A DNA stretch of 64,000 bases from NCBI RefSeq assembly GCF_014697105.1, contig NZ_JACJRF010000002.1, positions 1-64,000 of the forward strand, written 5' to 3'. Every line of letters starts with the position of its first letter. The first letter of the stretch is position 1. This document shows positions 1 through 64,000 of the stretch, in pieces. The stretch is from Anabaena subtropica FACHB-260. Its GTDB lineage: Bacteria; Cyanobacteriota; Cyanobacteriia; Cyanobacteriales; Nostocaceae. Under the pieces are notes generated by a model. That model was not told the DNA's origin and ran no database searches. It worked only from the letters and a program-made list of their open reading frames with translations. The translations under genes were made by a program, and so were the position numbers.

Positions 1-125
1 GATATCGGGCATGGGCTGATTGTGGTTTTTGAGTTGTCGTTGTGAGAGACAATAACTCTACTACATCGGCCCTCTCTCTTCATCCTCTTATTTTGGCTAA
101 GGTATTGTTACAAGGAAAGGATTTC

Positions 126-380
126 ATGAGGAACATACAACTGTACTTCGCTAAAGCCTCTACCTTCTCTCAAGGTACTCGTGTAGTCTTATTGGAAAAA
201 GGCATTGACTTCACCCCAATAGAAATTGACTTACAGAACAAACTAGATGGATATACGCAGATTTCGCGCTATGGCAAAGTTCCAGCTATCAAGCATGGGG
301 ATGTCATCATCTATGAATCTACCGCAGAAAAAACAGTGGTTTTAGCAATACAATCGGGTTATCCTTTAAAAACCTTTTAG
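126..380 (+). pseudogene. Glutathione S-transferase N-terminal fragment
   Basis: The first ~70 residues read as the thioredoxin-fold N-terminal domain of a glutathione S-transferase: an N-terminal beta strand and serine-containing loop ([10 protein letters not shown]), the GKVPAI cis-proline motif, and the glutathione-contacting YES triplet. Immediately after YES the expected continuation (helix 3 and the all-helical C-terminal domain) is absent and about 17 unrelated residues lead to a stop. The protein is ~84 residues where a full GST has ~200-220. I chose the ATG at 126 because AGGAAAGG lies five bases upstream; longer starts add a tail unlike GSTs. The stop lies four bases before the next gene. 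This looks like a deletion that removed the rest of the GST and joined the stump to the EamA gene. The stump is unlikely to be a working enzyme. Confidence 0.7.
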
Positions 381-384
381 CAAG

Positions 385-1338
385 TTGGGCATTCTGACAG
401 TTCTTCTATCTGCTTTTGTTTTATCGTTCCACAACGTTACCGTGCGAGTTTTGTTTTCAGAACATCTCGTACTAGGTTTCTTTTTACTTGGTGGATACGT
501 TAAACCGGATTTGCAGAACTCATTATTGCTGATGTTCATGCGAATGCTACTGGTGGTTCCACTTATGGCATCTCTAGCATTTAAGCTATATCCATCTGCT
601 GGAAAAGAATTCCGAGACTTGTTCAGGCGCGAAAGCACTGATGTTTTGCTCCAAGCATTGGGCTGTGGAGTATTGATGTTTGTGTATATTGCGTTACTCT
701 ACGTTGCTATTGGGTTAATTCCTACTGGAATTGCCATGACCATATTTTTTACTTATCCCGTGTTTACGGCGCTGCTTGCTTGGAGGTTTTTTGGCGAACG
801 TCCTACACTCTTCCGTTGGCTAGTAATGATGATTATTCTAGGGGGTGGCGTCCTCACAATTCCTCAATCTTCTGCTGCTTACGGCAGTGACACCATCACT
901 ACTGGCATTTTCGCCAGCGTTGGTTCTGGGGTTGTTTATGCTTTTTATAAAGTCCTAGCCCAAAAATGTTTGGAAAAATTCCATCCAGTTCCCTTCACTT
1001 GGATTAGTTTTACCTGCACCCTACTGCTCTCTGGTGTAAGCTTACTGTTCTGGCCACGTACCAGCACCCAACTTGATTGGACACCCCTGTGGATTGGCAG
1101 TATTTTTTCAGGTTTAGTTAGTTTCATGGGACACACTTTCAATAATGTGGGAATTCGCATGATTGGTGCAACTAAGGCTTCTATCATCGGCGCAAGCAGT
1201 CCAGCATTAACAACATTAGTCGCATGGACAACAATTAGCGAAACTTTAAACCTGATTCAAAGCTTGGGGATTTGTATTGTCACATTAGGAATTGCACTGT
1301 TGAGTGGAGAAAGCTTTGTACGTAGACGTAGCTCATAA
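385..1338 (+). CDS. EamA/DMT-family membrane transporter
   Basis: The protein is 317 residues with about ten hydrophobic helices arranged as two similar halves, as in EamA (drug/metabolite transporter) permeases. The first half holds the YIALLYVAIGLIPTG segment and the second ends in a VTLGIALLSG-type last helix. The family exports or imports small metabolites across the inner membrane; the substrate cannot be read from sequence. The start is uncertain. The frame opens at a TTG just after a stop at 367-369, and no clear Shine-Dalgarno is visible. The natural 5' end may have been lost in the deletion that truncated the GST stump directly upstream. Alternatively the transporter may now be read from the GST promoter. 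Downstream is repeat-rich spacer and a convergent gene. Confidence 0.75.
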   Translation: MGILTVLLSAFVLSFHNVTVRVLFSEHLVLGFFLLGGYVKPDLQNSLLLMFMRMLLVVPLMASLAFKLYPSAGKEFRDLFRRESTDVLLQALGCGVLMFVYIALLYVAIGLIPTGIAMTIFFTYPVFTALLAWRFFGERPTLFRWLVMMIILGGGVLTIPQSSAAYGSDTITTGIFASVGSGVVYAFYKVLAQKCLEKFHPVPFTWISFTCTLLLSGVSLLFWPRTSTQLDWTPLWIGSIFSGLVSFMGHTFNNVGIRMIGATKASIIGASSPALTTLVAWTTISETLNLIQSLGICIVTLGIALLSGESFVRRRSS

Positions 1339-1389
1339 AATTGCTCAACAATAGGTGTTAATGAGTGATTAATTTGTAAAGTAACGCCT

Positions 1390-1498
1390 GATGTGAATTA
1401 GCAACGCCTCTTATCCCACAAGAGTTTCAAGACTCACTCAAAATCACAGTTTTGTGAATACGTACAGAATTACAAGGGTTTCAAGACTAATTCACATT
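1390..1498. repeat. Short inverted-repeat element in spacer
   Basis: Two perfect 11-base inverted arms (ATGTGAATTAG at 1391-1401 and its complement at 1487-1497) bound ~108 bases. Inside are two near-identical 17-base direct copies (ACAAGRGTTTCAAGACT at 1418-1434 and 1472-1488). This may be a small decayed MITE-like element or a pair of regulatory repeats. The surrounding 1339-1758 spacer contains no convincing ORF. Confidence 0.45.
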
Positions 1499-1540
1499 AA
1501 ACGTAAGTATTTAATTTTTGATTTCATGCAGAGAAAGACA

Positions 1541-1562
1541 CTTCCGTAGGCGGGTTTCCCGA
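1541..1562. repeat. Interspersed repeat containing GTAGGCGGGTTTCCCG
   Basis: The 16-base core at 1546-1561 recurs in reverse orientation at 53687-53702. Its own CGGG/CCCG content makes it partly self-complementary. Two copies in unrelated spacers suggest a small interspersed repeat family. Confidence 0.5.
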
Positions 1563-1758
1563 TTTGTACCCCTACGGGGAAACAAGCTAAGCCCAGCGTC
1601 TCCGTCAGGGTACTAGTGGGATTTAGACAAATGCGGTGTGACAATTGATGAAGAAACATTGGTTATGAAATACTCTATTAGATGATTACTTCATTACTTG
1701 AAGTATCATTCTATTCCTCCGTTTTCCTAATTAATACCGCAATCAACAACGCCGGAAA

Positions 1759-2925
1759 TTAAAATGCGTTTCTCCTACGAAATATTGAGGAAAAGTTGAC
1801 GGCTATCCATCTGAACAAAAGCTTATTCACATCATCAGCACGTTCTTGCTGCATCCAATGACCCGAATCGATCTGACTAATTATCAGACGCAGACATTTT
1901 TTCTTCATCGGGTTCATCAGATTGGTTCTTACCGTATCGTTGATATAGTCGTAAGTACCGGAAAGGAAAAGAGCCGGCATTTTGAGTACGCCATTGTCCA
2001 GAGCTTCATTAGCATACACCACATTGTCTGCGTCGTTCACGTACAGAGAATTTACACCAAAAAAACCAGTGCGTTTATATGCGTCAACATAGATAGCCAG
2101 ATCAGATGGACTGAGAATAGCAGTGTCTAGAGGTACATCTGGTGCTACACCAGTAGGGCCGAACCAACTACCTTGTAGTCGAACGAAGGATGTTGGAAAA
2201 GGCTGACCAGCTTGTGTTGGATCGCCCCGACGCAATAAAACTTTGAAGGTATTATCGAGATTAGCTTCAAAATCTCGCGTTGCAATATCAAAATTCTCTT
2301 GATAAAACTTGTAGTATTCATATTGTCCATAGGGGAACTGAATTTCAGGGTAAACTCTGCGGTCAATAAACTCTCTTAATCTTTCCACACCACGTTCAAG
2401 GGTGTCATACGGAACAGTCAAAGCAACAACCCCATGACAACGGTTAGGATGATGACTAGCAATATTCCAAACTACAGGTGCGCCCCAATCATGCCCAACC
2501 CAGATAGCTTGATCAATGCCCAGGTTATCAACCAATTCGAGCATATCTTGAACTATCTCGCGTTGAGCATAAGCGGAATTGCTACTGTAGAGGTTTGACC
2601 GACCGCACCCCCGCAAGTCTGGTGCAATCACACGAAAACCAAGTGACGAGAATGCTGCCAGCTGATTCCGCCAAGCCCAGGAAATCTCAGGCCAGCCATG
2701 AACAAAAACGATCGCCGATCTGCTTGTTGTTGGCCCGGCTTCCAGATAATAACTCTGGTGGCGCGCTGTGCGGACATACCCTGTCCTAATGTGCTGCTTG
2801 ATCTGACCAAAATACTGATTTTGCGGTTCTATTTTTTCCTGGGCTTTTAGTTGCGAATCTAGTAGAAAAGTTGCTCCCATCGTTGCAAATGCACTAGCAC
2901 CCATGAGAATATTTCTGCGTTTCAT
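1759..2925 (-). CDS. Exported alpha/beta-hydrolase, epoxide-hydrolase-like
   Basis: This 388-residue protein opens with MKRR followed by a hydrophobic stretch, a Tat- or Sec-type export signal, and then an alpha/beta-hydrolase fold. The oxyanion motif HGWP, the nucleophile elbow GHDWGAP (Asp rather than Ser) and the late catalytic His in SGHWMQQE match the soluble epoxide hydrolase/haloalkane dehalogenase branch. HGxP plus an Asp nucleophile favours epoxide hydrolase. It would open an epoxide to a diol outside the cytoplasmic membrane. The start is supported by GGAGAG a few bases upstream. It lies last in the long minus-strand run, separated from the SDR by 267 bases holding a strong hairpin, so it may be its own transcription unit. 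A dehalogenase role is the main alternative and would be notable beside halogenase-like genes. Confidence 0.75.
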   Translation of the reverse strand: MKRRNILMGASAFATMGATFLLDSQLKAQEKIEPQNQYFGQIKQHIRTGYVRTARHQSYYLEAGPTTSRSAIVFVHGWPEISWAWRNQLAAFSSLGFRVIAPDLRGCGRSNLYSSNSAYAQREIVQDMLELVDNLGIDQAIWVGHDWGAPVVWNIASHHPNRCHGVVALTVPYDTLERGVERLREFIDRRVYPEIQFPYGQYEYYKFYQENFDIATRDFEANLDNTFKVLLRRGDPTQAGQPFPTSFVRLQGSWFGPTGVAPDVPLDTAILSPSDLAIYVDAYKRTGFFGVNSLYVNDADNVVYANEALDNGVLKMPALFLSGTYDYINDTVRTNLMNPMKKKCLRLIISQIDSGHWMQQERADDVNKLLFRWIAVNFSSIFRRRNAF

Positions 2926-3117
2926 TACCTATCTCTCCAAATGTTATGGTTAAAACCCACAGACAAAGCATCAGCCATCCATCTATGAAAAGGGATGTTG
3001 TAAGGATGTTGTGTTGTTCAAAAAACCTTGTATACAAATTGCAGTACCACATCTCTGCATTCAGATTTATACCCCGTGGTACTAACAACATTTTTTAGCT
3101 AGTAGATAATCAAGTTT

Positions 3118-3167
3118 GTAGTAAGGACTTTAGTCCTGGTTTTTCTAAGGACTAAAGTCCTTACTAC
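3118..3167. terminator. Perfect 20-bp hairpin between SDR and hydrolase genes
   Basis: Arms at 3118-3137 and 3148-3167 are perfectly complementary across a 10-base loop (core AAGGACTTTAGTCCT). It sits just after the SDR stop codon and before the hydrolase gene, so it could stop minus-strand transcription. It also looks like a dispersed Nostoc repeat, because a degenerate copy (AGTAAGGACTTTAGT) occurs near 54140. Confidence 0.6.
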
Positions 3168-3192
3168 GAACACTCCCAATCATTAAATAGAT

Positions 3193-4059
3193 TCAACTTT
3201 TGCCCAGTCCCAGATTGTTTTCCCTTCGTTGATGCTTAGTCATCCCTTCCATCACCCCACCCATAATCCGGACTCGCGCCCATCGTGGCAAGGTGGAAAG
3301 AGAGTATACCAGCAGTTTTGACAGTGGACCTGGCAGTACTGTGGACTTGCGACCTAAGGCACTTAAAGTAGGTTGAGCCACATCCCCAGGCTTCATTGCC
3401 ATGCCCATCTGCATACCAGCACGGTTGGCAAAGCCGCTATTTGTTGGGGCTGGGGCTGAGGCCAGGACATCAACTCCCAGAGGTGCAAGTTCAACATACA
3501 GTGCTTCAGCTAGGGTCTGCACGTATGCTTTAGTTGCGGCATAGTGAGCAGCGAAGGGCATACCTTGGAATCCGACGATGGAACTCATCAGCACCATACC
3601 ACCACGACCGCGCTTGGCGAATCGTCGCCCAAAGTACCAGCTCACTCCCAAAATGCCACGGCAGTTGACGTTGATCATTTCTATCTCTTGTTCTAGTTGG
3701 GAATCGAGAAACGATCCTGAAGTCCCAAAACCAGCAGATGCAATGAGCAACCCAACATCCAAATCTTGGGTAGCTTTGTCTAGGGTTTCAACTCCTGTGT
3801 CTACAGCTAAATCGAGTCTGACAACCCGGACTTCAGTACCATATCGATTAGTTAATTCAGTGGCTATTTGTTGCAATATTTCTTGGCTACGCGCACACAA
3901 AACAAGATTTAACCCTGCTTCAGCGAGTTGGAATGCTATCTCACGACCTATACCTGATGATGCACCAGTCACTACTGCCCAAGGGCCATAACGGGAGTAG
4001 ATCCGTTTTTGCCAACTACCTCCGGCTTGCCGTCTAGGGACTGAATTGATATTGAGCAT
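3193..4059 (-). CDS. Short-chain dehydrogenase/reductase (SDR)
   Basis: This 288-residue classical SDR has the cofactor motif TGASSGIG near residue 33, an Asp/Arg region suited to NADP(H) (LCARS), a catalytic Ser in MSSIVG and the YAATK catalytic Tyr/Lys pair. It reduces a ketone or oxidises an alcohol on an unknown substrate. GGAG seven bases upstream supports the ATG start. The C-terminal ~70 residues (LSTLPRWARVRIMGG and after) resemble the tail of SDRs that act on lipid-like or long-chain substrates. It starts 53 bases after the devA-like gene, so it probably belongs to the same transcript and is a candidate tailoring reductase for the upstream pathway. Confidence 0.8.
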   Translation of the reverse strand: MLNINSVPRRQAGGSWQKRIYSRYGPWAVVTGASSGIGREIAFQLAEAGLNLVLCARSQEILQQIATELTNRYGTEVRVVRLDLAVDTGVETLDKATQDLDVGLLIASAGFGTSGSFLDSQLEQEIEMINVNCRGILGVSWYFGRRFAKRGRGGMVLMSSIVGFQGMPFAAHYAATKAYVQTLAEALYVELAPLGVDVLASAPAPTNSGFANRAGMQMGMAMKPGDVAQPTLSALGRKSTVLPGPLSKLLVYSLSTLPRWARVRIMGGVMEGMTKHQRRENNLGLGKS

Positions 4060-4112
4060 TTTTTACTCCATTTTTCGCTTATTTTCAGGATGGTGGCTAA
4101 ATATTAGTCGAT

Positions 4113-4787
4113 TTATGATACTAAGTGACCATCTTCCATCTCCACAATGCGGTCTGCAATGTCTAAAATCCGATTATCGTGAGTTACCAACAAGATGGTA
4201 CATCCTTGTTCTTTGGCTAGACGCTGCATGAGGTTGACAACATCTCTACCAGTTTTTTTGTCTAATGCAGCTGTGGGTTCGTCAGCCAACACTAGTTTAG
4301 GATGACTCACTAAAGCACGAGCGATCGCGACCCGTTGTTTTTGTCCACCAGAGAGACTTTCGGGGTAATAATTGATTCTTTCTTCCAGTCCTACCTCTGC
4401 CAGTATGGCTTCAGATTTGATTCTGGCTGCTTCGGGATTAATATCTTCATGTAGTTCAATCGACATCTGTACATTTTGTCTTGCTGTCATAAATGGCAAT
4501 AAGTTATGAGCTTGGAAAATGTAGCCAATAAACCGTCGAGTTTGCACCATTTGCTCCTCATTTGCACGATTCATTTCTCTGTTAAGAATGTTGAGACTGC
4601 CTTCTTGAACCGACCTTAAAGCTCCAATTAACGATAATAAAGTGGTTTTTCCTGAGCCTGAAGGCCCTGTCATAATTACAATTTCTCCAGGATTTATATC
4701 TAAGTTAATATCAAATAAAACTTGCTTTTTTAGATTACCATTACCAAAATAATGATTGAGATTACGAATAGAAATTACAGATTCCAT
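4113..4787 (-). CDS. devA: DevA-type ABC exporter ATPase
   Basis: A 224-residue ATP-binding subunit with Walker A GPSGSGKTT, signature LSGGQKQRVAIARAL, Walker B LVLADEP and the switch His in LLVTHD. It resembles the LolD/MacB/DevA group that powers MacB-like permeases. In Anabaena, DevBCA exports heterocyst glycolipids through TolC. Several DevBCA paralogues exist in these genomes, so this set may serve another lipid-like product. It follows the permease gene by 13 bases, and the membrane-fusion gene precedes both, giving the standard B-C-A order. I use the symbol for family membership, not to claim this is the heterocyst glycolipid locus. Confidence 0.85.
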   Translation of the reverse strand: MESVISIRNLNHYFGNGNLKKQVLFDINLDINPGEIVIMTGPSGSGKTTLLSLIGALRSVQEGSLNILNREMNRANEEQMVQTRRFIGYIFQAHNLLPFMTARQNVQMSIELHEDINPEAARIKSEAILAEVGLEERINYYPESLSGGQKQRVAIARALVSHPKLVLADEPTAALDKKTGRDVVNLMQRLAKEQGCTILLVTHDNRILDIADRIVEMEDGHLVS

Positions 4788-4800
4788 AAATATCTACCCA

Positions 4801-5970
4801 TTAAAAAATATCAGCCGGATCTGCCGATTTAAGTTTGCCTACCGCAGTTGCACCGGAAATGAAACACATCACAATCGTGGCAATAATCACAAACATAGCT
4901 CGATTGAATGTCATTTCTACAGGTAGCAGTGTGGCTTTTTTGGTGACTTCATACTGAATAATAGAAATTAACAATCCCGGAACATAACCTAAAATACTAA
5001 TAAATAAAGCTTGTTGTAAAACCATCGATAGTAAATATTTGTGTCGATATCCCATAGCCTTGAGTGTGGCATATTCAGGTAAATGCTCAGAAACATTTGT
5101 ATAGAGAATTTGATAAACAACCACCATGCCAACGATTAAGCCTAAACCTACACCCAAATTAAAGATAAAACCAATAGCTGTACTACTTTGCCAATAGTTT
5201 TTCTCAAATTGGATAAACTCTTCTTTGGAAAGAATTTTTACATCTGGAGGTAAATAATTTTTAACTTGATTGACAAATTTTTGAGTATCCGTTCCTGATT
5301 TTAATTTAATTAAGCCAACATCAATAAAACCTTTGCGACGATTACCAAAAATCCTGAGGAAATTGACATGACTCACCATTAAATTACCATCAGAGCCGAA
5401 AGATGTTCCCATCTGGAATAAACCGACTACATCAATTCTGCGATTATTACCCCCGCTACCTACTTCTGTAGACACAGGCTTTTGCTGTTCAAAATTGGCA
5501 ACAATCGGGCCAAACTCAGAGCGAGAACTGCTGTCAAATAAAACTGTGTCAGATATTTTTAAAGCTTCAATATAATCATTAACTCCTGGCAAATTAAATA
5601 TGCGATAACGTAAATCAAAACCAATTACAAATAGGTTACGCCAATAATTTCTAGTTTCAGGGTTTTTCCATTGAGCAAAATCTAAATATACGGGAGTGAC
5701 AAAATCAACTTCGGAAAACCCCAGGACTTGATTTAAACGTCTTTCTGGAAATGTTTCCATAGCAATTAAAGAGGTAGAACGGGGACTAATTAAAAAATAA
5801 TCTCCCTCTAATCCCTTATGCAGACGAACGGCACTATCAAATAGAGCATCACGGATGCCAAGCTGCATGAAGATAATCACAACGGCGAAAATTACTCCCG
5901 AAAGTGCAACTATCAACCTGACTTTTTGATATCTAAGTTGTAACCAAGCTGTAGGTAATTTACTGAACAT
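4801..5970 (-). CDS. devC: DevC-type ABC exporter permease
   Basis: This 389-residue permease has one N-terminal helix (VRLIVALSGVIFAVVIIFMQ), a ~230-residue periplasmic domain, and three C-terminal helices (residues ~265-385), the FtsX/MacB topology. It fits the DevC family, with the characteristic stretch AWLQLRYQKVRL near the start. It forms the trans-membrane part of a tripartite exporter with the ATPase 13 bases downstream and the membrane-fusion protein 23 bases upstream. The tight spacing indicates one transcript. The substrate is inferred only from context to be the lipid- or polyene-like product of the adjacent synthase. Confidence 0.85.
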   Translation of the reverse strand: MFSKLPTAWLQLRYQKVRLIVALSGVIFAVVIIFMQLGIRDALFDSAVRLHKGLEGDYFLISPRSTSLIAMETFPERRLNQVLGFSEVDFVTPVYLDFAQWKNPETRNYWRNLFVIGFDLRYRIFNLPGVNDYIEALKISDTVLFDSSSRSEFGPIVANFEQQKPVSTEVGSGGNNRRIDVVGLFQMGTSFGSDGNLMVSHVNFLRIFGNRRKGFIDVGLIKLKSGTDTQKFVNQVKNYLPPDVKILSKEEFIQFEKNYWQSSTAIGFIFNLGVGLGLIVGMVVVYQILYTNVSEHLPEYATLKAMGYRHKYLLSMVLQQALFISILGYVPGLLISIIQYEVTKKATLLPVEMTFNRAMFVIIATIVMCFISGATAVGKLKSADPADIF

Positions 5971-5993
5971 ATAAAACTCATATCTGATATTAA

Positions 5994-7310
5994 CTAATTT
6001 CTTTGACTCACCTGAGAATCACCTGTGTTGATGATGACATTCACTTGTAAATTCGTTAAGTTGGCAACTTTTGCACTAGATTCTTGATCTAGGCGAATTT
6101 TTACTTCAACTACTCTGGCATCAGCATCAGCAACAGGATCAGTACCTAAGGCGTTTTTTGTGCTAATCTTCCAGCCAATTTCATCGACAGTTCCGGTTAA
6201 TTCGTCTACTACACCTTGCGCTTTGATAGTTGCAGTTTGATCGGCACGGACTCTAGTGATATCTGTTTCATAGACCTCTGCTTTGACGTACATTTGGTCA
6301 GTTTTACCTAACTCTACAATGCCATCGTTACCAACTAGTTCACCAGGCCAAGTCTGTATTTTTAGAACACGGCTATTGCGAGGCGATCGCACAAAGGCCA
6401 TATCGAACTGAGCTTGCGCTTGCTGTACAGATGCTTTGGCTGATTCCAGTTCTGATTGTGCCAATCTGACATCTACCGGACGGACTTCGGCGACTGAGTT
6501 CAAAGTTGCTTTTGCTTCCTGGATTTGTTGGCGATTGGTGGCGACGGTGCGCTCTAAGTTAGCTTGAGCTTCAGCAATCTGCTCTTCATTTGTACTGATA
6601 ATGCGCTCCAGATTGGCTTGTGCTTCCTTAAGAGTTTCTCGGGTGGTGTTTTGTTGCAAGCAAAAACTATCTCGTTGTTGCTCTGGGACTGCTCCTTGTT
6701 GATATAAACTTTCATAGCGATCGCAATTGAGGCGAGCAATTTGTAATTCGGCGTTAATCCTTTCAATAGTGGCTTTTTGGGCGCTGCTTTCCCCTGATAA
6801 CTTGGCTTTTAAGCTGGCAATAGTGGCTCTTTGAGTAGCAATTTGTCCTTGGAGTTCGGCTTGGGTACGTCCAAATCTGGCATCTTGAGCGTTAATATCT
6901 CCTCTTTTTGCTCCTGCTTTAACTTGCAAAAGACGAGCTTCGGCTACTCTCACTTGTGTTCGCGCTTGTTGGAGAGCTGCTTGTAGGCGATCGTGATTGT
7001 CTAAAATCGCTAATACCTGTCCCGTATTGACTTGATCTCCTTGTTTGACAAACAGTTTCTGCACCTTTGCTCCTTCCATAAAAGCTGGAGCTGAGATTTT
7101 AATTACTTCTCCCTGGGGTTCTAGATATCCTGTTGCTGCCACAGATGTAGGGGTAGCGTCAACGGTTTGAGAAATAACTGGAGGACTAGAAGTTGCTGAC
7201 TGCAAACGTAGTAAATGATAAGTGATCACAGCACCCGTGATCAAAGCCGCAGTCATTAATACACCAGTTTTTGCCCATCCTGTTGGTTTGAAAGCTAGTG
7301 GTATTTTCAT
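5994..7310 (-). CDS. devB: DevB-type membrane-fusion (HlyD-like) protein
   Basis: The 438-residue protein has an N-terminal membrane anchor (residues ~14-32), a split lipoyl/barrel-sandwich domain (VKQGDQVNTGQVLAIL), and a long alpha-helical hairpin of ~200 residues. The hairpin carries repeated AQANLER/TNEEQIAEAQ-type segments, and a beta-barrel C-terminus follows. This is the periplasmic adaptor that would link the DevCA-like pump to an outer-membrane TolC channel; no TolC gene is present in the window. The hairpin repeats are near-tandem (LERIISTNEEQIAEAQAN, then LERTVATNRQQIQEAKAT), suggesting internal duplication that lengthens the hairpin. The start is ATG at 7310. I saw no convincing NtcA box in the 98 bases upstream. 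Confidence 0.85.
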   Translation of the reverse strand: MKIPLAFKPTGWAKTGVLMTAALITGAVITYHLLRLQSATSSPPVISQTVDATPTSVAATGYLEPQGEVIKISAPAFMEGAKVQKLFVKQGDQVNTGQVLAILDNHDRLQAALQQARTQVRVAEARLLQVKAGAKRGDINAQDARFGRTQAELQGQIATQRATIASLKAKLSGESSAQKATIERINAELQIARLNCDRYESLYQQGAVPEQQRDSFCLQQNTTRETLKEAQANLERIISTNEEQIAEAQANLERTVATNRQQIQEAKATLNSVAEVRPVDVRLAQSELESAKASVQQAQAQFDMAFVRSPRNSRVLKIQTWPGELVGNDGIVELGKTDQMYVKAEVYETDITRVRADQTATIKAQGVVDELTGTVDEIGWKISTKNALGTDPVADADARVVEVKIRLDQESSAKVANLTNLQVNVIINTGDSQVSQRN

Positions 7311-7408
7311 GGAGCTATCCTGTAAAAGTAGGAAAAATTTCTGATGTGTTCGATCTACTGCTAGTTATATACCTTAAATGCACATTGGAGTACCGTATTT
7401 CAGAAGAT

Positions 7409-8719
7409 TTATGCCAAATTTCTGATTTTAGGCGCGTTTAAATAAGCTTGGGGATTTTCGGGATCAAATTCCAAGCCATTAAAAAATTTCTCTACACCCC
7501 TGGATGTACTGGCAGGGATGGCTTTTTCCTGGCCGATGAATTTTGCAGTTTCTCGCCACAAATCTTCACGATTGACAGCATTAATTAAAGATTTGCTATC
7601 AAAGTCTGGTGAGCGATGTCCCCAGCGCATATCTTCAGTCAGAAACCACAAGTCGTGACTTTTGTAAGGATAGGAAGCACTGTCAGTCCAGAATTTAATT
7701 CTATGGGGACTGTTTTCTACTACCCGCCCATTACCATAATCAAACTTACCCAATAGGCGATCGCGCATAAAATCGATTTTGATGCCGATCCACTCTCGCT
7801 CGGACAAAATTTGCAACATTTCCTCTTTATTTTCCGGGCGATCGCACCACATCTGCGCTTCCATCACTGCTGCCAATATTGCTCTAGCCGCCTTGGGATG
7901 CTTATCCACCCAGTCAGCGCGCATAACCAGTGCTTTTTCGGGATGATTATTCCACAATTCGCCAGTAGTGACGCTGGAATATCCAAACCCCTGTTTTATC
8001 AGTCGGTGATGCCAAGGATCTACACAGGAGAAGGCATCCATACTACCTGCCCGCATATTAGCTACCATTTGCGGTGGTGGCATTGTCACTAATGTTAAAT
8101 CTTTTTGTGGATCTATACCACCATAAGCAAGCCACCAACGCATGAAAAAATCACCTGTACATCTAGGGAAAGGAACAGCACATCGCACTGTTTCCCCAGA
8201 CCTAGTCTTCTGTTCAAATCTTCGTTTAAGAGCAGAGCTATCCAAACCAAGGTTTAAATTCTTCAGAGCATTGGTAATGGAAATCCCTTGTCCATTCACA
8301 TTCATACGAGCCAATATATACATCGGAATTTTGCGCCGATAGCTAATCTCGCCTGTGGCAATTAAGTATGCCATATTAAAAAGTAAATGAGAACCATCCA
8401 ACCCTTCATCTTCTGATCCCAACATCATTTTGTCCCTTTGAACAGCCCAAGAAGGTTGTTTCTTCACCTGGACATCAGGCATACCATACTTAGCAAAAAA
8501 ACCCTTTGTTTTGGCAATAATTAAAGGACAACAGCTGGTAACAGGAATAAAACCCAATGTTGCTTTTGTAACTTCAGGAGTGTCACTCTCACCAGCATAC
8601 GCTCCTAAACTTAAGTTGGTAAAAGTATTACTGGATGTGGGGCGATGGTTGAAGGTTTGAGTTAACAGGGCTGCTGCACCGGTAGTGATGATAAATTTGC
8701 GTCTAGAAAGCTTTTTCAT
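7409..8719 (-). CDS. NrtA/CmpA-type ABC substrate-binding protein
   Basis: A 436-residue solute-binding protein with a canonical twin-arginine signal (SRRKFI followed by a hydrophobic stretch). It aligns by eye with nitrate/bicarbonate binding proteins NrtA and CmpA: the Trp of QPSWAVQRD and the Gln of NVNGQGIS are retained. The first ligand loop, usually TDAAPL or TDSAPL, reads TSCCPL, and the CVGEPW-type motif reads CVDPWHHR, so the ligand may not be nitrate. It is the last gene of a permease-ATPase-binding protein operon (57 bases after the ATPase). Cyanate, nitrite or an organic anion are alternatives. No nitrate reductase, carbonic anhydrase or cyanase gene is adjacent. Confidence 0.75.
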   Translation of the reverse strand: MKKLSRRKFIITTGAAALLTQTFNHRPTSSNTFTNLSLGAYAGESDTPEVTKATLGFIPVTSCCPLIIAKTKGFFAKYGMPDVQVKKQPSWAVQRDKMMLGSEDEGLDGSHLLFNMAYLIATGEISYRRKIPMYILARMNVNGQGISITNALKNLNLGLDSSALKRRFEQKTRSGETVRCAVPFPRCTGDFFMRWWLAYGGIDPQKDLTLVTMPPPQMVANMRAGSMDAFSCVDPWHHRLIKQGFGYSSVTTGELWNNHPEKALVMRADWVDKHPKAARAILAAVMEAQMWCDRPENKEEMLQILSEREWIGIKIDFMRDRLLGKFDYGNGRVVENSPHRIKFWTDSASYPYKSHDLWFLTEDMRWGHRSPDFDSKSLINAVNREDLWRETAKFIGQEKAIPASTSRGVEKFFNGLEFDPENPQAYLNAPKIRNLA

Positions 8720-8776
8720 AAAAATTTGGGACTAGGAAACAGTATTGTTATTCAACACTAACTAAACAGGTTTTTA

Positions 8777-9589
8777 TCAAACTTTGGTAATTTGGCTCTC
8801 TATGTACCTAATTTGCTGCTGATGGTGCAAAAATTGCATGAGATCATGGTGTAGTTGACGATAGTTAGTGCTATCCATAATCTCTATCGGGATGCGAGGA
8901 TAGGAAAATGGCACATCCAAAATTTGCTCAATAGTTGCACCAGGCCCGTTTTTCAACATCACTATCCGATTGGAAAGCAACAGTGCTTCATCCACATCAT
9001 GAGTCACCATCATTGCCGTAATATTGTGTGTACTACAGATACACATTAATTCAGCTTGTAAATTAGCACGGGTAAGTGCGTCTAAAGCTCCAAATGGTTC
9101 ATCTAACAAGAGCAACTTAGGCTTAATCGCTAATGCACGCGCCAAAGCCACTCGTTGCTTCATCCCCCCAGAAAGTTGTGCAGGTTTCTTGTGCATCGCA
9201 TCCTTGAGTCCCACCATTTCCAGGTAATGGCTAATCAATTGATGGCGTTCTTTCTTGGATCGGTGGCGCATAACTTTATTCACAGCTAAGGCCACATTAT
9301 CCCAAGCAGTTAACCAGGGTAAAAGAGAATAGTTCTGAAATACCATCATCCGGTCTGAGCCAGGTTTTAGTACCCGTTGACTATCAACTTGTACATATCC
9401 TTGCGTTGCTTGATCTAATCCAGCAACGATGTTGAGTATGGTAGATTTACCACAACCTGAATGACCAATCAGAGAAACAAAATCTCCCGGTCTGATTTCC
9501 AAATTTATGTTTTCGAGGACAAGGTTTTTATCTCCATTAGGTAATTTAAATTCCTTTGCCACTCCTTTAATTTCCACAAAACTAGACAT
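8777..9589 (-). CDS. NrtD/SsuB/TauB-type ABC importer ATPase
   Basis: This 270-residue ATPase has Walker A GHSGCGKST, the signature LSGGMKQRVALARALA, Walker B LLLLDEPFGALD and the switch His MVTHDVDEAL. The GALD/VDEAL wording is typical of ATPases for nitrate, sulfonate, taurine and cyanate importers. It is a single-domain NrtD-like protein. No NrtC-type ATPase with a fused binding domain is present, so the system is simpler than the classical NrtABCD or CmpABCD transporter. It lies 50 bases after the permease and 57 before the binding protein. Confidence 0.85.
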   Translation of the reverse strand: MSSFVEIKGVAKEFKLPNGDKNLVLENINLEIRPGDFVSLIGHSGCGKSTILNIVAGLDQATQGYVQVDSQRVLKPGSDRMMVFQNYSLLPWLTAWDNVALAVNKVMRHRSKKERHQLISHYLEMVGLKDAMHKKPAQLSGGMKQRVALARALAIKPKLLLLDEPFGALDALTRANLQAELMCICSTHNITAMMVTHDVDEALLLSNRIVMLKNGPGATIEQILDVPFSYPRIPIEIMDSTNYRQLHHDLMQFLHHQQQIRYIESQITKV

Positions 9590-9639
9590 ACAGACTCCTA
9601 TTGGCGTGTAACTTTTAGAAAAACTAAAACCCTGAAAAT

Positions 9640-10437
9640 TTACTCTTGGGGCGTTAATTTGAAGGATAGATAAGCCATCATCTTGTCTAAAAGCAAACCT
9701 ACTAAACCTAAGTAAATAATTGCTAAGATTAACTCACTAATATTGGATGTGTTGTAAGCATCTACAATGAAAAAGCCAATTCCATCGTCAGAGAGTAGCA
9801 TCTCAGCCGCTACAACAGCTAACCAAGACAAACCAAGGGCAATTCTCAATCCTGTGAAAATGTAGGGAAGTGTTGCAGGTAATTGAATTTGCAGAAAGTT
9901 CTCAAAAACTGTCAGTCCTAAAATTTTGGAAACATTAGTGTAATCTTTGGCAATCAGTTGTACACCCAAAGCAGTGTTTAGGATAATCGGCCAAATTGCT
10001 GTAATAAAGATGACAAAGATAGCAGAAGGATCTGGTTTTAGGAAAATAGCTTGCGCTAAAGGTAGCCAAGCCAGAGGCGCGACTGGACGCAACATTTGAA
10101 TGATGGGGTCGATCGCTTCTCTGATAAATTTATTGCTACTAATAATAAACCCGATAGTAATACCTACTATTGCTGCTAGGGAATAGCCGAAAACTACTCG
10201 TTCCAGACTAGCAAGAATCAGCCAGAAGAATCCTTTGTTATTGCCTCCCTTGTTAAAAAAGGGATCTATAATTAAACCCCACGTATCAATTGTCACTTGC
10301 AATGGAGAAGGCAGCGATGATTGAGGATTTAAGCTCATCAAGTACCACACACATAACATCACGGCAATACCAACAGCAGGTGCCATAATTGACTGCAATT
10401 GTCTATGGGAAATGAATTGTTTCGCGTTGATCAACAT
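9640..10437 (-). CDS. NrtB-type ABC importer permease
   Basis: A 265-residue inner-membrane permease of the binding-protein-dependent family, with about six helices and an EAA coupling loop around residues 165-200 (KILGLTVFENFLQIQLPATLP, then LRIALGLSWL). Its closest relatives by eye are NrtB, CmpB and SsuC. It is the first gene of the importer operon. The 145-base gap to the GMC oxidase gene contains no clear terminator, so read-through from upstream is possible. Compare the orphan permease at 56542-57114, which resembles this protein but lacks part of the coupling loop. Confidence 0.85.
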   Translation of the reverse strand: MLINAKQFISHRQLQSIMAPAVGIAVMLCVWYLMSLNPQSSLPSPLQVTIDTWGLIIDPFFNKGGNNKGFFWLILASLERVVFGYSLAAIVGITIGFIISSNKFIREAIDPIIQMLRPVAPLAWLPLAQAIFLKPDPSAIFVIFITAIWPIILNTALGVQLIAKDYTNVSKILGLTVFENFLQIQLPATLPYIFTGLRIALGLSWLAVVAAEMLLSDDGIGFFIVDAYNTSNISELILAIIYLGLVGLLLDKMMAYLSFKLTPQE

Positions 10438-10582
10438 TCAGGGTTATCCTCTGATTTTTAGGGACTAGGGTGTAGGGAGGGGTGCAGGGGAAAGACTTTT
10501 TCATCCGTTCTAGTTTACCCAGTTCATGATGACCACTTAAAACAATTTAAGTTGTTGGGTTTGCTCCCCCTGGCTCTTTACC

Positions 10583-12169
10583 TTACCTATTACGGGAACG
10601 CTTACCTACATAATTGAGGAAGCGATCCATACTGCGTTCCGCTAAAGCTGCTATGGTAAGTGAAGGATTGGCACAGGCTGTAGAAGCTGGAATCATAGAA
10701 CCATCAACAATAAACATATTCCGATACCCAAAAACTTGCCCATAGGTATCGCAGACTTGCCCCATCAGTGCGCCACCCAGGGGGTGTCCAGTGGAAGAAA
10801 AGTCAGTTGGCCCAGCCAAACTTATACCGTTAGCTTCAGTCAGCAGTTTATATGTATACTGAATGGCCTTAGCCAATTTCTGATTATTAGGAGAGTTAGC
10901 AGGCCAAAATAACTCTGTTGACTTAGTAGCAGCCTTGTAAGTAAAATAACCCTCTGGTTTAGTGATTCCCTGTCCGAGAATCACGGCTGCACCTTGTGGC
11001 ACGGAAGGAATCGGAAATGGTTCCAGTAAGACCGGTGCAATGGGGTTATCTAAATGCTCGATCGCTACTACTCCCGGAGTCCCCAAGGTCGGATTTGTTT
11101 GTCTGTTACTAATCACCGTAGTAATCGAGTCAGCATTAGTTCCCCATCCAAATCCAATTTGATTACTCAGGCGGCGCAAAGTCCGTTCTTCTCTAGCACG
11201 CAACAATAACTCCGTAGTGCCAATTGAGCCAGCTGCTAAAAACAAGTACCGACAAATAAAATTCCTTTGTGCCAGCACTTCTCCTTGCTCGTTAATTTGA
11301 CCACAAACAACTTGGTAAAGTCCATTTCCAAATTCGTTGATTTCAGTCACGATGTGCAGAGGTCGGATTTCAACATAACCTGTTTCCTCTGCCATTTTCA
11401 GGTAGTTGCGGTCTACGCTATTTTTTGCGCCGCTTTCAGCACCGTAGTAATATTGACCCGAAATAATTGAAGGTTTCTTTTGACCTGACATTTCTTGCCG
11501 AACGATATCCCAATCAAAAGCAATAGGTATCTTACTGGCTTTTAAACCTGCTTTGGCTGCTTGCTCTAGAAAAATGCGGCTGGATAAGTAGTAAGGACTC
11601 TGTAGAATATCATCAGGAATGACAGTCGCCTTCAAGATAGAACGTACTCGTGGATAATAGATAGAGTTCATTTCAGAGTACTTGATTGAACGGGGAAAAA
11701 CCTGATGAAATAGTTTTTCTGTCGGCTGAGAAGTAATACCACCATATACAAGTGAAGTCCCGCCAACTCCCGCGCCGTTCAAAGCACCAATAGTATTTCC
11801 TACTCCTAACTTCCCACTGAGAATACCAGCGTAAACATCGATAGGAGTACCAGCATTAAAGAACAAGGCTGTTGGACTTAAAAAAGCGGCGCGGCCATCA
11901 ATCTTGTCGTAGGGGCTAAAAGTATTGCCAGCATCAGTAATAGTCCACCGTCGCCCACGTTCTAAGACAATAGTTTCAATTCCTGCCTCACCCAAACGCA
12001 ACGATGCTACTCCTCCACCAAAACCACTCCCAATCACGAGGGCTTCGATGTATTCATTAGCACCATAATCTAACTTACGAGCCTGCGCTCTTAGATTGGA
12101 TAAACCTATGCCGGCTGCTGCTCCTATCGAACCTTGAATGAATTGGCGACGCTTAAAAAGTCTAGTCAT
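10583..12169 (-). CDS. Exported GMC oxidoreductase, cholesterol-oxidase-like
   Basis: This 528-residue flavoenzyme has a twin-arginine-type signal (FKRRQFI then GSIGAAAGIGL), the FAD motif VIGSGFGGGVASLRL, a GAGVGGTSLVYGG active-site region and the C-terminal FAD motif ending ANPSLTIAALAER. The catalytic His lies in STGHPLGGALMG and the Asn in the ANPSL segment. These match the GMC family, class I cholesterol-oxidase branch, which oxidises an alcohol to a ketone using O2. The family acts on bulky hydrophobic alcohols, which suits a polyketide or terpenoid product. It lies 144 bases after the carotenoid-oxygenase gene. The signal implies folding in the cytoplasm with bound FAD and export to periplasm or thylakoid lumen. 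Confidence 0.8.
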   Translation of the reverse strand: MTRLFKRRQFIQGSIGAAAGIGLSNLRAQARKLDYGANEYIEALVIGSGFGGGVASLRLGEAGIETIVLERGRRWTITDAGNTFSPYDKIDGRAAFLSPTALFFNAGTPIDVYAGILSGKLGVGNTIGALNGAGVGGTSLVYGGITSQPTEKLFHQVFPRSIKYSEMNSIYYPRVRSILKATVIPDDILQSPYYLSSRIFLEQAAKAGLKASKIPIAFDWDIVRQEMSGQKKPSIISGQYYYGAESGAKNSVDRNYLKMAEETGYVEIRPLHIVTEINEFGNGLYQVVCGQINEQGEVLAQRNFICRYLFLAAGSIGTTELLLRAREERTLRRLSNQIGFGWGTNADSITTVISNRQTNPTLGTPGVVAIEHLDNPIAPVLLEPFPIPSVPQGAAVILGQGITKPEGYFTYKAATKSTELFWPANSPNNQKLAKAIQYTYKLLTEANGISLAGPTDFSSTGHPLGGALMGQVCDTYGQVFGYRNMFIVDGSMIPASTACANPSLTIAALAERSMDRFLNYVGKRSRNR

Positions 12170-12250
12170 ACCCCTCTATCCTCTAGTATTTTCATTTTTC
12201 TGAACTAAGCCAAGCCAAGTAAGTATGCGTTAAAATAACAACTCAGCTAT

Positions 12251-12304
12251 CAGTTATCAGTTAAATTTCTAGGTTTTATTCCGAGACTATACGCCTGATA
12301 ACTG
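12251..12304. repeat. Inverted repeat between carotenoid oxygenase and GMC genes
   Basis: Arms CAGTTATCAG (12251-12260) and CTGATAACTG (12295-12304) are perfectly complementary. This resembles the common CAGTTATCAGT spacer repeat of Nostoc. It could form a weak hairpin in the transcript between two otherwise co-directional genes. Confidence 0.4.
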
Positions 12305-12313
12305 TTCACTGAT

Positions 12314-13738
12314 TTAAGCTGGTTTCCAAGTACCGTGAAAACCCAGAGGAACAACACTAGGTAATCCTAATCTGCACACAGGTTGCTCATCTAAACGATC
12401 GCTGTCAAATATCCAAACTTCACTGGTGTGAGAATTACCGTCATAAACAATCGTTACTACCCAACCCTGATGCGAATTAAGGGCATTTGGTGCGTAGATT
12501 GGTTCGATTGGGTAGCGGTTTTCTCCCAGATTAGCTGTTGTGAGTGTATCAGTTTGCGGGTCAAATTTGGCGATCGCCCCAAAGTATTCTTGACTAATAT
12601 CTATTCCTGGACGCTCCATTAATAAATAAGTCGGAGAAATTTGCTGCACTTGTTGCGGTGGTACGATAGGGAACTCACAATGCTGGTTTAAAAGTTGCTG
12701 AATTGATGTAACTTTGCCTTGGGGCTTGAGTTGCACTTGCCACAATGTACTGTGAGCATGGGTGTGGGTTTGACCAGTTACCACTTCCTTGAGATATTGA
12801 TTAGTCTGGAAGTCTGCATAGCGAACCACATCTATAATTAACGCACCACTAGCATCCACATAGCTATTGCCGAAGTGCCATTGATACCAAGGTTCTGTTT
12901 CACCCCGACCGACAACCGACAGTGTTTCCCGGTCAAATACGAGAATCTCAGTCCCTAGATTTGGTTGCCATTCGAGTGCATCACTGTAGCTGCTTAAGCC
13001 TAGCAACATTGGCAGTAAATTCAGCCGCACCGGTGCAATAAAAAATACTAAATATTGTCCAGCGAGAGCAAAGTCATGCACCACTGGAGAACCCTTTAAC
13101 TTGATTGAGGCTTTTTGCCGAATCTTACCAGTGCGATCGCTTTTGTAGAGATGCAGAGTTGCATTCGGCCCAGGACTGATGCCAAAATTAAAAATCTCCC
13201 CTGTTTTGATGTCACACTTGGGATGAGCCGAATAGGGTAATCCGTGATGCAATCCTCCCAAATCATCCATTCCCTTGGTTTGTAGGGTTTCTGGATCTAA
13301 GGCATAGGGATTGTTACCTTCCCATAAAGCTAAGACTCTATCCGGTAATGCCAACACAGAAATATTCGCTGGATTCTTCATGGTTTTAAACCATCGCTTC
13401 CAGAATGGCCCCGGTGCAGTCATACCATAGGTGCTGTGAAGCAGTCGATTTGCCGCCGCTTCTTGCTGATAGCCATGAGTCTGCACATAGCGATAAACAC
13501 CAGTCGCACCAGTATCATTGAAATGTACGGCAAGAACCGCACCATCACCATCAAACCAGTGTCCCATCTTGACACCATCACGTTCTAACCGTGCTGGGCC
13601 ATTGCGATAGAGTGTACCACGTAGACCAGTTGGGATCTGACCAGAAAGAACTGGTAATTTAGTAGGCGGAAATTCTGTAGCGGGTTTGAGCGAATTAGCC
13701 CAGGCTTTTTGAGTCGTTGGCTGACTAATAGTTTGCAT
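12314..13738 (-). CDS. Carotenoid-cleavage-dioxygenase family enzyme
   Basis: A 474-residue member of the RPE65/carotenoid oxygenase family, a seven-bladed propeller with a four-His Fe(II) site. All four His motifs are visible: SAHPK, VVHDFA, QWHFGNSY and the C-terminal GFHGTW. The N-terminal LRGTLYRNGPA and HWFDGDG stretches are family hallmarks. The enzyme cleaves a conjugated C=C bond with O2 to give two carbonyls. Its usual substrates are carotenoids or apocarotenoids. Here it lies downstream of a polyene-type polyketide synthase, so a polyketide polyene is a plausible alternative substrate. It starts 22 bases after the small unknown gene. No signal peptide is seen. Confidence 0.85.
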   Translation of the reverse strand: MQTISQPTTQKAWANSLKPATEFPPTKLPVLSGQIPTGLRGTLYRNGPARLERDGVKMGHWFDGDGAVLAVHFNDTGATGVYRYVQTHGYQQEAAANRLLHSTYGMTAPGPFWKRWFKTMKNPANISVLALPDRVLALWEGNNPYALDPETLQTKGMDDLGGLHHGLPYSAHPKCDIKTGEIFNFGISPGPNATLHLYKSDRTGKIRQKASIKLKGSPVVHDFALAGQYLVFFIAPVRLNLLPMLLGLSSYSDALEWQPNLGTEILVFDRETLSVVGRGETEPWYQWHFGNSYVDASGALIIDVVRYADFQTNQYLKEVVTGQTHTHAHSTLWQVQLKPQGKVTSIQQLLNQHCEFPIVPPQQVQQISPTYLLMERPGIDISQEYFGAIAKFDPQTDTLTTANLGENRYPIEPIYAPNALNSHQGWVVTIVYDGNSHTSEVWIFDSDRLDEQPVCRLGLPSVVPLGFHGTWKPA

Positions 13739-13760
13739 GATCAGCTTTTAATTCCAATAA

Positions 13761-14009
13761 TCAATCTGTAATCAGTTGTAATTGTGGTTCGCGGTACTGT
13801 ATGTTTGCAGCATCCAAGCGTTGTTGTTCGATACTTTGTACTTGCTGCCACAGCGATTCAACTTCTGCTGCTAGATGTAGAAACTTAACTTGCTGATCGG
13901 CTTGGTATGGTGGTTTTTCTGAATCTTTCCAGTATGGTTTAGAGATTGGTATTGTCTGAGTGTCGCTGATATGTTGCGGATCAGGCAAACTAGATAGACG
14001 GGTTGACAT
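13761..14009 (-). CDS. Small hypothetical protein, 82 residues
   Basis: I do not recognise this protein. It is hydrophilic and probably cytoplasmic. The N-terminal half is Pro/Ser-rich, and residues ~38-75 form a predicted helix with coiled-coil-like spacing (FLHLAAEVESLWQQVQSIE). It is only 22 bases upstream of the carotenoid-oxygenase gene in the same direction, so the two are probably co-transcribed. It could be a small partner or regulator of that enzyme. Confidence 0.55.
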   Translation of the reverse strand: MSTRLSSLPDPQHISDTQTIPISKPYWKDSEKPPYQADQQVKFLHLAAEVESLWQQVQSIEQQRLDAANIQYREPQLQLITD

Positions 14010-14100
14010 TAGTTTATGTAGGTCGATGTAAATATTTATAATTGGCTTTTGGTTGTTTGAAAGTTAACAAAATATTTAGAGCTTTAATCAAGGGTTTCTG

Positions 14101-14118
14101 GACTAGCGATCGCTAGTC
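14101..14118. promoter_or_regulatory. 18-bp perfect palindrome built around a HIP1 site
   Basis: GACTAGCGATCGCTAGTC is a perfect 18-base palindrome centred on GCGATCGC, about 90 bases upstream of the 82-residue gene in a 196-base spacer. HIP1 octamers are common in this genome, but the extension to 18 bases is not. It could be an operator or simply a HIP1 with chance flanks. Confidence 0.35.
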
Positions 14119-14205
14119 TATCTATAAAAGAGGTATTTGAGACTGATTCAGGTTTCAACCAGGAGCAAGAAGGGAAATTGAATTTCCCTCTCTCCCCTTT
14201 AAACC

Positions 14206-15963
14206 TTAAAACCAAGGTTGTAGTTCAGGCTGATATTGATAATTTTTAAATTCTTCCCTCATTTGATTAATCAAGCTATTATCTGGAAGATTACGGGTTT
14301 TAAACAAATAAATTTGTTCGCCCATAGCAACGTATATATACAATCCGAACAATTGCAATACCCGGAATATACAACGTGGAGATAAAACACCTAAAATTCC
14401 AAATCCTTTGAAGCGTAGTTTTAAATAATAAAAGATGAGGAAAAAGAAGGTTGCTTTCATCCCAGCAAACACGTTGCAACGCAAAGCCTCAAATTTAGTA
14501 TTCTCTAGGAATTTATCAAACATTTTGGTAGGAGAGTAATTCCAGAAAAATTGATCGGCTCGCGTATAATCTACAACGCCAATATTTATTTTTCTCTCAA
14601 CCAATTTGTCAAATATTTCATACAGTTCAGTAAAAATGCTATTTTTCCCAAAGAAGATAAAATTAGCAATTTTTTGGTACTGGGAAATAAAATCAAAATC
14701 CAAAAACCACTTACCTATATACATGGGAACTAATATGCCAAACCAGAACATATTTTCCATGTAAATTCGCCAACTCATCACACTGGCATCACCTAAGTGT
14801 TTATCATGTTTCTGATAAATTTGGTTATATGTGCGAGAATTGATCAGCAAGAAATTATTGTAAAATTCCTGCTTCTGCTCAATATCAGCTTCTCCAGCCA
14901 GTTGACTACAAATGATATCGGTGGTGCTTTCAATTGCTAGAGCTGTTAGGGTTAAGCCAGGAGAATAAAACGGATCAAACATCTGCGCCGCATCACCTAA
15001 CACATACCAGTTATCTTCCGAGATAATTTTCTTACTGTTGTGTGCCAATCTTGGTAAGTGATTGAAATCAACTAATTCACCACTTTCAATCAGATTAGAA
15101 ACAACAGCGTGATTAGCTTTTAAGAAATTAGTGAACTTCTCTAAAGTATTAATCTCTTGGCTAGGAATGATATTTTTATGATAAACAATACCAATCGATA
15201 ACTCTTTTTCTTGTTTATCAATAGGAATCATCCAAATCCAATGACCATGACCAAACCAGTGGTGAGTAGCATAAAAACGACTAGCCACAGAACTGTTTGG
15301 ATGATAGCCATTGTCAATAATGCTGCGGTCTATATTCTTTACTCGCAACCACGCAGAACCGGTATTGATTCCATAAAGCTGTTCGGGGTCGAAGATTAAA
15401 TTATCGGTTTTTTTACCAATGATAAAACGACGACCAGCAGCATCAATCAGGTGCTTGGCTTTAAGGTCAATTTGATTTTCTTCAAGTTTTACCTGAACTG
15501 TATGTAGTTCATCTTTGGGTGTTAATTCCACATCTACAACTCGACCATTGTAGAAAATTGCACCCATGTCTCGATTCATTTGCAACAAATCTTGCTCTAA
15601 TTTAGCTCGATTGAGTTGAAATGTATCAATAGGAACTGTGCGATTTCCTACATGATAATAATCATCTATAGAATCAGTTTGATCAGGATTTTTTGCCCAG
15701 TGAAAATTTAATCCATGTTTGGGAGAGTGGTTTTCAATTAAATATTCATGCAAACCCAATTCTTTACTTAAGAAGGTTGCACCAATTTCTACTGTTGATT
15801 CACCCACTTTTAAATCTTTTGCAGTCCTTTCTGGTGAACGAGGATCTACAATTGCTATCTTGATATTGGGATTTTTTAATAATAGATGTCGCGCTTGGCA
15901 GTTACCTGCAAAACCTGCTCCCATAATCACGACATCATAAACTAGCTCTTGAGTAGGATTCAT
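14206..15963 (-). CDS. Flavin-dependent halogenase-like protein 1
   Basis: This 585-residue FAD protein has GAGFAG at residues 15-20. A Lys at position 82 (PKHGLNFHW) matches the place of the catalytic Lys of flavin-dependent halogenases such as PrnA. The halogenase hallmark WIWMIP is at 242-247, and FDPFYSPG at ~329-336 resembles the FAD-side motif of phenol/pyrrole halogenases. Residues ~500-565 are strongly hydrophobic, suggesting membrane association, which is unusual for halogenases. AAGGAG upstream supports the start. It is closely related to the next gene upstream, from which it is separated by 210 bases holding an inverted repeat. Known halogenases use reduced FAD, O2 and halide; a dehydrogenase or hydroxylase role is an alternative. 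No flavin reductase gene is nearby. Confidence 0.75.
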   Translation of the reverse strand: MNPTQELVYDVVIMGAGFAGNCQARHLLLKNPNIKIAIVDPRSPERTAKDLKVGESTVEIGATFLSKELGLHEYLIENHSPKHGLNFHWAKNPDQTDSIDDYYHVGNRTVPIDTFQLNRAKLEQDLLQMNRDMGAIFYNGRVVDVELTPKDELHTVQVKLEENQIDLKAKHLIDAAGRRFIIGKKTDNLIFDPEQLYGINTGSAWLRVKNIDRSIIDNGYHPNSSVASRFYATHHWFGHGHWIWMIPIDKQEKELSIGIVYHKNIIPSQEINTLEKFTNFLKANHAVVSNLIESGELVDFNHLPRLAHNSKKIISEDNWYVLGDAAQMFDPFYSPGLTLTALAIESTTDIICSQLAGEADIEQKQEFYNNFLLINSRTYNQIYQKHDKHLGDASVMSWRIYMENMFWFGILVPMYIGKWFLDFDFISQYQKIANFIFFGKNSIFTELYEIFDKLVERKINIGVVDYTRADQFFWNYSPTKMFDKFLENTKFEALRCNVFAGMKATFFFLIFYYLKLRFKGFGILGVLSPRCIFRVLQLFGLYIYVAMGEQIYLFKTRNLPDNSLINQMREEFKNYQYQPELQPWF

Positions 15964-16043
15964 TAACTACTTCTCCTTTTTGTTGTGCAAATTTTGTTGA
16001 TTGGGGAAAACCAGAAAATAAATTATCCGCAATTGATGGTTGG

Positions 16044-16108
16044 GTAGGGTGCGTCAGTATGAATAATTTCTGAGTATAGTTAGGTTCTATCGCACTGACG
16101 CACCCTAC
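16044..16108. repeat. Inverted-repeat element, GTAGGGTGCGTCAGT arms
   Basis: Perfect 15-base arms at 16044-16058 and 16094-16108 enclose 35 bases. The right flank (TTTGGATATTTTTTATCTGG) is nearly repeated beside the larger inverted-repeat element ending at 38537. That shared flank identifies both as members of one dispersed family. It lies between the two adjacent halogenase-like genes and could fold in their transcript. Confidence 0.65.
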
Positions 16109-16173
16109 TGTTTGGATATTTTTTATCTGGAAGTCCCTTGCTGTCTGATTAAGAAATCAGACAGCAAATATTG

Positions 16174-17949
16174 TTAGGCTTTAATTACTTCCGTCCAAGA
16201 ACGTAAATTGGGTTGATGTTGGTAGTTTTTAAACTCTTCTCTCATAGTGTCAATAGCAGTGTTAGCTGGTACATTACGCATCTTGAACAGATAAATTTGT
16301 TCACCAATAGCGACATAAAGAGCTAACGCTAACAATTGGATGATAAAGGAAATGTTACGTGGAGATAACACACCTAAAATTCCAAAGGCACTGTAGCGTA
16401 ATTTCACGGAAGCCAGGATAAAGAACAGGAAAGTTCCCTTAATTCCAGCCAAGACATTACAACGCAAAGGCTCAAATTTGGTCTTTTTCAAGTAATCATC
16501 AAAAAATTGTAAAGGCCCATACTTAAAGAACAATTGGTCGTTGCGAGTAAAGTCCATGAGACCGATATTGAGGTTGCGCTCAACTACCAGATCAAGAATC
16601 CGATAATAATCAGAGAATAAACTATTTTTCTTGAAGAAAATAAAATTAGCTATGCTCTGGTATTGACCAATAAATTCAAAATCGAGGAACCACTTACCGA
16701 TATACATTGGCAGTAAAATACCAAACCAAAGCATATCTTCTAAATAAGTCCGCCAACTCATTGCACAAGCATTACCTAAATGTTTTTCATGTCTTTGGTA
16801 AATGTAGTTATATGAGTTAGAGTTGGTTACTAAAAAGCGATTGTAGTACTCTTGCTTTTTCGCAGCATCAGCTTCTTGGGCAAGTTTAGCACGAACACAC
16901 TCAGTCACACTTTCGATATCAAGAGCTGTGAGACTTAACCCAGGAGAATAAAAAGGATCAAACATATGTGCTGCATCACCTAACACATACCAGTTATCTT
17001 GGGAAATCATCTGGCGGCTTTTATGTGCTAGTCTTGGCAGATTATTAAAATCAACTAGTTCACCACTTTCAATGAGATTATAAAGCAGAGTATGATTCTC
17101 TTTTAAGAAAGCTTTGTATTTCTCGAAAGAGTTAATATCTTTGGTGGGAATGATGTTTTGATGATAGACAACACCAAGTGATAATTCTTTGCCAGATTTA
17201 CCAATAGGAATCATCCAAATCCAATGACCATGACCAAACCAGTGATTTGTGGTGTAGTAGTGACTGGCGATGGAAGTATCGGGATGATAGCCGTTATCAA
17301 TTATACTCCGGTCGATGTTTTTTACATGAACCCATGAAGCCCCAGTATTAATCCCATATAATTCTTCTTTGTCGAAGATGAGATTATCTAGTTTTTTCCC
17401 AATGAGAAAACGACGACCAGCCGCATCAATTACGTGCTTGGCTTTGAGGTCGATTTTACCATCTTCAAGTTTGACTTCAACAATGTGTAGTTCGTCTTTG
17501 GGAGTTAAGTCCAAATCTACAACTCTACCGTTGTAGAAAGTTGCTCCCATGTTGCGGTTCATTTGGAGTAAATCTTGTTCCAGTTTTGCCCGATTCAGTT
17601 GAAAACTTTCGGTGGGAGGTAGCCCATTTGTCCAAATGTTAAAGTAATCATCTGTACTATTAGTTTGTTCAGGATTTTTTGGCCAGTGGAAGCTCAGTCC
17701 GTGTTTAGGTGCTTGGTGTTCAATTAGATATTCATAAAGTCCCAACTCTTTAGTTAAGAAAGTAGCACCAATTTCGACTGTGGATTCGCCCACTTTTAAA
17801 TCTTTTGTCGTTCTTTCTGGTGAACGAGGATCTATAATTGCGATCTTGATGTTGGGAATGTTTAATAACAGGTGTCTAGCTTGACAGTTACCTGCGAAAC
17901 CTGCTCCCATAATCACGACATCATAAACTAATTCTTGAGTAGATTGCAT
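16174..17949 (-). CDS. Flavin-dependent halogenase-like protein 2
   Basis: This 591-residue paralogue of the 14206-15963 gene shares the same landmarks: GAGFAG, KVGESTVE, the putative catalytic Lys at residue 82 (PKHGLSFHW), WIWMIP and FDPFYSPG. The C-terminal ~90 residues are again hydrophobic with short helices (GTFLFFILASVKLRY; IQLLALALYVAIGEQIYLF). A tandem duplication is the simplest origin. Substrates may differ, as the region after the catalytic Lys differs (NPEQTNSTDDYFNIW). AAGGA precedes the ATG. It follows the DUF1702 gene by 125 bases and is probably part of the synthase transcript. Halogenation is inferred from motifs only. Confidence 0.75.
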   Translation of the reverse strand: MQSTQELVYDVVIMGAGFAGNCQARHLLLNIPNIKIAIIDPRSPERTTKDLKVGESTVEIGATFLTKELGLYEYLIEHQAPKHGLSFHWPKNPEQTNSTDDYFNIWTNGLPPTESFQLNRAKLEQDLLQMNRNMGATFYNGRVVDLDLTPKDELHIVEVKLEDGKIDLKAKHVIDAAGRRFLIGKKLDNLIFDKEELYGINTGASWVHVKNIDRSIIDNGYHPDTSIASHYYTTNHWFGHGHWIWMIPIGKSGKELSLGVVYHQNIIPTKDINSFEKYKAFLKENHTLLYNLIESGELVDFNNLPRLAHKSRQMISQDNWYVLGDAAHMFDPFYSPGLSLTALDIESVTECVRAKLAQEADAAKKQEYYNRFLVTNSNSYNYIYQRHEKHLGNACAMSWRTYLEDMLWFGILLPMYIGKWFLDFEFIGQYQSIANFIFFKKNSLFSDYYRILDLVVERNLNIGLMDFTRNDQLFFKYGPLQFFDDYLKKTKFEPLRCNVLAGIKGTFLFFILASVKLRYSAFGILGVLSPRNISFIIQLLALALYVAIGEQIYLFKMRNVPANTAIDTMREEFKNYQHQPNLRSWTEVIKA

Positions 17950-18074
17950 TTACTGAGAATCCTTTTTTGGTTGAATAAATTTGGTTATTTGCTGTCTGAT
18001 GGTAGTGAAGATTTTTACTGATATATGAGACAGCACATAGTAATGAAAAATTGAGCAAGATATAGGTCAATTAA

Positions 18075-19046
18075 CTAGACCGCAACTGGCATTTCTATGA
18101 ATTGACGGCGAATGGTTTCTCGATAAGTTTCGTAGATTGGTTGTTCTACAAACACCTTTTCATTAGGATCAACCTTTAGCTCTTCCATCACTTTGATAGT
18201 GAGTTTGGCTGCACTTTCCGCAGACATCCCACAGTGAACGGAACAAGCTAAATCATTGTGTTCCACAATATTGTTAGAAAAATAACGAGCATTTGCAGCC
18301 TGGGTAGAACCTAGAGATACGTAAGAAGCATATTCGCCAGCCGCCGCTTTTAAATCCCGTAAAGTTTCTTCACTAACTCCACCTGCGTAGGTACTAGCTA
18401 CACCAATCCCACTCCATATATCGGCTCGACGGGATTCAGGAAACTTCTGCAATTGATTGACAATTTTGCTGATATCAGCGCTGAAGAGAAACCAGATGCT
18501 TCTACCCAATCCTCGATCAAATGCTCGCAGGGCGTAGCCGGAAACTTTCTTGGGAACAATTTGTTTTTCTGTAGTTTGTTTCCACTTAAATATCCCATTA
18601 TAAAAACCATAGCCATCCATAGCCCACCACCGTTGCATGGGGTCCAGAGGTGCTAGAGATTTTTCGATATCTCGATTCAGTACAGACATAGCAAAACCAA
18701 CACCAATGTGAGCCAAACTGCTGTGATTAGGATTCTGATCTACAAATTTTTGGAATTTGCTTTCCCGACCCAAACTGGTGTAATCAATCATAATTAAGCC
18801 CATGCCAACTCCCTCATAGGCAAAGCCACGCAGATTAATATCAAAAGATTGGAGTTCGCTGAGGATAATATGTGATAAACCAACTTCTAGAGCTGTATTA
18901 TAGCCGCTAATAAAAGCGTTACTAGATAATCTTAATTGCTTTCTTGCTTCTGTTTCAGATCCAGGAAATTCTTTCCAAAATTTATCCATACCTTCTATAG
19001 GAAGTCCGAATAAAAATCGGCGTAAAAATCCAGTGGTGAAAATCAT
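18075..19046 (-). CDS. DUF1702 family protein, copy A
   Basis: A 323-residue protein that I place in DUF1702 from its opening FLRRFLFGL, GYNTALEVGL, FAYEGVGMGL, MDGYGFYNG, FDRGLGRSIWF and DIWSGIGVA stretches. The family has no firmly known reaction. I associate it with enediyne-type polyketide loci, which fits the synthase genes 2 kb upstream. No signal peptide or trans-membrane helix is evident. Conserved Cys/His positions near residues 270-280 (NDLACSVHCGMS) are shared in pattern with copy B. It is separated from copy B by 210 bases, larger than other gaps here, so an internal promoter is possible. Confidence 0.7.
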   Translation of the reverse strand: MIFTTGFLRRFLFGLPIEGMDKFWKEFPGSETEARKQLRLSSNAFISGYNTALEVGLSHIILSELQSFDINLRGFAYEGVGMGLIMIDYTSLGRESKFQKFVDQNPNHSSLAHIGVGFAMSVLNRDIEKSLAPLDPMQRWWAMDGYGFYNGIFKWKQTTEKQIVPKKVSGYALRAFDRGLGRSIWFLFSADISKIVNQLQKFPESRRADIWSGIGVASTYAGGVSEETLRDLKAAAGEYASYVSLGSTQAANARYFSNNIVEHNDLACSVHCGMSAESAAKLTIKVMEELKVDPNEKVFVEQPIYETYRETIRRQFIEMPVAV

Positions 19047-19256
19047 AATCTGCTCCCGGTTTTAGTTGATGAAATTGGATCAATTTGTCCAAATAATACT
19101 GACTGAAGCAAGAGTAACGGCACAGGGCAGTAGCTTCCATATAATAATTCTTCACTCTGACAAGAAGATTTTATGCAGCTAAATTTATTTATGGGGATTC
19201 TTTTCTGCCTACGTTATCGTGAATGTGCTTCTGTCTGGTGGAAATTGAGTTAATAG

Positions 19257-20228
19257 TTAGACGGTAACTGTATTTTTCAAGAAATGAGTACGAACGCCTT
19301 CTCGGTAGGTTTCATAGATTGGTTGGTCTACGGATACCGCTTCTTGTTCATCAATAGTTAGTCCTTGGATAATGTCCAATGTGAGCCGTGCTGCATCTAT
19401 TGCTGACATCCCACACAAAACGTCACAAGCCAAGTTAGTGTGGTCGAGAATTTGATTAGTCAGGTAACGAGGATGTGCGGCTAAGGCAGCACCCAACGCT
19501 AAATAAGATGTTTTACCACCGGCTGCTAGTTTTAAATCTTGCAAAATCTGTTCATTAATTCCGCAAGTATGAGTGCAAGCTAAGGCGATACCACTCCACA
19601 GATCCCCATGACGGTGGGCAGGGAAAGATTGTAATTGTTGGATAATTCTGGGGACATCGCCGCCGTATAAAAACCAAATACCCCGTCCTAACCCTTGATC
19701 AAAGGCGCGAGTTGCGTAGCCTGTCAGCTTTTGGGGGACAACCTGCTCAAGTACCGCACTTTTCCAGTTGAGGAGTCCGGCATGGAAACCAAAGCCATCT
19801 ATTGCCCACCACCTTTGCAGGGGAATCATTTGAGCTAAAGACTGTTGTACATTCCGCTTTAAAACTGCGATCGCAAAACCTGCACCAATATGAGCCGAAC
19901 TGATATATTCAGGATTTGCATCGATAAATCGTTGTAGTCTTTGCTGGTTGCCAGGCGGAATATAGTCTAGGATTGCCAAGCCCATACTTGCCCCTGTATA
20001 AGCATACCCTGGTAACTCCCCCTTAAAAGCTTTTAATCTTGTAGTTAGATTTTCTGAGAAACCAGTCTCTAGGGCGATGTTATAGCCATTGACAAAAGCA
20101 GTGGTTGATTCCCTTAATTGTTGGCAAATATAGCTGTCAGGAATGTTCAACTTTTGCCAAGAACTGTCCATGACTTCTGTTGAGATCCCAAATATGGCGC
20201 GGCGTAAAGATCCGAAATTGGGAATCAT
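19257..20228 (-). CDS. DUF1702 family protein, copy B
   Basis: This is a paralogue of copy A (SLRRAIFGI, GYNIALETGF, YAYTGASMGLAILDY, IDGFGFHAG, FDQGLGRGIWF, GDLWSGIALAC, and the shared ending DQPIYETYRE). The frame can extend to a GTG at 20285, but I place the start at the ATG at 20228. That gives 324 residues, matching copy A, and GGAG lies 12 bases upstream. The first 19 residues of the longer form look unrelated to copy A. With the extended start the gap to the PPTase-like gene would be 13 bases. The two copies differ throughout, so the duplication is old and the functions may be distinct. Confidence 0.7.
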   Translation of the reverse strand: MIPNFGSLRRAIFGISTEVMDSSWQKLNIPDSYICQQLRESTTAFVNGYNIALETGFSENLTTRLKAFKGELPGYAYTGASMGLAILDYIPPGNQQRLQRFIDANPEYISSAHIGAGFAIAVLKRNVQQSLAQMIPLQRWWAIDGFGFHAGLLNWKSAVLEQVVPQKLTGYATRAFDQGLGRGIWFLYGGDVPRIIQQLQSFPAHRHGDLWSGIALACTHTCGINEQILQDLKLAAGGKTSYLALGAALAAHPRYLTNQILDHTNLACDVLCGMSAIDAARLTLDIIQGLTIDEQEAVSVDQPIYETYREGVRTHFLKNTVTV

Positions 20229-20298
20229 ACTTTGTTTTGATCTCCTATCGATATTTTCTGGGGAGTTAGATGGGGTAACACCCACCTAACTCAAATCT

Positions 20299-20853
20299 CT
20301 ATTTTTTATTGACCACCACTGCAACCATTCTGGGAAAGCTCTTGGTCAAGTTGACCAGAAAAGTCATCACATACAGCTTTTTATCGGCAAATTCCCCCTC
20401 GAACAATACTGTATCTTCTCTTTGAGAGTCAATTCTCAAACTAATATCCCTAGCATCAAAAGCTTTACGGAAAGCTTCTATGGCTACCCACAGGCGTGTA
20501 CCTGCTATATCTACTGAGTCGTAACCATTGGCTAGTAGTTGATTTAATAGGGATTGGCGATCGCTAGTTAACAGCAAGATCCAATCTGCTGGGGAGCGAT
20601 GGCTGACAGGAAGAATATCACAGCCTTGGGGGCCTTGACCGACCACGCACAGACAGAACCGATCATCATGGGAAAGGGATACTTCTACTTGTTGGTTCTC
20701 TAATCCTTCCAGGATTGGTTTACCAGAATCTAGCCAGTTGATGTGTATCTGTTGTGGGTTTTCTGCACCAAACAGAGGGAGAGAACGGGATTGAGTGGGA
20801 GTAAATTGCTTTGCTTTTGTGTCGGATCGATTGGACTGTACAAGGGTTGTCAT
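20299..20853 (-). CDS. Phosphopantetheinyl transferase-like protein (PKSE C-terminal domain homologue)
   Basis: The 184-residue protein contains the motifs of the PPTase domain that ends enediyne-type polyketide synthases: VSLSHDDRFCLCVVG, GPQGCDILPV (magnesium-site Asp) and TRLWVAIEAFRKA (the WxxxEAxxK signature with E and K present). It would attach phosphopantetheine to the ACP Ser of the preceding gene product. It is free-standing here, starting 45 bases after the ACP-KR-DH gene ends. The first ~30 residues (SNRSDTKAKQFTPTQSRS) look like a linker rather than a domain. A role as a non-catalytic partner cannot be excluded. Confidence 0.7.
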   Translation of the reverse strand: MTTLVQSNRSDTKAKQFTPTQSRSLPLFGAENPQQIHINWLDSGKPILEGLENQQVEVSLSHDDRFCLCVVGQGPQGCDILPVSHRSPADWILLLTSDRQSLLNQLLANGYDSVDIAGTRLWVAIEAFRKAFDARDISLRIDSQREDTVLFEGEFADKKLYVMTFLVNLTKSFPRMVAVVVNKK

Positions 20854-20898
20854 TGCTTTTGACCGTTTGTTTGTAATTACTTCAAAGTGTGTAAAAAT

Positions 20899-23800
20899 TT
20901 ACAGCAATCTAAACCACAACTCTTTCGCGGCCATGGTGAATACCAGCACCAAGGCTAAAAAGTTCAAAAACTTACCAACAGTCCGAGAAAAAATTGGTAG
21001 TTGGCGATCGTGACGTTTTTCCGTGGATAGGTTGTGCATACCAGGCATCTCTTCCAGGGATATTTGTGGTATGGTGACATCCAACGCTGCGGCTCGCTCC
21101 ACCAATTCTTGATGTAAAATTTGTTCAGTGCGATCGCCACGAGTTGCCAATTCTTCGGCTGTGGGATTGTCGGGACGGTGGTCAATCATTCTTAATTGAT
21201 AACCTTCTAACCTTTCAATTAGTCGTCCGTCTTCATCAACACTGAACACTGAGGTATCGTACTGTTTACCTTGTCTACCTTCCCCTTGTGCCACACCAAT
21301 ACAAGATTCGCTACCGTTGTTATGGGTTTGATAAATCTGAATGGCTTTGATCCCAATTGGTAATCCTAAATCTTGAGGTACCATTGGCTGCACAGACTGG
21401 AGTAGGGAATCGCGGTAATAAGGATCGCCTAACAGGAATGGGCCATCGGCTCTATCTACAGACTCTTGCACTTGCTCTACAGCATTCCTGAGCGTGCGGA
21501 AAACCATTTTTGTAGAGTTTAGGGTGTAAATCTGTTGCAAGCGTTGGAAGCGTGGGCCTTGGAACAACAACCAACTGTACAAGTCTTCTTTGGGTTGGAG
21601 AGCTAGAGGTTGTGCAGGTAATTCTACATTCTGAATATGAACTTCTATCGGTTGCCCTAAGATAAAGGTAGCAGCAAAGTGAGCTGTAGTAAACCCAGTC
21701 TGCTCAGTTCTAATTTCTGCCAAAATTTTGATCGGAGCTTTTTTAGATTCCCTCTCTAGCACTTGGGCGCGCAGTTCAATTTCTACACCATTTTGAGGAT
21801 CTACAACAATTGGCCTCTCTAGACGAATATCCTCGATCCGCACGGTATGGAACTTGTCTTGACCTACAGTATAAGCAACAGTCTGTGCCATTGCTTCTAG
21901 ACCAAACACTGTGGGGAATAGATAAGAGCCTTTGTATACGTGGTCTTTGACGTAGGAGTCTTTTTCTAAAGTCAGATGGGTACGAGCAATAATTTCAATC
22001 CCTGGATCGATAATTTGTAACTGCTCGATAAATTTGGCTGTCTGTGGGGGAGGAGTGCGTTTAACTCTCCAAGTATCAAAACCCCGTCCTAATGTCTGCA
22101 CACCGCCCAAACTGGAAGTAATCACAACTTGAGCATCACCAGGATTTTTCTGTATGAGTTGTACAAACCGATTCACACCTTCATCTTTGGGAATGGCTTT
22201 GATTCCCATGCGGCGGAGGTTGTGAACTGTTCCCATCCGCGCACCCATACCGACTTCTGCCCAAACACTGTAGGCGGTGGAAAGAACTGCGGTTTCTGGG
22301 TGTTGCTGACTGAAGCGACGCAGAATTAAATCCAACACTTCGTTAGAGAAACTATACCAAGAGTTACCGGGTAAACCAACGACTGCACCGATGGATGAAA
22401 TACCTGCAAACATCTTGGGTGGTTTATTTTGCAGTGCTTGACAGAGGTTGAATGCACCCATGACTTTTGGGGCAATTTCTACTTCAGCATCTGCCAAAGC
22501 ACAATTTTCTACCCGTCGTGCTTTATTGACTGCTGCCCCGTGAATCACCCCTGTAATATTACCTAAATCTTTCTCCACCCGTGCCACTAGTGCTGTTACG
22601 GCTTGAGCATCAGCAACATTACATTGGTAATATTGACAAGTTAATTCTTCGTCACGGAATCTTCTTAAAATCCGGGAAATTTCGGGACTGCTCTGACCTG
22701 TAGGATTTTCTTGGGGATGGGCTGAACTACCCACTAGTGCCATTTTCGCACCAGTTACTCTAGCTAAAGCTAAAGCACATTCGGCTGTAATCCCTTTTGC
22801 TCCGCCTGTAACTAAAAATACATCATTCGATGACCAAACAATATTGCGGTCTTGATATAGGGATCTGTCTTGAATTGTCGGACGAGGAATGCGTCGAGTT
22901 AGTTGAGAATCATAACCTACTGCTAAGAAAGCATCTGGTCTAGCAATCTCTTCAATGGCACGTTCTACAACCACGCTCGATTCTGCTGAAGCAGGTAAAT
23001 CGATGATGCGGACTTTCAGGTCTGGACGTTCTAGATGGAGTGTGGAGACAAAGCCGATAGTGCAACCTTGCTCGATATCACCGATTTGATGTAGTTTGCC
23101 AAAATAACCGCCACCAAATTGGATATAGCTGACACTGGTGTACTCCCGTTGTGCTTTGGATGCTTGTGGTGGGGTTGCTATAGCGTTGAGTCTAGCCATA
23201 GCTCGTTTTAACCCTACTTCTGGGGATGTCTCATCTGGAATATGCTGGGGTAGAACAGCAATGAAGTGGGTAAACTCTTCTTTTTTAATGAAGGAGTTAG
23301 CTGACATTTCTGCAAAGCTAGTCACCTCTACCTGAGCATGGAGTTGCTGAAGTTTTTGCTGAATGGTGGCGACGAAATCTGCGGCTTCTGCTTCCGCAAC
23401 TATCAAGACTTTGGCTATTTTCCAATCATCTGTTGCAAATAAGTGAGTATTTTGCCAATTCTCTTCTTGACTGGAGATACTGGCGGCTTCTTCTGCAACA
23501 AATTCAACTACAAAGTTGCGTGTCCAACCAGTTATATCTTGATCTTCATTAACAGTGGGAGTGGGTGCAGTCTGTGTAGAGGTTTGTGGTTGCGATTGTT
23601 GGGGTTGGGATAGTGCTTTGAGAGCATCGACAATTTCGATGAGACTGGCATTAGCAAAGTGCGACGGATCTAGCTGTCCTTGAACTCCCATTTGTTTAGC
23701 TGCTTGAGCAACTAATTCTGCGGATTTAATGGAGTCTAGATTTAAGTCATCCAGTAACCTAGCTTGCAGGTTAATACTATCTCGTGGATATCCAGTTTGC

Positions 23801-24138
23801 TCGACAACTAAATTCACAAGAATGTCTTGTATGGAAACTGTTGACGGTTGGGTTACCTGTTCAACTGGCTGGTTTGGTTGATGACCGTTACTAACTACAT
23901 GAATTGGTTGACTACCATTACTAACTACATGGGTGGTTGGGGGAGGTGTCAAAACCTTGATTTCTGGTTTGTGTGTTCCGTTCCCGTTAGTTGTATTGCT
24001 TTTAGCCTGTTTTGGTTTGTTATTTATCAATGATGAACTTTGTAAGTCGGCTCGAATGACTTGAGCTAAAAAGTGACCTCGGTGAGAAAAGTAGGTAGAT
24101 AGTAAGTTGATCAGTTCTTCGTTGTTGTGTGTATCCAT
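20899..24138 (-). CDS. PKSE-like polyketide synthase subunit 2: ACP-KR-DH
   Basis: This 1079-residue subunit begins with a ~35-residue helical motif (LLSTYFSHRGHFLAQVIRAD) that is also found at the end of subunit 1. A flexible linker with a doubled HVVSNGxQP follows. The ACP is at ~100-175 (LDDLNLDSIKS; Ser136 is the attachment site). The ketoreductase centres on FLVTGGAKGITAE (~445) with the Ser/Tyr pair in SSIGAVVG and WYSFSNEV. The dehydratase hot-dog spans ~755-1000 (DHVYKGSYLFPTVFGLEAMAQ region, second-half RDSLLQSV). The C-terminus is a hydrophobic stretch (FLNFLALVLVFTMAAKELWF), possibly a membrane anchor. It starts eight bases after subunit 1 ends, with a weak ribosome site, implying translational coupling. 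Confidence 0.85.
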   Translation of the reverse strand: MDTHNNEELINLLSTYFSHRGHFLAQVIRADLQSSSLINNKPKQAKSNTTNGNGTHKPEIKVLTPPPTTHVVSNGSQPIHVVSNGHQPNQPVEQVTQPSTVSIQDILVNLVVEQTGYPRDSINLQARLLDDLNLDSIKSAELVAQAAKQMGVQGQLDPSHFANASLIEIVDALKALSQPQQSQPQTSTQTAPTPTVNEDQDITGWTRNFVVEFVAEEAASISSQEENWQNTHLFATDDWKIAKVLIVAEAEAADFVATIQQKLQQLHAQVEVTSFAEMSANSFIKKEEFTHFIAVLPQHIPDETSPEVGLKRAMARLNAIATPPQASKAQREYTSVSYIQFGGGYFGKLHQIGDIEQGCTIGFVSTLHLERPDLKVRIIDLPASAESSVVVERAIEEIARPDAFLAVGYDSQLTRRIPRPTIQDRSLYQDRNIVWSSNDVFLVTGGAKGITAECALALARVTGAKMALVGSSAHPQENPTGQSSPEISRILRRFRDEELTCQYYQCNVADAQAVTALVARVEKDLGNITGVIHGAAVNKARRVENCALADAEVEIAPKVMGAFNLCQALQNKPPKMFAGISSIGAVVGLPGNSWYSFSNEVLDLILRRFSQQHPETAVLSTAYSVWAEVGMGARMGTVHNLRRMGIKAIPKDEGVNRFVQLIQKNPGDAQVVITSSLGGVQTLGRGFDTWRVKRTPPPQTAKFIEQLQIIDPGIEIIARTHLTLEKDSYVKDHVYKGSYLFPTVFGLEAMAQTVAYTVGQDKFHTVRIEDIRLERPIVVDPQNGVEIELRAQVLERESKKAPIKILAEIRTEQTGFTTAHFAATFILGQPIEVHIQNVELPAQPLALQPKEDLYSWLLFQGPRFQRLQQIYTLNSTKMVFRTLRNAVEQVQESVDRADGPFLLGDPYYRDSLLQSVQPMVPQDLGLPIGIKAIQIYQTHNNGSESCIGVAQGEGRQGKQYDTSVFSVDEDGRLIERLEGYQLRMIDHRPDNPTAEELATRGDRTEQILHQELVERAAALDVTIPQISLEEMPGMHNLSTEKRHDRQLPIFSRTVGKFLNFLALVLVFTMAAKELWFRLL

Positions 24139-24146
24139 AGGAATAT

Positions 24147-27100
24147 TTAATGATCTTGAGTGATAGTTGACAGTAAAGGTAGGCTTTCTATATCAGCCCG
24201 AATTAACTCAGCGAGGAAAAGACTTCTTTCTGAGAAATACTCAGTTAAAGCGTCTACTAGTTCTGTTTCTGAGTCGGCGAATTGGTGGATTGAGTGAGTA
24301 TGATTGACTGTTTCTGCCAAGCCATGTTCAAGGGATGCGATCGCAGATATTTCTGGATCAGACACTTGAAAAGGCCTCTCACACTGGTTCTCAATAAATA
24401 TCCGTTGTGATGCGCTCACAAACGGACGGACTAGGCGGTTGCCATAAACAACTTGCCAGTTAATTTCGCCGCCACGGACAAAGAAACTACCTAAAACGGT
24501 GTTAAAGTCGCGGTCATGTCCTGGTTTTGATTCTAGGGGAAGACAGATAAGGTTGGGGTCAGAAGTGGTTGCCTCTACCAAACCAGCCAGGACTTTTCCC
24601 GGCCCTACTTCTATCATTAAATCACACTCGCTCTCCATTGCTTTGACTAAGGAGATAAAGTTGACTTGCGAGAGCATCTGATGAGCAAAGTGCTGTTTTA
24701 ACTCTAACCCTTCCGTGGCTTTTTTTCCATCCCCACTGAGAAATAAGGGTATGGAAGTTACAGAAAGTCTTTGTGGTATCTGAGCTTTCTCTTGTAAAAA
24801 GGCTGCGGCTGAAGACATCATGCGAGAGTGGAAAGCGTTAGAAACAGGTAGTTGCCGAGTCTGGATGTTTCTCGACTGGGCTTTCTGCACTACCTCCAAA
24901 ACGCTGGCACTTTCACCAGAAATCACGGTTTGTGTGGGACTGTTAATATTAGCGATCGCTACATAACCAGACACCCCAGTTAATAGTTGCTCAGCAGTTT
25001 GGTAATCGCAGTTGAGACTAGCCATTGCACCGCTTTGATCCTGAGTCGCAGACATGGCTTTACCACGCATGGCTGCTAGACAAATCAGGGTTTTCTCGTC
25101 ATAAGCACCGGCAGCACAAAAGGCTGTCAGTTCACCCAAGCTGTGACCACCTACAGCCACAGGTTTAATTCCCAGATATTCCAGGTACTTTTGCCAGAGT
25201 AAAGACACGAAGCATATAGCTGGTGAAGTTATTTCGGCTTTGGTTAAATCTTCTGACCATGTTTTGAGTTGCTCGGCATCGGCAGCTTTCTCTAGAGGAT
25301 GATAGATATATTGACTGATGGGTTCACATCCAGCCTCTTTTAACCAATTATCGGCTTGCTCTAGAAATTGCTTTGCCCAGGTATGTCTTTCTACTAAGGT
25401 TCGGGCCATATTCAATTTTTGCGAACCTTGACCAGGGAAAAGAAAAGCTACTCGACAATTTTGGATATTGTTACCAATCCAGATGTCTTTTTGCGGAGAA
25501 ACTCTGATTTCCCCTGCACTGGGAGGCATATCTTGCAGCATTTGCTCTAACTGCTGTAAACGCTCCCATAAAGCCATAGGAGTGTCAACAATTAATGCTG
25601 CTCGAATTGGCTGTGCAGAATCTATGGATTCTGTTAACTGCACTGCCAAATCAACCATTTCTGCCATGCTCATCCCATGTGCCGTTTCCCTAATCATTTG
25701 GGTGCGGGCGATTAAATCTGTAATCGATTTGGCACTGAGAACAAACAACTCTGTATCCTGATGAGAAACTAACAATGCTTGTTCTGTGAGGGATGGTTTT
25801 AAGTGGGGCGCGGGTGGATCTCCAGATTCTAAGGTGATGTGGGAATTAATGCCACCAAACCCCATAGCGGAAACTCCGGCTCGGAGAATATCCGTTGGCT
25901 GGCGTACTTCTCCAGAGATGACTGGATAGACAGACTTAACGGTAGTCTCGAACACGGCGTTAAGTTCTTTGCAACCACAAGTAGGCGGAATGACTCTTTG
26001 GTTAACAGCCATAACAGCCTTGATAAAACCACCGATACCAGCTGCGGCTTTTGTATGTCCTACTAGGGATTTGAAAGAAGTTACCCCGACAGAACGAGGT
26101 GCAATTTCTCCATCTTCAGCGATCGCTAGAGCAATTCCTTCTAATTCTGTGCGATCGCCTACTGGTGTTCCTGTACCATGTCCCTCGATGAAGTCTAGGT
26201 CGTGACTTGTGTAAGGTGCTTTATTATAGGCACGACGGAGGGCTTTGGCTTGACCAGTTTTCGAGGGTGCGGTAATTCCGCCTTTACCATCTGATGAGAT
26301 TCCCCAACCTTGGATGACGGCATAGACATAATCTCCAGCTGCTCTGGCATCTTCTAATCGCTTCAGCACGACAAAGCCGCATCCTTCGCCGGGAATAAAG
26401 CCACTAGCTTTGCGATCGTAAACATTCATATCTCCTTCTGTGAGCGCGCCTGCCTTGGCAAAGCCAATCAATTCAAAGGTATCTAAACTAATGTCTACGC
26501 CTCCAGCTAAGGCAATATCTAGTTCTTGGGTTGCTAGTTGAGTACAGGCAGTCGCTACGGCAATTAGAGAAGAAGAACAAGCTCCGTCTACTACATATCC
26601 GCCACCGTCAAAATTGAAGAAATTGCAAACTCTACCTGCCACCGTATTCGCCAGATTACCGGCTAAAGTATCTTCTGTAATTGGCGCAAACACAGATTTG
26701 TAGTATTTTTCCATTGTTGCTACAAGCACTTCTGTGTTTTTTGCAGACATACCCTTGGCTGTTGCTGCTGCCTCTAGAGACTTGCGGACAAAAGGCCAGC
26801 GTAATCGCATATATTGAGAACGACTTTGTTCTCCTGTTAAGGTGTTGCCTAAAATAACTCCTGTGCGTTCTGTAGGGACGTTTTCACGGGTATATCCGGC
26901 ATTTTCTATAGCTTGTAAAGCGACTTCTAGGGCTAACCAGTGAACAATATCAGATGACTCATAAGCTCTTTTGGGAACTCGTCGATTAGCCCAGTCAAAA
27001 TCAAAGCCATCTATAACAGCAGCTCGACTGCCATAGGTCTTGTCTGGGGTTTTGCGATCTGGATCGTGGTATTGAGATACTGGCAATCTTACGTCTGGAA

Positions 27101-27224
27101 ACTGTCGAAACTCGCGTCTTCTTGCAAGTATGTTTTCCCAAAGTTGTTTGAGGTTATTGCTACCAGGGTAATGACAACCCATGCCAACAACTGCAACAGC
27201 AAAGTTATTTGCTTTAGCGAACAT
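24147..27224 (-). CDS. PKSE-like polyketide synthase subunit 1: KS-AT
   Basis: This 1025-residue subunit has a ketosynthase at ~8-465 with Cys216 (VDGACSSS), His349 (EGHGTGTP) and His390 (VGHTKAAA). Enediyne-type hallmarks are GNTLTGE, MRLRWPFVR, EDTLAGNLANTVAGRVCN and GWGISSDGKGGIT. The acyltransferase lies at ~590-880 with GHSLGE (Ser695) and NAFH (796-799), which indicates malonyl-CoA. The last ~60 residues hold LTEYFSERSLFLAELIRAD, repeated at the start of subunit 2. Together with subunit 2 it would run iterative extension, reduction and dehydration to a linear polyene. Heterocyst glycolipid (Hgl) synthases are related, and separating the two needs a KS tree. The ATG has no strong ribosome site. 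A ~690-base AT-rich leader lies upstream. Confidence 0.88.
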   Translation of the reverse strand: MFAKANNFAVAVVGMGCHYPGSNNLKQLWENILARRREFRQFPDVRLPVSQYHDPDRKTPDKTYGSRAAVIDGFDFDWANRRVPKRAYESSDIVHWLALEVALQAIENAGYTRENVPTERTGVILGNTLTGEQSRSQYMRLRWPFVRKSLEAAATAKGMSAKNTEVLVATMEKYYKSVFAPITEDTLAGNLANTVAGRVCNFFNFDGGGYVVDGACSSSLIAVATACTQLATQELDIALAGGVDISLDTFELIGFAKAGALTEGDMNVYDRKASGFIPGEGCGFVVLKRLEDARAAGDYVYAVIQGWGISSDGKGGITAPSKTGQAKALRRAYNKAPYTSHDLDFIEGHGTGTPVGDRTELEGIALAIAEDGEIAPRSVGVTSFKSLVGHTKAAAGIGGFIKAVMAVNQRVIPPTCGCKELNAVFETTVKSVYPVISGEVRQPTDILRAGVSAMGFGGINSHITLESGDPPAPHLKPSLTEQALLVSHQDTELFVLSAKSITDLIARTQMIRETAHGMSMAEMVDLAVQLTESIDSAQPIRAALIVDTPMALWERLQQLEQMLQDMPPSAGEIRVSPQKDIWIGNNIQNCRVAFLFPGQGSQKLNMARTLVERHTWAKQFLEQADNWLKEAGCEPISQYIYHPLEKAADAEQLKTWSEDLTKAEITSPAICFVSLLWQKYLEYLGIKPVAVGGHSLGELTAFCAAGAYDEKTLICLAAMRGKAMSATQDQSGAMASLNCDYQTAEQLLTGVSGYVAIANINSPTQTVISGESASVLEVVQKAQSRNIQTRQLPVSNAFHSRMMSSAAAFLQEKAQIPQRLSVTSIPLFLSGDGKKATEGLELKQHFAHQMLSQVNFISLVKAMESECDLMIEVGPGKVLAGLVEATTSDPNLICLPLESKPGHDRDFNTVLGSFFVRGGEINWQVVYGNRLVRPFVSASQRIFIENQCERPFQVSDPEISAIASLEHGLAETVNHTHSIHQFADSETELVDALTEYFSERSLFLAELIRADIESLPLLSTITQDH

Positions 27225-27916
27225 AATTTATGCTTTTTTGATTGGATTTACATTTGTCGGGAAACCAACACTGAGGTTAGTTAGTGCTACCTATTTTCTT
27301 GAGTTGTTTGTTGAGCAACCATTGAACCAACACTGTCTATATTGGCAATTAGAGACGGCAAATATTTAGTTTATTTACCCCATAACCCTGATACATGAAG
27401 GGTTTGATTATGTTTAATGCTAAATTTGTTTCAATCAACATAGTTGCTACCCTGTATTGTTCTGCTCGATTCATTCTTTAGCTATGTTGATTAATCAGTT
27501 GTAACCAACATATTTATGCAATATTTTTTGGCAATTGGGGAAAAAATAGTTGTGGCTCTACTTTCCCCTGGATGCTGGGGGATTAAAATCAAAGGTTGAG
27601 AGTGGATATCAAAGTCTTGAAACATAATCCCCCATCAGAAATACAGCCTGTAACATTGTTTGCTTTCTCATCTGATTTCATAGAGAAATCGATAGAGCAA
27701 ACAAATTTGATTCCATCATAAGGACTTTTCTGGAAGGATGAGAAAATCTTTACAATGATATTACTGAAACATTGAAAATCATCTCAAGTCATCATTAGAT
27801 ATCTCCAAAAATAGCGTATAAACCCTGATGACACAAAGCTGTTATCTTCTTTTCTGGAGATGTCTTGTGTGTTTTGTCCTTGAAGATGGAATTTGTCTCA
27901 TTGTTGCCTCAACAGC
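27225..27916. promoter_or_regulatory. AT-rich leader of the polyketide synthase operon
   Basis: There is no ORF of note in this 690-base spacer, which presumably holds the synthase promoter. A perfect 11-base inverted repeat (AATCAACATAG at 27433-27443, complement at 27482-27492) lies about 210 bases upstream of the KS-AT start and could be an operator or hairpin. The word ACCAACA also recurs (27266, 27324 and 27503 areas). No defined -10/-35 pair can be asserted. Confidence 0.4.
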
Positions 27917-28147
27917 CTAGTAGTTCACCAACCCAAATTGCTCGGTTAAGGTAAGCAGGGGGAGAAAGAGATTCTTTTGCTGCTTATCAACTTTGCTAAG
28001 TTAACTTGGCAGACTACTAGTAGTTCACCAACCTAAAATTGCTAGGCTAAGGCAAGCAGGGGGAGCAGGGGAAGTAGAGGGAGCAGGGGGAGAAAGAGAT
28101 TTTTTTGCTGCTATTGACCTTGCAAAGTTAACTTGGCAGACTACTAG
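27917..28147. repeat. Tandem pair of ~105-130-bp MITE-like units
   Basis: Two head-to-tail copies (about 27917-28020 and 28014-28147) share TAGTTCACCAACC at the start, a purine-rich centre (AGCAGGGGGAGAAAGAGATT) and TTAACTTGGCAGACTACTAG at the end. Each unit begins CTAGTAGT and ends ACTACTAG, giving short, imperfectly extended terminal inverted repeats. The second copy has extra AGCAGGGG-type repeats. They sit between the third halogenase-like gene and the synthase leader, so they separate the two transcripts or lie in their leader. Confidence 0.6.
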
Positions 28148-28156
28148 AAAAAGCGG

Positions 28157-28222
28157 CTAAGACTTAATTTCAGCCCAATGTTGATACTTTTTGAACTCTT
28201 GATGTCTCTTGTTCATCTGATT
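28157..28222 (-). pseudogene. Relic of a second halogenase C-terminus, overlapping halogenase 3
   Basis: In the minus-strand frame offset from the halogenase-3 gene, this stretch reads NQMNKRHQEFKKYQHWAEI and then stops. That matches the end pattern of all three halogenase-like proteins (R-x-EF-x-NY-x-HQPEL). The last ~20 residues of halogenase 3 are therefore an out-of-frame reading of this relic. It suggests that a tail of another paralogue was joined here by recombination or deletion. Confidence 0.55.
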
Positions 28223-30020
28223 GTGCCTCTCCTACCTTCTGGTTATGCACAGATACATAAGCTATTTCCTGATCCCAAGGTTGCAATTCTGGTTGGTGAC
28301 GATAGTTAGTGAACTCTTGACGCATCTTCGCTACTTGACTATTGGTTGGTAGGCCTTTAATTTTCTGCTTGTAGAATAACTCGCTAATAGCCATAAACCC
28401 TGCTATTATCAACAACCGGAAGAAATGGTATAGGTGTTTTGGCGCTAGTAAGCCGGGAAGGCCAAAGCCTTTCCACTGTAATTTCATGTACCAGATAGCA
28501 AAGTAGAAGTGTGTTTTTTTCAAGCCTGCGAAGACGTTGCAATGCCAAGGTTCAAATTTAGCATTTTCTAAGAAATGATCAAAGTGCATCAGGGTGTTAT
28601 AGTCTCCAAACAACTGATCTCCCCGATAACAGTCCATAAATCCGATGTTGGCTTGTCGATCTACTAATTTGTTGAATTGTTTGTAGACATCAATAAACAG
28701 TCCGTTCACAGTGTCTCGATAGATATTGATGAAACTCTTGAGAAATGTCAGATGTAAATGCCATTTACCAACGAACAGAGGTACAACTATGCCAAACCAC
28801 AACATATATTCAAAGTAAATGCGCCAGCTCATAACACTAGCATTACCTAAGTGCTTGGGATGGTCACGCATGAGTTGATTAATACCGCCGCTTTGGACGA
28901 CGTTAAACTCGTTGTATGCAGTCCGCTTTGCTTCTGCATCAGGTTCTCCTGCTAGCTTGGCGCGAATAATCTCTGTCACACTCTCAATTGCAAATGCCGT
29001 CATTGAACTTCCCATCGAATAGAAAGCATCAAAAATACAAGCAGCATCACCAATTACATACCAGTTATCTGGAGAGAACATCACTTTACTGGTGTGTGCC
29101 AACCTCGGCCAGTAGTGGAAATCGATGTTTTCACCGCTAGCGACTAGTTGGTAGAGAATGTTGTGGTTCGCTTTCAGGAAAGCATAAAACTTCTCCTGAG
29201 TGTTGATACTATCAGTGGGAATCACATCATGATGTTGGATAATCCCAATTGATAACTCCATTGATTGAGTGTCAGTAGGAATCATCCATAGCCAGTGACC
29301 ATGACCAAACCAGTGATTTGTGGCATAGTAATGACTGCATGAAGCACCATCTGGGTCATAGCCATCGTGGAAGATCGTGCGGTCTACATTTTTAACGCGC
29401 ACCCATGCTGAACCAGTGTTGACACCACAGAGATTATCCGGCCCAAACAAAACATTATCGGTTTTGCGACCAATAATAAATTTACGACCGGCAGCATCAA
29501 CCACGTGTTTGGTTTTGAGTTCCAGAGATTCATTACCGACCTTGACTTTGACGGTCTTGAGCGCATCCCCTGGCGTTAGATCCACGTCAACCACACGACC
29601 GTTATAAAAGACCGCACCCATATCTTTGTTCATTTTCAGCAAATCTCGCTCGAATTTAGCGCGGTTTAGCTGAGTAGCAGTCATGGCAGGTTGTCGATTA
29701 GTCCAGACGTGATAGTAGTCTTCGATATTCCCGGTTTTTGCTGGGTCTTTAGGCCAATGAAAGTTCAGTCCAAACTTAGGAGGATGATTTTCGATGACGT
29801 ATTCATAAAGACCTAATTCTTTACAAATAAACAGAGCAGCAACTTCAACTGTTGACTCACCAATTTTTAGGTCTTTTTCTGTGCGTTCTTCAGGACGTGG
29901 GTCTATTAAGGCGATCTTGATATTGGGAACTTTGAGTAGTAGGTGTCGAGCTTGGCAGTTGCCAGCAAGGCCTGCACCCATGATTACGACATCGTACTCT
30001 TGTGTCTGGACACTGTGCAT
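28170..30020 (-). CDS. Flavin-dependent halogenase-like protein 3 (divergent)
   Basis: This 616-residue paralogue of the two genes at 14206-17949 retains GAGLAG, KIGESTVE, a Lys at residue 82 (PKFGLNFHW) and the WLWMIP motif. The motif that reads FDPFYSPG in the other two is FDAFYSMG here, losing both prolines beside the conserved Ser, so cofactor or halide handling may differ. The extra C-terminal ~30 residues (VGEAQSDEQETS and on) are unlike the paralogues and end in an out-of-frame relic. AAGGAG upstream supports the start. It is the first gene of the cluster in transcription order but is parted from the synthase by ~945 bases with tandem repeats, so it probably has its own promoter. Confidence 0.75.
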   Translation of the reverse strand: MHSVQTQEYDVVIMGAGLAGNCQARHLLLKVPNIKIALIDPRPEERTEKDLKIGESTVEVAALFICKELGLYEYVIENHPPKFGLNFHWPKDPAKTGNIEDYYHVWTNRQPAMTATQLNRAKFERDLLKMNKDMGAVFYNGRVVDVDLTPGDALKTVKVKVGNESLELKTKHVVDAAGRKFIIGRKTDNVLFGPDNLCGVNTGSAWVRVKNVDRTIFHDGYDPDGASCSHYYATNHWFGHGHWLWMIPTDTQSMELSIGIIQHHDVIPTDSINTQEKFYAFLKANHNILYQLVASGENIDFHYWPRLAHTSKVMFSPDNWYVIGDAACIFDAFYSMGSSMTAFAIESVTEIIRAKLAGEPDAEAKRTAYNEFNVVQSGGINQLMRDHPKHLGNASVMSWRIYFEYMLWFGIVVPLFVGKWHLHLTFLKSFINIYRDTVNGLFIDVYKQFNKLVDRQANIGFMDCYRGDQLFGDYNTLMHFDHFLENAKFEPWHCNVFAGLKKTHFYFAIWYMKLQWKGFGLPGLLAPKHLYHFFRLLIIAGFMAISELFYKQKIKGLPTNSQVAKMRQEFTNYRHQPELQPWDQEIAYVSVHNQKVGEAQSDEQETSRVQKVSTLG

Positions 30021-31500
30021 CTATAACTCCTTAATAACTTATGGAAGTTTTTGCGAGAGAACATGGTCTTACTAAATACCTGTGAGTCTTGGTTGGTCGC
30101 ACCATCGCAGATTCACATAGTAAACCTAACGGTAGATAGATGAGATAATATGCAGTTACGGTATATTTTCCCAACCTCAAAATTCAGCTTCAAACATCCG
30201 AAGCCTCAGAAGTTAAAGTAGAAAGTCGATGAGGTTTCTGAGTGATTTAACAAATTCATCACCAAATCAAGCAAGAATCTAAGTTGGCAAGGCAAAAAAT
30301 TCGGTGTATGTGGTGACACAGCGAGATCTGGATGCAGGAGATTTTGAGCCATCAAAGTTACCTTAGTAAACTCAGAAGGCATCTTTAATCACGTTCAATG
30401 GCTCGAAATCCCACGGAATTGACATCTGCTTGCTTTTCAGCAATCTTATTTTCCTCATCTAATTATCCTTCTGGTGGGCTATGGACATCTACATCATCTA
30501 TATACATTGATATTGACGGACACAACTGACACAAACGTAATGCAAGTTTAACCCTCCGGTTACCATTTTTTCTAATCTCAGTCGAATCACTGTATTGACA
30601 ATGTACAGTAGAAGTTCTCAATTCATCTCTATGTTGTGCAACGTCTATATGTTTTCCTTCTAGTTGTAAACAGCAGTGGTTTTACAGACTTCGGATAAAT
30701 TCCTTTTTTGATCAGATTTAATTCTGCTTAACCTCAGCAATCAAGTTTTGTGCAATATTTACACGCATTGTTGATGTATGGGACATCCTCTAAGGATAAA
30801 AAGGAAAATTTGATGTGCAATGTGAATTGAGGGGAGAATCCTTGCCATTTTATCGATGCTGCCAAAACAACGATTTTTAACAAGTCTTGCAACGCTCACA
30901 TTAGAAGAGGTATTTCTAATTCAACATTAGCAGTAATTAACCAACTAATACACTAATTGTGAGCAGATCGATTAAATAATGCCATTGTTATGTGGCAAAT
31001 TTAATTAGCTGATTAACTTATCCCAGAATCTAGATGATAAACACGATTTCATAATATTTTATTTATATTTTAAGTCAATACACTAGATACCGAATTTTGA
31101 ATATTTTCACAAAAGTTAATATCATTAGAATGATTATTCTATTTGATATGTGATTTTTGTTTATATGGTTAAAAATTGCACAAGATTTATTTAAGAGAAA
31201 GGTAAATGTCATGGAATTTAAACTAGATAATAGGATGTTTTAAAAGTGATGTAATTTTATGAGAAAACTCATAATCATTCATCTGCAAGATTTAATAACG
31301 CAGTATCTCGTGATTAAAGCTTTGTTATCTATATTTATTATATCCAGACTAGATAAAAGAATTAATATTTAATTAAATAGTTCTTAACCATAAAAAAGCA
31401 GAATTCTATATTGTTTAGATATTTATATTAGATTCAAAAAAAAGGAAGTAATTAATATTTAATATTTAATTAAATAGTTCTTAACCACAAAAAATCAACA
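30021..31500. other. Long AT-rich spacer upstream of halogenase 3
   Basis: I find no credible ORF in about 1.5 kb. The sequence is AT-rich, particularly from 30950. A ~34-base direct repeat (AATATTTAATTAAATAGTTC core) occurs at about 31363-31397 and 31461-31494, just before the transposase remnant. It may be a relic of transposon ends or target duplication. The proximal part presumably holds the halogenase-3 promoter. Confidence 0.4.
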
Positions 31501-31505
31501 GAAAT

Positions 31506-31926
31506 GTCAGGCATATTTACGCCATCACTTCAAGCAACTGATTAAACTTCCTGACTTAAATAACCAAGAGATTGAGACAGAATTTATCAACCTGATAGAT
31601 GAAGGTTTTAAAAACTATGCTTTATTCCAACAAAACCAAAACCTTGATGAATTACTGAGTTGGGCATCGGAGTTTAGCGCAAAATTGGAAGCAACTATTC
31701 ATTCATGGATTGAGCAATCTGGAGGAGAAGTAGGTAAATTTCTACGTTCCTTACTCAATAAAGCTCATCAGTGGTGGTATAGATACCGCCTGACAATAAT
31801 CTAGCCGAACGAACGTTACATTTAGCGGTAACAAAAAGAAAAGTTAGTGGCGATTCCCGTTCTATGGAGTGGTTTCAAGATACTGCCAATTTATTGACTG
31901 TTATTCAAACTTGTCGCGGTTTTTAA
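31506..31926 (+). pseudogene. IS66-family transposase remnant
   Basis: Reading forward from 31506 gives CQAYLRHHFKQLIKLPDLNN through HQWWYRYR, then a stop. In the next frame it continues PPDNNLAERTLHLAVTKRKV, SGDSRSMEWFQDTANLL and VIQTCRGF, then a stop at 31924-31926. DNNLAER and AVTKRKVSG are hallmarks of IS66-type DDE transposases, where the final conserved Glu is in LAER. The N-terminal two-thirds is missing and there is at least one frameshift, so the element is dead. It marks past mobile-element activity at the upstream edge of the biosynthetic region. Confidence 0.75.
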
Positions 31927-31949
31927 ACGCAAAGTTACGCTGAGGGTTT

Positions 31950-32303
31950 TTAAGAAGCATTGATTCTTTTGAGGAGACCGATGTTTAAATTGAGTTTAGT
32001 TCCTAGCCATAAAGCGTGTGCTGTATGATCTGTGACATCATCGCCTGTTTCCGGATGGATGAGAATATCTAACCCCTCACGGTTGAGCATTAACCAGGGG
32101 ACTACTTGAGGAAACTGGTTAGGTGAGAAGGCAACTTGATACATTGATGTGGGATGCGGTCCAATGGGTTGATCGTGCCAGTGTCCCAACTGTACTTCAA
32201 ATCTAGCTTCTAGTCCTTCTCGGATACGGGCAGCAATGTCACGAGTTTCGGTATTGTAGTAGACGTGAGCGTGAAAATTAGTGATGATGCTATTTTCTTT
32301 CAT
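31950..32303 (-). CDS. DOPA 4,5-dioxygenase family protein
   Basis: This 117-residue protein matches the small DOPA 4,5-dioxygenase family: FHAHVYY near residue 10, GHWHDQPIGPHP near 40 and ILIHPETGDDVTDHTAHALW near 80, all rich in metal-binding His. The family cleaves catechol rings extradiol, and bacterial members are poorly characterised. The length is normal for the family. It is on the same strand as the biosynthetic region but separated from halogenase 3 by 1.9 kb of AT-rich DNA and a transposase remnant, so membership in the pathway is doubtful. The gene on its other side is divergent. Confidence 0.8.
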   Translation of the reverse strand: MKENSIITNFHAHVYYNTETRDIAARIREGLEARFEVQLGHWHDQPIGPHPTSMYQVAFSPNQFPQVVPWLMLNREGLDILIHPETGDDVTDHTAHALWLGTKLNLNIGLLKRINAS

Positions 32304-32451
32304 CGTTCTTGCTGGGTTGGTCGAATGAGAATTTCATTCACATTAGATACTAAAGCTAAAGTGAAGATTGGGAACTTTTCGAGAGGGGGTAAAGCCCGGA
32401 CACTGGAGTTTACATCTTGTTGAAACCACCTATAAAAAAGGAATCAAGATT

Positions 32452-32538
32452 ATGTCACAAGAGTTAGAACAGTACCAACCCCAATGGCAGCATTCTGAAA
32501 CATTACCCAAATGGGATATTACTATTGTCCCTTTTTAG
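32452..32538 (+). CDS. Possible small peptide, 28 residues
   Basis: ATG at 32452 opens a 28-residue frame (MSQELEQYQPQWQHSETLPK and on) preceded by an AAGGAA some 9 bases upstream, and ending 53 bases before the acyl-CoA dehydrogenase gene. Its amino-acid mix looks protein-like rather than random. I do not recognise it. It could be the start of a truncated gene or a leader peptide. Confidence 0.25.
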   Translation: MSQELEQYQPQWQHSETLPKWDITIVPF

Positions 32539-32591
32539 CTGGTGTTTTTATTTTCTTGCAAGTCCCTTAATTACGAATTACGAATTATTCA

Positions 32592-33773
32592 ATGTCACCA
32601 GTTTTAAAAGTTACCCCAACAGCATCTTCCCCGGACGTATTTGAGCTTGTCGCGTCACTGGCGGCTGATTTTGCCACGCGTGCAGCCATCCACGACCGCG
32701 ACAGTTCTTTCCCTTTCGAGAATTTTCAAGCTCTCCATCAAGCACAACTGTTAAATCTCACAGTTCCTCAAGAATTTGGTGGTCAAGGAGCAAACTATAC
32801 AACTATTTGTAAAGTCATTGAAAAGATAGCTAGTGGGGATGCTTCTACGGCTTTGGTGTTGACAATGCACTACCTACAACATAGTAATGCAGCCCGGACT
32901 CGTAATTGGCATCCCACCGTGTATGAGCGCCTGTGTCGAGAATCAGTTACAGGTATTGTTTTACTCAATGCTGCCCGTGTAGAACCAGAATTAGGTACAC
33001 CAGCCAGAGGGGGACTACCAGCCACAATTGCCAAAAAAACGAGTGATGGTTGGCTAATTACTGGTCATAAACAATACACTACAGGTAGTCCGATCTTAAG
33101 TTATTTCATCGTTTGGGCGCGGACAGATGAAGCAGAACCACGGGTAGGTAGTTTTCTTGTCCCGCGTGACTTTCCTGGTGTGAGGATTGAGAAAACTTGG
33201 GATCATTTAGGGATGCGAGCCACTGGTAGCCACGACTTAATTTTAGAAAATGTCTTGATTCCCCAAGAATATGCGTTGGATCTTCATTTCCTGAACACTT
33301 CTTTAGCACCAGACCCTCTAAAATTGGCGGGTGGTAGTTTGTGGTTGAGTGCATTGTATCAAGGAGTGGCAACAGCAGCACGAAATTGGTTAGTTGAGTA
33401 TTTGCATGAACGTCAGCCTGCTAACTTGGGTGATAGTTTAGCAACTCTACCCAGATTTCAAACAGCCGTTGGTGAAATCGAAGCCCTGTTATACGCCAAT
33501 CAGCGACTAATTTACAGTTTGGCGAACGATATTGATCAAGGTGAGTATGATACCAAAGTTGCTTTACAAGCGCAAACAGTGAAATACCTAGCTACAAATA
33601 ATGCCATTCGCGCTGTAGAAATTGGACTTGAACTGATTGGTAATCCTGGTTTATCCAAGAAAAATCCTCTGGAAAGACATTATCGAGATGTACTTTGTAG
33701 TCGCATTCATACACCACAAAATGATGCAATTTGTTTGTCTTTAGGGAAATCAGCACTCAAAATTACAACCTAA
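32592..33773 (+). CDS. Acyl-CoA dehydrogenase family flavoprotein
   Basis: A 393-residue protein with the acyl-CoA dehydrogenase fold: helical N-terminal domain (PQEFGGQGANY), central beta domain with YTTGSPILSYFIVWAR and WDHLGMRATGSHDL, and C-terminal four-helix domain (IGNPGLSKKNPLERHYRDV). It resembles the DszC/SfnB-like branch of flavin monooxygenases or dehydrogenases as much as true beta-oxidation enzymes. No other fatty-acid-degradation genes are near. FAD/FMN binding is expected; substrate unknown. It is divergent from the DOPA-dioxygenase gene across a 288-base spacer. Confidence 0.8.
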   Translation: MSPVLKVTPTASSPDVFELVASLAADFATRAAIHDRDSSFPFENFQALHQAQLLNLTVPQEFGGQGANYTTICKVIEKIASGDASTALVLTMHYLQHSNAARTRNWHPTVYERLCRESVTGIVLLNAARVEPELGTPARGGLPATIAKKTSDGWLITGHKQYTTGSPILSYFIVWARTDEAEPRVGSFLVPRDFPGVRIEKTWDHLGMRATGSHDLILENVLIPQEYALDLHFLNTSLAPDPLKLAGGSLWLSALYQGVATAARNWLVEYLHERQPANLGDSLATLPRFQTAVGEIEALLYANQRLIYSLANDIDQGEYDTKVALQAQTVKYLATNNAIRAVEIGLELIGNPGLSKKNPLERHYRDVLCSRIHTPQNDAICLSLGKSALKITT

Positions 33774-33805
33774 AGCCATAGATTATACCTATCAATGGTG
33801 AGTAA

Positions 33806-33970
33806 ATGTTTAATGGACAAGTGGAAACAGAGTTATTAGATGGAGTACCTTGGTTATTCGGGAAACAGCCCCAATTACCACCCCATATTCAGTTATTAGT
33901 TGATGAACAACAGCAGAGACGAGATATTTGGGAGTTACCAGAAAAAAATAGCCCTGGAGAGAAGACCTAA
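33806..33970 (+). CDS. Possible small protein, 54 residues
   Basis: An ATG frame of 54 residues (MFNGQVETELLDGVPWLFGK and on) follows the acyl-CoA dehydrogenase gene by 32 bases on the same strand and ends in a charged tail. Composition is protein-like. I do not recognise it; it may be the C-terminal fragment of a lost gene or a genuine small protein in the same transcript. Confidence 0.35.
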   Translation: MFNGQVETELLDGVPWLFGKQPQLPPHIQLLVDEQQQRRDIWELPEKNSPGEKT

Positions 33971-33990
33971 CGATCGCTCACATAGCACCA

Positions 33991-34635
33991 CTATAATTTT
34001 TCCACCAAACTGACTGTGGCTCTGTAAAGCAGTCTAGCACCTTGAATATAACCAGCGTGGGTGACTTTGACTATTTCGCCTGGTTGCGCTGTTCCCTCTT
34101 TTAATTGCTGCAATTGAGGATCATAAGGTATTTCAGATCCTACAGGTGCGATCGCTTCTATACCCCACGCCTGTAATAATTTTTCTAAAGGTTTTTGGAC
34201 TAAAGGCACGATTTTCACGGCTGCTAGTTCGGGATTATCTCGCGCTTTCTGGGCTGCTGTCGGCCATTGCAATAATAAAGGTTCCAGCAATTGTAAACTC
34301 GACTGCTGGAACTCTTGCTGTAATATTTCTCGCTGCTGTTGTAGTTGTAGCTGCGATCGCTCATACTCTCTTTTTAAATCAGCAATTTCTTGGGGATTGG
34401 GCGGTGCTTGGTACTCAATATCTGATTCTAAAAAAGTTGATAATAATTCACTCAAGGGTATTTGCAGCGCTTTTGACAGCTTTAGCAGTACATCCAAGCG
34501 CATCTGTTCTATCTTACCCTGGCGCAAGCGCAATACTTGATACTCGGAAACGTCAGCATTGCGACTTAGGGCTTTAAAACTAGAAATACCTACTTGTTGT
34601 ATTAAATTTTGCAACTTTTGCGTAAAATCAGACAT
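33991..34635 (-). CDS. HTH (XRE-type) protein with GrpE-like C-terminal domain
   Basis: The 214-residue protein has a helix-turn-helix at ~15-65 (SRNADVSEYQVLRLRQGKIE with a following LSKALQIPLSELL). A Gln-rich coiled coil follows at ~85-125. The C-terminal ~70 residues (AWGIEAIAPVGSEIPYDPQL; VKVTHAGYIQGARLLYRATV) match the beta-domain pattern of the DnaK nucleotide-exchange factor GrpE. This suggests a DNA-binding protein that may dock on DnaK, possibly linking heat or folding stress to transcription. It is monocistronic as far as can be seen, tail-to-tail with the small frame before it. Confidence 0.7.
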   Translation of the reverse strand: MSDFTQKLQNLIQQVGISSFKALSRNADVSEYQVLRLRQGKIEQMRLDVLLKLSKALQIPLSELLSTFLESDIEYQAPPNPQEIADLKREYERSQLQLQQQREILQQEFQQSSLQLLEPLLLQWPTAAQKARDNPELAAVKIVPLVQKPLEKLLQAWGIEAIAPVGSEIPYDPQLQQLKEGTAQPGEIVKVTHAGYIQGARLLYRATVSLVEKL

Positions 34636-34720
34636 CGGTTACTGGGGATTAGGGATTAGGGGCTGAGAACCGAGTAAATTGTCTCTCCTCCCCCTGCTCC
34701 CTGCCCCCTGCCCCTGCCTC

Positions 34721-35212
34721 TTATTCTTCCAGTAAACTTCTCAACATCCAAGCAGTTTTTTCATGTACCTGCATCCGTTGAGTTAGTAAATCGGCGGTGG
34801 GTTCGTCGTTAACTTCATCTACTACAGGAAAGATAGAACGCGCTGTTCTGACTACAGATTCTTGTCCTTCCACTAGTAAGCGAATCATTTCTTTGGCTTT
34901 GGGAACCCCTGGAGTTTCGGGAATCGAACTCAGTTTGGCGTATTCGCTGTAAGTTCCTGGTGCTGGATAGCCAAGCGCCCTGATTCTTTCAGCAACTAAG
35001 TCTACTGCTAAGGCTAATTCTGTATACTGAGTCTCAAACATGAGATGCAGTGTCTGGAACATTGGCCCAGTAACATTCCAATGAAAATTATGTGTTTTCA
35101 AATACAGTGTATAGGTGTCAGCCAACAGGCGAGACAATCCATCGGCGATTTTAGCCCGGTTGGCTTCATCAATGCCGATATTTACATTGTTAATTGTTCC
35201 TTGAGATGCCAT
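34721..35212 (-). CDS. Dps-family ferritin-like DNA-protection protein
   Basis: A four-helix Dps protein with the inter-subunit ferroxidase pattern: [12 protein letters not shown] (two His), and the [13 protein letters not shown] helix in which Asp and Glu complete the site. It oxidises Fe(II) with H2O2 and protects DNA. I chose the second Met (35212, 163 residues) because GGAG lies six bases upstream of it. The first ATG, at 35224, overlaps that ribosome site. It sits next to a sulfiredoxin gene on the same strand, a peroxide-defence pairing. Confidence 0.85.
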
Positions 35213-35338
35213 GAGTTTCTCCAAATTGAGTAATTATTATTAATTGGGAACCTGAGAACTGGGAAAAAGAGGAAATTTTGCTAATTTTTCTTCCTTACTC
35301 CCTGTCTCCTGCTTCTTGTCATGCCTCTTTCTTATTCT

Positions 35339-35602
35339 CTACGCTAAGTGCATCTTCAAAACACTACGTGGAGCTTTGCGAACTCTAGCTAGAATAGTTT
35401 CTTTACCTAAACGTTGGCAGGCTTCATACCGATGGCAACCAGAAAAGCCATAATACTGTCCATCTACTTCTAAAACATCTATGGGTTCTTGTTGTCCAAT
35501 TGCCGCAATCGATTCCATCAGGGCTTGTACTTTATGGGGATCGTTACCACGGGGCAATGGCCGCTTAATTTGATTTAATGGAATTTCTTGTACCCTAACC
35601 AT
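35339..35602 (-). CDS. srxA: Sulfiredoxin
   Basis: This 87-residue protein has the ParB-like sulfiredoxin fold with the signature FSGCHRYEA, where the Cys is catalytic and the following His/Arg bind ATP phosphates. It uses ATP to reduce the sulfinic form of 2-Cys peroxiredoxin. The start is set at the ATG (35602, MVRVQEIPLNQI), since the longer frame begins at a TTG without support. It lies ~125 bases upstream of the Dps gene, possibly forming an oxidative-stress unit. Confidence 0.85.
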   Translation of the reverse strand: MVRVQEIPLNQIKRPLPRGNDPHKVQALMESIAAIGQQEPIDVLEVDGQYYGFSGCHRYEACQRLGKETILARVRKAPRSVLKMHLA

Positions 35603-35716
35603 GAGGAGTAAACTCAACTAGTTCTGTTTCGTATCTTTATATAAATCATAGTCATTATGACTTCGTTTTGCAACTTTTTTTAGAGCAAAACCGATAAGGG
35701 TATTATTGGAGCGTTC

Positions 35717-37384
35717 ATGCGACAAAACCACCACTTTATAAAGCAATTGCCACCAGCCCAGAGCCAAAGCACAGAAGGAAAAAATCAGATAGCAATGAAA
35801 AATCCGTTCTGGCGTTTTTCGTACACAGTACTGATGACATTCTGTTTATTGGGATTGACAGGTGCATCAGCCACTGAAGATAAAATTAAGGATTTAGAAC
35901 TGAAAATTGGGATTGTGCAGCGATTTGGGGAACAGCCCACAGCCAAGCTGCAATTAGAACCAACAATAGGCGATCGCTTAAAACTCAAGTTTGCCGAAGG
36001 TGATAGAGAGCAAATTCTCGTCACGGAAAAACCTGTCAAACTGGAAACAGTGATGCAAGCGTTGCCCAAACCAGCAATTGAAGAGGTTGTGGTTTTAGGT
36101 ACATATCGCACTTACGAAACAGCAGAAGACAGTGCCGAAAATTGGCGCAAGCAGGGGATTCAGGTAGAAATAGCCCAGCCAGAACGTTGGCAAGTTTGGG
36201 CGAAACGGGACGTATATAATACTCCCTTACTACGACGCTTGTTATTCCAGAGCGTCAAAGCCACTGGTAATGATTTAGCCTACATTGACACAAGGATTTT
36301 GCCCAAAGTACCGCGAGTGAGTTGGGTTGTGAATGGTAAGAGCTACACCCCAAATCATGTAGAAATCAGCACAGTTAAAAACTTAATTCGGTTGAAAAAA
36401 GGCGAAAAACTCAATACTTCTCGGCTTTACGCCGGGCGGATTAAGTTTCAACCCAACGCCTATGGTACATACACATTTGTAAATAAAGTATCATTAGAAA
36501 CTTATTTACGTGGTGTTGTGCCGCATGAAATTGGCACCAATGCACCCACATCTGCTGTAGAAGCACAAGCAATTCTGGCTCGGACTTATGCTCTGAGGAA
36601 CTTACGTAGATTTGCTATAGATAACTATCAATTGTGTGCTGATACTCACTGCCAAGTTTATTATGGGCTGGGTGGTACAGATGCAAGAATAGACAAAGCG
36701 ATCGCCGCAACCAAAGGGATGGTACTCACCTACAATAATGAACTAATAGATGCACTTTATTCTTCTACTACTGGTGGAATTACTGCCTCTTTTAGTGATG
36801 TTTGGAATGGGGCAGATCGTCCTTATTTACGTCCAGTAGTGGATGCACCTACTAATATTTGGGACTTTTCCAAGCAAAACTTGAAAGACGAAAAGAACTT
36901 TCAAAAATTTATTAGCCTGCAACAAGGATTCAATGAGAGTAGCTGGAATATATTTCGATGGTATAAAGAAACACCATTAAATGACATCATTAAAGACTTG
37001 CAAAAGTTTTTACGGGCGAAAAATAGTCCTTATGCCAAATTTAAAACCATTGAAGCAATGGCTATAACCGAGCGCAGTCAGAGCGGACGTATTCTGGAAC
37101 TAGCAGTAAGAACAGATATTGGCATTTTTACCTTACACAAAGACGAAGTTCGTAGCGCCTTTGCTGCGCCTCGGAGTACCCTTTTTTACATAGTGCCACT
37201 TAATAAAGGCAAAGAAGATTTGTGGGGATTTGCTTTCATTGGTGGCGGTTTAGGGCATGGAGTCGGATTGAGCCAGACTGGCGCTCAAAATTTAGCCAAG
37301 CTAGGCTGGTCTAGCTCCAAAATCCTCGAATTTTACTATCCTGGCACAAAATTGCAACGCCTGAGCGAGGAAATAAAGTTTTAA
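35717..37384 (+). CDS. SpoIID/LytB domain protein
   Basis: A 555-residue protein with a hydrophobic export segment at ~33-52 (YTVLMTFCLLGLTGASA). The SpoIID core is at ~255-400 (LETYLRGVVPHEIG; AQAILARTYAL; SSTTGGITASF) and there is a GGGLGHGVGLSQTGAQ motif near the end. SpoIID homologues cut or sense denuded glycan strands of peptidoglycan. The catalytic-type Glu of PHEIG is present. GGAG five bases before the ATG supports this start, though 26 residues then precede the signal; an internal Met at 35795 is the alternative. Confidence 0.8.
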   Translation: MRQNHHFIKQLPPAQSQSTEGKNQIAMKNPFWRFSYTVLMTFCLLGLTGASATEDKIKDLELKIGIVQRFGEQPTAKLQLEPTIGDRLKLKFAEGDREQILVTEKPVKLETVMQALPKPAIEEVVVLGTYRTYETAEDSAENWRKQGIQVEIAQPERWQVWAKRDVYNTPLLRRLLFQSVKATGNDLAYIDTRILPKVPRVSWVVNGKSYTPNHVEISTVKNLIRLKKGEKLNTSRLYAGRIKFQPNAYGTYTFVNKVSLETYLRGVVPHEIGTNAPTSAVEAQAILARTYALRNLRRFAIDNYQLCADTHCQVYYGLGGTDARIDKAIAATKGMVLTYNNELIDALYSSTTGGITASFSDVWNGADRPYLRPVVDAPTNIWDFSKQNLKDEKNFQKFISLQQGFNESSWNIFRWYKETPLNDIIKDLQKFLRAKNSPYAKFKTIEAMAITERSQSGRILELAVRTDIGIFTLHKDEVRSAFAAPRSTLFYIVPLNKGKEDLWGFAFIGGGLGHGVGLSQTGAQNLAKLGWSSSKILEFYYPGTKLQRLSEEIKF

Positions 37385-37470
37385 TCGAGGTTTCCTTGTT
37401 TTAGTGAAGTAAATCTCGTTGAGGCAAAAGGCTTGTGTTGAGAAGTTGGATGTATCTAAAAATGGATGTT

Positions 37471-37518
37471 TCTCTGTGCTTCTGCGCCTCCGTGGTAAAA
37501 ATTATTTAAACACAGAGA
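37471..37518. repeat. Inverted repeat TCTCTGTG/CACAGAGA in convergent spacer
   Basis: Arms at 37471-37478 and 37511-37518 lie between the convergent SpoIID and ferredoxin genes. The sequence resembles the CTCTGTGCTTCTGCGCCTCCGTGG repeat common in Nostoc spacers. A terminator role is possible but the arms are short. Confidence 0.35.
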
Positions 37519-37586
37519 CACAGAGGAAGAAAAACTAAGAGGCTAGGAACTAGTCTCTAGCCTCTATTTTTCAGCTAGGTTGACTC

Positions 37587-37922
<336 letters not shown>

Positions 37923-38279
37923 TTATCTTAAAGCAGAGCTTGGCGGCTATTCTTCGGGGATTAGCCACAGATTCAAATTAAGTTCAATTCTGATACTACG
38001 AGAAAAAGTCAAGTATGTAACTCGAAATCCATCACGATTAGTAATGAAATTTAGTTACCAGATAACAATAAGTTTTTTTTATGCTTTAGGGACGCTAAAA
38101 TCACGGTTATTAGAAAAACTTATGATTTGCATCGAAAAGACCAAATTAGGGAAAAAGAGTCCAGTAATTAAGATAGCTTTTGGTTAGGCTTGTGCCGACC
38201 AGGACAAGCTACCCCTAAAGGAGATGGAATCAATGAAGGGAACACCAAAAAATAAATTATTCCCAAGTGACAGTTATTA

Positions 38280-38537
38280 GGGTGCGTCAACAAGAGGCAG
38301 GGGGCAGGGGTAAGGGAGCAGGGGGAAACCCCATCCATGTAGCTTGCTTCCCCGTAGGGGTATGGAGGGGATTGAAATAAGGACGTAGTATTTCTTGCAC
38401 TACGTGCCTTGAAATACATTGAAATTTGTTCTCCATCCATAAATGGAGGGGCTTGAGACCCAATGGCAGGGGGAATTCCAGAATCTTTCTCCCAGCAAGA
38501 ACTGCTCCCCGCGCCCCTGCCTCTTGTTGACGCACCC
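38280..38537. repeat. 258-bp element with perfect 24-bp terminal inverted repeats
   Basis: Arms at 38280-38303 and 38514-38537 are perfectly complementary (outer end GGGTGCGTCA). The interior is G-rich with GGGGCAGGGG-type runs and has no credible gene; long open frames across it follow repeat composition. The right flank (TTGGATATTTTTTTATCTGG) nearly repeats the flank of the element at 16044-16108. Together these look like a non-autonomous mobile element family (MITE) of this genome. Confidence 0.65.
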
Positions 38538-38666
38538 AACCTACTTGGATATTTTTTTATCTGGAAGTCCCGAACGAAAAGTGAGTGAACAGTGAGCATC
38601 AATGATAATTGATCACTATGATTGGTAGCAGTTTAGGAGAGTAATATATATGAATTGGAGGCAGCT

Positions 38667-39656
38667 TTGGCAAATGCAAAAATAGGTGTGGGTATAGTTG
38701 GTACTGGTTATGCGGCAAAACTACGAGCAGAAGCTTTTTTAGAGGATGAGCGATCGCACTTAGTCGCTATAGCTGGAAGTACACTAGAGAGAACCCAGGC
38801 TTTTGCTCAAGATTACCAGACCGAGGCGTTAACTGGCTGGGAACAGTTAGTAGAACGGGAAGACATAGATTTAGTAGTGATCTGTACAATCAATCGTGAT
38901 CATGGTGCGATCGCCCGTGCTGCTCTGACTGCTGGTAAACACGTTATTGTAGAATATCCCTTATCTGTAGATTTGAGCGAAGCAGAAGAACTAATTGCCT
39001 TAGCTAAAACACAACATAAATTACTTCATGTCGAACATATCGAACTTTTAGGTGGCTTACATCAAGCCTTGAAGCAAAATTTAGAAAAAGTAGGTCATCT
39101 TTTCTACGTGCGCTACAGCACCATCAATCCTCAAAATCCTGCACCCCGTAAGTGGACTTACAATCATCAAATGTTTGGCTTTCCCTTAATCGGCGCACTT
39201 TCCCGCCTCCATCGTCTGACAGATTTGTTTGGCAAAGTCTTCACTGTTAATTGCCATCAACGCTATTGGGAAATAGAACCAGAATATTACCAAGCCTGTT
39301 TTTGCATGACTCAACTGTGCTTTACTAGTGGATTATTAGCCCAAGTAATCTATGGCAAAGGTGAAACTTTGTGGCAACCAGAACGAAAGTTTGAAGTTCA
39401 TGGTGACAACGGTGGTTTAATTTTTGATGGGGATAAAGGGTTTTTCATCCAACCAGGAGAAAGCACACCGATAGAAGTGGGTACTCGTCGGGGTTTATTT
39501 GCCAAAGATACAAGTATGGTGTTAAACCATCTTTTTGATGGCGATCCTTTGTATGTCACCCCTGAGGAAAGCTTGTATACTCTGAAAGTTGCTGATGCTG
39601 CTCAAAGAGCTGCACAGACAGGGATAACTATATTTTTGCCAGATACGCTAGATTAA
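38667..39656 (+). CDS. bvdR: Biliverdin reductase (Gfo/Idh/MocA family)
   Basis: A 330-residue NAD(P)-dependent oxidoreductase with VGIVGTGYAAK at the start and HVIVEYPLSVDLSEAEELI. The stretches KLLHVEHIELLGGLHQA and QNPAPRKWTYNHQMFGFPL closely follow what I recall of Synechocystis BvdR. It reduces biliverdin IX-alpha to bilirubin, which affects phycobilisome chromophore supply. The start is read as TTG at 38667 because GGAGG (38657-38661) lies five bases upstream; an in-frame TTG at 38655 overlaps that site. The methionine aminopeptidase gene follows by five bases. Confidence 0.85.
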   Translation: MANAKIGVGIVGTGYAAKLRAEAFLEDERSHLVAIAGSTLERTQAFAQDYQTEALTGWEQLVEREDIDLVVICTINRDHGAIARAALTAGKHVIVEYPLSVDLSEAEELIALAKTQHKLLHVEHIELLGGLHQALKQNLEKVGHLFYVRYSTINPQNPAPRKWTYNHQMFGFPLIGALSRLHRLTDLFGKVFTVNCHQRYWEIEPEYYQACFCMTQLCFTSGLLAQVIYGKGETLWQPERKFEVHGDNGGLIFDGDKGFFIQPGESTPIEVGTRRGLFAKDTSMVLNHLFDGDPLYVTPEESLYTLKVADAAQRAAQTGITIFLPDTLD

Positions 39657-39661
39657 ATTTC

Positions 39662-40432
39662 ATGAAAACAGACTTAATTGTTATCTTATCCCAACGAGAA
39701 ATAGAAAAAATGCGGCAGGCGGGACGCTTGGCTGCTAAACTTCTGCAACATCTTGAGCCAATGGTGAAGCCAGGGGTGACTACATTGGAACTCAATGATG
39801 AAGCTGAACGTTGGACACAAGCACATGGAGCCAAAAGCGCGCCTCTAAACTATAAAGGCTTTCCTAAATCGATTTGTACCAGTGTGAATGAAGTCATCTG
39901 TCATGGTATCCCTAATGCCAAGCAGATTCTGAGGGATGGTGACATCATTAACATCGATGTCACACCAATTGTTGAAGGCTACCACGGTGACACATCCAAG
40001 ACTTTTATTGTGGGCAATGCTGCTCCCAAGGTGAAGAAGCTGGTGGAAGTAACCCAAGAGTGCCTGAATTTAGGCATTGCGGAGGTGAAGCCAGGGGCGA
40101 AGATCGGTGATATTGGGGCAGCAATTCAAGAGTATGCTGAGGCTCAGGGCTTCTCTGTAGTACGTGATTTTGTGGGACATGGTATTAGTAATATTTTCCA
40201 TACTGCACCAGATGTTCCCCACTACGGTACAAGGGGGAAAGGTAAGCGCCTGCGGCCAGGAATGGTATTTACCATTGAGCCGATGATTAATGAAGGGACT
40301 TATGAAGTCGAGATGCTGGCTGATGGGTGGACTGCTGTCACACGCGATCGCAAGTTATCAGCCCAGTTTGAACATACCATAGTAGTTACAGATGATGGTG
40401 TAGAAGTCCTTACCCTACCAGAACTTGAGTAA
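39662..40432 (+). CDS. map: Methionine aminopeptidase, type I
   Basis: This 256-residue enzyme has the metal ligands of the pita-bread fold: Asp in INIDVTPIVEGYHGD (two Asp), His in GHGISNIFH, Glu in FTIEPMINEG and Glu in AQFEHTIVV. It removes the initiator Met from nascent proteins. It starts five bases after bvdR, so the two genes are probably co-transcribed. Cyanobacteria carry several map paralogues; this one lacks an N-terminal extension. Confidence 0.92.
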   Translation: MKTDLIVILSQREIEKMRQAGRLAAKLLQHLEPMVKPGVTTLELNDEAERWTQAHGAKSAPLNYKGFPKSICTSVNEVICHGIPNAKQILRDGDIINIDVTPIVEGYHGDTSKTFIVGNAAPKVKKLVEVTQECLNLGIAEVKPGAKIGDIGAAIQEYAEAQGFSVVRDFVGHGISNIFHTAPDVPHYGTRGKGKRLRPGMVFTIEPMINEGTYEVEMLADGWTAVTRDRKLSAQFEHTIVVTDDGVEVLTLPELE

Positions 40433-40439
40433 ATAACCT

Positions 40440-40493
40440 ATGACGCAAACTTTAGCGGCGGAAAACCTTACTCTGGAGCAATTAATCCCCTGA
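40440..40493 (+). other. Very short frame after map
   Basis: ATG at 40440 gives 17 residues (MTQTLAAENLTLEQLIP) with a natural-looking composition that resembles the beginning of a truncated gene. There is no coding continuation. It is recorded as a possible relic only. Confidence 0.15.
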
Positions 40494-40518
40494 ATAGCTC
40501 TTGAGTCAGACTACTGTA

Positions 40519-41871
40519 CTATTTCCCCAATTTATTAGCTATACCTTCACAACCACCGGGAATTGTCGCTCTAGTTTTTTCCCCTCCCCAAGCGCAGCAG
40601 TAACAACGGTTAGCCTCCGACATTCGTTGGACATCGCTAAAATCGGCATTTTCGATCACCGCACCCGTATGTTCGCCTGTTCTGTAGTTTGGTGGTTCCG
40701 TGCGACTGCGGGGTGAGGCTTGTTCCCATGAGCCGTAAAATAGACGAACTCCGTTGAAGTCAGCACCACGGAGGTTAGCATAATACAGGATAGTGCGGGA
40801 AAAGTTGGCTTTGACTAAATCACAGCCGCTTAGATTAGCGCGGACGAGATTGGCTTCACTTAGATCAGTCCATCGTAAATCTGTGTTGGAAAGGTCAGAT
40901 CCGGCTAACATCACGCCTAAATCGATGACGCGCACACCTTCTAAGCGGTCTTCAGCATAACCACCAATACCATCGAGAATGGCTCTACCCAAACGGCGAT
41001 CGCGTTTTAAGGGTGTGAGTAACTTAGAACGGGAAAGAAAACGGAGGATTTTGGCTTTACCAGTACCATCAACACTACTAAAAATTGCGGCTGTACGTCC
41101 TTCAGCGATCGCTCTTTCTTGCGGCCAGTCTTCTAGTAGTCCCTCTTCGTCTAGTACCAAGTCAGAAACACCTTGGAAGTAGGAATCGATGGTTTGTTGT
41201 TGGGTAATAATATTTTGCTGGACTGTTAGCAGGTTTTGTTGAATTGTCAAGTCTTTGGAAATAACATATTGTCGCCACGCTACATAAACTGCAATGATCG
41301 CGATCGCAATTTGTCCCAAAGCGCCAAACCATTCCGCCAGAGTACCAGAAGCTTCCCAGTTAACTTTTCGTCCCCATAGTAGCAGGCGATCGCCCACACC
41401 ACTAAACCTCAAAAAACCAATAAAAGCAACGATTAACCCCAATAAGGCAACAAACAAGGTTTTATCTTGGGATGAAAACCACTCACTCACTACATATAAC
41501 AGCCAAGGCGACAGTATCGCCAAAGACAACACCAACGTCACCAGCGTACCCGCAATGCCAATTATCCAGTTATTGAGGAGTAAGCCGATGAGCGTGACAG
41601 CTATTCCTATCACGATGATTAATAATGCTCTTGGTTTAACTATAACTGGAGGCTGAGGACGTAGTGAAAAATTAGAGCGAGCTTGTTGCAGCACGGCTGT
41701 GTTTTGCGGTGACTGCAAGGACGAAATAGCAGCTAAGGCCTGTTGTGCTGCTAGTGTTTCTGGAGTTAAGTGATTTTCACCTGTACCACCGTCAAAGTCA
41801 TTTGGTTCTGATTCATGTTCAGGTGTAGATTCTGGGGTTGTGGGAGTTGGAGAATTGGATTCAATCGTCAT
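40519..41871 (-). CDS. Membrane protein with C-terminal pentapeptide repeats
   Basis: The 450 residues are an acidic, Thr/Pro/Glu-rich N-terminus (~1-70), three or four membrane helices (~82-160 and ~185-205), a Gln-rich linker and a soluble domain. Eight or so pentapeptide repeats follow at ~335-385 (pattern A/D-N/D-L-x-x, e.g. DLSNTDLRWTDLSEANL). The tail is Cys-rich (RCYCCAWGG). The role is unknown; pentapeptide helices are usually protein-interaction surfaces. A related architecture with an ion-channel-like membrane part occurs in cyanobacteria. It is convergent with map and divergent from the RmlD-like gene. Confidence 0.7.
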   Translation of the reverse strand: MTIESNSPTPTTPESTPEHESEPNDFDGGTGENHLTPETLAAQQALAAISSLQSPQNTAVLQQARSNFSLRPQPPVIVKPRALLIIVIGIAVTLIGLLLNNWIIGIAGTLVTLVLSLAILSPWLLYVVSEWFSSQDKTLFVALLGLIVAFIGFLRFSGVGDRLLLWGRKVNWEASGTLAEWFGALGQIAIAIIAVYVAWRQYVISKDLTIQQNLLTVQQNIITQQQTIDSYFQGVSDLVLDEEGLLEDWPQERAIAEGRTAAIFSSVDGTGKAKILRFLSRSKLLTPLKRDRRLGRAILDGIGGYAEDRLEGVRVIDLGVMLAGSDLSNTDLRWTDLSEANLVRANLSGCDLVKANFSRTILYYANLRGADFNGVRLFYGSWEQASPRSRTEPPNYRTGEHTGAVIENADFSDVQRMSEANRCYCCAWGGEKTRATIPGGCEGIANKLGK

Positions 41872-41968
41872 GTTTTCTATTTTGCCCCAGAGGAGTTGAT
41901 TTCACAAAGAGGGATGAGGGCGGTATAATCTCTGCGTTCCCTTTCTCGATATGCTGGCTGATTGCGAC

Positions 41969-42835
41969 ATGAAAAAACTTTTAATCACTGGTGCTAGTGG
42001 TTTTTTAGGATGGCATCTTTGCCAACAAGCTCAAACAGAATGGGAAGTTTATGGGACATATTATTCCCATCCTTTAGATATTGCGGGTATCAAATTAGTC
42101 AAAGTTAATTTAACAGATTTTACAGAACTCAAACAGATATTTAGAGAAATTCAGCCAGACGCAGTAATTCATACGGCTGCACAATCACAACCTAACTTTT
42201 GTCAAATCCATCCCCAGGAGTCATTTGTAATGAATGTCACTGCATCCTGTAATCTAGCAGGACTTTGTGCAGACGATGTTATTCCTTATGTTTTTACATC
42301 TAGTGAATTAGTATTTAATGGCTTAAATTCACCTTATAAAGAAACTGATTCTGTAAGTCCTATTAATATTTATGGTGAACAAAAAGTCTTGGCTGAAACA
42401 GGTATATTAGAATGCTATCCCCAAGCATTAATTTGTCGGATGCCATTGATGTTTGGCAATGCTACACCCACAGCGAAAAGCTTTATTCAACCATTTATTC
42501 AGACCTTACAAGCTGGTAGAGAACTAACATTATTTATAGATGAATTTCGTACTCCTGCCAGTGGGACAACGGCAGCCAAAGGGCTATTATTAGCATTAGA
42601 AAAAGCCAACGGGATTCTTCACTTGGGAGGTAAAGAACGGATTTCTCGTTATGATTTTGGGCATATATTAGCTGAAGTTTTGCAACTACCAATTACAGGA
42701 ATTAAAGCCTGTCGTCAACAAGATGTACAAATGGCAGCACCAAGACCAGCAGATGTTTCTTTAGATAGTTCTCAGGCTTTTACATTAGGTTATCAACCTT
42801 TATCTGTCAAAGAAGAATTGGCGAGATTGGTTTGA
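41969..42835 (+). CDS. RmlD-like SDR (NAD-dependent sugar-nucleotide epimerase/reductase family)
   Basis: A 288-residue extended SDR with GASGFLGWHL at the N-terminus, the catalytic Thr/Ser in FTSSELVFNG and YGEQK as the Tyr/Lys pair. It resembles dTDP-4-dehydrorhamnose reductase (RmlD), but no other rhamnose genes are adjacent, so the substrate is open. I chose the ATG at 41969 (MKKLLITGASG). The frame extends to 41951, but the extra six residues are not typical. Confidence 0.75.
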   Translation: MKKLLITGASGFLGWHLCQQAQTEWEVYGTYYSHPLDIAGIKLVKVNLTDFTELKQIFREIQPDAVIHTAAQSQPNFCQIHPQESFVMNVTASCNLAGLCADDVIPYVFTSSELVFNGLNSPYKETDSVSPINIYGEQKVLAETGILECYPQALICRMPLMFGNATPTAKSFIQPFIQTLQAGRELTLFIDEFRTPASGTTAAKGLLLALEKANGILHLGGKERISRYDFGHILAEVLQLPITGIKACRQQDVQMAAPRPADVSLDSSQAFTLGYQPLSVKEELARLV

Positions 42836-43118
42836 TTAAATGCAAAACAACTGACACTCGCAGTGCAATAAAATATACCGTTCCTAGTTAAGCTAGAGAA
42901 AAACTAAGCAAATTCAACATAATTGCCAAAAAAATATCTTTGGCTAACAAAATAGCCTACTATTGCTTTAATAAAGCATTTAACATATCATCTAGCTATC
43001 TTTACGTCTTGTATCTAAAGGTAGAAAATAAAGGTTAACTTAAAGTTAGGCAACCTGATAAAGGTTTGATCTGCTCAAGAGTAACCTGCCAATCTATCTA
43101 CAGTGCAACTGAGGTCAA

Positions 43119-44141
43119 ATGACGCAATCTTGCAATCGAGTCAACGTTTGGGAAGAACGTCGTAATGAAGCTAATACCTACTACAAGCAGGGAAAGTTTC
43201 CAGAATATCTCGATTTGGTAACGGAAAATTTACAATTAGCCAGAGCAATTCCCGACCGAGCTAGAGAAGGTCGGACATTGAACGATATTGGTTTAGCCTA
43301 TCTTGGATGCTGGCAACCGCAAAAAGCATTAGAGTGTTTCCATCAGGCGTTGGCTGTGGCTGTAGAAATTGGCAACATACAAGCAGAAGCCACAGCTTTA
43401 AGCAATCTGGGTTCTACTTATAATCGTCTGGGCAAACTTGCCCAAGCGTTGGAAAATTTTGAGGGAGCAGCGCAAATCTTTAGGGAATTGCAAGATATTC
43501 CAGGTGAAGTGTCTACTCTCAATGATATGGCGCTAATTTATATTAAATTGGGTGAACCCAAGCGATCGCTTCTGCTACAAAATCAGATTTTAACCATGCG
43601 GCGTTTGCTAGGAGACTTTTCTGGTGAAGCTACTACACTCAATGGCATTGGATTCGCTTATAGTGTTTTGGGTGAGTTTGAGATAGCGCTGCATTATCTT
43701 CAACAAGCATTACCAATTCAAAAAGCAGTCAAGAATCTTGCTGGCGAAGCCATCACCTTAAACAACATCGCCTCTATCTATCTCGACTTAGGACAAACCA
43801 AACAAGCCCTATTACTCTACCATCAAGTTCTGTTAACACGACAGGCAATCAGCGATCGCCCAGGAGAAGCCACAACTCTCAACAATATTGGCTTTACTTA
43901 CTCCAAATTGGGTAGTCACCGCAAAGCACTGAAATTCTACAAACAAGCTCTTGTCATTCATCAACAACTAGGAGATTCTCTTGGAGAAATTTCGACTTTG
44001 TTAAATATGGGCAACCTTTACGTAACCACAAAACGGAAAAAATTAGCGCTATTGTGCTATCGCAATGCTCAAGAATTAGCAGAGCAAATCGCAGATCAGA
44101 CAATCCTGGAGAAAGTCAAGCAGTTTATGGATGCGCTGTAA
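43119..44141 (+). CDS. Tetratricopeptide-repeat protein
   Basis: The 340-residue protein consists almost entirely of ~40-residue TPR units of the Kinesin-light-chain/Rapsyn type, with the recurring phrase EATTLNNIG and LG(E/Q)xxxALxxxxQAL at residues ~50-330. At least six repeats can be counted. It is a protein-interaction scaffold, and no enzymatic domain is present. GAGG precedes the ATG. A hairpin at 44186-44214 lies after the stop. Confidence 0.8.
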   Translation: MTQSCNRVNVWEERRNEANTYYKQGKFPEYLDLVTENLQLARAIPDRAREGRTLNDIGLAYLGCWQPQKALECFHQALAVAVEIGNIQAEATALSNLGSTYNRLGKLAQALENFEGAAQIFRELQDIPGEVSTLNDMALIYIKLGEPKRSLLLQNQILTMRRLLGDFSGEATTLNGIGFAYSVLGEFEIALHYLQQALPIQKAVKNLAGEAITLNNIASIYLDLGQTKQALLLYHQVLLTRQAISDRPGEATTLNNIGFTYSKLGSHRKALKFYKQALVIHQQLGDSLGEISTLLNMGNLYVTTKRKKLALLCYRNAQELAEQIADQTILEKVKQFMDAL

Positions 44142-44185
44142 ATTCAAGGGTTTAAGACCCCTACTTCTACACGTAGTATCAGTTG

Positions 44186-44214
44186 AGTTGGAGTTTAAAT
44201 CCCCGACTCCAACT
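44186..44214. terminator. Hairpin terminator after TPR gene
   Basis: Arms AGTTGGAGT (44186-44194) and ACTCCAACT (44206-44214) with an 11-base loop are followed by GTTTTGAATTTTG. It lies 45 bases after the TPR stop, between convergent genes. Confidence 0.5.
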
Positions 44215-44293
44215 GTTTTGAATTTTGAATTTTGAATAGTTAATTAGTGGGAGTAAGCGACAGATGTATGCTGCCATTCCTCCCCACTTTCCC

Positions 44294-45646
44294 CTACAGC
44301 AACCCTGCGGACTCATATAAACGCTTCACCATAGCTGTAATTTTTGTTCCATAATCTAAATCAGCTGACCAGCGTCCTGAAAGTTGCTCAATCAGTGAAG
44401 CAACGCCACGGGTGACGAAGCGAAATCTCGGATCTACTACTTCATTTACCAGAGGTTCTAGACTGGCGTAAGCTTTGAGGTGTTGGATATGCGCCCTTAC
44501 ACCAATTCTCGCACTAAGAAAAGAAGCAGTTTCCCTACCACCACCAATAGAACCTAAACCGGCAAAGTTATTTTGTTCTGCTCTAATATCACCACCAAAG
44601 CGTAAAAATCCAGTTTCTACACACATTTGGCAAAAGGCAATATCATAATTTACTCCCTCTATACCGGCTTCTTCTCGATAGAGTTTAGGAATGTCTGGAA
44701 ATTGGCTTAAAGCATTTTCGTTATTATTTCTCAGGAAAATTTGCATCTGTACTTCGGATGTACTACCATTCGACATGATTCTGTTAATTTGACCAGGGCA
44801 AACGATCAAATTAGAACGTAAGTTGACTGTGCGTGTTGCGGCATCCCAACTAACTGATATATTGAAATCTCGCAGTTCCACTGCTTTGACATACACAACG
44901 CGGCGATAGGTAATCCGATTGACATTGGGTGCTTGCGACAAATCTATGCGTAAACGATCGACTAAATCCACTGGAATGTAAGCGTTACCATTGACTAAGA
45001 TTCCTTGCTCTGCGTAATTCTGTCCGTTAATGTTGATGTTGATGGCTGGATAAGTTGGGTCTGCTGGAGTTCCGGGGGTAGGATCAATCACTCGACTCCA
45101 TGAAGCCAAGCCATCAGCAATACCCAAAGCGAAATCTCGGCGACGATTTTGCAGCAAAGCCCGATCCTCTGGACTGCTGAGAAAAGCCACTTGCATCAGC
45201 AAAGAAGCGATCGCAATCTGCCGACAAAATGCTAAACTACCTAACCCACTATTTGTATCTGGCTGTACTCCCCGATTTGGTAGTTGGGGTACACGACGCA
45301 ACAATCCGACTAAAAGCAATTCACTATTGCTCTTACGCTCGTTATTCCCTGCAATATAGAACACACTAGCCCCACGCACACTAGGACTACTCGCCGAATC
45401 AGCATGAATCTCTAAAGCAATATCACCTCGACGACCACGGGAATTGATCCAAGCGATAGTACCAGCAGCACTCAAATCATCAGGAACAGACAAAACCTCA
45501 AAACTCCGCGATCGCAATTCTGTGACAATTAAATCTCGCAACAGAATCATCTCTCTAGCTTCCGTCGTTCCCCCAGCGATTGAGCCTGGATCTGTACCTC
45601 CCGCTTCTCGTCCTCCGTGGGCTGCCGAAATAAAAATACGCCCCAT
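44294..45646 (-). CDS. N-acetylmuramoyl-L-alanine amidase with glucosaminidase-like C-terminus
   Basis: This 450-residue protein has an amidase_3 domain at ~1-185: zinc ligands His in AAHGGREAGG, a Glu near residue 29, and His in LEIHADS. A middle segment (NINGQNYAEQGILVNGNAYI to SWDAATRTVNL) resembles a copper-amine-oxidase-like N-terminal beta domain. The C-terminal ~150 residues look like a glucosaminidase/lysozyme-like domain (AFCQMCVETGFLRFGG; NNFAGLGSIGG). The two ends could attack both the peptide bond and the glycan of peptidoglycan. No clear signal peptide is visible. Confidence 0.75.
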   Translation of the reverse strand: MGRIFISAAHGGREAGGTDPGSIAGGTTEAREMILLRDLIVTELRSRSFEVLSVPDDLSAAGTIAWINSRGRRGDIALEIHADSASSPSVRGASVFYIAGNNERKSNSELLLVGLLRRVPQLPNRGVQPDTNSGLGSLAFCRQIAIASLLMQVAFLSSPEDRALLQNRRRDFALGIADGLASWSRVIDPTPGTPADPTYPAINININGQNYAEQGILVNGNAYIPVDLVDRLRIDLSQAPNVNRITYRRVVYVKAVELRDFNISVSWDAATRTVNLRSNLIVCPGQINRIMSNGSTSEVQMQIFLRNNNENALSQFPDIPKLYREEAGIEGVNYDIAFCQMCVETGFLRFGGDIRAEQNNFAGLGSIGGGRETASFLSARIGVRAHIQHLKAYASLEPLVNEVVDPRFRFVTRGVASLIEQLSGRWSADLDYGTKITAMVKRLYESAGLL

Positions 45647-45729
45647 GTCCCGTATTTCCTCTGATAAGATTAAGCGTAAGCAATTCTACACAATATTATG
45701 GGCTTGGCAACAAGAATATAATAGCCGTA

Positions 45730-45804
45730 ATGAGTAATGAGTGATGAGTAATGAGTAATGAGTAATGACAACTGACAACTGACAACTGACAACTGACAAC
45801 TGAC
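45730..45804. repeat. STRR heptamer array, ten units
   Basis: Five consecutive TGAGTAA heptamers (one variant TGAGTGA) run directly into five TGACAAC heptamers. Such short tandemly repeated repetitive sequences are a hallmark of heterocyst-forming cyanobacteria. The array ends four bases before the dnaG start codon. Confidence 0.9.
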
Positions 45805-45808
45805 CAAA

Positions 45809-47722
45809 ATGCAAATTCCGCGCTTACACCCAGACACAATTGATGAAGTTAAACATCGGGCTGATATTGTCGATGTGGTATCAGAGTATGTAGTTTTACG
45901 CAAGCGTGGTAAAGATTTTGTCGGCTTGTGTCCTTTTCATGATGAAAAATCGCCTAGTTTTACTGTCAGCCAAACTAAGCAAATGTACTATTGCTTTGGG
46001 TGTCAAGCTGGGGGAAATTCTATTAAGTTTTTGATGGAATTGGGCAAGCAATCATTTGCTGATGTGGTATTAGATTTAGCTAGGCGTTACCAAGTTCCCG
46101 TACAAACACTGGAACCAGAACAACGGCAAGAATTACAGCGTCAGTTGTCTTTGCGGGAACAGTTGTATGAGGTTATGGCTTCTACAGCCAGCTTTTATCA
46201 ACACGCCCTCAGACAATCCCAAGGACAAAAAGCTATTGAGTATTTGCGGGGCGATCGCCAATTCAATGAAGCCACAATTCAACAGTTTGGCTTGGGTTAT
46301 GCGCCCGCAGGTTGGGAAACTCTCCATCGTTATTTGGTGGAAGATAAACATTACCCAGTGCATCTGGTAGAAAAAGCGGGTTTGATTAAACCGCGCAAGG
46401 AAGGGGCTGGATATTATGATGTGTTCCGCGATCGCCTGATGATTCCCATCCGCGATATCCAAGGACGGGTGATTGCTTTTGGTGGGAGAACCTTAACTGA
46501 CGAACAACCGAAGTATTTAAACTCTCCAGAAACCGAGTTATTTAATAAAGGTAAAACCCTATTTGCTCTCGATCAAGCAAAAGCGGGGATTTCCCAGTTT
46601 GATCAAGCAGTGGTAGTGGAGGGATATTTTGATGCGATCGCTCTCCACGCTGCGGGGATTAATAACGCTGTTGCTTCCTTGGGTACGGCTTTGAGTTTAG
46701 AACAAGTACGGTTGATATTGCGCTACACCGACTCAAAACAGTTAATACTCAACTTTGATGCAGATAAAGCTGGAACTAACGCCACAGAACGAGCGATCGG
46801 GGAAATTGCTGATTTAGCTTACAAAGGTGAAGTGCAATTAAAAATACTCAATATCCCTGATGGCAAAGATGCTGATGAATACTTGCGTAGTCACACATCA
46901 ACAGATTATGAGCAATTGTTAGCAAATGCGCCATTATGGTTAAACTGGCAGATTCAGCAGATTATCAAAGACCGCGACTTAAAACAAGCTACTGATTTTC
47001 AGCAAGTTACCCAACAATTTGTTAAGTTACTCAAAAATATAGTTAACAGCGATACCCGTAACTATTACGTCTCTTACTGTGCAGAAATCCTCAGCTTCGG
47101 GGATACAAGACTCATACCTCTACGAGTAGAAAATCTCCTCACTCAAATTGCTCCCACTACCACCCCCTCTAAACCCCCCTCAGCAAAGAGTAATAGAAGC
47201 CACTCCCCACTCCCTCCTTCCAACTCCCCCACAGATCGCCACCTTCTAGAACAAGCCGAGGCGCTACTACTGCGAATTTACCTCCATTGTCCTGAACAGC
47301 GTCCAGTCATCCTCACAACTTTGGAAGAACGGGATTTAGAGTTTAGCCTGTCCCACCATAGATTTTTGTGGATACAGATTTTAGAGTTCATCGGTGAGCA
47401 GATTGATTTAATTTCCCGGCTACATGATATATATCTAGAATTAGCTGAAGAACTCGGTTCAATTTCTCATCTGTTTCATCTGAATGAGAAAACCAAGAAA
47501 GAAATATTACGTACACCCCAAGTTGTGCAGGCGGCGATCGCCTGTATGGAACGAGTGTTAAGAGAAAAGCGTTATCGTCACTTTTTGGAACTGTGGCAAG
47601 AAACTGACCCTGAAGCTGAACCAGAAAAATGGCAGTCATACTATCAGGCATTCTACACCGAAAAAATTAAACTTCAAGAACTAGACCGACAACGGACATT
47701 TTCCCTGACAGAATTGTTGTAG
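45809..47722 (+). CDS. dnaG: DNA primase
   Basis: The 637-residue primase has a zinc-binding CHC2-type domain (CPFHDEKSPSF; YYCFGCQAGG), the TOPRIM core with VVEGYFDAI, FDADKAG and related acidic motifs, and a C-terminal helicase-binding region. It makes RNA primers at replication forks. The start at 45809 gives the expected MQIPRLHPDTIDEVKHRADI opening. No Shine-Dalgarno is present because an STRR array abuts the start codon. The linker at ~445-475 is Pro/Ser-rich. Confidence 0.95.
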   Translation: MQIPRLHPDTIDEVKHRADIVDVVSEYVVLRKRGKDFVGLCPFHDEKSPSFTVSQTKQMYYCFGCQAGGNSIKFLMELGKQSFADVVLDLARRYQVPVQTLEPEQRQELQRQLSLREQLYEVMASTASFYQHALRQSQGQKAIEYLRGDRQFNEATIQQFGLGYAPAGWETLHRYLVEDKHYPVHLVEKAGLIKPRKEGAGYYDVFRDRLMIPIRDIQGRVIAFGGRTLTDEQPKYLNSPETELFNKGKTLFALDQAKAGISQFDQAVVVEGYFDAIALHAAGINNAVASLGTALSLEQVRLILRYTDSKQLILNFDADKAGTNATERAIGEIADLAYKGEVQLKILNIPDGKDADEYLRSHTSTDYEQLLANAPLWLNWQIQQIIKDRDLKQATDFQQVTQQFVKLLKNIVNSDTRNYYVSYCAEILSFGDTRLIPLRVENLLTQIAPTTTPSKPPSAKSNRSHSPLPPSNSPTDRHLLEQAEALLLRIYLHCPEQRPVILTTLEERDLEFSLSHHRFLWIQILEFIGEQIDLISRLHDIYLELAEELGSISHLFHLNEKTKKEILRTPQVVQAAIACMERVLREKRYRHFLELWQETDPEAEPEKWQSYYQAFYTEKIKLQELDRQRTFSLTELL

Positions 47723-47952
47723 TTAAATTGTTAAAAATTTTTATTAATATTAAGTTTGTATGATGTATTTACAAATTTAAATATATTTGTTTGACTAAAA
47801 TTATATATTTTCAGCTTGATTACTATATTAATACAAAATTAGCATCTAACTAAAAGAAGTTTTTTAAACTGATACGATAATCTATCTCCAGACAAGTACC
47901 TAAAACTTGCAAACTAGCTTAGGTTAAGTATAAGCTCTGCAACAAGTCTTAG

Positions 47953-50900
47953 TTGTCGCAAGTAATTTTCATGCCATATATTCCTATTTCTGTATTGCTA
48001 CGTTTTGGAATTGTTATATTTGCTGTGGCATTTGCCTGTGTGCTGATGCTGTTATTAGATCCTTGGCTAGGCATGACCAGTACTCCTTTTTTGTTATTCT
48101 TTAGTGCTGTTATATTTAGTGCTTGGTATGGTGGGTTGCGATCAGGATTGTTAGCAACTTGCTTATCTGTGGTCATGAGTGATTACTTCTTTCTGCACCC
48201 AAGGTATGACATATCTTTTGATATCTCTAATACAGTAAGAATCGGGTTATTTGCGGTACAAGGATTGTTCTTCAGTATTGTATGTGCAACATTGAAGAAT
48301 ACTAAGGAAAGAGATGAAGTGAATTTACTCCAACTCAGACAGAGTAACGAGAGATTTCGATTAGCACTCAACAGTTCAGATATCGTAGTTTTTCAGCAGG
48401 ATCGAGATTTACGGTATCAATGGATTCATAATCCGCAGGGTGTAGACTCTGCTGAAGAAATTATTGGTAAGTCTGACTATGAACTATTCCCCGCTTCAGT
48501 AGCAGAGCAACTAACAGCAATTAAGCAAAGAGTACTAGAGGAGGATGTTTCTGCTCGTGAAGAAGTTTCTGTAATCTTGCATGGAGAAGTTTTTTACTAT
48601 GATTTATTAGCAGAACCCCTGAAAATCAATGGTCGTATCCAGGGTATTACCTGTGCAGGCGTAAATATCACCGAACGCAAACGCTCAGAACTAGAGAAGG
48701 TTAAATTAGAGAGCCGACTCCAAAAAGCTATTCAGCAACAAGACGAATATCTAGCATTATTGAATGCTTGGCTGGCCAGTTCACCCGTAGCACTAGCTTT
48801 TCTAGATACACATATGCGTTACGTTTATACTAACGAAGCTTTGGCAGCAATCAACGGTGTACCACAAAGTCAACATACTGGGCGCACTTTGAGAGAAGTA
48901 TTACCAGAATGGGCAGAACAACTTGAGCCTATTTTCCATCAAGTAATGGAAACCAAACAACCATTACTCAATCAAGAAGTATCTGGAGAAACCTATCCAG
49001 TTGGAGTATATCGCTGTAGCTTGGTCAACTACTATCCAGTATGTTTACCAGATGGGCAACTGCTAGGGGTGGGGGTGACTGGGCTGGATATTACGGAACG
49101 GAAGCGGGCTGAGGATGCACTACGTTACATGGCGGAAACCAGTAGTAAATTATCTAGTTCGCTCGATTACGAGCAAACCTTAGAACAGATTACCAAAATC
49201 TCAGTACCACAACTAGCTGATTGGTGCAGCATTGACATTATCAACGAAGATGGCTCGATTCGCCGCTTACCCCTTGCCCATGTAGATCCCGAAAAAGCAG
49301 AGTGGGCGAAGATATTTCAGCAGTATGTACCAGAAGCAGGGAGTGGCAGTTTAGTTACCAAAGTACTACAAACTGGTGAAGCATTATTAATTGCCGAAAT
49401 ACCAGATTCTCTGTTGGTAGCCAGCGCTCAAAATCAGGAACACCTGGAATTGGTGCGGCAGATAGGAATTAAATCGGTGATGATTTTACCCTTAATAGCA
49501 CATGAACGAGTTTTGGGATGTATTACCTTTGTGACGGCTGAATCAGGTCGTAGCTACAATCAAAAAGACTTAGCTTTAGCTAAGGATATTGCTTATCGTG
49601 CGGCGCTAGCGGTGGAAAATACCCAACTTTATCGAGATATTCACCGGGCCTTAAAACATTATGCTGAATCTCTGTCACTTCTAGATGCCTTGTTAGCAGC
49701 CTCACCTGTAGCAGTCTGCTTTTTAGACCGAGAGTTGCGATATATCCGGATCAATCAGGTATTGGCAGATATTAACGGTTTGAGCATAGAGGAGCATCTG
49801 GGGCGGAAATTTCGGGAAGTTCTACCCAAGATGGCAGAAGAATTAGAAGCTCAGTTACAACGGGTATTAGATACAGGAGAACCTATCCTAAATGTAGAAA
49901 TTAGTGGTGAGACACTAGGGACACCGAGAAGTTACGGCTATTGGTTAGGTAATTATTACCCAGTCTACAACAGCGTAGGCGAAACAGTGGGAATCGGGAT
50001 TATCCTGGCCGATGTGACAACCACCAAGCAAGTAGAAATTGCCTTGCGCGAAAGTGAAGAACGCTTCCGGGCAATGTTTGACCAAGCAGCAGTAGGGATT
50101 ACCTTAGTAACTTTGGATGGTAAATTTTTGCAAATTAATCCGGCTTTATGCGACATTACTGGCTACAGCGCCGAAGAGTTAAGTCAAATGAACTTCCAAG
50201 AAATTACCCACCCTGATGACATAGAAGCTGATTGGGTATATGCCAAGCGGGTGTTAGCACGGGAGATTAATGGTTACTCCTTAGAAAAACGTTATATGCG
50301 CAAAGATGGGGCGATTGTGTGGGTAAATCTGACTGCCTCAGCCTTGTGGGATGATCAGGGAAACCCCAAATATGCTTTAGGGATTATTGAAGATATTAGT
50401 GAACGCAAACAAGCGGAAGCTGCACAAAAGTTTTTAGTCGAAGCCAGCACTCTACTAGCGGCTTCTTTAGATTATGAAGTGACCTTAAATAATGTGGCTA
50501 ACTTGGCAGTACCGATGATCGCTGACTGGTGTACTGTAGATATTCTCCAAGAAGATTGGTCAATTAAACGTGTAGCGATCGCTTGTGCCGATCAGACAAA
50601 ACTGGAGATAATAGAAACAATTCACCAGTCTTATCCACCCAGAACTGAAGGTAAACACCCGTTTCGGGAAAAACTCCTCAAGGGAGAATCCGCCTTTTAT
50701 CCTCAAGTGTCAAACTCTCTGTTGTTGGAGATAGCAAACAATGAGCAGCATCTGCAATTATTGCAAAGTTTAGGGATGCGATCGCTGATGGTGATTCCCC
50801 TCCACTCACGGGGGCAAATATTTGGGGTCATCTCTTTTGTTACAGGCAATTCAAGTCGGCAATTGACACAAGCGGACTTGGCTTTAGCAGAAGATATTGC

Positions 50901-52647
50901 CCGACGTGCAGCTACAGCCATTGATAATGCCAGACTTTATCAAGAAACACAACAAGCAAAACAAGCCGCCGAGTTGGCAATGAGTCGGACAGTACGCTTG
51001 CAAACTATCACTTCCGCCCTCTCAGAAGCCCTAACTCCCCAGCAAGTGGCTGATGTGGTTGTAAACCAAGGGCTTGCTGCTTTGGGCGCGTCTGCTGGTT
51101 CTGTCGTTTTGTTAACTGAAAGCGGTAACGCCCTCAAAATCATCGAAGCAATTGGCTACCCAAAATTTGTGAGAGATGCTTGGGAGACTTTCCCCCTAAC
51201 TGCGACTGTACCAATTGCCGAAACAGCCAGAACCGGGGAGGCGATTTTTTTAGCAAATGTAGAAATATTTGCCGCTAAATATCCTCAAATTGCCAATGTT
51301 CCCTCCCTGACAGGTAACAACGCTTTTGCTTGTATTCCCCTCATCGTTGAACAGCAGATCATTGGGGTAATGGCATTAAGCTTTGCCACAGCCCAAAAAT
51401 TTAATGAAGAAGAACAAAAATTTATGTTGACATTGGGGCAACAATGCGCCCAAGCGATCGCCCGCGCCCAACTTTACGAAGCAGAAAAGAATGCAAGAGC
51501 TGTAGCCGAGTCAACCAACCGCATCAAAGATGAATTCCTCGCCGTCCTTTCCCATGAATTGCGAACTCCCCTCAATCCCATCATGGGTTGGGCAAAATTA
51601 CTCCGCACCCGCACATATAAAGAAGAGACTATCAAACAAGGCTTGGAAACAATCGAGCGCAACGCCAAGTTACAAACTCAACTCATTGACGACTTACTTG
51701 ATGTTTCCCGAATTTTACGCGGTAAACTCAGTTTGAATATATGTGCAGTAGATTTAAGAAACACAATTAAAGCCGGGTTAGAAACGGTACGTTTAGCCGC
51801 AGAAGCTAAATCAATAGAAGTTCACACAGTATTAAGTAATGAACCAATCCAGGTAATGGGTGATGGCGATCGCTTGCAACAAGTAATCTGGAATTTAGTC
51901 TCGAATGCTGTTAAGTTCACGCCACCAGAAGGACGGGTAGAAGTGCGTTTAGAACAGGTAGGACGAGATGCCCAAATCCAGGTAATTGACACAGGTAAAG
52001 GCATTACACCAGAATTTTTACCCCACGTCTTTGAATACTTTCGTCAAGGAGATGCCAAAACAACCAGAGTATTTGGCGGTTTGGGGTTAGGGCTAGCAAT
52101 TGTCCACCATCTTGTAGAATTACATGGTGGTACAGTGCAAGCAGAAAGTGCCGGAGAAGACCAAGGCGCAACCTTTACAGTCAAGCTACCGTTGAATAAA
52201 AGTGCTGAGTACTCACTGCTGAGTGCTAAATCTGCGGTTGAAGAATTGGAAAATCAAGACTCCTTGTTGGCTGGTGTGCAGATTCTCTTAGTTGATGATC
52301 AGGAAGATGTGCGAGAGTTTTTTAGCTTTGCGCTACAACAGTGCGGGGCAACTGTGACGGAGGTAGCATCAGCAATAGAAGCCTTGGAAGCCATAGCTCG
52401 ATCAAAGCCAGATGTGCTGTTAAGCGATATTGGAATGCCACAAATCGATGGCTATATGTTATTGCGCCAAATCAGAAAATGGTCGCCAGAACAAGGCGGA
52501 CAAATTCCCGCCATCGCTCTCACCGCCTATGCAGGAGAAATTGACCAAAATCAAGCCATAGCCGCAGGCTTTCAAAAGCATATAGCCAAACCAGCCGATC
52601 CAGTCGAATTAGCTCAGGCGATCGCTCAACTCATCGGACGCAGTTAA
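47953..52647 (+). CDS. Large hybrid sensor histidine kinase/response regulator
   Basis: The 1564 residues are, in order: a DUF4118/KdpD-like membrane part (~10-105), PAS (~120-235), PAS (~265-380), GAF (~395-550) and PAS (~565-690). These are followed by PAS with PAC (~700-820), GAF (~830-985), GAF (~1020-1165), HisKA with LSHELRTPLNP, an HATPase with NAVKFTPPEG and GLGLGLAIV, and a receiver at ~1435-1560 (phosphorylatable Asp in LLSDIGMP, Lys in HIAKPAD). The repeated PAS-GAF units are similar to one another, so internal duplication built the sensor. The stimulus is unknown; DUF4118 and GAF/PAS domains could suit redox, light or ligand sensing. The start may be TTG at 47953 or ATG at 47971. 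Confidence 0.9.
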   Translation: MSQVIFMPYIPISVLLRFGIVIFAVAFACVLMLLLDPWLGMTSTPFLLFFSAVIFSAWYGGLRSGLLATCLSVVMSDYFFLHPRYDISFDISNTVRIGLFAVQGLFFSIVCATLKNTKERDEVNLLQLRQSNERFRLALNSSDIVVFQQDRDLRYQWIHNPQGVDSAEEIIGKSDYELFPASVAEQLTAIKQRVLEEDVSAREEVSVILHGEVFYYDLLAEPLKINGRIQGITCAGVNITERKRSELEKVKLESRLQKAIQQQDEYLALLNAWLASSPVALAFLDTHMRYVYTNEALAAINGVPQSQHTGRTLREVLPEWAEQLEPIFHQVMETKQPLLNQEVSGETYPVGVYRCSLVNYYPVCLPDGQLLGVGVTGLDITERKRAEDALRYMAETSSKLSSSLDYEQTLEQITKISVPQLADWCSIDIINEDGSIRRLPLAHVDPEKAEWAKIFQQYVPEAGSGSLVTKVLQTGEALLIAEIPDSLLVASAQNQEHLELVRQIGIKSVMILPLIAHERVLGCITFVTAESGRSYNQKDLALAKDIAYRAALAVENTQLYRDIHRALKHYAESLSLLDALLAASPVAVCFLDRELRYIRINQVLADINGLSIEEHLGRKFREVLPKMAEELEAQLQRVLDTGEPILNVEISGETLGTPRSYGYWLGNYYPVYNSVGETVGIGIILADVTTTKQVEIALRESEERFRAMFDQAAVGITLVTLDGKFLQINPALCDITGYSAEELSQMNFQEITHPDDIEADWVYAKRVLAREINGYSLEKRYMRKDGAIVWVNLTASALWDDQGNPKYALGIIEDISERKQAEAAQKFLVEASTLLAASLDYEVTLNNVANLAVPMIADWCTVDILQEDWSIKRVAIACADQTKLEIIETIHQSYPPRTEGKHPFREKLLKGESAFYPQVSNSLLLEIANNEQHLQLLQSLGMRSLMVIPLHSRGQIFGVISFVTGNSSRQLTQADLALAEDIARRAATAIDNARLYQETQQAKQAAELAMSRTVRLQTITSALSEALTPQQVADVVVNQGLAALGASAGSVVLLTESGNALKIIEAIGYPKFVRDAWETFPLTATVPIAETARTGEAIFLANVEIFAAKYPQIANVPSLTGNNAFACIPLIVEQQIIGVMALSFATAQKFNEEEQKFMLTLGQQCAQAIARAQLYEAEKNARAVAESTNRIKDEFLAVLSHELRTPLNPIMGWAKLLRTRTYKEETIKQGLETIERNAKLQTQLIDDLLDVSRILRGKLSLNICAVDLRNTIKAGLETVRLAAEAKSIEVHTVLSNEPIQVMGDGDRLQQVIWNLVSNAVKFTPPEGRVEVRLEQVGRDAQIQVIDTGKGITPEFLPHVFEYFRQGDAKTTRVFGGLGLGLAIVHHLVELHGGTVQAESAGEDQGATFTVKLPLNKSAEYSLLSAKSAVEELENQDSLLAGVQILLVDDQEDVREFFSFALQQCGATVTEVASAIEALEAIARSKPDVLLSDIGMPQIDGYMLLRQIRKWSPEQGGQIPAIALTAYAGEIDQNQAIAAGFQKHIAKPADPVELAQAIAQLIGRS

Positions 52648-52716
52648 ATATGTGGCAGCATTTATGGTACTACTGAAAAGCAGGCATTATCTAGCCGTTG
52701 AGTAAGAGAGCAGCTC

Positions 52717-53526
52717 ATGAGTCTGGTTTGGCAAGCAGATTTTTATCGCAGTCCTTTGCAAGTTGCAGATGGACAAGTCTTGTGGGAGTTGTTAATTTGT
52801 GATGCAACTCGCAGTTTTGAATATACGGCGACTTGTCCCCAGTCAGTAGCTAATTCTAGTTGGTTGACTGATCAACTGCAATTAGCAGCAGGTGCAAAAC
52901 TCCCAGATGTAATTCAAGTTTTTCGTCCCCAGTCATTGAGTTTAATGGAAGTGGTTGGACGCAATTTGGGAATTAAGATCGAACCTCAGCGCCAAACTAT
53001 CGCGTTGAAGCAATGGTTACAAGAAAAGCAATATCCCATAGCAGTAGATAAACCACCACCAACACCATTACCAGATAACTTGTGGGGTGATGAGTGGCGC
53101 TTTGCTAGTATCCAAGCTGGTGATTTAGTTGATTTGTTTAGCGATCGCCCAATTCCCATTTTATCTTTACCCGAATCCCTCCAACCGCTCAATTTAGGAC
53201 TGGCATCAACCATTGCCATTCCCGGTGTAGTAATTTATGGTGGTAGGCGATCGCTCAACTTAGCTAAATGGATTGCCCAAGCACGTCCTGTAGAGTTGAA
53301 TTATATTGCTGGTGCGCCCGATGGTTTAGTATTAGAAGCCGGTTTGGCGGATAGGTGGATTTTAGTCACTTTTGCAGATGCAGAAGTAACGGCTGCCGCA
53401 AAAGTTTATGCACAACGCAAACAACAAAGCCAGGGACTGCATTTCTTATTGGTACAACCAGATGATTCTGGCATGACTTACACTGGCATTTGGTTGTTGC
53501 AAACTGACGTAGTTGGTAATTTGTAA
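52717..53526 (+). CDS. Tab2/Atab2-like RNA-binding protein
   Basis: A 269-residue protein matching the Tab2 family (DUF1092): WQADFYRSPL at the start, LWELLICD, the WGDEWRFASI stretch, and the conserved C-terminal WILVTFADAEV and LHFLLVQPDDSGMTYTGIWLL. In algae and plants Tab2/Atab2 binds psaB mRNA and promotes photosystem I synthesis; the cyanobacterial role is presumed to be related. It is 69 bases downstream of the histidine kinase gene on the same strand. Confidence 0.85.
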   Translation: MSLVWQADFYRSPLQVADGQVLWELLICDATRSFEYTATCPQSVANSSWLTDQLQLAAGAKLPDVIQVFRPQSLSLMEVVGRNLGIKIEPQRQTIALKQWLQEKQYPIAVDKPPPTPLPDNLWGDEWRFASIQAGDLVDLFSDRPIPILSLPESLQPLNLGLASTIAIPGVVIYGGRRSLNLAKWIAQARPVELNYIAGAPDGLVLEAGLADRWILVTFADAEVTAAAKVYAQRKQQSQGLHFLLVQPDDSGMTYTGIWLLQTDVVGNL

Positions 53527-54240
53527 TACAGCAGATTTCAAATTAGCAAAGTACAAAGATAGTCCCCAGTGGTTGATTGTAAAAATTTTGATAATTACAC
53601 TATCTTTTGTATACGCTGCGGCTAAAACTGCACTACCACAGCCACCTAATACCAATTCAAAATTCGTCTTGAAAAGTTTCCTACGGCGGGAAACCCGCCT
53701 ACAGAACTTTCCGCAAAATTCAAAATCAAGAAAGCCAGGCATGACAAAGCTTTGGTTATGGGTATCTGTCGCATTCTTTTTTCAAAGTGGTATAACACTA
53801 AGCATCTTGTTTTATGTGTGAAATAATTGAAATTCAGGACTTAACTTTCAGACTAAACAACGTCCATTCTGATGGGATTTGGCATCATGACTTGGCACTT
53901 AGTACAAAACACTAAAGGGTAAGTTTCGCGTCACGAAACCTACCCTTATTCTCTGTTTCATTAAGTTTTATGAATGGGGATGGTAGTCCGATTTGATTTT
54001 TGAAAAATTCTCAATATAAGTAGTATTAAGTAAGGTGCGTTATCGCCGCCAGTACAGCACGAAAGACTTCGGATGGTACGTTAGCCTTTAGCATCAAGCA
54101 CCCTACCTATATTTCAAACATCAAACATGAGTCCTATAGTAAGGACTTTAGTGGTTAGAGAAATAGAACTAAACTCTTTACTACAAACACATTTAACCCT
54201 TAAAACTAATGAAACAAACTACTAGTGGCGTAGCAAACAT
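53527..54240. repeat. Repeat-rich spacer
   Basis: About 710 bases without a convincing gene. It holds a reverse copy of the 16-base repeat seen at 1546 (53687-53702) and an imperfect hairpin AGGGTAAGTTTCG / CGAAACCTACCCT (53916-53928 and 53934-53946). It also has a decayed GGTGCGTTA...CACCCTACC pair (about 54031-54110) and a decayed copy (about 54137-54175) of the hairpin at 3118-3167. An open frame across 53513-53821 is built on repeat sequence and is not accepted. Confidence 0.55.
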
Positions 54241-54846
54241 CTAACGACACTGGCGATATTTGACGTGATAAACCAAACCACGGTGAGCTAAGTCAAAGGA
54301 GTCCACAGTTGCCATACCTTGACCACTGGCAGTCATCGCCGCATTCACCCGCATATTTAGGCTGTCCCCACAGCGTGACCAGACATTAGCCACAGTTGCT
54401 AATTTATCTCGAACGTTGTAGTCAGTTTCACCTCTAAATGTTCTAGAAAAAACAGGGCCACGCTGACCAGCAAAAAAGTACTCTGCTCTTAGTCTCCCAG
54501 TTGTGGCTGGAGCAACATAACCCCGATAATCAGCATCATAGAGGGAAATTTGAAAGCCTTGGGGTACTTTAATGGGAATGCTCAAGTTACAGTTTTTGCG
54601 ACTTTCTGCGGGCTTATTCCCCAAAGCCATAAACTGATCAAATAGAATACTTAGCTCTTGACCATCAGGGCTGACGCTGACGCTAGCCGACCCATCAGGG
54701 CAACCGTTACCACCATATTCTGCACCTAAAATTTCTACCTTGGTGTTAGCAAGGGCAGGGCTGATAAAAGCTGTCATCAGTGCAGCCGTAGCTAAAGAAG
54801 ATTTTACAAAGTTGATAGATGTTTTCTTGAAGTTTTGATTATTCAT
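54241..54846 (-). CDS. Secreted DUF4360-like protein
   Basis: The 201-residue precursor has a Sec signal (SSLATAALMTAFISPALA) and a mature domain with four Cys that probably form two disulfides (GNGCPDG, RKNCNLSIP, WSRCGDSL, YRQCR). The pattern fits DUF4360, a secreted family of unknown role seen in fungi and bacteria. It is divergent from the collagen-like gene across a 285-base AT-rich spacer, so both may be co-regulated surface proteins. Confidence 0.65.
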   Translation of the reverse strand: MNNQNFKKTSINFVKSSLATAALMTAFISPALANTKVEILGAEYGGNGCPDGSASVSVSPDGQELSILFDQFMALGNKPAESRKNCNLSIPIKVPQGFQISLYDADYRGYVAPATTGRLRAEYFFAGQRGPVFSRTFRGETDYNVRDKLATVANVWSRCGDSLNMRVNAAMTASGQGMATVDSFDLAHRGLVYHVKYRQCR

Positions 54847-55131
54847 TACTCGCCTCTTGTGAGTGTTTTCAACAGTGTTAAATCCAAATTGACTCTGGAT
54901 AATTCCGGAAATTTACAGATAATTTCCAAAATTCAAATAATTTAAAAGTTCCCGTTAATTATTAAAAATTTATATTCAGGAAATCAGTGTTAAAAAAAGA
55001 TTAAAATCAGGTCTATAAACCCGATCACATATTCAAAACAACTCACAACTGACATACGCAGTGCCATAAACAGGAGCAAAACACTATAAATCAGTGTCAG
55101 TAATACTTAGAAAAATCTAGATTAACCATCT

Positions 55132-56520
55132 ATGTACAAAGGATTAAGAAGTCAACTACTACTGCTGTTAACATTCTGCTTATTTACAAGCTTATTACCT
55201 GCTTCCGGTTCAGTTTTATGTTCTGCTGTTGCCTATGAGAAATATGAGACAGGAGGTAGTAACAGTACTAATGGGCGAACAGGTAGAAATGGCCTCGATG
55301 GTGACAACCAAACTCTTTTTGCTGATGGTTCACCAGTAAATCTTGACCTATCTGGTCAAGATGGCGAAGACGGTGAAGATGGCGCACGAGGTAACAGACC
55401 TTATTGCGGAAATCAACCCAATAACCCAAACTACGACATTCATGCACGCAATGGTGGCGCAGGAGGTGATGGTGGTAGGGGTGGAGATGGTGGTAATGGT
55501 GGTCTACTCACTGTCTACTACACAAATTTGGCAGACTTGCGAAAAATTTTCGTGCGTGGGACTCCTGGAGACGGTGGGCGAGGCGGTCGCGGTGGCAATG
55601 GTACAGTGGGTTGTAGGTGTCGGCGGCGCAGTTGGGAGATAGAAACTTGTCAAGGAACTCCTGGTAATGCTGACTATAAATGTACGAAGAAACGCTACAG
55701 GTGTTACGACGGCAAAGATGGGCGTGATGGTAGCGATGGTCGTGATGGAGAAAAAGGGCGTTTAGGGATTCTCAGTATTGTCAATAGTAAGGAACCCTTA
55801 GCACCTGAGACTCCAACTGTGACGATAAATTTGGCTGAACTTGCAGGTAAGAAGTTAAATCTATCGAAAAATAAATGGAATATTCGCCAAGGTGCAGGTT
55901 CTTTACTGGCTCCTGGTTCTGTTATTGCTGATGAGTACCGAGAATTTGCACAACGTTTAGAAGAAACTTTACAAATAGTTTGGCAAGAGAAGCAACCTAA
56001 CGGTAATTTTTCTAATCAAACCTTAAAAGTAAGTTTAAATAATAACAAGCAAGTAGAAATAAGTTTTCCCGAAGATTTGTGGCTTGCAGGTAGTACAAGT
56101 ACCCAGGCTAACTTGACAACATTTACCGTGAACCATGCCATTCCCAAAAAAGATGTCACACGGTTAGCAGTAGCAGAATTTGCCGATGCAGGAGAAAATC
56201 TCAACTTAAAAATAGTTGATTTGGCTGCGAAATCTGATGCACTCCAGACTCAGTTTCAGGTCAAGTTTCGGGCTAGAGACAATTATGGTGGCTTCTCTGA
56301 CTACAAAACTGTATACGCAGGAGATATTCCCAGCCAATTTGTCACCCGTGACTATAACCGTTTTACCTTGGCTTTAGGTAAACTAAAAATTCCTTCTGAA
56401 GCCCTCAGTCCTGGGGTAAACGTTGATATAGAAGTAGTAGCAACTCGCTCTTTGGGAGAACGTTCTGCCAAGCAAACGATTAGCTGGCAAGGTACAATTC
56501 GTAAAAAGAGAACAAACTAA
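55132..56520 (+). CDS. Secreted protein with collagen-like Gly-X-Y segments
   Basis: The 462-residue precursor has a signal peptide (LLLLLTFCLFTSLLPASG). Interrupted Gly-X-Y runs follow at ~45-90 (GQDGEDGEDGARG), ~105-125 (GGAGGDGGRGGDGGNGG), ~145-160 and ~198-215 (GKDGRDGSDGRDGEKG). The X-Y are mostly Asp, Arg and Lys with no Pro, so any triple helix would rely on charge pairs. A Cys-rich insert (GCRCRRRSW...CQG...CTKKRYRCYDG) separates two runs. The C-terminal ~250 residues form a beta-rich domain I do not recognise. It is probably extracellular. Confidence 0.65.
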   Translation: MYKGLRSQLLLLLTFCLFTSLLPASGSVLCSAVAYEKYETGGSNSTNGRTGRNGLDGDNQTLFADGSPVNLDLSGQDGEDGEDGARGNRPYCGNQPNNPNYDIHARNGGAGGDGGRGGDGGNGGLLTVYYTNLADLRKIFVRGTPGDGGRGGRGGNGTVGCRCRRRSWEIETCQGTPGNADYKCTKKRYRCYDGKDGRDGSDGRDGEKGRLGILSIVNSKEPLAPETPTVTINLAELAGKKLNLSKNKWNIRQGAGSLLAPGSVIADEYREFAQRLEETLQIVWQEKQPNGNFSNQTLKVSLNNNKQVEISFPEDLWLAGSTSTQANLTTFTVNHAIPKKDVTRLAVAEFADAGENLNLKIVDLAAKSDALQTQFQVKFRARDNYGGFSDYKTVYAGDIPSQFVTRDYNRFTLALGKLKIPSEALSPGVNVDIEVVATRSLGERSAKQTISWQGTIRKKRTN

Positions 56521-56541
56521 TTTGTAATTAATACAGGTAGT

Positions 56542-57114
56542 TCACGATGACTTTTTACTATCTGTTACCATCTGAGCAAGAAGATAACCCGTGTAATCTA
56601 GAAACTGGTCTAGTAAAAAGCCAATAATACCAATGTAAAGCACTCCCTCAATAATGTAGTTGCTATTACCCGATTTATAACTATTCCACACCAGAGCGCC
56701 CAGTCCTTTGGAACCTAGCAACATTTCTATGGCAATAACTGTAAACCATGCTACCCAAATACCAACTTTCAGGGCATGAGATGTATGGAAAATAACTGCC
56801 CTAAAGTTATTATTTTGTCTGCGAAAATGTTGTATTCCTATGGCAGTATTAATAATAATTGTCCAGAGACTTGCCAGAAAAATTACCACTGCTACTGCTG
56901 ATTCATTCTCTTGAAAAATAACCAGTGTAATTGGCAGTATCGCAATCGGAGGAATACTATTTGGTATCTGAAATATCCGACGCATTAATTGATATACAGT
57001 GACATTGATACCTATGAGATATCCCATGAAACTGCCGAATATAGCTGCTGGAATGTAACCTACAAATAATCTTTGTAAGCTAGTTAAAACATCTAAAAAT
57101 ATACTTTGATCCAT
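56542..57114 (-). CDS. Orphan NrtB/SsuC-like ABC permease, shortened
   Basis: This 190-residue protein resembles binding-protein-dependent permeases (FVGYIPAAIFGSFMGYLIG; NTAIGIQHF; AWFTVIAIEMLLGSKGLG), but it lacks the first trans-membrane helix. Compared with the permease at 9640-10437, it also lacks ~12 residues of the cytoplasmic EAA loop, including the G...LP signature that contacts the ATPase. No ATPase or binding-protein gene is nearby. It may be degenerate, a regulatory relative, or work without ATP. The reading frame is intact, which argues against a recent pseudogene. Confidence 0.6.
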   Translation of the reverse strand: MDQSIFLDVLTSLQRLFVGYIPAAIFGSFMGYLIGINVTVYQLMRRIFQIPNSIPPIAILPITLVIFQENESAVAVVIFLASLWTIIINTAIGIQHFRRQNNNFRAVIFHTSHALKVGIWVAWFTVIAIEMLLGSKGLGALVWNSYKSGNSNYIIEGVLYIGIIGFLLDQFLDYTGYLLAQMVTDSKKSS

Positions 57115-57392
57115 GCCTCAGTGCTTATTTGAAACGTCTAGAAAATACTGTGGCAAGCAAAAAATGCAAATAAACAATCAGGATAAATTAAAAGGTTGAT
57201 TCCAATATATCAGTAAATGTATTTAAAATTAAAAAAATAAATAAAATCTCAATATTTAATTCCTAAAGAGAAAAACATTTTTAAATAACGTTTTTCAGCA
57301 TGGTTTTGTTACCTAAAATACAGATAAATTCCCCAAATAAAGGATGAAAGTATTTAAAAAATCTTTCATCCTATTTCTCAAGTATGTAGAAA

Positions 57393-57968
57393 TTATTTTC
57401 CTAGATTCCGCTTCATTTGCTCTAGCTCATCTTCAGTTTCCCAACGAAGGAACTTTTCTTCTAAGTCATCAAACCCGCCACTAGAACTAGTGGTAGAATT
57501 CCACCATCCATTGGTTTCTATACGCTGTTGGGTTTGAGCTTTAGCGCGTGTTGTCTGTGCTTCGGTTGCTTTTGTTTGCACTTCCTGCCGCCGAGCTTGT
57601 ATTTTCCTGAGTAGCTCTTTGGATTGTTCTATACGTTCTTTCAACCCTTGCATTTGTCCCCAAAGCTGATTACCTTCGCGCAACAGGGCGGCTTCTCGTT
57701 CTTCGGCTGGCCGCACTAAATCTTGTCTACCAGCATTTTTGGCTTTTTGAACGCGGATGTGCCAACGTTGAATTTCTTGCGCTGTGGCGAGAATATCTTC
57801 TTGCGATCGCTTCTCTTGTAATTGTAAATCTGCTATCAATTTTAAGGTATCTTCCTCTTGCTGACGCAGTTGTTCTAACAGCGCCTCCAACTCCAAATGT
57901 GGATTATTTCGCAAGAATTCCTCTAAACGGTTTTCCAGAAACCGACTCAAATCGTCAAATAGTCCCAC
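57393..57968 (-). CDS. Coiled-coil protein, TIGR04376-like
   Basis: The 191-residue cyanobacterial protein starts (M)GLFDDLSRFLENRLEEFLRNNP and continues as a long charged coiled coil (~25-150), with a Ser/Thr/Gly-rich linker and an acidic C-terminus. The PspA-like length and amphipathic N-terminus suggest a membrane- or protein-associating coiled coil. I take the GTG at 57968 because GGAG lies eight bases upstream. The longer frame to 58001 begins with a non-family tail. Confidence 0.65.
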   Translation of the reverse strand: MGLFDDLSRFLENRLEEFLRNNPHLELEALLEQLRQQEEDTLKLIADLQLQEKRSQEDILATAQEIQRWHIRVQKAKNAGRQDLVRPAEEREAALLREGNQLWGQMQGLKERIEQSKELLRKIQARRQEVQTKATEAQTTRAKAQTQQRIETNGWWNSTTSSSGGFDDLEEKFLRWETEDELEQMKRNLGK

Positions 57969-58056
57969 TGTCAGAACTCCAGAGGTTAGATGCGTTACCA
58001 CTTCATTGTAGTAATTATCATCGTGGGCGAAAAGTAAATTACTAAAATATGGTTTA

Positions 58057-59502
58057 TCAATTATTTTTTGCTAATTCAATAGTGTTCGTAGCTAAATCTG
58101 TTTTCAACATGAGCTTATTATTATTATTGGATATACACATTCTGGTGCCTTCAAGAGATTTTTTTAAAAAAGTTGACAATTTACGACCGTTTTCTTCTTT
58201 TGACCTTTTTTCGTCAAAATCAGGAATTTCTGCTTTGAGAAATATATGAACTTGAGAAATAGAGATACCATCTTTACCAATTTTATTTTCTTTATGTAGT
58301 TTTTGTAAGGTTAGTTTTGTTTTGAGAAAAATATCATCATCTGTATGTTTAGCAAAATCGTTTGAATGGTTTATTTGTAAATCTTCTATGTTTTCTTTAA
58401 GAGAAGGCAAAATTATAAAATAATCACAAATAGACTGAAAAAATCGGTTAATTTTTCCTTCATAACCACAACCAATAACTGTCTTTCCATACTCATGTAG
58501 TTTTTTTGCCAAAGAAGCAAAACCACCATCGCCTGATACAATTACAAATACTTGTATGAAAGGACGTATAACCACTAACTCCATAGCATCAATAGATAGT
58601 TGGATGTCTGCTGCATTTTTTTTATGCCCAAAATCAAAAATCTGGATTGGTTCAACACCAAGTTCTTGAATTTCATCTTTAAGAAGCTTTAACCTAACAT
58701 CACTCCAATCTGCATAAGCACATTGAACAGCACTTTTCTTAAATATATCCGTTGTTTTTAAATGAGATTGAATTTCTTTAAAAGAAAAATTGTTATGGGA
58801 ATTATTTCTTCCCAGATTTAAATTTTGAATATCATAAAAAATAGCTGTGTTAAATTCATTCAATGAGTTATACGTTTGTAAATTAATTTCTTGTAAACTA
58901 TTTTGCTTTTCTTTGATTTCTTGAAATTCAAGGATTATAGATTTTATTTCATCTGTTTTTACAAATTTAACAGCTTTTTCTTTTAACTCTATTAGTTCTG
59001 TTCTCAAATCTTCAAGTTGTAGTTCTGCTTGTTTTAATTGTTGTGGTAATCTCTCAAATATCGTGTTGACATGAACGAGACTTTGATGAGCTTCGTACTT
59101 GAGTTGAGTAATAGTGACGGACAACACGTGCTGACGTTGTTGGTAAGCATCTAACAAAGCTTGCTGTATATCATACCAATAGTTTGGAAAATCCTCACGA
59201 GTATAAACCTGTAAAGATATTTCATAACCAGCAATAGCAATTTCTAAATTAATAAAAGGATTACCATATTCAGACTCTTGAATAGTCTTACTAAATTCAT
59301 AAATGACTTTAGCTAGAGGAATAGCTGTACTTGGTCGATGCTTAAACTGTTCTAATGACCATTGTCGTAATTTTAAAGCCAAATCTTCATTAATTTTATC
59401 TATATTTTGTGATAATAGTGAGTATAAATTATGTTTTTTAGAGGTTGCTTTCAATAGTTCAATCAAGAAGGTTTGACACTGGTTATTAGATTCATTTAGC
59501 AT
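58057..59502 (-). CDS. NYN-domain (PIN-like nuclease) protein with LOTUS-like C-terminus
   Basis: This protein of ~481 residues has a helical N-terminal ~210 residues with coiled coil (~155-200). An NYN domain of the LabA/DUF88 type spans ~217-375: IFYDIQNLNLG, KKNAADIQLSIDAM and VSGDGGFASLAKKLHEYGK supply the acidic metal-binding residues, all present. The C-terminal ~85 residues (GISISQVHIFLKAEIPDFDE) resemble the winged-helix LOTUS/OST-HTH domain that often follows NYN. An RNase acting on bound RNA is likely. The second ATG (59502) is chosen because AAGGA lies eight bases before it. Confidence 0.75.
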   Translation of the reverse strand: MLNESNNQCQTFLIELLKATSKKHNLYSLLSQNIDKINEDLALKLRQWSLEQFKHRPSTAIPLAKVIYEFSKTIQESEYGNPFINLEIAIAGYEISLQVYTREDFPNYWYDIQQALLDAYQQRQHVLSVTITQLKYEAHQSLVHVNTIFERLPQQLKQAELQLEDLRTELIELKEKAVKFVKTDEIKSIILEFQEIKEKQNSLQEINLQTYNSLNEFNTAIFYDIQNLNLGRNNSHNNFSFKEIQSHLKTTDIFKKSAVQCAYADWSDVRLKLLKDEIQELGVEPIQIFDFGHKKNAADIQLSIDAMELVVIRPFIQVFVIVSGDGGFASLAKKLHEYGKTVIGCGYEGKINRFFQSICDYFIILPSLKENIEDLQINHSNDFAKHTDDDIFLKTKLTLQKLHKENKIGKDGISISQVHIFLKAEIPDFDEKRSKEENGRKLSTFLKKSLEGTRMCISNNNNKLMLKTDLATNTIELAKNN

Positions 59503-59566
59503 ATTAATCATCCTTGAGAATACAATTGTAAATTTATTATTCCCAAGTTTGCACAGTTTTTAACAG

Positions 59567-60409
59567 TTAAATTGGTGTCAACCAATAAGTAATTCCTCTA
59601 ATAACTTTCTTTTTTAACCCCAACTCTGGCAAACTATCTATATTTACACCAAGATAAGTCCAGTGTGGAACGTCGTTTTCTACAGTTTGAAACCAACCAT
59701 TATCATACAAAGCTTGTCTTTGTTTTGCACTAGATACTCGTAAATCAATTGCTAATCCCCAAAGATGTTGTGATGCTCCTGGTGGTGCAACTACTCCGAG
59801 AATTCCTGTTTCTTTCCCTTCTCGCATTTTATCTAAAGTATATTTATTGGCATATTTTCGCCAAAATCTCAAAGTAGTGGCATAATTACGAGTACAATCA
59901 CTAGCACCATAACCAGATTTAAGAGGGATATTTTGTATAGAACGTGCTTTATTTAAAGCTGCTGCGGCTGACTTTTGTAAATAACAATTGTTTGTACCCG
60001 TGATTTTATCCATAGTTAAAGTAGTTTGAAATTCTTGAGTTTCTTGCTCATTAATAAAAACTACTGTAGAGGGGAATTGAACTTTTGGGGCTGGATCTAC
60101 AAAAGCTGCACCGTAAGCACGGAGCAAGATATATTCATAACTATTAGGCTCGGGAACTTCAAGTAAATTAGAGGCGATCGCCGATAAGAAACGCTCTTGT
60201 TCAGTACTGGAAATGTTCGTGTTGGGTGTAGGTATTATTGGTTTTTCATATATACCAATACAAGCTACAGAACTTTCTATTACACAAGCATTTAATATTT
60301 CATGATTGTGGGAAAAATTAGGATAATTAGTTTTATTGCTGGCAACTAATGTAAAAACTATCAAAGTGCCAATACAAATAAATCTTAATCTCTTAAATAA
60401 TCGTTTCAT
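59567..60409 (-). CDS. M15-family peptidase, VanY-like D,D-carboxypeptidase
   Basis: A 280-residue precursor with an N-terminal export segment (FICIGTLIVFTLVAS), then a zinc peptidase domain. SQHLWGLAIDLRV provides the His and Asp ligands and VPHWTYLG the second His, the M15/VanY arrangement. It would trim D-Ala from peptidoglycan stem peptides in the periplasm. It is 55 bases downstream of no co-directional gene and precedes the NYN gene by ~65 bases, so the two may be co-transcribed. Confidence 0.75.
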   Translation of the reverse strand: MKRLFKRLRFICIGTLIVFTLVASNKTNYPNFSHNHEILNACVIESSVACIGIYEKPIIPTPNTNISSTEQERFLSAIASNLLEVPEPNSYEYILLRAYGAAFVDPAPKVQFPSTVVFINEQETQEFQTTLTMDKITGTNNCYLQKSAAAALNKARSIQNIPLKSGYGASDCTRNYATTLRFWRKYANKYTLDKMREGKETGILGVVAPPGASQHLWGLAIDLRVSSAKQRQALYDNGWFQTVENDVPHWTYLGVNIDSLPELGLKKKVIRGITYWLTPI

Positions 60410-60672
60410 GGGATTATGAATGATAGATAAATATAAAAATACACATACATATTTCTAGTTATAACAAAAATTCTCATACAAGGAAACAATCTCTAGAGAA
60501 ATATCAACCTTTAAACACACAGCATTTATTTAAAATAATTGAACTAAAAATGAATACAAATTGTTGATTAATTGAATAAGTTTTTTCTGAAAAATTAACA
60601 TACATGAAATCACTGGCGGGATGGGTTAAAATTGGAAATAAATCTCAGCTTCTTAATCCTGTACATAAGACC

Positions 60673-62601
60673 ATGCACAATTCAATGACCGAAAAAAATT
60701 TTGGGCAAGATAATTTTGATGTCATTGTCGTCGGTGCAGGTCACTCCGGTTGCGAAGCAGCGCTTGCTACTGCCCGCCTCGGCTGTCGTACCTTGTTACT
60801 GACCCTCAACTTGGATAAAATTGCTTGGCAACCCTGTAACCCGGCTGTGGGTGGGCCTGCCAAATCCCAGTTAACCCATGAGGTAGACGCTTTGGGTGGG
60901 GAAATTGGTAAAATGGCAGACCGCACATATCTGCAAAAGCGCATCCTTAACTCTTCACGAGGACCTGCGGTGTGGGCATTACGCGCCCAAACTGACAAGC
61001 GGGAATATGCGGCGGTGATGAAAAATATTGTTGAAAACCAAGAGAACTTGAGTATCCGTGAAAGTATGGTGACGGACTTGGTGCTTGGTGCTAACGATGA
61101 AGTGATTGGGGTAGAAACCTATTTTGGTGTAGCTTTTGGGTGTAAAGCCGTAATTTTGACCACGGGTACATTCCTCGGTGGCAAGATTTGGGTAGGTAAT
61201 AAATCAATGGCAGCAGGACGTGCCGGGGAATTCGCGGCTGAGGGATTAACACAAACACTCAATCGTTTGGGATTTGAAACCGGTAGATTAAAAACTGGGA
61301 CACCTGCACGGGTAGATAAGCGGTCAGTAGATTACAGCAAAATGGAACTCCAGCCAGGGGATGCAGAAGTCCGTTGGTTTAGTTTTGACCCAGATGTATG
61401 GGTGGAACGGGAACAACTACCTTGTTACATGACCCGTACCACTTCAGAAACCCATCGCCTGATTAGAGAAAACTTACACCTATCGCCTGTGTATGGTGGC
61501 TGGGTGGAAGCTAAAGGCCCCCGTTATTGCCCCAGTATCGAAGATAAGATTGTCCGCTTTGTGGATAAAGAAAGCCATCAAATCTTTATTGAACCAGAGG
61601 GACGGGATATTCCCGAATTATATATTCAAGGGTTTTCTACAGGATTGCCCGAAAATTTGCAACTACAGATGTTACGTAGTCTCCCTGGGCTAGAAAATTG
61701 CGTAATGTTACGTCCTGCTTATGCGGTGGAATATGATTACTTACCAGCAACTCAGTGTTACCCCACACTGATGACTAAAAAAATTGCTGGATTGTTTTGT
61801 GCAGGACAAGTGAACGGAACAACTGGTTATGAAGAAGCAGCAGCCCAAGGGATTGTGGCAGGAATTAACGCGGCGAGGTTTGTAAGTGGTCAGGAAATGA
61901 TTGTGTTTCCCCGTGAGCAAAGTTACATCGGGACGTTGGTTGACGACCTTTGTACAAAAGACTTACGGGAACCTTACCGGATGTTAACTAGTCGCTCCGA
62001 GTATCGTTTGCTACTACGTTCCGATAATGCTGACCAAAGATTGACACCCTTGGGACGGGAAATTGGCTTAATAGACGATCGCCGTTGGCAAATGTTTACC
62101 CGTAAACAAGAACAGATTACAGGTGAAAAAGAACGCCTACACGCTACTAGAGTCAAAGAAAATGATGAAGTAGGGAAAGCGATCGCATCTAATACCCAAC
62201 AAGCCATCAAAGGTTCAATTACCTTGGCTGATTTACTGCGTCGTCCTGGTTTCCATTACCTAGACCTCGACAAGTACGGCTTAGGCAATCCCAGTCTGAC
62301 CAAAGCAGAAAGAGAAGGCGCAGAAATAGATATTAAATATTCTGGCTATCTCGCCAGACAACAAAGCCAAATCGAACAAATTGCCCGTCAAGCCAACCGC
62401 CAGTTACCGGGAGATTTGGATTACACAAAAATTGATACCCTATCCAAAGAAGCACGGGAAAAACTGAGTAAAGTCAAACCCCTGACCATTGGTCAAGCTG
62501 CTCGCATTGGTGGGGTGAATCCAGCCGATATTAACGCCTTATTAATTTATTTAGAATTACGTCAAACCAAGCACCAGTCAGGGTTAGCAGCTTTACCTTA
62601 A
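60673..62601 (+). CDS. mnmG: tRNA uridine-34 modification enzyme MnmG (GidA)
   Basis: The FAD-dependent enzyme that, with MnmE, installs 5-carboxymethylaminomethyl on U34 of tRNAs. Landmarks are [28 protein letters not shown], the conserved [18 protein letters not shown], the LKTGTPARV stretch and [14 protein letters not shown]. The C-terminal MnmE-binding region runs to the end. The frame opens at 60604, but family length and alignment (FDVIVVGAG close to the start) favour the ATG at 60673 (642 residues) or 60685. Confidence 0.93.
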
Positions 62602-62879
62602 CTTCATCTTCATCAAGGGTGAGTATAGTAGAGGGGGAGATGGGTATGATAGATGACAAGAATCCAGAACTGGCATCGTCAACTGATCCCCAGTTTTACG
62701 TTGGATTTAATACAATTAGGGTTTTCCCATGAGAACAAAAATCAATGATTTGGACAAAGGGTATAGGGGTATAGGGGTGTAGGGGTTCAAAACCTTTCTA
62801 CCCTGAAACTCTTACACCTTCCCGAAATGAAGAGTCTCATTGTGCAAATCCTCACATATTTTAAAAATCCTGATTCCCA

Positions 62880-62920
62880 GGTAGTAGGGGCGGCGTGGCC
62901 CCATCCTGGCAGCTACTACC
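62880..62920. promoter_or_regulatory. Hairpin in leader of the last gene
   Basis: GGTAGTAG (62880-62887) and CTACTACC (62913-62920) flank a GC-rich loop and end four bases before the first start codon of the following gene. Structure here could mask ribosome binding. The rest of the 62602-62924 spacer holds GGGGTATAGGGG-type repeats and no gene. Confidence 0.35.
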
Positions 62921-62924
62921 CAAA

Positions 62925-64000
62925 ATGCTTATGTTACAAGAAGTTAGCACCCATCTCATTATTCCAGAACCATCAGAAGACCTGATTGTTAACGAGCCTT
63001 GGTCAATAGAATTTTACGCCGATGGCTTGATGGATGAACTTTTTGCTGATATCGACGAGATTCTGGATGTGAATCTGCCTCACCTTACTAACAGACGAGG
63101 TAGACAAATACGCCAAGCATCTCCAGTCAGTAGGATGAAAGAAACCGTTGCCAGCGATTGGTTCCATAATTCAAGCAACCCTTCCCATCAACAAACTATA
63201 GAATATGAACGTCTGCAAACATTAGATGTACAGCAGATTGTTTTACCAAACACACTCAACCGGACTGTACAGACTGTAGGCCCCTTAACAACTAGACAAG
63301 GGGGGAAAGTTGTAGTTGATACTCAATCTTTCAAACCAGTTACGAGAATCCGTCAGCAAGCTCAAATGACGTTGGGCAAACTGCTGATTGTAGGGACAAG
63401 TATTGGTGTGGCGATCGCAGGTGTACTATACATAGTGCAGTCTGGTGTATTAGTTCTGCTCACTTCTAGACTCACCCAAGCAAATATTTATGTGCCGCAA
63501 ACTCCATTGCTGACTCAACCCGATGTTAAGGGAGAGTTAGCTAACTATATGCTAGGAGCATTGGCAGTTATAGATAAATCCAATATCAGGAATCAGCCAC
63601 AAGTCCGTTCAGAAGTTAGCAACAGGGTGAGTTATAACCCCACAGCCCAGACATTAAATAACAATCAGCAGCCTCTAGGTAATCTACCGTCTCCCCTCAC
63701 AGCTAACAATACATCACCAGTGCCTAGCCGTCCCAACGTTGTTGAGCGTATTTATATTCCCGTTTATCAAGCGCCTTTGCCGATGCGCTATGCACCGCCG
63801 CCAATTCCTGGGGTTGCATCGCCTAATTCTTCACCATCTCCATCCAATGTAGTGAACAATACCTTAAATCAGGTGCAACCAGCAGCCAACCCAGCAACTG
63901 TGAATATGTTAACTGCGGCTGTGCGCCCAGATATGAAACCCGTAGCTGTACGCAATGCACCAATCAATGTCCAGCCATCACCTAAATTACTCCCAACATT
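62925..64000 (+). CDS. Single-pass membrane protein, partial (runs off right edge)
   Basis: An open frame from ATG 62925 (or 62931) continues without a stop to the window end, at least 358 residues. The N-terminal ~160 residues are soluble, followed by one membrane helix at ~165-190 (LLIVGTSIGVAIAGVLYIV). After that comes a long Pro/Asn/Ser-rich, low-complexity region (PVYQAPLPMRYAPPPIPG). This topology, with a Pro-rich extracytoplasmic arm, suggests a cell-envelope spanning protein. I do not recognise the family. It lies ~320 bases after mnmG on the same strand. Confidence 0.65.
   Translation, partial: MLMLQEVSTHLIIPEPSEDLIVNEPWSIEFYADGLMDELFADIDEILDVNLPHLTNRRGRQIRQASPVSRMKETVASDWFHNSSNPSHQQTIEYERLQTLDVQQIVLPNTLNRTVQTVGPLTTRQGGKVVVDTQSFKPVTRIRQQAQMTLGKLLIVGTSIGVAIAGVLYIVQSGVLVLLTSRLTQANIYVPQTPLLTQPDVKGELANYMLGALAVIDKSNIRNQPQVRSEVSNRVSYNPTAQTLNNNQQPLGNLPSPLTANNTSPVPSRPNVVERIYIPVYQAPLPMRYAPPPIPGVASPNSSPSPSNVVNNTLNQVQPAANPATVNMLTAAVRPDMKPVAVRNAPINVQPSPKLLPT

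Follow-up and report, generated by a model that had tools for sequence, protein, structure and literature searches.

A gene cluster of Anabaena subtropica FACHB-260 encodes what is best explained as an iterative polyene synthase assembled in trans, with what it builds on the ACP probably undergoing halogenation and export (probability about 0.6). The window, that is, the whole stretch of DNA analysed, spans 64,000 nucleotides. Judged from the encoded domains, the product of the synthase is probably a linear conjugated polyketide, a polyene, and may represent a product class new for cyanobacteria. The phosphopantetheinyl transferase (PPTase) protein would prime the ACP in trans, and the KS-AT and ACP-KR-DH subunits would dock via a duplicated linker. 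With KS-AT, KR and DH but no ER domain, several rounds would build an all-conjugated polyene on the ACP; SgcE-type synthases acting with a thioesterase are described as giving a linear heptaene (PMC8725005). Halogenase-like flavoproteins may halogenate the ACP-bound polyene, DUF1702 proteins and an RPE65-type oxygenase may tailor or cleave it, and a DevBCA-like system may export the product.

The synthase genes and their kinship

All three synthase genes are real and intact, and they form a single tight operon:

24147..27224, minus strand: KS-AT subunit, 1025 aa, with the linker LTEYFSERSLFLAELIRADIESLPL near its C-terminus (residues 993–1017)
20899..24138, minus strand: ACP-KR-DH subunit, 1079 aa, with a linker copy near its N-terminus (residues 13–37) and the ACP serine motif DLNLDSIK
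20299..20853, minus strand: free-standing Sfp/PptT-type PPTase domain, 184 aa

Domain matches, together with the motif and predicted fold of the PPTase, confirm the originally predicted order KS-AT, ACP-KR-DH and PPTase over three genes. The domain content and active-site motifs of the first two subunits count for a polyene synthase, and no ER domain is listed in the synthase operon. The C-terminal tail of ACP-KR-DH is hydrophobic and is a possible membrane anchor. An enediyne polyketide synthase (PKSE) is one polypeptide; the window synthase is three chains.

The family of the synthase was examined in a tree of 75 KSs, in which SgcE (the C-1027 synthase) is the only characterised PKSE and from which PfaA is absent. 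The window KS lies in a 32-row clade (support 100/98) that is sister to, and outside, the clade holding SgcE (100/99), and it shares 49% identity with SgcE across 461 columns. The non-cyanobacterial members of its clade are mostly one-chain synthases. The window KS does not group with the heterocyst glycolipid (HGL)-type KSs; the branch between them is long (1.15) and supported (100/99). With the PfaA model (NCBIfam TIGR02813), whose cut-off is 1010.1, the two proteins score 442.8 and 183.5 bits. The proposed kinship with PKSEs, as opposed to HGL synthases, therefore stands, but a strict identification as a PKSE is unlikely, since the KS belongs to the sister clade. The ACP departs from a strict PKSE reading as well. 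A DLNLDSIK-type serine motif is present in 28/28 window-like proteins, none of which has the PKSE motif, whereas all 22 PKSEs carry H(L/M)(S/N)SI, a motif given elsewhere as H(L/M)(S/T/N)S(I/L) (PMC3107222). The synthase is thus, as far as its sequence tells, a close cousin of the enediyne-starting synthases, outside the enediyne PKSEs proper.

No family match was found for the PPTase protein. Nevertheless, its predicted model has the PptT/Sfp fold, and it keeps the core motif S..H / CD / W / R.W..E..K in common with SgcE, in agreement with the prediction of a free-standing PPTase. The metal/CoA residues D78, E125 and K129 are invariant in 16/16 aligned proteins; outside that set, SgcE retains the Asp, Glu and Lys, and one relative (L043) lacks the catalytic Glu. 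In the (G)xDxE motif, the second acidic position is taken by Leu80 in the window, by Ala or Ile in the nearest relatives and by Glu in SgcE. A PPTase gene or domain occurs in all 33 homologous loci searched that include the 3′ part of the synthase, so the absence from such loci that would speak against the prediction was not seen. Several observations count against the preferred reading: Leu80, the Glu lost from L043, and one further Pfam-recognised PPTase in the genome (C12:73617) that could do the priming. Furthermore, the thioesterase (TE) part that lies C-terminal to the PPTase in many relatives is missing from the window PPTase, and no thioesterase match was found within the window, so that the release step is not accounted for.

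Fission of the synthase and the duplicated linker

A linker of about 25 residues flanks both sides of the AT/ACP cut in 12/12 split pairs tested. Unsplit relatives have one linker copy or none, with one copy in 4/5 one-chain cyanobacterial relatives. These sequence patterns indicate that the split is inherited. The synthases of relatives range from a single chain to several genes, with four genes and an interrupted KS in one Dolichospermum-type relative. The three-gene split is common to the window and two other loci, those of a Nostocales MAG (L067) and Dendronalium phyllosphericum (L070), so that the search for the same division in other Nostocales succeeded. The split with a free PPTase had been thought unusual; it is real, but splitting is common to relatives, in several of which the PPTase is fused to a thioesterase or to the remaining synthase. 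Frames are intact in the window, L067 and L070, and purifying selection (dN/dS 0.09–0.37) acts on 7/7 genes tested. As a series that runs from one-chain synthases to three intact genes, these fissions amount to a natural experiment in which an iterative megasynthase has been divided yet remains under selection.

Neighbouring genes and the likely product

The likely product changes with the surrounding genes for DUF1702 proteins, halogenase-like enzymes, an oxygenase and an exporter, which the original prediction did not include. The neighbouring features are:

4113..7310, minus strand: DevBCA-like exporter (HlyD-type 5994–7310, FtsX-type permease 4801–5970, ATPase 4113–4787)
7409..10437, minus strand: three-gene ABC importer (NMT1-like binding protein 7409–8719, ATPase 8777–9589, permease 9640–10437)
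10583..12169, minus strand: GMC-type oxidoreductase, likely tailoring
12314..13738, minus strand: RPE65/carotenoid-oxygenase family protein
14206..15963, minus strand: flavin-dependent halogenase-like enzyme a, from sequence motifs
16174..17949, minus strand: flavin-dependent halogenase-like enzyme b, from WxWxIP, with PltA as nearest solved sequence
18075..19046, minus strand: DUF1702 protein b, from Pfam
19257..20285, minus strand: DUF1702 protein a (PF08012, Pfam), enediyne-cassette family
28170..30020, minus strand: flavin-dependent halogenase-like enzyme c, from sequence motifs

All three halogenase-like enzymes have WxWxIP, the FAD domain and a PK(F/H)GL region. Their PK(F/H)G aligns within one residue of the PKKFG of PltA, a halogenase that acts on a carrier-bound substrate; which lysine of the PltA-type region is catalytic is assumed here. 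The protein of 16174–17949 has 15 PDB matches with E ≤ 0.001: 13 of the entries bear the name halogenase, and the other two are alkylhalidase CmlS and ChlB4; PltA is matched with E 5.3e-18 over 339 residues. The NCBIfam matches of these proteins (LodB maturase at the top, GG-reductase, CmlS) are all far under the cut-offs, which counts against the preferred reading. Every cyanobacterial locus of the KS tree, the window and 14 others (15/15), has at least two halogenase-like genes; the same search of 21 non-cyanobacterial loci, several of which are short, gives none. In Gloeothece PCC 7822, RefSeq annotates the three genes of this kind as tryptophan 7-halogenase. No halogenase-like gene was found in the DNA examined at three Dolichospermum-type relatives, and therefore halogenation is not universal among cyanobacterial relatives.

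The two DUF1702 proteins score 249.7 and 274 bits in Pfam (threshold 25). Protein b is predicted to be all-helical (pLDDT 93.9), and no convincing PDB match was found for the predicted structure. The SgcE locus has two annotated DUF1702 genes. DUF1702 may not be essential, as it is unmatched in the DNA examined at L068, L069, L071, L074, L059–L060, L160 and L164, part of which is in short stretches. The enediyne cassette partners are given as E3/E4/E5/E10 (PMC5181780); the window lacks the full set, but DUF1702 is present. UnbV, UnbU and E10 homologues have no match in the window under a search positive at control loci, and the UnbV family, found in two positive genomes (G084 and G201), was not found in this genome. 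In the absence of UnbV and UnbU from the window, an enediyne core is not expected; here too, the strict enediyne prediction is weakened.

The RPE65-type gene recurs in several related loci, but its match in only 5/14 related tree loci counts against the preferred reading. A relative of the GMC-type oxidoreductase lies near the cluster of another genome (G274), which a three-gene ABC importer also adjoins; it is uncertain whether the importer is part of the pathway. DevBCA is the exporter family of heterocyst glycolipids. DevBC-like genes also occur near cyanobacterial PKSE loci and are a poor guide to the product.

Alternative readings and comparison with known systems

The flavin enzymes may instead be oxygenases, desaturases or maturases, giving an oxidised, halogen-free polyene. 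Their distance from characterised halogenases, PltA included, and the LodB maturase as top NCBIfam match favour this, yet WxWxIP in all three, the aligned lysine region and the names of the PDB matches make it unlikely. A lipid synthase resembling those for HGL or PUFA, whose product would be a hydroxy or saturated long-chain lipid of an envelope layer, would suit the adjoining exporter (of the HGL exporter family), the hydrophobic tail of ACP-KR-DH and the LDSIK-type motif, which is PUFA-like. The distant HGL-type KSs, the low PfaA scores and the lack of a listed ER domain render it improbable.

A true enediyne PKSE, merely split and making the usual C15 heptaene on the way to an enediyne-like product, would explain the identical domain order, the shared KS wording, the SgcE-type PPTase and the pair of DUF1702 genes, which the C-1027 locus also has. 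The sister-clade KS, the ACP motif and the unmatched UnbV, UnbU and E10 leave it a slim chance. Slimmer still is that of a decaying or silent locus with the split as a decay step: the loss of the TE part and of an acidic PPTase residue would suit it, as would the interrupted KS frame of Dolichospermum-type relatives, but intact frames, purifying selection and the same split in three loci argue strongly otherwise.

The trans-assembled synthase can tentatively be extended to a dispersed factory, in which a membrane-tethered ACP-KR-DH would be docked to KS-AT by the linker copied at the split, served by a free PPTase, and a poly-halogenated polyene would pass to the DUF1702 pair without UnbV and UnbU. 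This extension is doubtful. If true, the DUF1702 step would be separable from the remaining enediyne cassette, and there would be natural halogenated polyenes, comparable to the iodinated intermediate that dynemicin biosynthesis is reported to involve (PMC8725005). The same source describes the conversion of the PKSE polyene to the enediyne core as mostly unknown. Since DUF1702 lies here beside a PKSE-like synthase without UnbV and UnbU, its role can be tested alone.

Enediyne PKSEs such as SgcE and CalE8 share with the window the order KS-AT-ACP-KR-DH-PPTase, the PPTase motif and DUF1702 neighbours. They differ in being one chain, in the ACP motif and KS clade, and in that the window adds halogenase-like and RPE65-type genes. 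Non-actinobacterial 'enediyne KS' lineages have been described (PMC10308959). PKSE-like synthases of Methylococcus, Desulfobacterota, Nitrospirota, Bacteroidota and Bdellovibrionota have the KS clade and ACP motif of the window, with PPT and hot-dog TE parts in 14/14 loci tested. When complete, most of these are single chains of about 2250–2960 aa (TE separate in L081), and 0/21 loci, several short, have a halogenase-like or DUF1702 best match. The 'enediyne KS' lineages outside actinobacteria may be these synthases.

The HGL-type synthase of the same genome (C12:22950–25589) is 33% identical and in a separate KS clade; the two have an iterative KS-AT family and a DevBCA-type exporter in common. 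PltA and CmlS share WxWxIP, the FAD domain and the lysine region with the window enzymes, which are distant in sequence and longer (585–616 aa), and which occur two or three together next to a PKSE-like synthase. L067 and L070 have three genes without TE, like the window. These two, with Hyellaceae L042/L087, Microcystis novacekii L068, the Gloeothece PCC 7822 plasmid L164, Fischerella L069 and Nostoc WHI L074, show 59–86% KS-AT identity and at least two halogenase-like genes, and their synthases are divided in different ways, from a single chain up to three.

Placement of the three-gene synthase

The synthase is encoded by three adjacent genes with intergenic gaps of 8 and 45 bp.

24147-27224, minus strand, KS-AT gene (Pfam KS, PF00109 and PF02801; AT, PF00698)
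20899-24138, minus strand, ACP-KR-DH gene (Pfam PP-binding, KR and PS-DH)
20299-20853, minus strand, gene for a 184-aa protein (free-standing PPTase, PPT), with zero family matches in the Pfam search

The observation of this trio is confirmed by the ORFs, the Pfam domains and the active-site motifs found in them. The original prediction also read the trio as an enediyne-type synthase (PKSE, the single-chain enediyne polyketide synthase). A KS tree was built from 75 KS domains, with PfaA left out and SgcE of C-1027 as the sole characterised PKSE. A branch of 1.15 (100/99) separates the heterocyst glycolipid-type and modular KSs from 61 PKSE-like KSs, of which 60 fall into two sister clades and one (L113) stands outside. 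The SgcE clade comprises 28 rows (100/99), among them the actinobacterial loci and eight PKSEs from cyanobacteria; the clade of the window comprises 32 (100/98). The latter includes L088 and L138, two loci labelled PKSE beforehand. The positions of the long-branch rows L049b, L049c and L088 are unsure. Within the window's clade, all 15 cyanobacterial sequences cluster together (95/89); the nearest group to the window is Dendronalium phyllosphericum (L070) with a Nostocales MAG (L067) (100/98). The serine context of the ACP matches the two KS clades with zero overlap: H(L/M)(S/N)SI is present in 22/22 PKSEs and 0/28 window-like proteins, and D(L/F)N(L/I/M)DSIK in all 28 of the latter. Because the sister clades and the serine contexts agree, the window synthase is, as judged from sequence, a cousin of the enediyne synthases. 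The earlier reading thus stands as to kinship but not as to membership. Enediyne-classed KSs outside actinobacteria, including cyanobacteria, have already been noticed at the KS level (PMC10308959, PMC4247773).

Gene architectures and the duplicated linker

ACP-KR-DH is matched at E<=1e-60 in at least 11 genomes, own genome counted, out of 386 sampled from the phylum; two candidates were scored for each genome listed, which makes this a lower bound. Among the 11, G201 has a PKSE sensu stricto, and G058 and G251 belong to the Dolichospermum type. One relative (L164) lies on the 880-kb plasmid Cy782201 of Gloeothece verrucosa PCC 7822, a named culture-collection strain, together with a carotenoid oxygenase and three genes whose annotation reads tryptophan 7-halogenase.

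Gene architectures of the window synthase and its relatives (TE, thioesterase)
One chain KS-AT-ACP-KR-DH-PPT, without TE: genomes G274 and G582, Nostoc WHI
One chain with hot-dog TE: genome G112
KS-AT-ACP-KR-DH + PPT, without TE: Fischerella
KS-AT + ACP-KR-DH-PPT-TE: Microcystis novacekii, genomes G202 and G207, Gloeothece
KS-AT, ACP-KR-DH, PPT-TE: Hyellaceae, genome G198, LEGE 11386
KS-AT, ACP-KR-DH, PPT, without TE: window, L067, L070

Since PPT and TE were both found in 14/14 non-cyanobacterial loci checked, the absence of TE probably reflects a later loss.

All 12 split pairs tested carry two copies of a roughly 25-residue linker (L..YF..R..FLA..I.AD, derived from cyanobacterial sequences, with up to 4 mismatches allowed), one C-terminal in KS-AT and one close to the N-terminus of the ACP subunit. 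Ten of the pairs are standard, L068 and L160 being near-copies; the other two, L082 and L162, are of the Dolichospermum type and show 2-3 mismatches. The ACP side of L161 lies outside this count. A single copy occurs in four of the five one-chain cyanobacterial relatives (none in G112) and in 7 of 14 non-cyanobacterial proteins, the other 7 having none; the pattern is missing in 5/5 PKSEs searched. The duplication fits gene fission via partial duplication, with the linker retained as a putative interaction element. The KS-C/AT tree, weakly supported in its deep branches, would imply three changes.

The DH/PPT cut of the window, L067 and L070 has a trait of its own, a hydrophobic stretch at the C-end of ACP-KR-DH (best 19 residues TVGKFLNFLALVLVFTMAA). 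The Kyte-Doolittle means of this tail are 1.81 in the window, 2.19 in L067 and 1.97 in L070; no such tail is visible by eye at the C-ends of L042, L043, L071 and L069. It is possibly a single membrane anchor, the window value being borderline. At the DH/PPT junction of L070 (about 16190-16290), an imperfect direct repeat is seen by eye around the tail-coding stretch and may be a relic of the event that created the cut.

In the Dolichospermum-type loci, the KS frame is broken just past the active-site cysteine region at a G run of 7 (L161), 10 (L162) or 11 (L082 and L171, which may be one strain). The frame is displaced in one common register and both KS halves are conserved; the interruption may reflect phase variation, slippage or decay. 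In L162, a class I/II aminotransferase-type PLP enzyme (10769-12136) separates the ACP gene from the KR-DH-PPT gene, and an amine-oxidase-type flavoprotein (5631-7208) lies downstream together with DevBCA-like genes. The ORF sizes of L082 resemble those of L162; of these, the flavoprotein alone was compared.

Halogenase-like enzymes and a predicted polyene

The prediction covered only the three PKS genes; the surrounding genes were outside its scope. Downstream lie two DUF1702 genes and two halogenase-like flavoprotein genes. An RPE65-family oxygenase, an SDR, a GMC oxidoreductase and an alpha/beta hydrolase are also encoded there, as are two transport systems, a DevBCA-like exporter (HlyD/FtsX-type/ATPase) and an ABC importer whose binding protein is NMT1-like.

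28170-30020, third halogenase-like gene, upstream of the trio
18075-20285, two DUF1702 genes, enediyne-cassette family

All three halogenase-like proteins carry WxW(x)IP, PK(F/H)GL and a D(P/A)FYS stretch. The protein of 16174-17949 matches 15 PDB sequences at E<=0.001, namely 13 named halogenase, the alkylhalidase CmlS and ChlB4, with PltA on top (E 5.3e-18). At least two such genes lie beside the synthase in the window and in 14/14 other cyanobacterial loci of the KS tree, with L061 taken through L046, L062 through L045 and L059 with L060; in L042 one gene is spread over two ORFs. Genome G489 has one within the 14 kb examined. None was found in 21 non-cyanobacterial loci, several on short contigs, or in the locus DNA examined of the Dolichospermum-type L082, L161 and L162.

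A conjugated polyene would be expected from an iterative synthase that has KR and DH but lacks ER. A PKSE plus a thioesterase gives a linear heptaene (PMC8725005). Hot-dog TE is missing from the synthases of the window, L067 and L070, as found when TE and PPT parts were checked across loci; three 4HBT_2 members lie elsewhere in the genome, one at 227783 on the same contig, >160 kb past the window's end. Judging from gene company, the product may be halogenated, cleaved by the RPE65-type enzyme and exported by the DevBCA-like proteins. DevBC-like exporter genes also lie near several cyanobacterial loci with a PKSE or PKSE-type DUF1702 gene (L038, L039, L040, L041, L044, L047, L092), and the exporter pairing is therefore wider than the window's clade. 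The NMT1-like importer (window 7409-10437) recurs beside the G274 cluster (L046) at about 50% identity; that it imports anions and supplies halide is a bare guess.

Comparison with enediyne cassettes

DUF1702 occurs in 18/291 genomes drawn from the order. Its predicted structure is all-helical (pLDDT 93.9), with no convincing match among solved structures in the PDB. At E 0.01, tblastn gave zero matches in the window to UnbV, UnbU, E10 TE or double hot-dog TE, with control loci positive. A search for PF07593 (UnbV) had no hit in the own genome, G274, G198, G112 or G207; it detected the family in both positive genomes, G201 and G084, and once in G254 on a different contig. In a gammaproteobacterial relative (L081:16779-22161), the genes directly downstream encode a stand-alone hot-dog thioesterase and two proteins weakly resembling UnbV, possibly a link between the two KS clades. 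The cyanobacterial PKSE locus L036 has the order DUF1702, UnbV, NQR2/RnfD-like membrane protein, PKSE; the C-1027 plasmid annotation gives, ahead of SgcE, two DUF1702 genes, a CRTAC1-family protein and an Rnf-type subunit.
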